The translations under genes were made by a program, and so were the position numbers. Of a stretch of 23,235 bases of DNA, positions 1 through 23,235 are shown piece by piece. The DNA is from a virus. The notes beneath the pieces are model-generated. The model did no database searches and was not told the DNA's origin. It saw only the letters and a list, made by a program, of their open reading frames with translations. Position 1 is the stretch's first letter, and each line of letters begins with the position of its first letter. The DNA lies in IMG/VR virus record IMGVR_UViG_3300017963_000760, positions 1 to 23,235 of that record, one strand, 5' to 3'.

Positions 1-86
1 CCGCCGCCAGCGCCCAATAATGTCGCCACCGCGATGACGACCGCTTGTGCGGAGAGCGTTGATTGTTTTTGTTCTGTCCCTGCCAT
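1..86 (-). CDS. Partial gene, N-terminus of a probable membrane protein
   Basis: An ATG at 86 (minus strand) lies about seven bases after a GAGGGG ribosome-binding site, 18 bases beyond the adaptor stop codon. The 28 visible residues start MAGTEQKQSTLSAQ and continue into a hydrophobic stretch (AVVIAVATLLGAGG), which suggests a transmembrane helix or signal anchor. The gene runs off the left edge. It is the next gene of the leftward virion operon, so a structural or lysis-related role is possible, but nothing in the visible part identifies it. An alternative ATG at 98 in another frame has poor Shine-Dalgarno spacing and a non-hydrophobic product. Confidence 0.55.
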   Translation of the reverse strand, partial: MAGTEQKQSTLSAQAVVIAVATLLGAGG

Positions 87-104
87 TCGACACCCCTCAT
101 TTCC

Positions 105-740
105 TCACCCCATCATTCGCAAGGAGTCTGCCATTACCCGCAATGGTTTCCCGCTCCATTTCAACTTCTGATCTTCTTTGAGGATGTCCGCCCTGAGCAG
201 GTTATAGCGCGACAGCCATTTCTGGGCTCTGTTGTCATCAAGGATGTAATCGAACCCTTCTGCCAGGGCACGAGCGAATAGGAGATCCGGTGCATTCACC
301 AGGATCTCATTACTGGTGTTGGAATCGCTCAATGCCGTGGGCTTGGCATAGTAGCTGATCTCGATGGTGGTGGTGTTATCACCGGATGGGGCCGGCCTCA
401 ACTCGATCTGCCCATCATGGACGCAGAAGAACTCGGGAACCCCTGCCGTGGTGCTGGGGTTCATCTTGTCAATCATATCGGGGGAGACTTCGGTGAGGGG
501 GAGGCGGTAGTTCTGGTAATCCCATTGGAGATTACGCATCCCGTTGTAATCGGTCGGCAAGACGATGAAGGCGTTGTCTGGTGTGGCGTAGGCGCGTTTC
601 TCGATCCAGCTTGCTCGCAACCACCGAGTGATGTCCGATTCAGCCAACGTGATCCAATCTACAACTTCGGTAGTCAGATCACTCCGGTCCATCCGGGCAA
701 GAATCGCCGCCTGCAGTTCCGCGTAGGTCGTGAACGCCAT
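105..740 (-). CDS. Head-tail adaptor protein (SU10 adaptor-like)
   Basis: The 211-aa product begins MAFTTYAELQAAILARMDR and continues with VVDWITLAESDITRWLRA. This is the typical N-terminus of the SU10-type adaptor family: short proteins that bind the portal ring and join it to the tail. The rest is a mix of beta segments and a C-terminal helix, as usual for the family. The ATG at 740 is preceded by a good GGAGAAGG site. Its first 62 bases overlap the end of the upstream methyltransferase gene, so translation is probably coupled. Position downstream of portal, scaffold and capsid agrees with an adaptor role. Family assignment is from recognition of the sequence pattern. Confidence 0.75.
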   Translation of the reverse strand: MAFTTYAELQAAILARMDRSDLTTEVVDWITLAESDITRWLRASWIEKRAYATPDNAFIVLPTDYNGMRNLQWDYQNYRLPLTEVSPDMIDKMNPSTTAGVPEFFCVHDGQIELRPAPSGDNTTTIEISYYAKPTALSDSNTSNEILVNAPDLLFARALAEGFDYILDDNRAQKWLSRYNLLRADILKEDQKLKWSGKPLRVMADSLRMMG

Positions 741-1266
741 CTACCTTCTCCAGTACAAACCAGAAATTGTCTCCGTCGTCCTGTTCGTAGAGTAGACGGA
801 AATTCCCGTGATACCAAGCTCTGTAGTCAGTCATGGCACCACTGCCGACTTGCTCATCATACGCCGACTGGTCGAGAAATGTCAGCGTCTCGATGCTGAT
901 CGCCCGGGTATGCCCGGGGTCACCCCACAGCCATGGCGACTTGAGGGACGGCACTGAGGCGATAAACAGACCACCCGGTTTCAGCAGACGGTGGTATTCA
1001 TTCCACTCCCGGAAGAACCCCTGCCAATCCCCCTGGCGACCCAGATGCTCCAATACCTCGTAGGCATGGATTTCATCGAAAGACGCATCGTCCAAAGGGA
1101 GCGGTAGCGCATTCAGGTTCCACAGTAGATCCGGGTCACATCGCGGGTCAACGTCAACGCGAAACGGGTCGTTGTATTCACTCGGCGTCCCGGTCGGTCG
1201 TAGTTTCTTTTTCGGATCGTTTCCCGCCCCGAGAACCAGTTCCCTTCGGTTGTTGCTTGCTGGCAT
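679..1266 (-). CDS. Class I SAM-dependent methyltransferase
   Basis: From the chosen ATG at 1266 the product is 195 aa. Near the N-terminus it shows the SAM-binding loop ELVLGAGND, then an acidic segment (FRVDVDPRCDPDLLWNLNALPLPL), DEIHAYEVLEHL (motif II/III region) and LLKPGGLFIASVPS (motif IV). This order is the usual one for small Rossmann-fold methyltransferases that modify sugars, small molecules or proteins; the substrate is unknown. The open frame extends to 1356, and ATGs at 1305 (GAGG six bases ahead) and 1266 (AGGGA eight bases ahead) are both possible. I chose 1266 because the domain starts just after it. Its start lies inside the FkbM gene and its end inside the adaptor gene. Confidence 0.75.
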   Translation of the reverse strand: MPASNNRRELVLGAGNDPKKKLRPTGTPSEYNDPFRVDVDPRCDPDLLWNLNALPLPLDDASFDEIHAYEVLEHLGRQGDWQGFFREWNEYHRLLKPGGLFIASVPSLKSPWLWGDPGHTRAISIETLTFLDQSAYDEQVGSGAMTDYRAWYHGNFRLLYEQDDGDNFWFVLEKVDGVHDLRGTAGGDSCPDGPE

Positions 1267-1858
1267 AGATGGTGTCCCTGATCCGTCCTTTCGTGGTGCT
1301 GACATCGGCCGCCTCATAGCCGAATTCCTGGAGAAATGCGGTCGGCGTGACACCATAACCTTCCTCCAAGATGATCATCGGCATGCACCGCTCGATGGTC
1401 TTGCGACCCCCTTCCAGAACTCGACCCTCGAATCCCTGGACATCAAGTTGGATCAGATCCACATCTTTGAGCCCCAGTTCGTCCAGGGTAATCTGCGGGA
1501 TGTCACCCGGGCCGCTGACTTCCCATGCACCACAGTTCGGCAGCCAGCCATGAAGGGCAACCGGGTCATTGCAGTCACCGAGAACCCCGTTGTGCGCCTC
1601 CACATTGCTCTGCATGCGGGTATTCTCGGTCAGGCAGTGGAAGTTCAGCGCATCCGGCTCAAACGTCACCACCTTGTCGAAATGCTTCGCGAACTCCAAG
1701 GGGTACATGCCGGCATTCCCGCCCGCCTGTACCACTGTGCGGCGTTTCTCGCACATCTCCACCGCTCGGCGCATGAAGAAGATGTCCTTCTGGATGGCGT
1801 CAAAGCATATTTCGTCGGAGGCTGGCCACAGTAGGCCGCCCTTTACGGTTGTGTCCAT
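1178..1858 (-). CDS. FkbM-family methyltransferase
   Basis: The 226-aa protein shows the FkbM pattern: SAM loop VVQAGGNAGMYPLEFAKHF (about 42-60), acidic end of strand 2 in VVTFEPD (63-69), ITLDELGL (123-130), and the signature LIQLDVQGFEGRVLEGG (135-151) followed by PMIILEE. FkbM enzymes usually O-methylate sugars or polyketides, often beside glycosyltransferases, and a glycosyltransferase gene lies 0.8 kb upstream in the same operon. The C-terminal 35 residues or so are basic and polar and overlap the next methyltransferase gene in another frame. I infer glycan methylation, possibly of virion or host surface sugars. The family call is firm; the substrate is not. Confidence 0.88.
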   Translation of the reverse strand: MDTTVKGGLLWPASDEICFDAIQKDIFFMRRAVEMCEKRRTVVQAGGNAGMYPLEFAKHFDKVVTFEPDALNFHCLTENTRMQSNVEAHNGVLGDCNDPVALHGWLPNCGAWEVSGPGDIPQITLDELGLKDVDLIQLDVQGFEGRVLEGGRKTIERCMPMIILEEGYGVTPTAFLQEFGYEAADVSTTKGRIRDTIYASKQQPKGTGSRGGKRSEKETTTDRDAE

Positions 1859-1861
1859 GAG

Positions 1862-2311
1862 TTACTCCGTGACGGCGAGTGTTCGTTGATGGGATCGACC
1901 GGCAGCGTTGATCTGCTGCTTCAGGGTTTGCGTACTCCAAGTCTTACCCGGGATGCCTATCAGTGCGGCCTGAGCCACAACACCGGGGCGCTCCACATCC
2001 GTATGCTCGGCCTTCTTGGATGTCTCTTTCCCGCGGTACATCCGGGACTTCTTTTTGTAACCGGTGACGGTCTTGGAGATGGGATGAACCTCAATCGATG
2101 CCGGATCGACCTCATAGCCTTCGGCATCGAAAAACCCGACCGGACCATCAACGAGATCAACGCTGTAGCCTTGTCGCTGGCTCAGATTCGAAAGCTGTTT
2201 GTGGTTCTCGAAGGTCATCTCGACCACATGGTAAAACCCGCCATTCGGGATGAAGAACCCGCAAGTGTTGTTCCTGCGATCCATCCCCATTTTGTAGACT
2301 TTGTATGGCAT
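1862..2311 (-). CDS. Hypothetical phage protein, 149 aa
   Basis: I do not recognise this gene. The ATG at 2311 forms a TGATG overlap with the stop of the preceding gene and has a strong AAAGGGGG site seven bases ahead; the frame itself runs further up to 2350 without support. The product starts MPYKVYKMGMDRRNNTCGFF. Its first half looks globular (FYHVVEMTFENHKQLSNL) and its second half is lysine-rich and probably partly disordered. It lies between the glycosyltransferase pair and the methyltransferases in the virion operon, so it may be a minor virion component or a helper of the modification genes. Confidence 0.65.
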   Translation of the reverse strand: MPYKVYKMGMDRRNNTCGFFIPNGGFYHVVEMTFENHKQLSNLSQRQGYSVDLVDGPVGFFDAEGYEVDPASIEVHPISKTVTGYKKKSRMYRGKETSKKAEHTDVERPGVVAQAALIGIPGKTWSTQTLKQQINAAGRSHQRTLAVTE

Positions 2312-2643
2312 CAAGTGCCCCCTTTCCGTTTTTTGGCCGCCGTTCGCCACAAGTAGTTGTTCAGATCGTCAAACCACTTGCGGAGCGCCTTATCGTCTTG
2401 AAAAATGCCTTGCTTCATCAGCTCGTGTGTCTGCAAGGCACTCAGTTCACCCAGCTTGTACATGCTTTCCTGGGTACCCTCCCCCATCCCCTGGCGTCCC
2501 ATTTTCTGAGCACGCTTGTTGGATTCGATTATCGACGTCACATCTTCCTTGGACTGCATGTGGACCGTCACCAGTCCCTTTCCTGCATCCTCGAGGACGA
2601 TTTCCTGATGACAGCCATCGCTATCGGGAAGGGTGAATTTCAT
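2311..2643 (-). CDS. Hypothetical phage protein, 110 aa
   Basis: I do not recognise this gene. The ATG at 2643 overlaps the glycosyltransferase stop (ATGA-type junction), so the two are probably translated together. The protein starts MKFTLPDSDGCHQEIVLEDA, has a predicted-looking helical middle rich in Q, E and M (KRAQKMGRQGMGEGTQESMY), and ends with a tryptophan-containing basic tail (LRKWFDDLNNYLWRTAAKKR). No catalytic motif is visible. Length and coding character fit a small phage accessory or structural protein. Confidence 0.6.
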   Translation of the reverse strand: MKFTLPDSDGCHQEIVLEDAGKGLVTVHMQSKEDVTSIIESNKRAQKMGRQGMGEGTQESMYKLGELSALQTHELMKQGIFQDDKALRKWFDDLNNYLWRTAAKKRKGGT

Positions 2644-3371
2644 CCCATGATCCTCGGCTTCATTTCGTCAGCACCCAGTTCATCCCATGTCGCTTCGCAA
2701 AGCGCGTTGTCGTACTCGAACGTGCCGATGTGGGAGACCTTCTGACTTGCGCCATGATCGATGTAGAGCTGGAAATCGGTGTGATGGGTCACCTTCTGCA
2801 TGAAGAACACATCTTCGCCCATCATCTCCGGTTTATCGACACCGGGTTTCTTCATCCATACGGTGTCAAACCAGGGCTGCGGGGTTTGTTCCAGCACCTC
2901 TCGGGTCATCAGAACCGCGCCGAATCCCGCGCTGGATGCCTCCACCAATCCCCGGGAATCCCGGTTGGTGGCGATCAGTTTGCCATCCATGTCCTTGGAA
3001 TTCGGCATGGAAGGTATCTTGCGCTTGACGTAGTTACACGCCACCAGTGGCTTTTGGTGCTTGAACAGCAAGTGGACAAGGTTCGGCGGAAACTTCATGT
3101 CGCTGTCAAGCCACAGAATGTGGGTAGCGCCACTCGCCAGTGCGCGCTCCGCCAATTCTTCCCGCTGGTACGCGATCAACGAGCCGCGCTCATTGATCAG
3201 GTTGTGCTTGAAATCATCGCTGAGGGGGTGATACCCCAATAGTTGTTGCATCGCCATAACAGACAACGCGAAGTCGGCCAGCCAGTAGTCCCCACTCGGG
3301 ATACATACGGCCAGGAAAACGGGCTCCCCCGAAGGGGAGCCCACCTTGCTGCTGGTATCAGCTACCGGCAT
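2640..3371 (-). CDS. Glycosyltransferase, GT-A fold (GT2-like)
   Basis: The 243-aa product has a nucleotide-sugar transferase architecture: VFLAVCIPSGDYWLADFALSV at the N-terminus, HILWLDSDMKFPPNLV (84-99) with the metal-binding DSD, KPLVACNYVKRK, and a late GEDVFFMQKV acidic segment typical of the acceptor site. The start is uncertain. The ATG at 3371 lies inside the last codons of the capsid gene, and a strong hairpin terminator sits in codons 10-19; a GTG at 3344 is an alternative. Because VFLAVCIPSGD belongs to the fold, the true start cannot be far downstream. Neighbouring methyltransferases suggest a small glycan-modifying set, acting on virion proteins or host surface sugars by inference. 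Confidence 0.8.
   Translation of the reverse strand: MPVADTSSKVGSPSGEPVFLAVCIPSGDYWLADFALSVMAMQQLLGYHPLSDDFKHNLINERGSLIAYQREELAERALASGATHILWLDSDMKFPPNLVHLLFKHQKPLVACNYVKRKIPSMPNSKDMDGKLIATNRDSRGLVEASSAGFGAVLMTREVLEQTPQPWFDTVWMKKPGVDKPEMMGEDVFFMQKVTHHTDFQLYIDHGASQKVSHIGTFEYDNALCEATWDELGADEMKPRIMG
3314..3342 (-). terminator. Strong intrinsic terminator/hairpin after the capsid gene
   Basis: On the minus strand GGGCTCCCC is followed by TTCG and then GGGGAGCCC: a perfect 9-bp stem closed as C(UUCG)G, the extra-stable tetraloop. GTTTTCC follows. It begins 15 bases beyond the capsid stop codon. The T tract is short, so partial rather than full termination is likely. This would give high capsid mRNA levels and lower downstream expression. 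It lies inside the first codons of the glycosyltransferase frame. Confidence 0.7.
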
Positions 3372-4281
3372 GGGTCAGGATGCCGCTGGAGTTCTCAGCA
3401 CGGCATTCCAAGGTGGCCTCACACTGGAGCATCTTCTTCTGGGTGTCACCGGTCTTGGACAGGGTGACGACCTCCATGGGTCGCAGTTCTGCCAGCTTGT
3501 AGTGATCCATCTGAAGGCACTTCAGGGTCAGGGTGGCGTCGAAGCGGTCGGGAACGATCCGCTGGACACCGAAATCACCATCCCAGATATCGACCGAGGT
3601 GACGAACTTCTTCTTCTCAGCATCGTGGTCGAAGCTGTAGGAAGTCGAAGTCGAGCCGGCCAGGGCCGAAACCAGACGCTTGGAGGTGCCGTTACCGAAG
3701 ATCAGATCCGGATCACCGCCTTCATCCCAGCAGTCTTCCAGGATGGCGTTGACATCGGCCGCGGTCAGCGCCGTGGTGATGGTGGTGGTGTTGGTGGTCA
3801 CGAAACCGGTCACGCCATTGGTCTGACGGGCAACGGTAGTGGAGCCGGCGACCGCTTGGGTGTTCTGCAGCAGCGCGGTCTCGATGTCACGCTTGATTTC
3901 CTTGCCGTGCAGAATGACCCGATAGGCCAGTTCCTTGCCCATTCCGGCTTTGTTCACGGCGTCCTGGGTGCCCGACACAGCAACCGCTTTCTGGTTAATC
4001 TGACAGGTGTTGGTCACACGAGTCAGGGTGGTCGGGGTGATCAGGCTTGCCTCGTTACCTTCCACCACCACGTTGGTGGCGTCAGCGGCGGCCAGGGAGT
4101 GGGTCAGCCATTCGTGGGTGACCGCGGTCGCCTTGGTGCGACCGATGCCACTGTAGAACGGGGTTTCGGTGGGGGAGATGTTGGTGATGAAATCACTCAG
4201 ATCCTCCCGGTTGTGCAGGCCGACACCATCGGTGTCGCCGGAAAGGGTGTACGATTCACCCGCGCCAGTTAGGTATGCCAT
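3358..4281 (-). CDS. Major capsid protein (SU10-type, HK97 fold)
   Basis: The 307-aa protein begins MAYLTGAGESYTLSGDTDGV and then has LSDFITNISPTETPFYSGIG. This is the characteristic start of SU10-type major capsid proteins (the DUF5309-like group), in which a short N-arm leads to 'DxIxxIsPtdTPf'. The middle carries ILEDCWDEGGDPDLIFGN, usual for this family's A-domain region, and the end has LRPMEVVTLSKTGD. No long N-terminal scaffold domain is present, in line with a separate scaffold gene just upstream. It should form the icosahedral shell. A strong hairpin follows the gene, consistent with high expression. Start and length agree with the family. Confidence 0.88.
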   Translation of the reverse strand: MAYLTGAGESYTLSGDTDGVGLHNREDLSDFITNISPTETPFYSGIGRTKATAVTHEWLTHSLAAADATNVVVEGNEASLITPTTLTRVTNTCQINQKAVAVSGTQDAVNKAGMGKELAYRVILHGKEIKRDIETALLQNTQAVAGSTTVARQTNGVTGFVTTNTTTITTALTAADVNAILEDCWDEGGDPDLIFGNGTSKRLVSALAGSTSTSYSFDHDAEKKKFVTSVDIWDGDFGVQRIVPDRFDATLTLKCLQMDHYKLAELRPMEVVTLSKTGDTQKKMLQCEATLECRAENSSGILTHAGS

Positions 4282-4291
4282 TGTTCAATCC

Positions 4292-5395
4292 TCACAGAGA
4301 GAGTTTTGCTTGCAACGCCTCAGCCCAGGCGTCATCCGTTTGGAGTTGTTTGGCCTTGGCAAAAGTCTTCTTTTGCTTGCTGACAGAAGCATCCTGTTTG
4401 CTTTTACGCACTCCAGGTGGGACGAACTTCGGTTTGGTTTTCAGCTTCTTGGCTTTCGGATTGGCCTTGCCCTGCATCTGGTCGAACATCATCGCCTTTC
4501 GAGCGATTACATAGACCCGATGATCGACAACGCTGTTGACTTCCTCATCGGTCGCCCCAAGCGTCTTCATGTAGGACTTGACATCAGCAATACCCTTCTC
4601 TCGCTTCGTATCGTCCGACCATTCCGGCACTGCATCCACCAGCATCTCATGCTGGCTTTTCGCAACGCCCTTCAGATACTCTTGCATTTCCGATTGCTGC
4701 TTCTCGGCTACCGCGGCGCGCTGCTCTCGGATCTTCGTCTTGAAAGACTCGATCCGGGCAAAACGCTGCTGCAACTGTTCCCGCGTCATCAGAAACTCAG
4801 TCGGGTCATTTTGCTGCAATTCCTGCCAGTCAACCGACTGGTAGTCAGCCAAAACCTCCTGCTCCATCGCAGAAACCAAGTCGTCCGCCTCTTGTGCTTT
4901 CTGCTGCAAGGCTTGCAACTGCTCAGCACGGTTGGCCTCGAACTCCTTCCGCTCTCCAGCCAAGGCCTGAGAGCGTTTCGTCAACGTGCCGTCCAGTTGA
5001 TGGGTTTTCAGCAGTTCCGCAAGGGTAGCCTCGCCTTCCTCGCCGTCCATCTTGGTCTGGACTTTGATGCCACCCGTCAAGGTGTCCAAGTCCGTCTCAA
5101 GAGCTTCGGCCAGTTCATCAAGCGATCCCGGCATCCAGCGTTCATCTGCAGCGGGCTCGTCGCCCTCACCTGCATCTTCCTCGTCACGTTCGGCCTCGTC
5201 CGTGGCCTCAGCTTCGGTCTCCTGAAGGGTGTCATCGCCATCGGCGGTAGACAATTCCTCATCCTCTGCTGCTGTGGCCTGCTCGTCCTTTGGTGGCTGA
5301 CCCTCGTCAGCGCCGCCGAGAAACGCAGCAAGCTCATCAATCATATCCATGCCGTCTGATTCGACCACGCCTTGGGCGGTAGTGGCTTCATTCAT
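4292..5395 (-). CDS. Capsid scaffolding protein
   Basis: From the ATG at 5395 the product is 367 aa. It has an acidic, low-complexity N-terminal part (many D/E/A up to about 110), then a long alpha-helical coiled-coil region rich in Q/E/K (LAELLKTHQLDGTLTKRSQA and following). It ends in a basic C-terminus (KAKKLKTKPKFVPPGVRKS, then DDAWAEALQAKLSL). This layout and the position between portal and capsid are those of scaffold proteins, which bind capsid subunits through a basic C-terminal element. The frame extends upstream to 5437, but the 5395 start gives the usual short overlap with the preceding stop (5390-5388). Confidence 0.82.
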   Translation of the reverse strand: MNEATTAQGVVESDGMDMIDELAAFLGGADEGQPPKDEQATAAEDEELSTADGDDTLQETEAEATDEAERDEEDAGEGDEPAADERWMPGSLDELAEALETDLDTLTGGIKVQTKMDGEEGEATLAELLKTHQLDGTLTKRSQALAGERKEFEANRAEQLQALQQKAQEADDLVSAMEQEVLADYQSVDWQELQQNDPTEFLMTREQLQQRFARIESFKTKIREQRAAVAEKQQSEMQEYLKGVAKSQHEMLVDAVPEWSDDTKREKGIADVKSYMKTLGATDEEVNSVVDHRVYVIARKAMMFDQMQGKANPKAKKLKTKPKFVPPGVRKSKQDASVSKQKKTFAKAKQLQTDDAWAEALQAKLSL

Positions 5396-5657
5396 CGTTA
5401 TCATCCCGTTCGTGTTCTTGCATCGCAATGTAGCCATCGTCCATTCGGATCCGCAATTCCCGCCTTACTGCGGAGATCGCGTCGATTTGACGCTTGGCCT
5501 CGTAAATCTCGCCCCGTTGGTTGGGCTTTGCTGAAACAATAGCCCCTAACCACTGTTCAATCAAACCGTCGAAGATTTCGTTCAACAGTTCGTCTTTCAA
5601 CCGGTCCTCGGCTTCCCGGCCGCGCTGGACCCGCTGAGTAATAGTCAGTTCGCTCAT
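5388..5657 (-). CDS. Hypothetical protein between portal and scaffold, 89 aa
   Basis: This is a small, charged, mostly helical protein (MSELTITQRVQRGREAEDRL then KDELLNEIFDGLIEQW). Its start overlaps the portal stop by four bases (ATGA) and its end overlaps the scaffold start. Genes of this size and position recur in podovirus head modules, but I cannot assign a function. No membrane segment or metal-binding motif is seen. The middle segment RGEIYEAKRQIDAI looks like an amphipathic helix. Confidence 0.7.
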   Translation of the reverse strand: MSELTITQRVQRGREAEDRLKDELLNEIFDGLIEQWLGAIVSAKPNQRGEIYEAKRQIDAISAVRRELRIRMDDGYIAMQEHERDDNDE

Positions 5658-7693
5658 TGGTTATCTCCCGCGCTGGCCACCGCCTCGGTTTCAGACCTTG
5701 CCGCATCGACGGCGCGATCCAGAGCGTTATCAACCGCATCCTGTTCCGCTTTGCCGATATCGAGTCGCAATCCGGCCTCCTTGATCGCCACTTCCCGTTC
5801 CTTGATCGCCAGTTCGCGCAAGCTGATCTCGTAATCCTGCTGCTGCTTTTGCGCCTTGAGCTGGGCTTCCTGCTGAGCGGCCTGGGCCTGCGCCATGACC
5901 ATCTTTTCCTCGGGACTCGGCTCAGGCGGTGTCGGTTCAACCGTGGACGGATCGGTGAAGAACATCTCCGGGCTCTTGAGGCCTGAGTTCTCCACGATCT
6001 TGGTCAGGGTGTTGTAGATGTTCTGACCGCTGGCCAATGGTGTGCCGGCCATCAAGGCCTCTTTTTGGATGCCCAAGATGGTCATCAGGCTCCCCAGTAG
6101 TTTGTCGGAGTTGTCGGTACCCAGACCCACCACCACGGTCATGTTCGTCCGTTCACGCCACTCTGACGGGTTCACAGGGGTCCAGGTGCCACGCAGTTGG
6201 ATGACCTTCTGCTTGTCTTGGTTCTGCAGCAACAGGCGATGGATGCCGAGCATCAGACGTTTGACGCCTTCGCCGTACAGACGGGCGATCAGTTCAAGCC
6301 GCTGAGCCGACGCATCCATGATCCGATTGATGCCGGAAGCAGTCTTGTTCAGGGAGTCGGCGTCGATGCCCTGGTTGTATCGGGTCATGCCCGTCCTGTT
6401 CTCCTTGATGGAGTCCAGGTATTCGAGCATGCCGAAAGCGTGCCCGTTGAATGGGGTCACCGGCACCGGTGTCACCATACCGGGTTGCGACATACCAATC
6501 GGGGATCCCGGGGTGGAGTCCAACAGTTGCGCGATATCGACCTCGCCCTGAACGTATCCCATCCTGACGTTGTTGATCAGGTACAGGTTGTCCATGATGT
6601 TCCGTGTCAGCATGGACTTGTTCAACTGGATGTCCATAGCCTGATCCGCGGCGGAACGGCCGAAGAACCGGTGGGTCATGGGGATCGGGGTGATAGCCTC
6701 GAAGGGAACGTAATCGACCTCGTCGTTCTCGATCACATGGTAGTCATTCACCAGCAGGATCCGACGCAGTTCGGCGTACCCGTCCCCGTCATAGTCCACC
6801 CGCTTGTAGCACTCGGTCAGTTTGACCGGTCGGGTGGAGGGATCCACGCTGTTGTCGTCATCGGATTGGGAAGACCGGCTGCTGGAGATGTCGCGGTACC
6901 GTTCGTCTTCCTCGATGCTATCGTATTCGTCGTCCGTGTAGCCGGCGTAGGTCTCCAGGCCGGAGATGTCATAACCCCGGGCCTTCAGATCGGACAGGGT
7001 GGTTTCGGTCTCATGGGCGCAGAACGGAACCTGCTGGAGGGAGAGGTCCGGCCATGTGATGTTGATCAGGAATTCTTCGGGCGGCACGTTGACGATCCGC
7101 ACCTGTCCGTTCATCCGGGTGGTTTTAACCTTGACATCGTAAACCTCGGTCTCCACCTCCATGCCGGTCATCGGGTCCGGAGCCGTTGCGAATGTCCGGG
7201 TCTGTTCGACTACTTCCGCACCATCCTCGGCCAAGATCGTCATCAACTCCTGTTCGGTCAGTCCTGTGTAGGACTCGGTGACGATTTCCTCCTTTTCCTC
7301 CCAGTAATACTTGACGATGCCGTTCTTGCTCAGCAGGCCGTCTTTGAACCATGTGTAGAGGATGTCGAACCCGGGGTTCTCCTTGTAGAACACATGGTTC
7401 ACATAGTCCGTTTCCTGCTTTGCCGCTTCCTCGTCTTCGACACCCACCGGGTCGAAGAACACCGCTCGTTCACTGGCCACGAATGGCTTGAGGACTTGAG
7501 GGAGCATGCCTTCGATGGTGTCCGCCACCTCAGTCGTGACGATCTTCGACCGACCCTTTTGCTCGTTACCGTAAGGCTCCCCAAGGTAATACTTGAGCGC
7601 CTTCGCCCTGGCAAAGTTGAGTTCGTCATAGGACTTACCCGTTGACGAATCGATGTCACGGCGCAGCGCGGCAACCAGTTCGGAGTCATTCAT
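5654..7693 (-). CDS. Portal protein (P22/SU10-like)
   Basis: The 679-aa product has the length and layout of P22-like portals. It has an N-terminal domain with YYLGEPYGNEQKGRSKIVTT, a middle section with PIPMTHRFFGRSAADQAMDI and LNKTASGINRIMDASAQRLE (the region that forms the clip/stem and channel helices), and a Q/E-rich coiled-coil C-terminal barrel of about 110 residues. The dodecameric portal sits at one capsid vertex, is the docking site for the terminase and carries the tail. It overlaps the terminase gene by four bases upstream and the 89-aa gene by four bases downstream. Nothing looks broken. Confidence 0.9.
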   Translation of the reverse strand: MNDSELVAALRRDIDSSTGKSYDELNFARAKALKYYLGEPYGNEQKGRSKIVTTEVADTIEGMLPQVLKPFVASERAVFFDPVGVEDEEAAKQETDYVNHVFYKENPGFDILYTWFKDGLLSKNGIVKYYWEEKEEIVTESYTGLTEQELMTILAEDGAEVVEQTRTFATAPDPMTGMEVETEVYDVKVKTTRMNGQVRIVNVPPEEFLINITWPDLSLQQVPFCAHETETTLSDLKARGYDISGLETYAGYTDDEYDSIEEDERYRDISSSRSSQSDDDNSVDPSTRPVKLTECYKRVDYDGDGYAELRRILLVNDYHVIENDEVDYVPFEAITPIPMTHRFFGRSAADQAMDIQLNKSMLTRNIMDNLYLINNVRMGYVQGEVDIAQLLDSTPGSPIGMSQPGMVTPVPVTPFNGHAFGMLEYLDSIKENRTGMTRYNQGIDADSLNKTASGINRIMDASAQRLELIARLYGEGVKRLMLGIHRLLLQNQDKQKVIQLRGTWTPVNPSEWRERTNMTVVVGLGTDNSDKLLGSLMTILGIQKEALMAGTPLASGQNIYNTLTKIVENSGLKSPEMFFTDPSTVEPTPPEPSPEEKMVMAQAQAAQQEAQLKAQKQQQDYEISLRELAIKEREVAIKEAGLRLDIGKAEQDAVDNALDRAVDAARSETEAVASAGDNQ

Positions 7694-9213
7694 ACAAACA
7701 TATCCATGTTGCGTTGCGGGATATATCCCGAGGATCTGCGGTCATTGACGGCGAAGGTTAGCATAAACGAATCCGACAGGTCGGGCGACCGCCCGGATTT
7801 CTTCTTGATATCCTGCTTGCCGGCTACCTTGATCTTCCCGTTTGATGTGTGGTCATACCACGGCAGCGTCAGTTCACCGATCAGGTCGTCACAGTCGTCT
7901 GGCATCGAACAGTCCCGGGCCTCGAACCAGTCGCGCATGCGAAAATACAGGTCATCACGCAGCCGCATGAACCGGTCACCGATCCCGGGTGCCTCGCTCA
8001 CGTTCACCCCTTTCACGGGCAGCCCGTTCTCCTTGAGCCGGTCCACCACCCCCGCCCCCAGGCCGATGCTGTCCACCACGATGATGTCCGGTCGCTCGCT
8101 GGGCGGCAAGGCGTTATACATCGCGGTCACCTTCCCCGCGGTCTGCATCAGATCCTTGCCGCGCCACCACAGCGGTTTCTCAAGCAGCGTGTTACCCTGC
8201 CGCTTGCTCAGGCTCGTTCGATCCAGGCCGAACCGGGCAACGTCCAGCCCCCAGATGATCTTCGAACTGGCCGCCCGTTCCACATCCCGGGTCACCGCTT
8301 CCTCGACCAGTCCCAGCGAGATGACATTGTTTTCACCGCTCTTGGGGAACTCTCCCTTGACCTCCACCCGGGTAACATCGTCGTCTTCGCCATACTTGTC
8401 CGCAATCCGTTGGTACACCTGGGGGTCCACGCCTTCAACCGTCCGCGAGTCAATCGTCTTCGTGTCCCAGAACCCCCGATCCTTGTGGAAGCAATCATAG
8501 AATCTCCCGGTCGTCTGCCGCGGGTTGGATATGGCGATCCACAGCCGCAGCGGTGCCAAGTCCGTAAAGAAGCCCTCGCTCACGTTCCAGATCGGATCAT
8601 CGATACCCGAGGCCTCATCAAACGTCAACATCATGGCAATCTGGCTGTGTGCGCCGGCGAACGCATCCGGGTTCTCCGCGCTCCACGACTGACCTTCAAC
8701 GTAGTAATACTGGGTGTCGATCTTGAGCTGTTCTTCCACCATGGTCTTGAACCAGTTCGCCGGGCGCAGGCTCATGGACGACTTCTCGAACCAATGCCGG
8801 TTCAGCATCAGCGTGTGCCACTTACCCAGTTCCGCCATGGTCCTCGAGCGCAACTGGGTCTCCGTGTTCGCCGTCACTATCCCGGTACCCCCGATCCAGC
8901 AGGACGCCATCCACAGGTTCAGCATGCTCAGCAGCGCCGATTTACCCGGGCCGCGGCCGGAGCTTCGCGCCAGATACAGCGGCCGGGGCGGCAACCCCAT
9001 CCGCTGCAGTTCAAGATCCTGCTGCAGATGCTCCCCGATCTGCTGCAAGTCCTCCCGCTGCCATGTGCGCGGCCCCTCGAACCGGGCCAGCGGGGTGTTC
9101 GCCACACCCCATGGGAACACGTAGTTCACAAACCCTTCCGGGTCGTACTTGTACGTCAGGATGTTCGTCAGAAGCTCCTGCTCCTGGGCCGATGGCTCAG
9201 TCTTGATGCTCAA
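7690..9213 (-). CDS. terL: Terminase large subunit
   Basis: The 507-aa DNA-packaging motor has both expected domains. The ATPase shows Walker A SGRGPGKS (about 85-92) and Walker B MMLTFDE (194-200), with the coupling segment IAISNPRQTTGRFYD after it. The RuvC-like nuclease shows GLDVARFG (322-329, D324), IIVVDSIGLGAG (377-388, D381) and SPDLSDSFMLTFA (476-488, D478/D481), which supply the metal-binding acids. It cuts concatemers and drives DNA through the portal. Its start lies inside the small-subunit gene (17-base overlap) and its end overlaps the portal start by four bases. Confidence 0.95.
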   Translation of the reverse strand: MSIKTEPSAQEQELLTNILTYKYDPEGFVNYVFPWGVANTPLARFEGPRTWQREDLQQIGEHLQQDLELQRMGLPPRPLYLARSSGRGPGKSALLSMLNLWMASCWIGGTGIVTANTETQLRSRTMAELGKWHTLMLNRHWFEKSSMSLRPANWFKTMVEEQLKIDTQYYYVEGQSWSAENPDAFAGAHSQIAMMLTFDEASGIDDPIWNVSEGFFTDLAPLRLWIAISNPRQTTGRFYDCFHKDRGFWDTKTIDSRTVEGVDPQVYQRIADKYGEDDDVTRVEVKGEFPKSGENNVISLGLVEEAVTRDVERAASSKIIWGLDVARFGLDRTSLSKRQGNTLLEKPLWWRGKDLMQTAGKVTAMYNALPPSERPDIIVVDSIGLGAGVVDRLKENGLPVKGVNVSEAPGIGDRFMRLRDDLYFRMRDWFEARDCSMPDDCDDLIGELTLPWYDHTSNGKIKVAGKQDIKKKSGRSPDLSDSFMLTFAVNDRRSSGYIPQRNMDMFV

Positions 9214-9688
9214 TCACCACCCCCATCCGGTCGTTGTGCAGCATCGCCGCCCGTTCTTCTGCCGCCCGCATGGCATCGGTGATATCCACGGTATGGTTCA
9301 CATCGATCTGCTTCGATTCCCCATACCGCTTCCTGTTCCACACCCCCAGCAACCATTTCCGGGTGTTGATCCGCAGGGTGGACCGCTGGACATCCTCCAT
9401 CCCCTCACCGTCGGCAATGTCCAGCATCTCATCTTCAATCTTCTCAGCACCGGCTTCCCGGGCCTCGTAGTACCGGGCCTTACGCTGCGGATCGGCAAAT
9501 ATCCACCGCCGAAACCGCTCTATGTCGGGCATGTGGGCATCCCGGCAGATGGATGTCAGAGTCTCGCCGGCCGTACACCGCTCCAGGGCATGCTCCCACA
9601 CCCACTCCGTGTAAAACTCGCCACCGTCCTTCTTGGGCGGCTGTAGCCAGTGGGGGACACCGGTCGTCTGGATCAGCTCGCTACCCAT
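9197..9688 (-). CDS. terS: Terminase small subunit (Sf6/HTH type)
   Basis: The 163-aa protein has a DNA-binding half: ALERCTAGETLTSICRDAH (about 34-52), MPDIERFRRWIFADPQRKAR, then YYEAREAGAEKIEDEMLDIA. This matches the Sf6-like small terminase pattern of 'g.sl..ic.d.gmp....vyrWl..d..f...Y..Ar'. A central RINTRKWLLGVWNRKRYG follows, the usual oligomerisation-linked segment. The C-terminus is short and charged. It recognises the packaging start and regulates TerL. It sits directly ahead of TerL, with the peptidase gene overlapping its start by 16 bases. Confidence 0.9.
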   Translation of the reverse strand: MGSELIQTTGVPHWLQPPKKDGGEFYTEWVWEHALERCTAGETLTSICRDAHMPDIERFRRWIFADPQRKARYYEAREAGAEKIEDEMLDIADGEGMEDVQRSTLRINTRKWLLGVWNRKRYGESKQIDVNHTVDITDAMRAAEERAAMLHNDRMGVVIEHQD

Positions 9689-10029
9689 TTTCTCTCGAGC
9701 CCCGGAACGACCCCCGCACGGAACGCATCGAACTCCACATGAATGTGTGTCTTGTGAAGGACCACATCGTAGTTGGACGATATTTTGTGGAGGGTGTCTC
9801 GCAACTTCTCATGCGCCGCGGCACCCTTGTCTTCGAAATACCGGGTCCGCAAGTCCACGGCATACCCGTAGTAGTGAAGGCTGCCCCATGAGTGCTTGCC
9901 ATCACGCGCACTTGTGACCACGCATTCCTGCCCCAGATGTCGCCAGATGCGGCTGGCAATAAACAACACCGGCTGCATCTGCGGCTCCAGGCCATGGATG
10001 TTCACAGATTCGCTTTTCGTCTCAATCAT
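9673..10029 (-). CDS. M15-family peptidoglycan peptidase (probable endolysin)
   Basis: The 118-aa protein contains the zinc site of M15 (VanY/L-alanyl-D-glutamate-type) peptidases: SLHYYGYAVDL (H52 and D59) and THIHVEFD (H95/H97), preceded by VVTSARDGKHSWGS. It lacks any cell-wall-binding domain, as usual for small single-domain endolysins. The N-terminus VNIHGLEPQMQPVLFIAS fits the family, supporting the ATG at 10029 even though GGGAG is only one base away. An ATG at 9978 with GGAG six bases ahead would cut the fold short. It is the first gene of the late leftward operon. A role in lysis is likely; a role in entry cannot be excluded. Confidence 0.82.
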   Translation of the reverse strand: MIETKSESVNIHGLEPQMQPVLFIASRIWRHLGQECVVTSARDGKHSWGSLHYYGYAVDLRTRYFEDKGAAAHEKLRDTLHKISSNYDVVLHKTHIHVEFDAFRAGVVPGLERKWVAS

Positions 10030-10157
10030 GCTCCCGAGTTTAACGCATTTGCCGTGGTTTCAAAGGGGTCCATGATTCAGGGCTGCAGAAAATTTTTATT
10101 TTTCGGGGGAGAGCGGGTTTCATTTTTTCGAAGGAATATTTTTCAAAAGGCGCATGG

Positions 10158-10202
10158 GGTACCGGGGTGGGTCGGTAGATACATATACACTAGACCGGTA
10201 CC
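10158..10202. repeat. 8-bp inverted repeat GGTACCGG / CCGGTACC
   Basis: The arms are at 10158-10165 and 10195-10202, separated by 29 bases containing GATACATATACAC. The arms are perfect inverses and each contains the palindrome GGTACC. This could be an operator or cruciform next to the AT-rich block upstream of the leftward operon. Confidence 0.45.
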
Positions 10203-10457
10203 TGCCGCTGCCCCTCCCCCGGGGGACCACCCCACCCCTTCCAAACACTGGCACAGCTCTTGCATGCCACCACTACTGCGCATAATACCCATTATGTTAA
10301 ATGATGAGAATGGGTCTAAGTCATTGATATGCCTACAGTTTCCCGGATACCGTGTGTCCCAGTGGGTAGGCAAATCAGGCCATAATCAGGGGCAGACGCT
10401 CCCGATCTGCCGGGAATCCAGGTGTCTATGCCAGTTCAGGGCGGCGCCAGCCTTGCT

Positions 10458-10503
10458 CTGTTACCAATGCTACCGGGAAATGGGGTAATCGGACTGTTAC
10501 CAA
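10458..10503. repeat. 10-bp direct repeat CTGTTACCAA
   Basis: Two identical copies lie at 10458-10467 and 10494-10503, 36 bases apart. The inverse core GGTAAC recurs at about 10715. Spaced identical decamers in a control region suggest protein-binding sites, for example for the phage regulator. Confidence 0.45.
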
Positions 10504-10587
10504 GGGGTACTCACGTGGATCGCGTGAATTCAGACCTATTTTCCGGAATTCGGCCCGATTTCCAAAATCACCCTTGTTAGTCCGATT
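10487..10587. repeat. 9-bp inverted repeat AATCGGACT / AGTCCGATT
   Basis: The arms at 10487-10495 and 10579-10587 are perfect inverses, with 83 bases between. The spacing is long for a simple RNA hairpin, so a pair of binding half-sites or a looped operator is more likely. Confidence 0.4.
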
Positions 10588-10736
10588 CCCAGTCACCACT
10601 GGTAGCACTCAGCCTCCTTTGCCTCCCGTTGTCATGGGCTTCCGTGGTCACACTGGCCGCATTAGCTCCCGATCGATGGGAAGCCGCCACAGCATCCCAG
10701 AATCCGGGCACACTGGTAACATTCTATTGAACAGCA

Positions 10737-10795
10737 AATAACCCATTGGCCTAAACTTGACCCAGATCAAAATAAACCCTTGAATAACCCACTGG
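10737..10795. repeat. 13-bp direct repeat AATAACCCAYTGG flanking the promoter
   Basis: Copies at 10737-10749 and 10783-10795 differ at one base. One lies just upstream of the -35 candidate and the other covers the -10/+1 area of the rightward promoter. This is the arrangement expected for a pair of operators. Confidence 0.5.
10757..10786 (+). promoter_or_regulatory. Candidate sigma70-type rightward promoter
   Basis: TTGACC (10757-10762) is followed after 18 bases by TGAATA (10781-10786). The -35 is one base from consensus and the -10 is weak. It lies 65 bases ahead of the first rightward gene, which has a good AAGGAG site. A 13-bp repeat overlaps the -10/+1 area, so repression by a phage protein is plausible. 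Confidence 0.45.
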
Positions 10796-10850
10796 GATGG
10801 ACTAAGCTAACGCCCGTAGGGCAAAAACGAAACAACATAAGGAGCTAATC

Positions 10851-11063
10851 ATGGATACGGTACAGATCAACAGCAGTGAGATTTCCCTGGACGACTATGG
10901 CACGGGTCAGGTCAATGTGCTGTTATCCGCCACCATGCAAGAACTGCACGATATGGGGATCAAGGGTTGTCCGATGGGCCGTGGCGCGACTATGGAGGCA
11001 GCCGTTGCCGATTTGATTCGGCGTATAGAGCAAGAATCCGCCGTTACCGTGAAGTTTGTTTGA
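10851..11063 (+). CDS. Hypothetical early protein, 70 aa
   Basis: This is the first rightward gene, with an ideal AAGGAG site seven bases ahead of the ATG. The product starts MDTVQINSSEISLDDYGTGQ and ends MEAAVADLIRRIEQESAVTV, a beta-rich start and a helical end. I do not recognise the family. As the promoter-proximal gene of an operon of tiny genes it is probably made early and in quantity. Confidence 0.75.
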   Translation: MDTVQINSSEISLDDYGTGQVNVLLSATMQELHDMGIKGCPMGRGATMEAAVADLIRRIEQESAVTVKFV

Positions 11064-11068
11064 TACGC

Positions 11069-11087
11069 AAAGGAACCGAGACAATGA
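11069..11087 (+). promoter_or_regulatory. Repeated translation-start module, copy 1
   Basis: AAAGGAACCGAGACAATGA is found here and identically at 11479-11497. It contains the ribosome site AAAGGAA, a fixed spacer and the ATG. A shorter match, AAGGAACCGACCAAATGA, precedes the gene at 12634. Confidence 0.6.
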
Positions 11088-11278
11088 GCGCACAAGTCCA
11101 CAGATTCCGCGATACGGTTGCCGCGTGGCTGGGAACCGGGGCAACCGTTTACATGACACCCGACCGGGCCCGGGCGCTGGGTGAAGCACTGGTGCAGTTT
11201 GCCGATGATGTCGAAGCGGTGAAGTTCCAGGATTCCCAGCTACCGACGTTCAACCTTTCATTCGATGATGAGGATTGA
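11084..11278 (+). CDS. Hypothetical early protein, 64 aa
   Basis: The ATG at 11084 follows AAAGGAACCGAGACA; the longer frame from 10967 overlaps the preceding gene without a ribosome site and is rejected. The product starts MSAQVHRFRDTVAAWLGTGA and continues TVYMTPDRARALGEALVQFA, then ends in an acidic tail (FDDED). It resembles small phage proteins of unknown role in which a helix carries RARALGEAL. No catalytic motif is seen. Confidence 0.75.
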   Translation: MSAQVHRFRDTVAAWLGTGATVYMTPDRARALGEALVQFADDVEAVKFQDSQLPTFNLSFDDED

Positions 11279-11281
11279 CAC

Positions 11282-11404
11282 ATGCACCTTCTAAACCCTG
11301 AATTCCTTATCCCTTTTTCCCTGGCTTGCTACTTCCTGAGCCGTGGCGCGGTCATGCTGTGGCGGGATCTGGTGGACTGGTCTGAGAAACATGGGAGGAG
11401 ATGA
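11282..11404 (+). CDS. Small membrane protein, 40 aa
   Basis: This short frame starts four bases after the preceding stop, with GAGG about eight bases before the ATG. It encodes MHLLNPEFLIPFSLACYFLS and continues RGAVMLWRDLVDWSEKHGRR. The hydrophobic N-terminal half is long enough for one membrane helix and the C-terminus is basic and amphipathic. Tight spacing supports translation. Function unknown; small membrane proteins are frequent in phage early regions. Confidence 0.5.
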   Translation: MHLLNPEFLIPFSLACYFLSRGAVMLWRDLVDWSEKHGRR

Positions 11405-11407
11405 GAA

Positions 11408-11497
11408 CTGTATACCGTCACAGATCATTATTTAGTTGCCGCCTTGTGGGCAGACCTTACCGATGACGACAGACTGAGAAAGGAACCGAGACAATGA
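11408..11497 (+). CDS. Possible 29-aa protein with CTG start, or a gene remnant
   Basis: In frame after the preceding stop, an open stretch reads (L)YTVTDHYLVAALWADLTDD and ends DRLRKEPRQ at a TGA that overlaps the next ATG (ATGA). The amino-acid sequence looks coding and recalls the start of a common phage protein type. The only start candidates are CTG at 11408, seven bases after GGAGGAG, or an inner TTG. It may use a non-AUG start, be read through from the upstream gene, or be a decayed gene that lost its ATG. Confidence 0.3.
   Translation: MYTVTDHYLVAALWADLTDDDRLRKEPRQ
11479..11497 (+). promoter_or_regulatory. Repeated translation-start module, copy 2
   Basis: Identical over 19 bases to 11069-11087, including AAAGGAA, the spacer and ATGA. 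It drives the 228-aa gene. The identity between two unrelated genes suggests duplication or selection of the leader. Confidence 0.6.
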
Positions 11498-12180
11498 AAA
11501 CTATTGAACAACTGAAAGCCGAACAAGAGAAGCAACTAGCCGAGCTAGAGTATAGACTGGCGATAGCTAAACAATGCCCGGTCACCCCGGATCGCGTTAT
11601 AAAAGTCAGCACGGGGGAAGCGGCATGGGTTACCTATAAGGTGAAAGGCATCCGGGGTGCCCTGGAGATCCTGCGCCAGTTTGATCCTGTGGTGCCGTTC
11701 TCCGAAGCACGAGATGGATGCCTGTATCTGCAGCCCGAGGAACTGATGAAAGAAGGCCTAAAGGAAAAGGCGGAAGGGTTCTATGCGGTGCGGCTCGATG
11801 TAGACCAAGGCGAAGGCTTTGGACCGTCTGCGAAACTGTCATTCTACGCCCGGATTCCCGAGGCCCATGGTGGCGGCGTGTTGGTGCGGGTGCAGTGCGA
11901 CATTGAAGGCCCGGGGTATATCGGCATGTATCACGGTCTGGGTGCGCAATTGGACATCATTCGGGACCATGGGGGCCGGATAATCGACCACAAGTGGTCC
12001 CGCAACCCGGATGCCGGAGCCATAGCGGACAAGGTCATCAAGTGGGGCAGCGGCAGTGATACGTCCGCCCGGTTCAGTTACCTGTTTTGCGCCGATCAGG
12101 CTGAAGATTGGCCCGGCAAAGACCAGTCCCACGCCATGGGCCAACTGGTGAACTTGGCTGACATTCTGAAAGAGGGCTAA
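11494..12180 (+). CDS. Hypothetical phage protein, 228 aa
   Basis: This is the largest rightward gene, with a strong leader (AAAGGAACCGAGACA). The N-terminal 30 residues form a probable coiled coil (MKTIEQLKAEQEKQLAELEY). The rest is mixed alpha/beta with TGEAAWVTYKVKGIRGALEI, a middle glycine-rich part (YARIPEAHGGGVLVRVQCDI) and a C-terminal segment with SARFSYLFCADQAEDW. I know of no function; it appears to be a soluble cytoplasmic protein. Position among early genes suggests a host- or regulation-related role, which is only inference. Confidence 0.75.
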   Translation: MKTIEQLKAEQEKQLAELEYRLAIAKQCPVTPDRVIKVSTGEAAWVTYKVKGIRGALEILRQFDPVVPFSEARDGCLYLQPEELMKEGLKEKAEGFYAVRLDVDQGEGFGPSAKLSFYARIPEAHGGGVLVRVQCDIEGPGYIGMYHGLGAQLDIIRDHGGRIIDHKWSRNPDAGAIADKVIKWGSGSDTSARFSYLFCADQAEDWPGKDQSHAMGQLVNLADILKEG

Positions 12181-12184
12181 CCCA

Positions 12185-12346
12185 ATGAACAACAACGACC
12201 TGACAAAAATTCTCGAAACACACAGCGCATGGATAAAAGGCATCGATGGCGGAAAGTGCCGGGCTGAATTCGCCAGGGTGCTCGCCATTTATCACCGCGA
12301 CGGAACGAAAGCGGCCAAAGAGGAAGCTGAGGATTTTGGAAAATGA
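12185..12346 (+). CDS. Small protein resembling the head of pentapeptide-repeat phage proteins, 53 aa
   Basis: The product starts MNNNDLTKILETHSAWIKGI and continues DGGKCRAEFARVLAIYHRDG. The first 25 residues match the pattern 'l..IL..H..Wl.g..gG.rA' found at the start of many phage pentapeptide-repeat proteins, but the repeats are missing; instead a short charged helix follows. It may be a truncated or stand-alone version of that head domain. It starts five bases after the preceding stop and overlaps the next ATG (ATGA). No strong ribosome site is present, so coupling is probable. Confidence 0.55.
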   Translation: MNNNDLTKILETHSAWIKGIDGGKCRAEFARVLAIYHRDGTKAAKEEAEDFGK

Positions 12347-12621
12347 GAAAGCAAAGCAAAGCGTTTTTAGCTGGTGAACCGGTCCCCTCGTTTGTGAAAA
12401 GAGGGGCCGGTGCTATCGGTTGCTGGGTGTGCGGATCCGCCAAAGATTCGCATGTAGTCCAGCGGAATATTAAATCCGCGATTTGTCGATCCAAAAACCC
12501 CGCATTGCGGATTGAATGCTTCACCATGTCATCTATTGAAGACCGGCCCGGGTTTACTCCCGAAGTGCGCTATACCGTGGTATGCCGGCTTTATGAGAAT
12601 CCAGAAACCTATCAGCCATAA
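12343..12621 (+). CDS. Hypothetical Cys-containing protein, 92 aa
   Basis: The ATG overlaps the preceding TGA. The product has a CWVC pair (27-30) and further cysteines at 48, 59 and 81, so a zinc site is possible but incomplete by eye. The first third is basic (MRKQSKAFLAGEPVPSFVKR) and the end is YTVVCRLYENPETYQP. I do not recognise the family. A strong RNA hairpin (12379-12410) lies within its early codons. Confidence 0.6.
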   Translation: MRKQSKAFLAGEPVPSFVKRGAGAIGCWVCGSAKDSHVVQRNIKSAICRSKNPALRIECFTMSSIEDRPGFTPEVRYTVVCRLYENPETYQP

Positions 12622-12633
12622 GGAACCGACCAA

Positions 12634-12927
12634 ATGACCCACAATTACCGCTGCACCCGGGCCCGCTGTCGCAAGCGGATCAGCCTGAAGCGACCCTTGG
12701 CCAGCTATGCCCGGGAAAGACGCTGCAAGGCCTGCGGTGGCCGGCTGAGCCATGATCCGGCCGTAAAACGCCAGACGCGCCGCCAGACATGCCGATGTGA
12801 TGGGGCATGGTTCCCCCATCGCCGGGGCTCCGTACCCCTGTGCCGCCACCATGAAGGGGAAGTGACCGAACAGGACGCCCGGGACTGGTTGGAGCGGATA
12901 CAGGCCAGTGGGGGCTGCCATGGGTGA
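12634..12927 (+). CDS. Zinc-binding phage protein with two Cys/His clusters, 97 aa
   Basis: The product has C7 and C12 with C31 and C34 (YRCTRARCRKR and RRCKACGGRLS), a zinc-ribbon-like cluster. A second cluster CRCDGAWFPHRRGS with C70, H72 and H73 (LCRHH) follows. Small basic proteins with this double pattern occur in many phages without a known role; nucleic-acid binding is a reasonable guess. AAGGAACCGACCAA precedes the ATG. Its 3' end overlaps the next small gene by eight bases. Confidence 0.75.
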   Translation: MTHNYRCTRARCRKRISLKRPLASYARERRCKACGGRLSHDPAVKRQTRRQTCRCDGAWFPHRRGSVPLCRHHEGEVTEQDARDWLERIQASGGCHG

Positions 12928-13033
12928 CGTGCTGCAAAGTGCCGCCTACTGGCTGGGCTGGCTGGTGTCGTTCCTGGCAACGGCTGCCTGTATCCGGGTG
13001 GCAACCATCATACTGACTAGGGTGAAGAAATGA
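12920..13033 (+). CDS. Small one-helix membrane protein, 37 aa
   Basis: The ATG lies inside the end of the zinc-protein gene and the stop overlaps the ATG of the XRE gene (ATGA). The product MGDVLQSAAYWLGWLVSFLA continues TAACIRVATIILTRVKK: a single hydrophobic span with a positively charged end, which predicts the C-terminus on the cytoplasmic side. Function unknown. Confidence 0.5.
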   Translation: MGDVLQSAAYWLGWLVSFLATAACIRVATIILTRVKK

Positions 13034-13260
13034 CTCCCGAGAACATCAAGAAATGGCGCGACCGGCTGGGACTGTCTCAGCCGCAGATGGCCAGATACAT
13101 CGGCATCCCGGAATCCACCTATATTAAATGGGAGACCGGTCGCCGTGAGCCACCAGCGATAGCTGAGAGGGCTTTTGAACTGTTGGGCATGCTAGAGGCT
13201 TCCGGGCATCCCCATGCCGCCAGACGCAAGCAGGAAGCGAAGGAGGACAACGATGGATAG
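13030..13260 (+). CDS. XRE/Cro-type helix-turn-helix regulator
   Basis: The 76-aa protein has a clear HTH: IKKWRDRLGLSQPQMARYIG (6-25) and IPESTYIKWETGRREPP (26-42), matching the XRE pattern 'R..lglSq..mA..lGi...ty..wE.G.r.P'. The C-terminus is basic (HAARRKQEAKED). It most likely binds operators in the phage control region; the 13-bp repeats at the rightward promoter are candidates. GGGTGAAGAA lies just before the ATG. It overlaps both neighbours and belongs to the rightward operon, allowing autoregulation. Confidence 0.85.
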   Translation: MTPENIKKWRDRLGLSQPQMARYIGIPESTYIKWETGRREPPAIAERAFELLGMLEASGHPHAARRKQEAKEDNDG

Positions 13261-13405
13261 ATGGGCCGAAGTGGTTGTCGGGTGTGCGCTGTTCGCCGTG
13301 CTCACGTGGGCTGTGGTTTACTGGATCGATGACACGATCACATGGCGCGACGATTCAGCGGAACACTATCAAAAGATGATTGATGTCTTGAGGGAAACAC
13401 AATGA
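13253..13405 (+). CDS. Small membrane-anchored protein, 50 aa
   Basis: The ATG at 13253 has a near-perfect AAGGAGGA site. The product starts MDRWAEVVVGCALFAVLTWA with VVYWIDD next, giving one N-terminal transmembrane helix. It is followed by a charged, helical tail (DDSAEHYQKMIDVLRETQ), probably cytoplasmic or periplasmic. It ends in an ATGA overlap with the next gene. Function unknown; accessory membrane proteins are common near phage early regulators. Confidence 0.7.
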   Translation: MDRWAEVVVGCALFAVLTWAVVYWIDDTITWRDDSAEHYQKMIDVLRETQ

Positions 13406-13626
13406 CAAAGCTCTATAGATGGTTGAAAGGGGGGACATGGTTTCAGGTTCTCGATGACTCCTACATGCCCGGCTGGCACTACTGGGTAAAAGATCCGAAG
13501 GGGCGGGTGTACATCAAGACAGAACATTACACGCCGTGGGGGGTTGCGCGGGTTCGATCCGTGATCATGGGCATGCTCGCGGCGTGTGGGTTCCTACTCG
13601 TGCTGGTAGGGGCTAGTACACCGTAA
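13402..13626 (+). CDS. Small protein with C-terminal membrane helix, 74 aa
   Basis: The start overlaps the preceding stop. The first 50 residues are aromatic-rich and soluble-looking (WFQVLDDSYMPGWHYWVKDP), and the end is a hydrophobic span (VIMGMLAACGFLLVLVGAS). This gives a tail-anchored arrangement. I do not recognise it. Confidence 0.65.
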   Translation: MTKLYRWLKGGTWFQVLDDSYMPGWHYWVKDPKGRVYIKTEHYTPWGVARVRSVIMGMLAACGFLLVLVGASTP

Positions 13627-13637
13627 GGGGGTTTCCT

Positions 13638-14036
13638 GTGGACAAACGACCGATATCAATTCCCGACATCAACAGGTCCATCAACCGGTTGTTCAACTGG
13701 GTGCCGATCTCCGCGTATCAGGGGTACCGCAGTTTCACGGCTTGTCTGAATAAAGGGGCCAAATGCTATGACTTTGCCCGGCACAAGGCCCGATGGATCC
13801 TTGATAAAGATCTTGCCCGTGAAGCCGACCTGGAATATCTGTTTTGCCGGTATGCGTTCTCTGGTGAGGGGGTAGAACCCCATGCCGTGCTGGCGATCTA
13901 TGTTGGCGGCGTTGACGATGATCCGCTGATCTTGGATAACATTGTTGACCGGCTCTTGCCGCTGTCAGAACGCGACGATCTCACAGAAGATGCCCACATC
14001 CCCTACTGGGACATTTCACCGGAGGAACACGACTGA
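13638..14036 (+). CDS. Hypothetical phage protein, 132 aa (GTG start)
   Basis: The gene starts with GTG at 13638 after AAGGGGG. The product includes GYRSFTACLNKGAKCYDFAR and HKARWILDKDLAREADLEYL followed by FCRYAF, then an acidic C-terminus (DLTEDAHIPYWDISPEEHD). Mixed alpha/beta with several tryptophans and cysteines, no membrane span. Unknown function. The stop forms TGATG with the next gene. Confidence 0.7.
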   Translation: MDKRPISIPDINRSINRLFNWVPISAYQGYRSFTACLNKGAKCYDFARHKARWILDKDLAREADLEYLFCRYAFSGEGVEPHAVLAIYVGGVDDDPLILDNIVDRLLPLSERDDLTEDAHIPYWDISPEEHD

Positions 14037-14194
14037 TGTCAGACGCAAACGCAATCAACTACTACCGTTGCCCACGGTGCCAATACATGTGGGAAGACAA
14101 GGGGGCCGCCGGGGCAGAGGATACCTGCCTGGAGTGTGCGAACAAGCACGTTGAACCCTACTATTGGGAAGACGACGACACCGAGGAACCTTAA
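14036..14194 (+). CDS. Small zinc-ribbon protein, 52 aa
   Basis: The product starts MSDANAINYYRCPRCQYMWE and carries C12-x2-C15 and C31-x2-C34 (CPRC and CLEC), a four-cysteine zinc ribbon. A very acidic tail (WEDDDTEEP) follows. The ATG overlaps the previous stop by one base (TGATG) with GGAGG ahead. It is the last gene of the rightward operon. Its TAA is part of a TTAA also used as stop by the leftward primase gene. Zinc ribbons of this size often contact nucleic acids or RNA polymerase; that role is inference. Confidence 0.75.
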   Translation: MSDANAINYYRCPRCQYMWEDKGAAGAEDTCLECANKHVEPYYWEDDDTEEP

Positions 14195-16749
14195 TCGACG
14201 GCTTGGGCATCCATGGTCCCAGGGTCATATCCCGGGACCAGGGTTCGCTTGGTAGCCGGCCGGGCGGAAGTGTTCACGATCTGATCAAGCATGCGCTGCT
14301 TGGCCTTCAGGATCGCCTCACGCTGATCCTTGAAGGTTTCCGAGAGTGCCGGGTTGATCTGCCACAGATAGTGCGAGCGACGGGGGTCTGAATCGACCAA
14401 GGCCACCCAGTTGCATTTCTCCAGCAACGCCATGGCGTCAATGATGATGTTGTCTTTCTGGGAAATGGGCATCGATCCCATCTTCGCCAGTCTGCGGCGG
14501 GCGCTGTGCTTGATCTCCCGCAATGTCAAGGTCTGTGTGATGCTCGAGTGGGACAGAATGTGGTTCACCATCCAGGCGTCCAAGGAATCCTCAATCAGGC
14601 CGCCGATCTCCCCGAGCGCATGACGCAGGGCGGGAATCACATAATCCTTGACGATGGCGACCACCCGGCCCATCAGCTCCCCAGAGATAGTAGGGGCCAA
14701 GGGGGCCTCTATCATGTGGAAAACCAATGCCAGCCGGCCACACTGACCCTCGACCTTACCGAAAGCCGTCATGTAGTCATCCTGGGTATCGTCGCCCGTC
14801 CGCAGAAGCCTTTCATCCTGCTTGGTGGCCTCATACCAGTGTTGGAATTCCCTGAACACCTTGTAGGCATCCTCTGACAGGTGGTAGACCCGTTCGGGGA
14901 GGGCATAGATGGTGCGGATGGTCTGGTCCCACTGGGGCTTGGACGAAAACGCTTCGGGTACTGGGTTTCCCATGCCCGTGTACTGGGGGCGCAGGATCGC
15001 CGGGATGAACCGCTGCAGCATCCCGTCTTCCGTCAGGTGTTGGAGGTGCTTGCGGTAAACCTTCGGCTGGATATTGCCGAACACCGAGACGGCGAAGTTG
15101 TCACACCATATCGACCCGGCTCCCACTCGGTCGTACTCGTAGGGCACTCCCTCATAGGATTTTGTCCAGGTGGACCGGTCGTCCCCACTCCGGGGATCCG
15201 TGATTTTCCGCGCCCATCCGTTCATTTCGTCCAGCCAGCACAGCAACCCCCGCGGCCTTTCAGCGGCATGGCGAACGAGCTTCTGACTGGTAATGTCTTC
15301 CACGGTGATTTTGACGGGTGCGGGTTTCGCGGGGAGATCGGGCACCGTGGGGGCAACATCGTTGTCCATCTGGGCTTCCGCGTTTGCATAGTGCTCCAGG
15401 AACGCCTTGTGGGCCGCGGCATAGACCGCTTCTTGTGCCTCCCACTCAAGCAAGGCCTGTCTGTGGCGCGGCCGGTCTTCTTTCTCCAGCTCGCGCATGA
15501 CGCCCATGAAAGGCCTGGAGCCGGGAGACTTTTTGTCTGCCGGGTTGCCGATGGTCATTAGCCACAAGATTGGGGGAACCGTGAACCCGGGCACCAGTTC
15601 GAGCCGGATCCGCGAGTCAGCAACACCAGACGCCACGGCTAGTCCCGAGAAAAGGGGGACCAAGGGATCACAACCCACCCCCTCAGCGACCTCCTTGGCC
15701 CGGGTAGCCAGCACTGCCGGCCATAGTTCCAGGTCGGGGTTGGGTGCGGGCACCCGCATGCCCGTGAGCAAGTCCACAGGACCGGAACCCTCACCCGTGG
15801 TACCGGAGGGTTGCACTTGGGCGAAAAGCTCGTCAGCGGACGGTACAGGTCGCCGCCAGCCGTTATCTTTGGCAATCTTGAACAGGGTTCCCAGGGTCAC
15901 GCCGCCGTCCGGGGAGAAAGAGCGCCAACAGTTCGTCAGATCACGCTGGCCGCGGTACTTGGTGGGCGACTTGGACGACCACTCATCCCACAGATGGAAG
16001 CCGGCATCCGGTTGGTTCGTCTGAATCCCGGCCCAATGGAGCGCCATGCCGATGTTCACCCAGTCGTCCCGGTTCAGGTCCGGGGAAACGAACTCCAAGG
16101 CTTGACGGAGATCATCCCATGACGAATCGACCCCGGAACCGTCGCTGATGGTGCGCTGCTGATCCGCGTCAACCAAGGACTGCCAGTAGGCAAGCAGTTG
16201 CGGGGGGATCATCGGGAGGCGCGTCCAGTGACCAGTTCCGCCCCATGAGTAAGGCTGCAGGGTTTCCGGGTGGGTGGATGGAGGGAGAACGTCTTGGACA
16301 GTTAGACCGTTCGCCGTGGCGCATCGGAAGTCCAAATAGTTGTATTTCCCGCCATGGTCGTCCGAGTCGATTAGCTTTTTCGACGGGAGCGTGAGACCGA
16401 ACGGCATTTGATACAGCAGTTTCCCGTGTCCCGCTTTACCAGAAACGATAGTGACAGCGTTCGAGGCGGTGTAAAGCTCCAGAAGGTCGATCCCCTGCTG
16501 CGCCAGTTCCTGAACGGCGCGGTCCCAATGGTCTACGTCCAGCGCCATGGTGCCGCTGTAGGCGTGAGCAAGGCCAATGCCGTGCGTCGTCGGGAGTTGG
16601 GCGGAGGATCCTAGCGTGTTCTCGGGCTTGTTCCAGCCTTTGGTGTTTGGCCCTTTGGTCCCATGGGGAATGGGGACCAGTTTCCAGCCGTGGCGAATGT
16701 AGGCATCCACGGATGCCGGGTGACCTTGTACCGATGTTTGTGGCGTCAT
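14191..16749 (-). CDS. Primase-polymerase / DUF3987 helicase-like replication protein
   Basis: The 852-aa protein has three parts. An N-terminal Prim-Pol domain shows YIRHGWKLVPIPHGTKGPNT (17-36), metal acids in ALDVDHWD (D71, D73), the GHGK histidine (H108) and VLPPSTHP (154-161). A PriCT-like linker follows (about 211-298, with DDWVNIGMALHWAG and WRSFSPDGGVTLGTLFKIAK). A DUF3987-type region then has LMTIGNPADKKSPGSRP (398-412) in the P-loop position and LLCWLDEMNGW (502-512) as Walker B. It should synthesise primers and may unwind DNA at the fork. The start ATG at 16749 has AAGGAACC unusually far ahead (about 15 bases). It ends tail to tail with the zinc-ribbon gene. Confidence 0.87.
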   Translation of the reverse strand: MTPQTSVQGHPASVDAYIRHGWKLVPIPHGTKGPNTKGWNKPENTLGSSAQLPTTHGIGLAHAYSGTMALDVDHWDRAVQELAQQGIDLLELYTASNAVTIVSGKAGHGKLLYQMPFGLTLPSKKLIDSDDHGGKYNYLDFRCATANGLTVQDVLPPSTHPETLQPYSWGGTGHWTRLPMIPPQLLAYWQSLVDADQQRTISDGSGVDSSWDDLRQALEFVSPDLNRDDWVNIGMALHWAGIQTNQPDAGFHLWDEWSSKSPTKYRGQRDLTNCWRSFSPDGGVTLGTLFKIAKDNGWRRPVPSADELFAQVQPSGTTGEGSGPVDLLTGMRVPAPNPDLELWPAVLATRAKEVAEGVGCDPLVPLFSGLAVASGVADSRIRLELVPGFTVPPILWLMTIGNPADKKSPGSRPFMGVMRELEKEDRPRHRQALLEWEAQEAVYAAAHKAFLEHYANAEAQMDNDVAPTVPDLPAKPAPVKITVEDITSQKLVRHAAERPRGLLCWLDEMNGWARKITDPRSGDDRSTWTKSYEGVPYEYDRVGAGSIWCDNFAVSVFGNIQPKVYRKHLQHLTEDGMLQRFIPAILRPQYTGMGNPVPEAFSSKPQWDQTIRTIYALPERVYHLSEDAYKVFREFQHWYEATKQDERLLRTGDDTQDDYMTAFGKVEGQCGRLALVFHMIEAPLAPTISGELMGRVVAIVKDYVIPALRHALGEIGGLIEDSLDAWMVNHILSHSSITQTLTLREIKHSARRRLAKMGSMPISQKDNIIIDAMALLEKCNWVALVDSDPRRSHYLWQINPALSETFKDQREAILKAKQRMLDQIVNTSARPATKRTLVPGYDPGTMDAQAVD

Positions 16750-16793
16750 ATAATTAATCCCGGTTCCTTTCCGTGTCCTCCACGGGCCTTCAT

Positions 16794-16818
16794 ACCCCGC
16801 CCCGGCGGGGTTCTTTTT
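16794..16818 (+). terminator. Rightward intrinsic terminator behind the primase gene
   Basis: ACCCCGC (16794-16800), loop CCCG, GCGGGGT (16805-16811), then TCTTTTT (to 16818). A T tract is present only in the rightward direction, so it stops transcripts coming from the left. No rightward gene lies in the 2.6 kb before it, so it would end read-through from the small-gene operon. Confidence 0.65.
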
Positions 16819-16831
16819 GGCAGGTGTTATC

Positions 16832-17065
16832 TTACGCCGCTATGTCCCAAGGACAGAATCCCTTGGCTTGCCGCCCTCTCAGCCAAGACGATACCTTCCG
16901 CCCGACCTCGGTCCCCGTGAGTTCGGGATATTTGGCTGAGTTGCGACCGTTGAACTTCGGCCAGTAGCGCCCACGGATTTCGGTCTGTACCAGATGCACC
17001 GTGAATTTTTCACCTGTCCATCTGTCATGCAGGGTTACCGTGAAACGATGATCCGCTCTTGGCAT
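16832..17065 (-). CDS. Hypothetical protein, 77 aa
   Basis: The ATG at 17065 has AAGGGG eight bases ahead; an upstream GTG at 17098 is less likely. The product starts MPRADHRFTVTLHDRWTGEK and ends FCPWDIAA. Beta-rich first half, basic helix near the end (KVSSWLRGRQAKGF). It resembles small nucleic-acid-binding or replication accessory proteins, but I recognise no family. It is not a cassette gene: its stop is not embedded in an attC core. It lies between the cassette array and the primase gene in the same direction. Confidence 0.65.
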   Translation of the reverse strand: MPRADHRFTVTLHDRWTGEKFTVHLVQTEIRGRYWPKFNGRNSAKYPELTGTEVGRKVSSWLRGRQAKGFCPWDIAA

Positions 17066-17151
17066 GTTTTTCGCCCCTTGATTCCTTAAATCTTCCACCG
17101 TTAAAAGACTTTAGACTGGTTCCTGTTTGAACACAAGCGTCGTATGACACT

Positions 17152-17158
17152 GTTATGC
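17152..17158 (-). other. attC half site (F), terminal
   Basis: On the minus strand GCATAAC contains the TAA stop of the 63-aa cassette gene, as in the other cassettes. No matching GTTRRRY arm or hairpin partner was found in the next 100 bases, so the site appears truncated. This would mark the downstream end of the array. Confidence 0.5.
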
Positions 17159-17344
17159 GGCGCTCATCACTTCGTCTATCTCCATGTCCGAGATACCAAT
17201 CTCGTCGCCTATTTGCTTCGCTTCTGCGGTGCAGTAGTTGGCTTTCAGCCACCTGTAACGCTCGGCATCCTTGCGGTTCTGTTCCACCTCGTGGCGGGCA
17301 AACGCCAGTTCTTCTTCCAGCTTCTTAATGTAGTAATCGCTCAT
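17153..17344 (-). CDS. Cassette gene: small phage-like protein, 63 aa
   Basis: The ATG at 17344 has AGGA eight bases ahead, within the leader ACGGAGCATAGGATAATGGGA. The product starts MSDYYIKKLEEELAFARHEV and contains NRKDAERYRWLKANYC, a short motif common at the end of many small phage and prophage proteins ('DAeRYRWLr'), then an acidic tail (DEIGISDMEIDEVMSAA). It looks like a coiled-coil or helical protein of unknown role. The TAA stop lies in the GCATAAC half site. The longer frame from 17464 crosses the attC site and is not the gene. Confidence 0.7.
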   Translation of the reverse strand: MSDYYIKKLEEELAFARHEVEQNRKDAERYRWLKANYCTAEAKQIGDEIGISDMEIDEVMSAA

Positions 17345-17379
17345 TCCCATTATCCTATGCTCCGTAGGTAGAACGCGCC

Positions 17380-17450
17380 GCATAACAAGCCGCGCAAGTC
17401 GCCTATGGCTCGGACGGGCTGCGCCCGCCGCTTCGCCGTGTTCGTTATGC
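17380..17450 (-). other. attC-like site E
   Basis: 71 bp. The ends are GCATAAC and GTTATGC, perfect inverses. The interior has partly complementary arms (GCGCAAGTCG against CGCTTCGCCG) and an inner hairpin CGGGC/GCCCG. The stop TAA of the 78-aa gene is in the core at 17445-17447. Confidence 0.78.
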
Positions 17451-17681
17451 CTTCGTATCCACATCGAAGCACATCTTCATGAACCGGCTTGCTGCCGCAT
17501 TGCAGATAATGTCGGCATCGTTGCTCTTGCCGTTCATCAGTTCGTCGTAGAAACACATTGCCAAATTGCAATGCCAGCTATGCGCGTAGCTACCCGGCTC
17601 CTCTGGGCAATCGGCAATCATTGCGGCCTTGATGGCGTCAAAGGCTTTCTTTACTTCTTCCTGGTCGTATGACTGTTCCAT
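17445..17681 (-). CDS. Cassette gene: conserved hypothetical protein, 78 aa
   Basis: The ATG at 17681 follows ACGGAGACAGAACA, a good site eight bases away. The product starts MEQSYDQEEVKKAFDAIKAA and contains PGSYAHSWHCNLAMCFYDEL and AASRFMKMCFDVDTKA. I recall this type as a recurrent small protein of phages and environmental sequences with no known role. His and Cys in SWHC could bind metal. The TAA is within attC E, and attC D is 21 bases upstream of the start. The frame extending to 17870 runs through attC D and was rejected as the start. Confidence 0.75.
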   Translation of the reverse strand: MEQSYDQEEVKKAFDAIKAAMIADCPEEPGSYAHSWHCNLAMCFYDELMNGKSNDADIICNAAASRFMKMCFDVDTKA

Positions 17682-17701
17682 TGTTCTGTCTCCGTGGTAT
17701 G

Positions 17702-17763
17702 GCATAACAAGGCACTGAAAATCCGACTTCGCTTTGCTCAGCGGTTTAGTGCTGGCGTTAGGT
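17702..17763 (-). other. attC-like site D
   Basis: 62 bp. On the minus strand it starts ACCTAAC (perfect RYYYAAC) and ends GTTATGC. Arms GGCACTGAAAATCCG and CGGTTTAGTGCTGGC pair with a few unpaired (extrahelical) bases, as is typical of attC. The methyltransferase stop TAA (17758-17760) is in the core. Confidence 0.83.
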
Positions 17764-18240
17764 TGAAAAGATCGTGCCGCCAGAATATCCCCTAGATATA
17801 TGCACAGCACCGCAAGCCCAGCCGAAAGGAAAGCCGATCTGCCTCCCTGTCCATTTTGCATACACCTCAACTATTCCCCCGTACTCACGAATCATGTTTA
17901 GCCGTTTCTGACTACCGAAAACCTTGGCAACAGGTAGTAGATATAAAACGTGGTCAGCTATTTCAAAGCTATGTTCTAACCATTTATTTAGAATGCTATA
18001 AGGAGGGTTTCCAACCACCCAATCGAACTTGCCATGTACTTGGAAAAAATCACGCCCCTCCGCTATCTCTGCCCATTCGCATCCGGGTATCTTAGAAAAG
18101 AACGCACCATCTCCTCTGCATGGGTCGAGAACTTTCCCCTGCGGTCTGAATCTGGTTATTATTTCATCCGCAATATGCGGTGGCGTGAAAACAATGTCCG
18201 AATCAGCGTGCTTTGTCCCGTTGTTAGTAACCTTGTGCAT
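17758..18240 (-). CDS. Cassette gene: putative N6-adenine DNA methyltransferase
   Basis: From the ATG at 18240 the product is 160 aa. It has FTPPHIADEIITRFRP, then SAM-binding motif I KVLDPCRGDGAFF, GRDFFQVHGKFDWVVGNPPY (catalytic motif IV, NPPY), and FEIADHVLYLLPVAKVFG (following strand/helix). The order I then IV fits adenine-N6 methyltransferases of the small phage type. No recognition domain or cognate nuclease is seen, so it is an orphan. It could protect phage DNA against restriction or act in regulation; this is inference. The ATG is six bases from attC C, with only AGG as ribosome site, unlike the other cassettes. The TAA is within attC D. Confidence 0.8.
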   Translation of the reverse strand: MHKVTNNGTKHADSDIVFTPPHIADEIITRFRPQGKVLDPCRGDGAFFSKIPGCEWAEIAEGRDFFQVHGKFDWVVGNPPYSILNKWLEHSFEIADHVLYLLPVAKVFGSQKRLNMIREYGGIVEVYAKWTGRQIGFPFGWACGAVHISRGYSGGTIFST

Positions 18241-18245
18241 ATTCA

Positions 18246-18306
18246 ACCTAACAAGTAGCTCCAAAGGACGCTCGCAGGCTCGGCGGCTTCGCCTGTAGCG
18301 TTAGTT
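18246..18306 (-). other. attC-like site C
   Basis: 61 bp. On the plus strand it runs from ACCTAAC (perfect) to GTTAGTT. The inner arms ACGCTCGCAGGC and GCCTGTAGCGT pair with a small bulge around TCGGCGGCTTC. The MazG-like gene's TAA (18301-18303) lies in the core. Confidence 0.75.
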
Positions 18307-18594
18307 TTCTTGGTGGTGCAGATACCGCTTAACTTTGTTCAGCTTGTCGGCGGACGCCCTTTGGACAAGGGTGCCGTCAATGTCGCCGCCCAATTCCATG
18401 AGCCAACTCGCGGCCCGCACGTCTCCCAGTTCGCGCATCAGTGCCTCGCGGTTCGTCGGGCCTCCCTCCGGGTGGGTGCTTTCGTACCCGTGTCGGAGAA
18501 TCTTGCCAATGGCCTGCTGCGCCTCTCCCAGTTCCTCAGACAGCAAGGCAAGGCGCTCCGCTTCGGCTGGTGTCAGTTGGTTGAAGTGTTCCAT
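18301..18594 (-). CDS. Cassette gene: MazG-like nucleotide pyrophosphohydrolase
   Basis: The 97-aa all-helical protein has LLSEELGEAQQAIGKILRHG (18-37) and REALMRELGDVRAASWLM (49-66). These supply the EExxE and ExxD acids that bind magnesium in MazG-like NTP pyrophosphohydrolases. Such enzymes hydrolyse (d)NTPs, and in phages they may adjust nucleotide pools or affect host (p)ppGpp signalling. ACGGAGTAACAA precedes the ATG at 18594; the TAA is in attC C. Single-domain length is normal for phage MazG-like proteins. Family call good, substrate unknown. Confidence 0.78.
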   Translation of the reverse strand: MEHFNQLTPAEAERLALLSEELGEAQQAIGKILRHGYESTHPEGGPTNREALMRELGDVRAASWLMELGGDIDGTLVQRASADKLNKVKRYLHHQEN

Positions 18595-18618
18595 TTGTTA
18601 CTCCGTAAGAAGGAAGAA

Positions 18619-18679
18619 AACTAACCAGCACAATCAGCGCGACCCTCGTGCCTCGGGCCGCTGTTGGTAATCGTTAGGC
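18619..18679 (-). other. attC-like site B
   Basis: 61 bp. On the plus strand it runs from AACTAAC to GTTAGGC (perfect GTTRRRY). Arms CAATCAGCGCGACCC and GGGCCGCTGTTG pair with extrahelical bases. The stop TAA of the 120-aa gene (18674-18676) is in the core. Confidence 0.8.
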
Positions 18680-19036
18680 GGCGTACTCTTCGTCCGAGTA
18701 GCAGTTCACGTTGTTGCCGCGCAGCACCTTCTGGCCAAACTCCCCATAGCCGACTTCCACCCAATCAAATGGGCTACTGCCATCATCATAGTCAAAGGCG
18801 CTCAGGTACTCGATAAACCTGTCTCGCAAGGCTTCGCCCTGCTTGGCGGTATCCCAGCCCTTCTTGCTTCCGTCAGGGGCAAGGAACACAGTCTCTTTGT
18901 TGTTCATCAGACTGGGGAGGAACGCAAACAACGAATGCTCATCGGCATCCAGCTTGCTTACCCACTCTCGCACTTTCATCATGGCTTCACGATTCCAGGT
19001 GGTTGCCACAACGCATTCATTGTTTTCTACGCCCAT
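18674..19036 (-). CDS. Cassette gene: conserved hypothetical protein, 120 aa
   Basis: The ATG at 19036 follows ACGGAGAGCAGAT. The product starts MGVENNECVVATTWNREAMM and contains LFAFLPSLMNNKETVFLAPD and FDWVEVGYGEFGQKVLRGNN. It resembles a phage protein type of unknown role that I have seen near modification and nucleotide genes. It is soluble and acidic, with no catalytic motif obvious. The TAA is within attC B. It is the longest of the unknown cassette products. Confidence 0.75.
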   Translation of the reverse strand: MGVENNECVVATTWNREAMMKVREWVSKLDADEHSLFAFLPSLMNNKETVFLAPDGSKKGWDTAKQGEALRDRFIEYLSAFDYDDGSSPFDWVEVGYGEFGQKVLRGNNVNCYSDEEYAA

Positions 19037-19063
19037 ATCTGCTCTCCGTTAGATAGAAATACC

Positions 19064-19118
19064 GCCTAACCATTGCGGCCAGCGGAGCCTTCGGCCCGCT
19101 GCCGACTGGTCGTTATGT
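19064..19118 (-). other. attC-like site A
   Basis: 55 bp. On the plus strand it runs from GCCTAAC (perfect) to GTTATGT. Arms TGCGGCCAGCGGAGCC and GGCCCGCTGCCGACTGG form a long stem around TTC with extrahelical bases. It is the best hairpin of the set. Confidence 0.82.
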
Positions 19119-19210
19119 GTATACCTGGCCTAGCGCCCAGAACACGGCAGTAACTAAAAGACCAATGCCAACGAGTCGGTGCTAAAGCCCTCAATAATGT
19201 CGTACAACAA
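19113..19210 (-). pseudogene. Frameshifted small membrane-protein cassette ORF
   Basis: One frame reads LLYDIIEGFSTDSLALVF then stops at a TAG (19156-19154). Another reads LLVTAVFWALGQVYT and ends with a TAA inside the attC A core (19113-19115), as in all other cassettes. Adding a single T in the run of four at 19159-19156 joins them into one coherent ~33-residue membrane peptide. No ATG is in frame; TTG codons (19210-19205) are the only starts. It is a decayed cassette gene, a programmed frameshift, or a sequencing error. Confidence 0.35.
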
Positions 19211-19223
19211 GCATAGAGCCCAC

Positions 19224-19230
19224 GTTCAAC
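19224..19230 (-). other. R'-like core GTTGAAC at the upstream array boundary
   Basis: On the minus strand GTTGAAC fits GTTRRRY exactly, and it lies four bases beyond the helicase TGA. It could be the G/TT junction where the first cassette joined the phage genome. A match of this short degenerate motif could be chance. Confidence 0.35.
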
Positions 19231-19234
19231 AATG

Positions 19235-20641
19235 TCAAACCCCTCGGGCTTCCCGGTACTGTTTGATCGCGGAGCGAAGCGCTGTTTGCGTGGTGGCCTT
19301 ATCGTCCAAGGCAAACGCCTGAGCCTGATCAAGGGTGTCCCCAATCAGCAGCCGATGGCAGATGACGGGTGCCCCTTGTCCTTGCCGGCGGATCCGGGCG
19401 TTGAACTGGTCATACAGGTCAAGGCTCCAGTTCAACCCATACCACACCAAGATGTGCCCGTTGTCCTGGAGCCCGTCTACCCCGTGTCCCATGCTGGCGG
19501 GATGACCGATCATCAGAGGGCAATCACCCGCCTTCCAGCGAGCCATGGCTGTCAGCAAGGACTTTTCAGACTTGCAGTCGGTCAGGTTGATCGGGCGCAG
19601 TTTCTTGAACCGCTCCATGATCCGCTCGGCATCGCTCCGGTAGGCATAGGAGCAAAGGACCGGCTGCCCGGACGCTTCCTCGAGGATGTCTTCCAGCATA
19701 TCCAGTTTCAGATCATGGATCGTCTCCCACATCGGCATCCCGGATACCGGGTACACATTGCCATTGCTGAACTGCAGACACTTGTTGGTGAGGGCGGCCT
19801 TGTTGAAGACCTCCACACCGGTGCCGTTGTCCAGTTCGAAGAAGAACTGCTTTTCCAGTTGGTTGTACTTCTCCCTGAGCTTCTTGGGCAGATCGGCAAT
19901 CACGTCATTGATGATCAGATCCGGCAACGGGTTATAGTCCTCCGCGGACATCTGCAGCGTGATGTCCCCGATCAAGGCCTTGATGGTACTCTCGGTGTCA
20001 TCGAACGCCTTGAGCTTGTACGCACCCTCGCTGTAGTAGAAGCGGTTCATGAAGGCTGTCTTGTCCGTACCCAACCGCTGTCCCTGATCCAGGACAAGGT
20101 ATTGCCCGTGGAGATCCTTGTAGCCATTGGCGGCCGGGGTGCCAGTCAACCCGGTAGTCCATTTGAAATGGGGCAGGATCTTTTTGACAGCGCGGACTCG
20201 GTGGGTTGCGCTGTTCTTCATCTTGGAGATTTCATCCCAGACCACTCCATCAAACGGAAGCGGTTTGTCCTTCTTCAGGTAGTACGTCCGCAGGGTTTCA
20301 GATAGCCAGCGCAGATTCTCGTAGTTGATCAGGTACACATCGGCATCCCGGAGCAATGCCCGGGTGCGCTGATCCTTGGTGCCCACCACCATACTGAATC
20401 GCAGATGCTTGGTGTGATCCCACTTCAATGCTTCCTGACGCCACACCAGCCGGCAAACGCGGATAGGGGCGACAATGACGACACCGTTGAGAAAGCCCGT
20501 GTTAATGAGATGGGCGATGCTGGTGAGGGTGATGGCGGTTTTGCCGAGCCCCATATCGAGCCATAGGGCGGAAGCCGAGTGGGTGGCTTGGAAGTTGACA
20601 GCCTTCTTCTGGTAGCCGTGAAGGTTGTCAGGTGTTAGCAC
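19235..20641 (-). CDS. SNF2/superfamily 2 DNA helicase
   Basis: The 468-aa protein has the full SF2 set: Q-like motif LHGYQKKAVNF (7-17), Walker A LDMGLGKTAIT (28-38), motif Ia VVIVAPIRVCRLVW (54-67), Walker B VWDEIS (134-139), motif III TGLTGTPAANG (163-173), motif V LMIGHPASMGHGVD and motif VI QFNARIRRQGQG. This is the compact phage SNF2-type ATPase, usually encoded next to VRR-NUC and polymerase genes, and likely used in replication or recombination. It overlaps VRR-NUC by seven bases. Its stop lies directly before the cassette array. Confidence 0.92.
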   Translation of the reverse strand: MLTPDNLHGYQKKAVNFQATHSASALWLDMGLGKTAITLTSIAHLINTGFLNGVVIVAPIRVCRLVWRQEALKWDHTKHLRFSMVVGTKDQRTRALLRDADVYLINYENLRWLSETLRTYYLKKDKPLPFDGVVWDEISKMKNSATHRVRAVKKILPHFKWTTGLTGTPAANGYKDLHGQYLVLDQGQRLGTDKTAFMNRFYYSEGAYKLKAFDDTESTIKALIGDITLQMSAEDYNPLPDLIINDVIADLPKKLREKYNQLEKQFFFELDNGTGVEVFNKAALTNKCLQFSNGNVYPVSGMPMWETIHDLKLDMLEDILEEASGQPVLCSYAYRSDAERIMERFKKLRPINLTDCKSEKSLLTAMARWKAGDCPLMIGHPASMGHGVDGLQDNGHILVWYGLNWSLDLYDQFNARIRRQGQGAPVICHRLLIGDTLDQAQAFALDDKATTQTALRSAIKQYREARGV

Positions 20642-20943
20642 ATCGACCCCAATTCCGGGATAATACCCATGCTGATTGCATCAATGATGTGTTTCCCGGT
20701 ATCGATGTTGTCTACCACATACACCACGACCCTCTGATCCTCGAGTCGCTGCATCTCGCGCTTCTGACCTTCCGTAACCTTCCCGCCCTTCCTTTTGAAC
20801 TCGATGAAAAAGCAGAACCCGTCTTCAGAGATAAACAGCCGGTCAGGTACCGATGCCCGATTCGGACTGGTGAACTTGTACGCCAGGAATCCCTTGGACT
20901 TGGCATAGTCACAAACACGTTTCTCGATCTGTTTTTCAAGCAT
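20635..20943 (-). CDS. VRR-NUC domain nuclease
   Basis: The 102-aa protein shows the VRR-NUC pattern: LEKQIEKRVCDYAKSKGF at the start, KFTSPNRASVPDRLF with the catalytic D, FCFFIEFKRKGGKVTEGQ with ExK, then QKREMQRLEDQRVVVYVVDN. It is a PD-(D/E)XK-type nuclease. Stand-alone VRR-NUC proteins are common in phages, next to SNF2 helicases as here, and probably process branched DNA. It overlaps the genes on both sides by seven to eight bases. Confidence 0.9.
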   Translation of the reverse strand: MLEKQIEKRVCDYAKSKGFLAYKFTSPNRASVPDRLFISEDGFCFFIEFKRKGGKVTEGQKREMQRLEDQRVVVYVVDNIDTGKHIIDAISMGIIPELGSMC

Positions 20944-21139
20944 TCCTCACCGCCTTGCATTCCAGGGTGTGTCGGCATCTGTTGCATTCCCGCTCAAGCT
21001 GCATCTCCCGCTCCCATTTATCAAGGCACTCGGGCTTGTCGTTATTGGGTACGCTTCGGGCATATTGGAGCAACAGGCGTTCAGCGTCCTGTGCGAATCG
21101 TTCAAGGGTCTTGCGATCCCAATGGGTGAAATCCGTCAT
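20936..21139 (-). CDS. Hypothetical Cys-containing protein, 67 aa
   Basis: The ATG overlaps the polymerase stop (ATGA). The product starts MTDFTHWDRKTLERFAQDAE and has a C-terminal cysteine cluster (ECNRCRHTLECKAV) which could bind zinc. It is mostly helical and charged. Its first five residues (MTDFT) match those of the polymerase, at the DNA level too, possibly by chance. Role unknown; a replication accessory is likely from its place. Confidence 0.7.
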   Translation of the reverse strand: MTDFTHWDRKTLERFAQDAERLLLQYARSVPNNDKPECLDKWEREMQLERECNRCRHTLECKAVRNA

Positions 21140-22989
21140 TGCATCCCGAGAACCAGTTTCTCGACCTCCCGAATGTAGTATTCGTAATCAATGGGTGCCG
21201 TAGCATCCTTGATGTCGTTGCAGGGTTGTACCTTCCACCCCTTCTGTTGTTCAAATCGTCTCCACTTGTCCGGATTCTTGGGAAGCGGCGGCATGATTTT
21301 CACCATGGTTCCGCCTTCCTTGCTGACGTAGTACCGGGTGAGATTTTGGAGAGGGTATTCGTTTTCAGAATCGTTCGGGTAGGTGATCACCAACCGGGAA
21401 GATCGGGGAATCTTTGCCCGAAGCATGAAGTCCATCATGTTGGGCCACCCGGTAACCGTTTCCCGGATACCCCATCCCTTGAGCAATGCCAACTCGGCCA
21501 CCTTCGGCACCACTAGGGCCGAGGCGTTCTGGTGCCAGCCCAGATCGTATTCGTAGGCACCCTTGCGCTTGACCTTCCCGCTGGCATACTCCGCAATGTA
21601 ATTGTTCACATCGCGAACGAGCATCCGGGAATACTCGGCTTCCTCCATGACCAATCCGGTGATCCCCTCCCACCAGGACACAAGTGATCGAAAATAGTCC
21701 AGGTGTTTCCGGGGCAGGTACACCGTCAGACCATCGGTGTTGGCCTGTACCATCTGCAGCCCCTCGATGACCATGAGCTTTTCCGCCAGCAAACACAGCA
21801 GCAGTTGACCGTTCAGTGTGATCTGCATGGTCATCAAGGGATCGTAGAACACGCTATACCGGTTGTTCGAATCACCGAATACCCCATTTAACGCCAATTT
21901 GAGTATGGCGTTTTCAGCCGTGCCCTTGGCATGCTGCTTCCGTTGCTCCTTCAGATCCGCGTAGATGTCGCAGAAGGTGTCAGGGTAATGTGCCGGCTTG
22001 AACCGCTGGGCGATGGCTGTGGAGGGGTAGTAGGACTCAACGTCGATATCGATGATCACCATATCGGCCGTTGATTCGAACGACTGGTTGTCCACCGACC
22101 CGTGTATACCGCCGAGCCCAAAGACGAATTCGAACCCGTCGACTTGGGCCGTGAGATCCTTGAATACCCCCTTCGTCTCGGTGATCGTCTGGTCTCTCAG
22201 CCAGTCCAGCACCCTTTGCAGTTCCGGGTTGTCGAACTGTATCCAGGGCAGGATTGCCTCCCCCAACTGGATCTGAGGGCGCGGTGTCTGCCGCGGCTGC
22301 CGGCCATCTGCGCCATAGGTGTAGCACTGGATCCCGGCCTTCTCCAACTGCATGATGAAGAAGTCTTTGCCGATCTTGGTGTCATTGTGGTTCAGGAAGT
22401 CCCGGTTGTGTTTCCGGCTCAGTTCTTCCCTGAATCGGATCATCTTGATCGTTTCGTGATAGAACCGGGTAGTCGCCAGAACATCGTGCCGGTTGTACTT
22501 CCTCAGCACCTTGATCTGTTCGCGATTCAATACCGTACCCACCGGAAACGGTAAGTCCTCGATATTGTTCAACCGCATGTTGAACTCCAGTGCTTTCAGA
22601 CTGGTGTACCGGTTTCTATTATCGAAGTGGTGAATCTTGTAGAGATCGACTTGCTGAATCCAACGATCCGACTCCTTGACTTGGTGTACCCACCGGTCGT
22701 CGTTGTCCTGGGAATTGATGATTGCCATCGCCTTGTCATAGAGTGCTTTGGCGGTGGGTCTACCCATCTTCAGCGCGGTGTGGATCACCGGGTAGTCGAA
22801 ACCAAGATTATTGAATCCCACCATCCTGGCGGCAGCAGATCGCATCCATTCAAGGAAAGCGAGTAGTTGCTGAGAGTCGTCCCGGAAATCGGAGATCTCG
22901 AACATCCAGCATTCCCCGGTTTCAATTTGCTCGATACAGCAAGTAAAACAGTTGGGGTATGTCTCGATGTCGTAGGTGAAATCGGTCAT
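21136..22989 (-). CDS. B-family DNA polymerase with 3'-5' exonuclease
   Basis: The 617-aa enzyme is compact. Exonuclease motifs: FTYDIETYPN (Exo I, D7/E9), VGFNNLGFDYPVI (Exo II), YNRHDVLATTRFY (Exo III, D169). Polymerase motifs: IDIDVESYYPST (motif A, D316), LKLALNGVFGDSNN (motif B, K364/N368), QANTDGL (motif C, with the usual DTD as NTD; the catalytic second Asp, D419, remains). KRKGAYEY matches the KxY region. It should replicate the phage genome. AAAAGGGACCAAG precedes the ATG. It is shorter than T4-like polymerases; protein priming is possible but no terminal-protein gene is visible, and a primase is encoded nearby. Confidence 0.92.
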   Translation of the reverse strand: MTDFTYDIETYPNCFTCCIEQIETGECWMFEISDFRDDSQQLLAFLEWMRSAAARMVGFNNLGFDYPVIHTALKMGRPTAKALYDKAMAIINSQDNDDRWVHQVKESDRWIQQVDLYKIHHFDNRNRYTSLKALEFNMRLNNIEDLPFPVGTVLNREQIKVLRKYNRHDVLATTRFYHETIKMIRFREELSRKHNRDFLNHNDTKIGKDFFIMQLEKAGIQCYTYGADGRQPRQTPRPQIQLGEAILPWIQFDNPELQRVLDWLRDQTITETKGVFKDLTAQVDGFEFVFGLGGIHGSVDNQSFESTADMVIIDIDVESYYPSTAIAQRFKPAHYPDTFCDIYADLKEQRKQHAKGTAENAILKLALNGVFGDSNNRYSVFYDPLMTMQITLNGQLLLCLLAEKLMVIEGLQMVQANTDGLTVYLPRKHLDYFRSLVSWWEGITGLVMEEAEYSRMLVRDVNNYIAEYASGKVKRKGAYEYDLGWHQNASALVVPKVAELALLKGWGIRETVTGWPNMMDFMLRAKIPRSSRLVITYPNDSENEYPLQNLTRYYVSKEGGTMVKIMPPLPKNPDKWRRFEQQKGWKVQPCNDIKDATAPIDYEYYIREVEKLVLGMQ

Positions 22990-23095
22990 CTTGGTCCCTT
23001 TTTGTTAGAAGGCGCCCCGCCCATGGAGTCGTTACAGGCGGGATGCCGGTGGGCCTTTTTAACTCATACCCGGGAGTTCGCGGCGGCGACTGCGA
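22990..23095. other. Spacer before the polymerase gene, with paired G/C-rich segments
   Basis: About 106 bases. CCCGCC near 23016 can pair with GGCGGG near 23038, and GGGCCTTTTT follows at about 23051-23060 on the plus strand. It could be a weak rightward terminator or a leader structure of the polymerase mRNA. No gene is visible. Confidence 0.3.
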
Positions 23096-23235
23096 TCAGT
23101 TGCCCGGGAAAGGCGGTGCCGCGGGCATGGGTTGGCCGACAGGGACTTCGGGTTGGGGCATCCCGGACACTGGTGCTGCAGGCGCTGTTGGAGCCCCTTG
23201 GAACGGGGCAGCGGGCATCCCGGGTGCCGGTGCCG
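23096..23235 (-). CDS. Partial gene, Pro/Ala/Gly-rich C-terminus
   Basis: The frame enters from the right edge and ends at a TGA (23098-23096). The last 46 residues are low-complexity (GMPAAPFQGAPTAPAAP, then MPAAPPFPGN). Such disordered tails occur on single-strand DNA-binding and recombination proteins encoded upstream of phage polymerases. The folded part is outside the window, so no family is assigned. No upstream start can be seen. Confidence 0.55.
   Translation of the reverse strand, partial: APAPGMPAAPFQGAPTAPAAPVSGMPQPEVPVGQPMPAAPPFPGN

Follow-up and report, generated by a model that had tools for sequence, protein, structure and literature searches.

What a putative glycosyltransferase and two putative methyltransferases do between the capsid and adaptor genes of a phage is the question raised by this locus, which lies in an uncultured bacterial virus (IMG/VR record IMGVR_UViG_3300017963_000760; the window analyzed is the 23,235-nt stretch from 1 to 23,235). 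The open reading frames (ORFs) and their profile matches give a single order on the minus strand, running from an SU10-type major capsid protein (MCP; 3358..4281; SU10_MCP E=6.4e-79, phrog_1328 E=4.3e-85) through a predicted GT-A glycosyltransferase (GT; 2640..3371; 243 aa, phrog_1574 family), p110 (2311..2643; phrog_3982 family, E=1.5e-7), p162 (1862..2350), an FkbM-family SAM methyltransferase (1178..1858; 226 aa) and a second class I SAM methyltransferase of the Methyltransf_11 type (MT; 679..1356; PF08241 E=1e-6, above the cut-off) to an SU10-type adaptor (105..740; SU10_adaptor PF24175 E=2.5e-29, phrog_2941 E=9e-39), which is the downstream boundary of the cassette. The remaining head module (4292..9688, minus strand) comprises scaffold (4292–5437), p89 (5388–5657), portal (5654–7693), large terminase (7690–9213; named from a so-annotated homolog in locus L014) and small terminase (9197–9688) genes.

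The genes of the interval are tightly packed. MCP and GT overlap by 14 nt, GT and p110 by 4 nt, and MT and adaptor by 62 nt; p162 and FkbM are separated by 3 nt. The listed GTG start of p162 (2350) lies upstream of a homology-supported ATG at 2311, which gives a protein of 149 aa and a 1-nt p110/p162 junction (TGATG). FkbM and MT overlap by 179 nt with the listed MT start (1356) or by 89 nt with a start near 1266, which is favored by alignment with the MT of contig L019, and the C-terminal tail of FkbM is an out-of-frame reading through the MT start. The only other minus-strand ORFs of at least 50 aa in 679–3371 are 50 and 66 aa long and lie inside FkbM and p162. Two other IMG/VR contigs have the same arrangement at 99.98–99.99% identity to the window, over 9,284 nt (L002) and 10,040 nt (L003), and an assembly accident is therefore unlikely. 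Thus, the ORFs, profiles and junctions bear out the claim of an earlier note that a GT, an FkbM protein and a second MT lie between the capsid and adaptor genes, overlapping or nearly touching. That note had also counted two further proteins in the set; both ORFs are present, but p110, found in 147 of 148 complete MCP–adaptor intervals, is a core SU10-type virion-module gene that is kept with or without the GT and stands outside the modification set. A search for solved relatives of p110 found none (best E=0.22); in SU10, the numbering puts gp10 between MCP gp9 and adaptor gp11, and a predicted immunoglobulin-like fold has been described for gp10 (PMC9509320). The p162 gene occurred in four loci, all in the window's clade, its profile family searches gave no match, and its structural model (pLDDT 43.7) was unusable.

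By sequence, the GT matched Anp1 at 27.3 bits, just below the 28.8-bit cut-off of that profile, as well as phrog_34859 ('glycosyltransferase', E=3.4e-7) and phrog_1574 (annotated without function, E=1.1e-14). An AlphaFold2 model (mean pLDDT 90.9) and fold searches with it indicated a GT-A fold. The closest solved fold was A197 of the archaeal virus STIV (Z 19.5, rmsd 2.3, 170 residues aligned, 17% identity), which was also a significant profile match (E=5.6e-5), and further solved structures near the model included collagen-modifying GT domains (LH3, ColGalT1), Mnn9 and mimivirus R699. A DxD motif (D89, D91), a GED motif (G185-E186-D187) and H214 were invariant across 25 aligned sequences; we take the DxD to be the metal/nucleotide-sugar motif and the acidic residues among D89, D91 and G185–D187 to be of catalytic type. 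The model and these matches support the prediction that the protein is an A197-like GT-A glycosyltransferase of the phrog_1574 family. The fold search also matched a 788-aa viral protein named 'Methyltransferase FkbM', which may thus be a GT–FkbM fusion.

Assignment of the FkbM protein rests on TIGR01444 (E=3.8e-17, 63.1 bits versus a cut-off of 37.7), PF05050 (E=1.5e-9, 38.6 bits versus 22.7) and phrog_8156 (E=4.5e-29), with 2py6 ('Methyltransferase FkbM') as a solved relative (E=5.8e-4, using a two-sequence profile). These matches place it in the FkbM family, and it is predicted to O-methylate a sugar or small molecule; enzymes named FkbM are mostly O-methyltransferases of such substrates. 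The second enzyme is 55% identical to the MT of L019 and belongs to the same family as the MTs found behind P22-type coat genes. In a quick 79-row MT tree, the window and L019 (as L228) were joined with a support of 94, the placement of the pair being not firm.

To what extent does the GT belong to the virion module? A GT-only scan gave 561 confirmed loci, from which the best 80 were kept by similarity rather than as a random sample. Among these best 80 of 561, the GT lay between MCP and adaptor in 67, another 10 were contigs that end early within the MCP–GT–adaptor arrangement, and two had the GT before the portal gene, still inside the virion module. Placement of the GT outside structural modules in close relatives, which the earlier note had named as evidence against its reading, was confined to the one locus of the 80 that lacked any virion gene of the tested set. 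GT distances correlated with virion-gene distances over 73 loci (r of 0.875 for MCP, 0.908 for p110 and 0.898 for adaptor) about as strongly as the virion genes did among themselves (0.847–0.872). Partial correlations given the portal (41 loci) were 0.61 with p110, 0.52 with MCP and 0.12 with adaptor, and are suggestive only because neighboring genes have a common history. Loci that share a contig with an earlier locus (L098, L178, L179 and L197–L200) were left out of one of the locus counts. GT presence required five changes on a 135-row MCP tree, from which these loci and also L002, L003, L005, L006, L011, MCPs shorter than 270 aa and identical MCPs were left out. Synteny can persist through descent alone. 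The MCP–adaptor interval of relatives also houses HNH endonucleases, tail genes and Wzy_C proteins.

A search of bacterial genome records gave 22 loci of the wider GT family, four of which were inspected by eye. No virion gene of the tested set accompanied 17 of the 22; loci L204–L206 had the order MCP–p110–GT–adaptor, and L207 and L219 had a terminase match. A cultured relative, Microcystis phage Mel-JY34 (PP438425), has its GT flanked by MCP and adaptor. The same holds for the annotated phage record MW202462, in which an FkbM gene lies ~9 kb off and which is one of 29 annotated phage records with FkbM matches; searching such records with the L019 MT as query found no MT.

The methyltransferases were less regular companions. 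Within the window's clade, p162, FkbM and MT occur together in the window, L002 and L003, p162 and FkbM in L007, FkbM alone in L018 and MT alone in L019, a distribution in which the two methyltransferases appear to have been gained or lost separately. An FkbM or MT gene lay inside the SU10-type MCP–adaptor interval in 5 of 80 GT-bearing loci compared to 0 of 68 GT-less loci; all five belong to the window's clade, and two of them are nearly identical. FkbM was not enriched in GT-bearing contigs of at least 10 kb (2/40 versus 1/34 for GT-less contigs). An MT-only scan, from which the 80 most similar loci were kept and which is not a random sample, found a GT match within 150 nt of the MT in 34 of these best 80 loci (and in 18 of the 36 clusters formed at 70% identity), compared to 32 of 451 other ORFs in the same loci. 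The remaining 46 of the best 80 had no GT match within 150 nt; in three of them, the window clade's own, the GT lies a few genes away. A cluster of 22 MT loci in this set is located elsewhere and has no adjoining GT match, other GT-like neighbors were seen by eye in L246, L288 and L297, and L236 and L302, whose loci show no GT match, have the MT next to the portal gene. For the methyltransferases, then, placement outside structural modules gave a mixed answer: MT is near a GT in 34 of the best 80 loci, whereas the 22-locus cluster has no GT beside it and 17 of 21 FkbM loci have no virion gene of the tested set.

A second coat family shows related genes in a comparable place. A second GT-only scan, started from GTs of P22-coat phages, yielded 584 confirmed loci. 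The best 80 were retained; they hold 73 different GT sequences, and 20 of these loci recur in the MT scan. In this best-80 set, a P22-type MCP lay upstream of the related GT in 77 loci (median gap 44 nt), with L312 scored as lacking one although a P22-type match and its long GT ORF overlap. Downstream of the GT, 73 of the 80 had an MT belonging to the same family as the window's, 66 of them within 150 nt; this count admits any distance in the locus and is 71 within 1 kb of the GT, the two loci added at any distance (L330 and L344) having long overlapping ORFs. In a separate count, one locus of 77 was scored as lacking MT. Of the seven GT loci without MT, five are on contigs that end within 217 nt. 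Coat families in this group were profile-checked on five examples and GT families on two.

Phage families phrog_1574 and phrog_8156 resemble the window's GT and FkbM by profile match; linkage of MCP, GT and MT is absent from the family record. By analogy, mycobacteriophage Corndog and chlorovirus PBCV-1 appear to offer close precedents for a virion-linked GT and methyltransferase. The PBCV-1 capsid fold differs from that of the window's phage. In gtr-type serotype conversion, a membrane-anchored GT (GtrB) is encoded beside a flippase gene (GtrA); within the interval, none of the seven encoded proteins, MCP and adaptor included, had a strongly hydrophobic segment (top mean 1.36), and no arrangement of this type was seen there. 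Corndog (cluster O) is described as encoding an O-methyltransferase and three GTs, gp35–gp38, in its virion operon (PMC4351075), and in a published account its capsid is reported to be glycosylated, with gp38 singled out as essential to this modification (PMC12363180). The likeness to the window is one of gene content, with GT and methyltransferase genes within a virion operon; Corndog differs in being a long-tailed mycobacteriophage with more GTs and with the set between portal and protease genes, and the passages describing its methyltransferase do not term it FkbM (PMC4351075). A064R of PBCV-1 is described as a capsid-glycan-building protein in which two rhamnosyltransferases are joined to a sugar methyltransferase (PMC7019647). 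As in the window, GT and methyltransferase are virus-encoded, those of PBCV-1 acting on the glycan of the major capsid protein, but they form one three-domain protein of a green-algal virus that encodes several further GTs for its glycan. In STIV, the major capsid protein is glycosylated and A197 is the viral GT proposed to glycosylate it (PMC10551542). The closest solved fold to the window's GT thus comes from a virus with a glycosylated capsid protein; unlike the window, the passages on this archaeal virus mention no methyltransferase (PMC10551542).

We consider it reasonably probable that the interval is a virion-glycosylation cassette in which the sugar is also methylated. We infer that the GT-A enzyme would be made alongside the head proteins and would use a host nucleotide sugar to glycosylate a virion protein in the cytoplasm, the likeliest acceptor being MCP; that FkbM and MT would then O-methylate the added sugar, or others attached to it, with SAM as methyl donor, to give a particle bearing methylated glycans; and that any benefit would lie in shielding, stability or adsorption. 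The methyltransferases would be exchangeable accessories, and the capsid-linked GT the more stable component. The earlier note's suggestion that sugars are added and methylated on virion proteins is supported on comparative grounds: the GT keeps its place among the virion genes across wide divergence, and a related GT and same-family MT lie behind a second coat family. With regard to the acceptor, the conserved columns in each of six virion proteins were set side by side for up to 66 GT-bearing rows and 16 GT-less rows of one MCP subclade; scaffold, portal and p89 had fewer rows. MCP had lost 8 of 146 conserved column classes in the GT-less subclade, two of the eight being Ser/Thr, in clades drawn from the MCP tree itself; scaffold had lost 1 of 56, and p110, adaptor, portal and p89 none. 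When MCP was realigned with two other GT-less rows, L014 retained seven of the eight columns (one lost) and L016, on a long branch, had lost five.

The earlier note's alternative, modification of host surface glycans that blocks superinfection, found little support. In this reading, LPS, capsule or precursors of either would receive sugars and methyl groups, and other phages would no longer adsorb (superinfection exclusion or serotype change); we regard it as unlikely, and much less likely than virion glycosylation. It would fit the FkbM relatives that lie, by eye, among sugar-like genes outside virion modules in other phage contigs, and the Wzy_C proteins (O-antigen ligase family, 8 to 13 hydrophobic segments) in the MCP–adaptor interval of the GT-less SU10-type loci L101, L110 and L116. 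The window's GT, FkbM and MT, however, have no strongly hydrophobic segment (top 19-residue Kyte–Doolittle mean 1.36, in the GT) and are predicted to be soluble; their genes lie among virion genes, linkage to capsid genes in two coat families is unexpected for a surface-modifying gene, and a tyrosine-type integrase (PF00589, the family searched) was matched in 0 of 6 clade records, possibly fragments. A role for the GT on phage DNA, as glycosylation of modified bases, is highly improbable. Some phage GTs are described as acting on DNA (PMC12619734, which cites Pyle et al. 2024), but the genes here lie in the virion module rather than among replication genes, and thymidylate synthase/hydroxymethylase (PF00303) was matched in 0 of 6 clade records, possibly fragments.

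Two further explanations leave the GT on the virion or assign the genes no common function. If the GT glycosylated a virion protein while FkbM and MT acted on virion proteins themselves, methylating side chains or termini, the MT beside the portal gene in L236 and L302, with no GT match in either locus, would be readily explained, and methyltransferase substrates are not readable from sequence. We nevertheless judge such parallel activities distinctly unlikely, as MT is a much more frequent neighbor of a GT than other ORFs are (MT-only scan, best 80) and FkbM-named enzymes mostly act on sugars or small molecules. PBCV-1 A064R, moreover, is described as uniting GT and sugar methylation in a single protein (PMC7019647). 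That the interval is a permissive insertion site whose enzymes hitchhike in the late operon would accord with the HNH endonucleases, tail genes and Wzy_C proteins found there in relatives; it is very unlikely in view of a GT family, place and gene order kept across wide divergence and recurring with a second coat family, and of catalytic-type residues invariant in 25 sequences.

Among tailed phages, the literature covered documents glycosylated virions for a few mycobacteriophages, and the portions of the open-license literature covered held no description of an MCP–GT–MT cassette in SU10-type or P22-coat phages. The presence of similar enzyme genes beside the capsid gene in many environmental phages suggests that these phages place methylated sugars on their own particles. 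Tentatively, and with a little less than even confidence, a capsid-linked GT with exchangeable MT and FkbM may be a standing head-coating system that adds methylated sugars in large uncultured groups of two coat families; on the same reading, and equally tentatively, it may be a general and largely undescribed layer of particle chemistry, one that mycobacteriophages and algal viruses would have arrived at independently. The analysis gives phrog_1574, to which the library searched assigns no function, a testable role, and it provides gene pairs that could be reconstituted in vitro. If the proposal is true, many environmental phages would have modified capsids, with possible effects on particle stability, recognition by antibodies or defenses, adsorption, and the mass-spectrometric identification of virion proteins.

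The window's record is a single contig of 23,235 bases with an SU10-type head module on its minus strand, in the order small terminase, large terminase, portal, p89, scaffold, major capsid protein (MCP), GT-A glycosyltransferase (GT), p110, p162, FkbM-family methyltransferase (FkbM), a second class I SAM methyltransferase (MT), and SU10 adaptor. The earlier note had described a group of glycan-modification genes between the capsid and adaptor genes, and we found this observation correct in content and coordinates. GT, FkbM, and MT stand as the modification genes, whereas p110 (phrog_3982 family) does not belong to the set, because it occurred in 147 of 148 complete MCP-to-adaptor intervals, with the GT present or absent. 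Among the loci found, p162 was confined to the window's clade. Module genes overlap or almost abut, and promoter-like and terminator-like sites in window positions 1–5700 are near shuffled level (3 vs 2.2 and 7 vs 5.4, respectively); thus, the modification genes are likely to be co-transcribed with the head genes. FkbM and MT overlap by 89 nt, counted from the homology-supported MT start, and the FkbM tail runs out of frame across that start, which would fit MT having been added behind FkbM at a later time. Elsewhere, the window encodes an 852-aa primase-polymerase/DUF3987 protein (14191–16749), a small N6 DNA methylase-like protein (17758–18264; PF02384 barely over the cut-off), and, flanked by two minus-strand blocks, small plus-strand ORFs without assigned function (10851–14194), within which an XRE-like HTH protein was recognized by eye (13030–13260).

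To locate the GT in relatives, we retained the best 80 of 561 confirmed loci from a scan with the GT alignment only. The GT lay between MCP and adaptor in 67 of these 80; contigs ended after MCP-p110-GT in two and before GT-adaptor in eight, one locus (L059) had a GT without any gene of the searched set, and in two (L026:5995–6687 and L050:1–675) the GT preceded the portal gene, shifted inside the module rather than out of it. Only 7 of 80 SU10-type modules retained from a search by MCP alone had a GT, which is therefore optional in such modules. A 135-MCP tree (70 with and 65 without a GT) required five changes in GT presence, and all four lineages of the window's clade were GT-bearing; across 73 loci, GT distances tracked virion-gene distances about as closely as virion genes tracked each other. 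The wider GT family extends beyond virion modules, as 17 of 22 GT loci in bacterial genome records (e.g., Methylobacterium and Caballeronia) showed no gene of the set; the MCP-p110-GT-adaptor order occurred in three of the 22 (L204–L206) and a terminase match in two. In three GT-less SU10-type phages, the MCP-adaptor interval encodes a Wzy_C protein (O-antigen ligase family; 563–587 aa) with 8 to 13 hydrophobic segments (L101:7609–9372, L110:5460–7151, and L116:3225–4985), possibly a further glycan enzyme occupying the GT's site.

FkbM or MT fell inside the MCP-adaptor interval in 5 of 80 loci with a GT vs 0 of 68 without. These cases are few independent events, since all five belong to the window's clade and two (L002 and L003) are near-copies. 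Within the clade, the window, L002, and L003 have GT, p162, FkbM, and MT; L007 has GT, p162, and FkbM; L018 has GT and FkbM; and L019 has GT and MT. Among contigs 10 kb or longer, FkbM occurred in 2 of 40 with a GT vs 1 of 34 without. Virion genes of the set were absent from 17 of the 21 loci found by FkbM, and 12 of those 17 (L181 and L183–L193, phage contigs) carry an adjoining FkbM pair. In two contigs that also have a capsid-linked GT, FkbM adjoins an ORF resembling, by eye, another sugar-transferase family (L201:701–1944 and L202:1447–2696).

A scan with MT alone gave 227 confirmed loci, of which the best 80 were retained. In 34 of these 80 (18 of 36 sequence clusters), MT and a GT match were no more than 150 nt apart; among the other ORFs of the 80 loci, 32 of 451 had a GT match that close. 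One 22-locus cluster had no GT match beside MT. Other loci lacking such a match include L236 (terL-MT-portal) and L233, a different phage with an SU10-type portal, in which FkbM and MT (4466–5606) stand side by side in the order terL-FkbM-MT-portal. A P22-type coat gene preceded MT and GT in 30 of the 39 retained loci having both (for five, a Pfam check gave E 1.8e-25 to 3e-34), and the two GTs of P22-coat loci that we checked match phrog_1574. An SU10-type adaptor lay downstream in five MT-scan loci (L230, L235, L237, L240, and L255). In two of these, an ORF between MT and adaptor is possibly a third modification enzyme: L237:5540–6397 matches radical SAM and SPASM, and L230:4865–5713 looks alike by eye. 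A second GT scan, seeded with 13 GTs of P22-coat loci, retained the best 80 of 584 loci (73 distinct GT sequences; 20 loci already in the MT scan). Among these 80, a P22-type MCP lay upstream of the GT in 77 (median gap 44 nt) and MT downstream in 73 (66 within 150 nt); of the seven without MT, L354 and L355 truly lack it, and in the other five the contig stops no more than 217 nt from the GT. Therefore, coat genes of two Pfam families (PF17236 and PF11651) are followed by the same kind of cassette. The P22 coat protein is thought to have the HK97 fold. The same is thought of the SU10 capsid protein (PMC9509320), and the two coat proteins may thus be distant kin.

Across 25 aligned GT sequences, D89 and D91 (DxD), G185-E186-D187, D205, S209, and H214 are among the invariant residues. 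A structure model built from 22 sequences (pLDDT 90.9) had STIV A197 as its nearest solved structure (Z 19.5, rmsd 2.3, 170 residues); next came the LH3 GT domain, Mnn9, mimivirus R699, and ColGalT1, several of which, judging in part from their titles, act on proteins or protein-linked glycans. The sixth match among viral predicted structures, a 788-residue protein named 'Methyltransferase FkbM', is possibly a GT-FkbM fusion.

The earlier note offered two targets for this chemistry, virion proteins or host-surface glycans. Genomic context and precedent support addition and methylation of sugars on virion proteins, which we regard as the probable role of the cassette; modification of host-surface glycans is much less likely, and we consider it improbable. 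A comparison of virion-protein sites between phages with and without the GT picked out no acceptor site. The kind of system is already known. Phage Corndog has a similar architecture, with an O-methyltransferase and three GTs within its virion operon, proposed in 2015 as capsid modifiers (PMC4351075), and glycosylated capsid and tail proteins were later reported (PMC12363180, citing Freeman et al. 2023); in PBCV-1 A064R, viral GT domains and a methyltransferase act on one capsid glycan (PMC7019647). In the accessible parts of the open-licence literature searched, we found no description of a GT-methyltransferase cassette beside the capsid gene in SU10-type or P22-coat phages. In the proposed mechanism, the GT, produced with the head proteins, would attach a sugar to a virion protein, most likely the MCP, and the methyltransferases would then cap that sugar.
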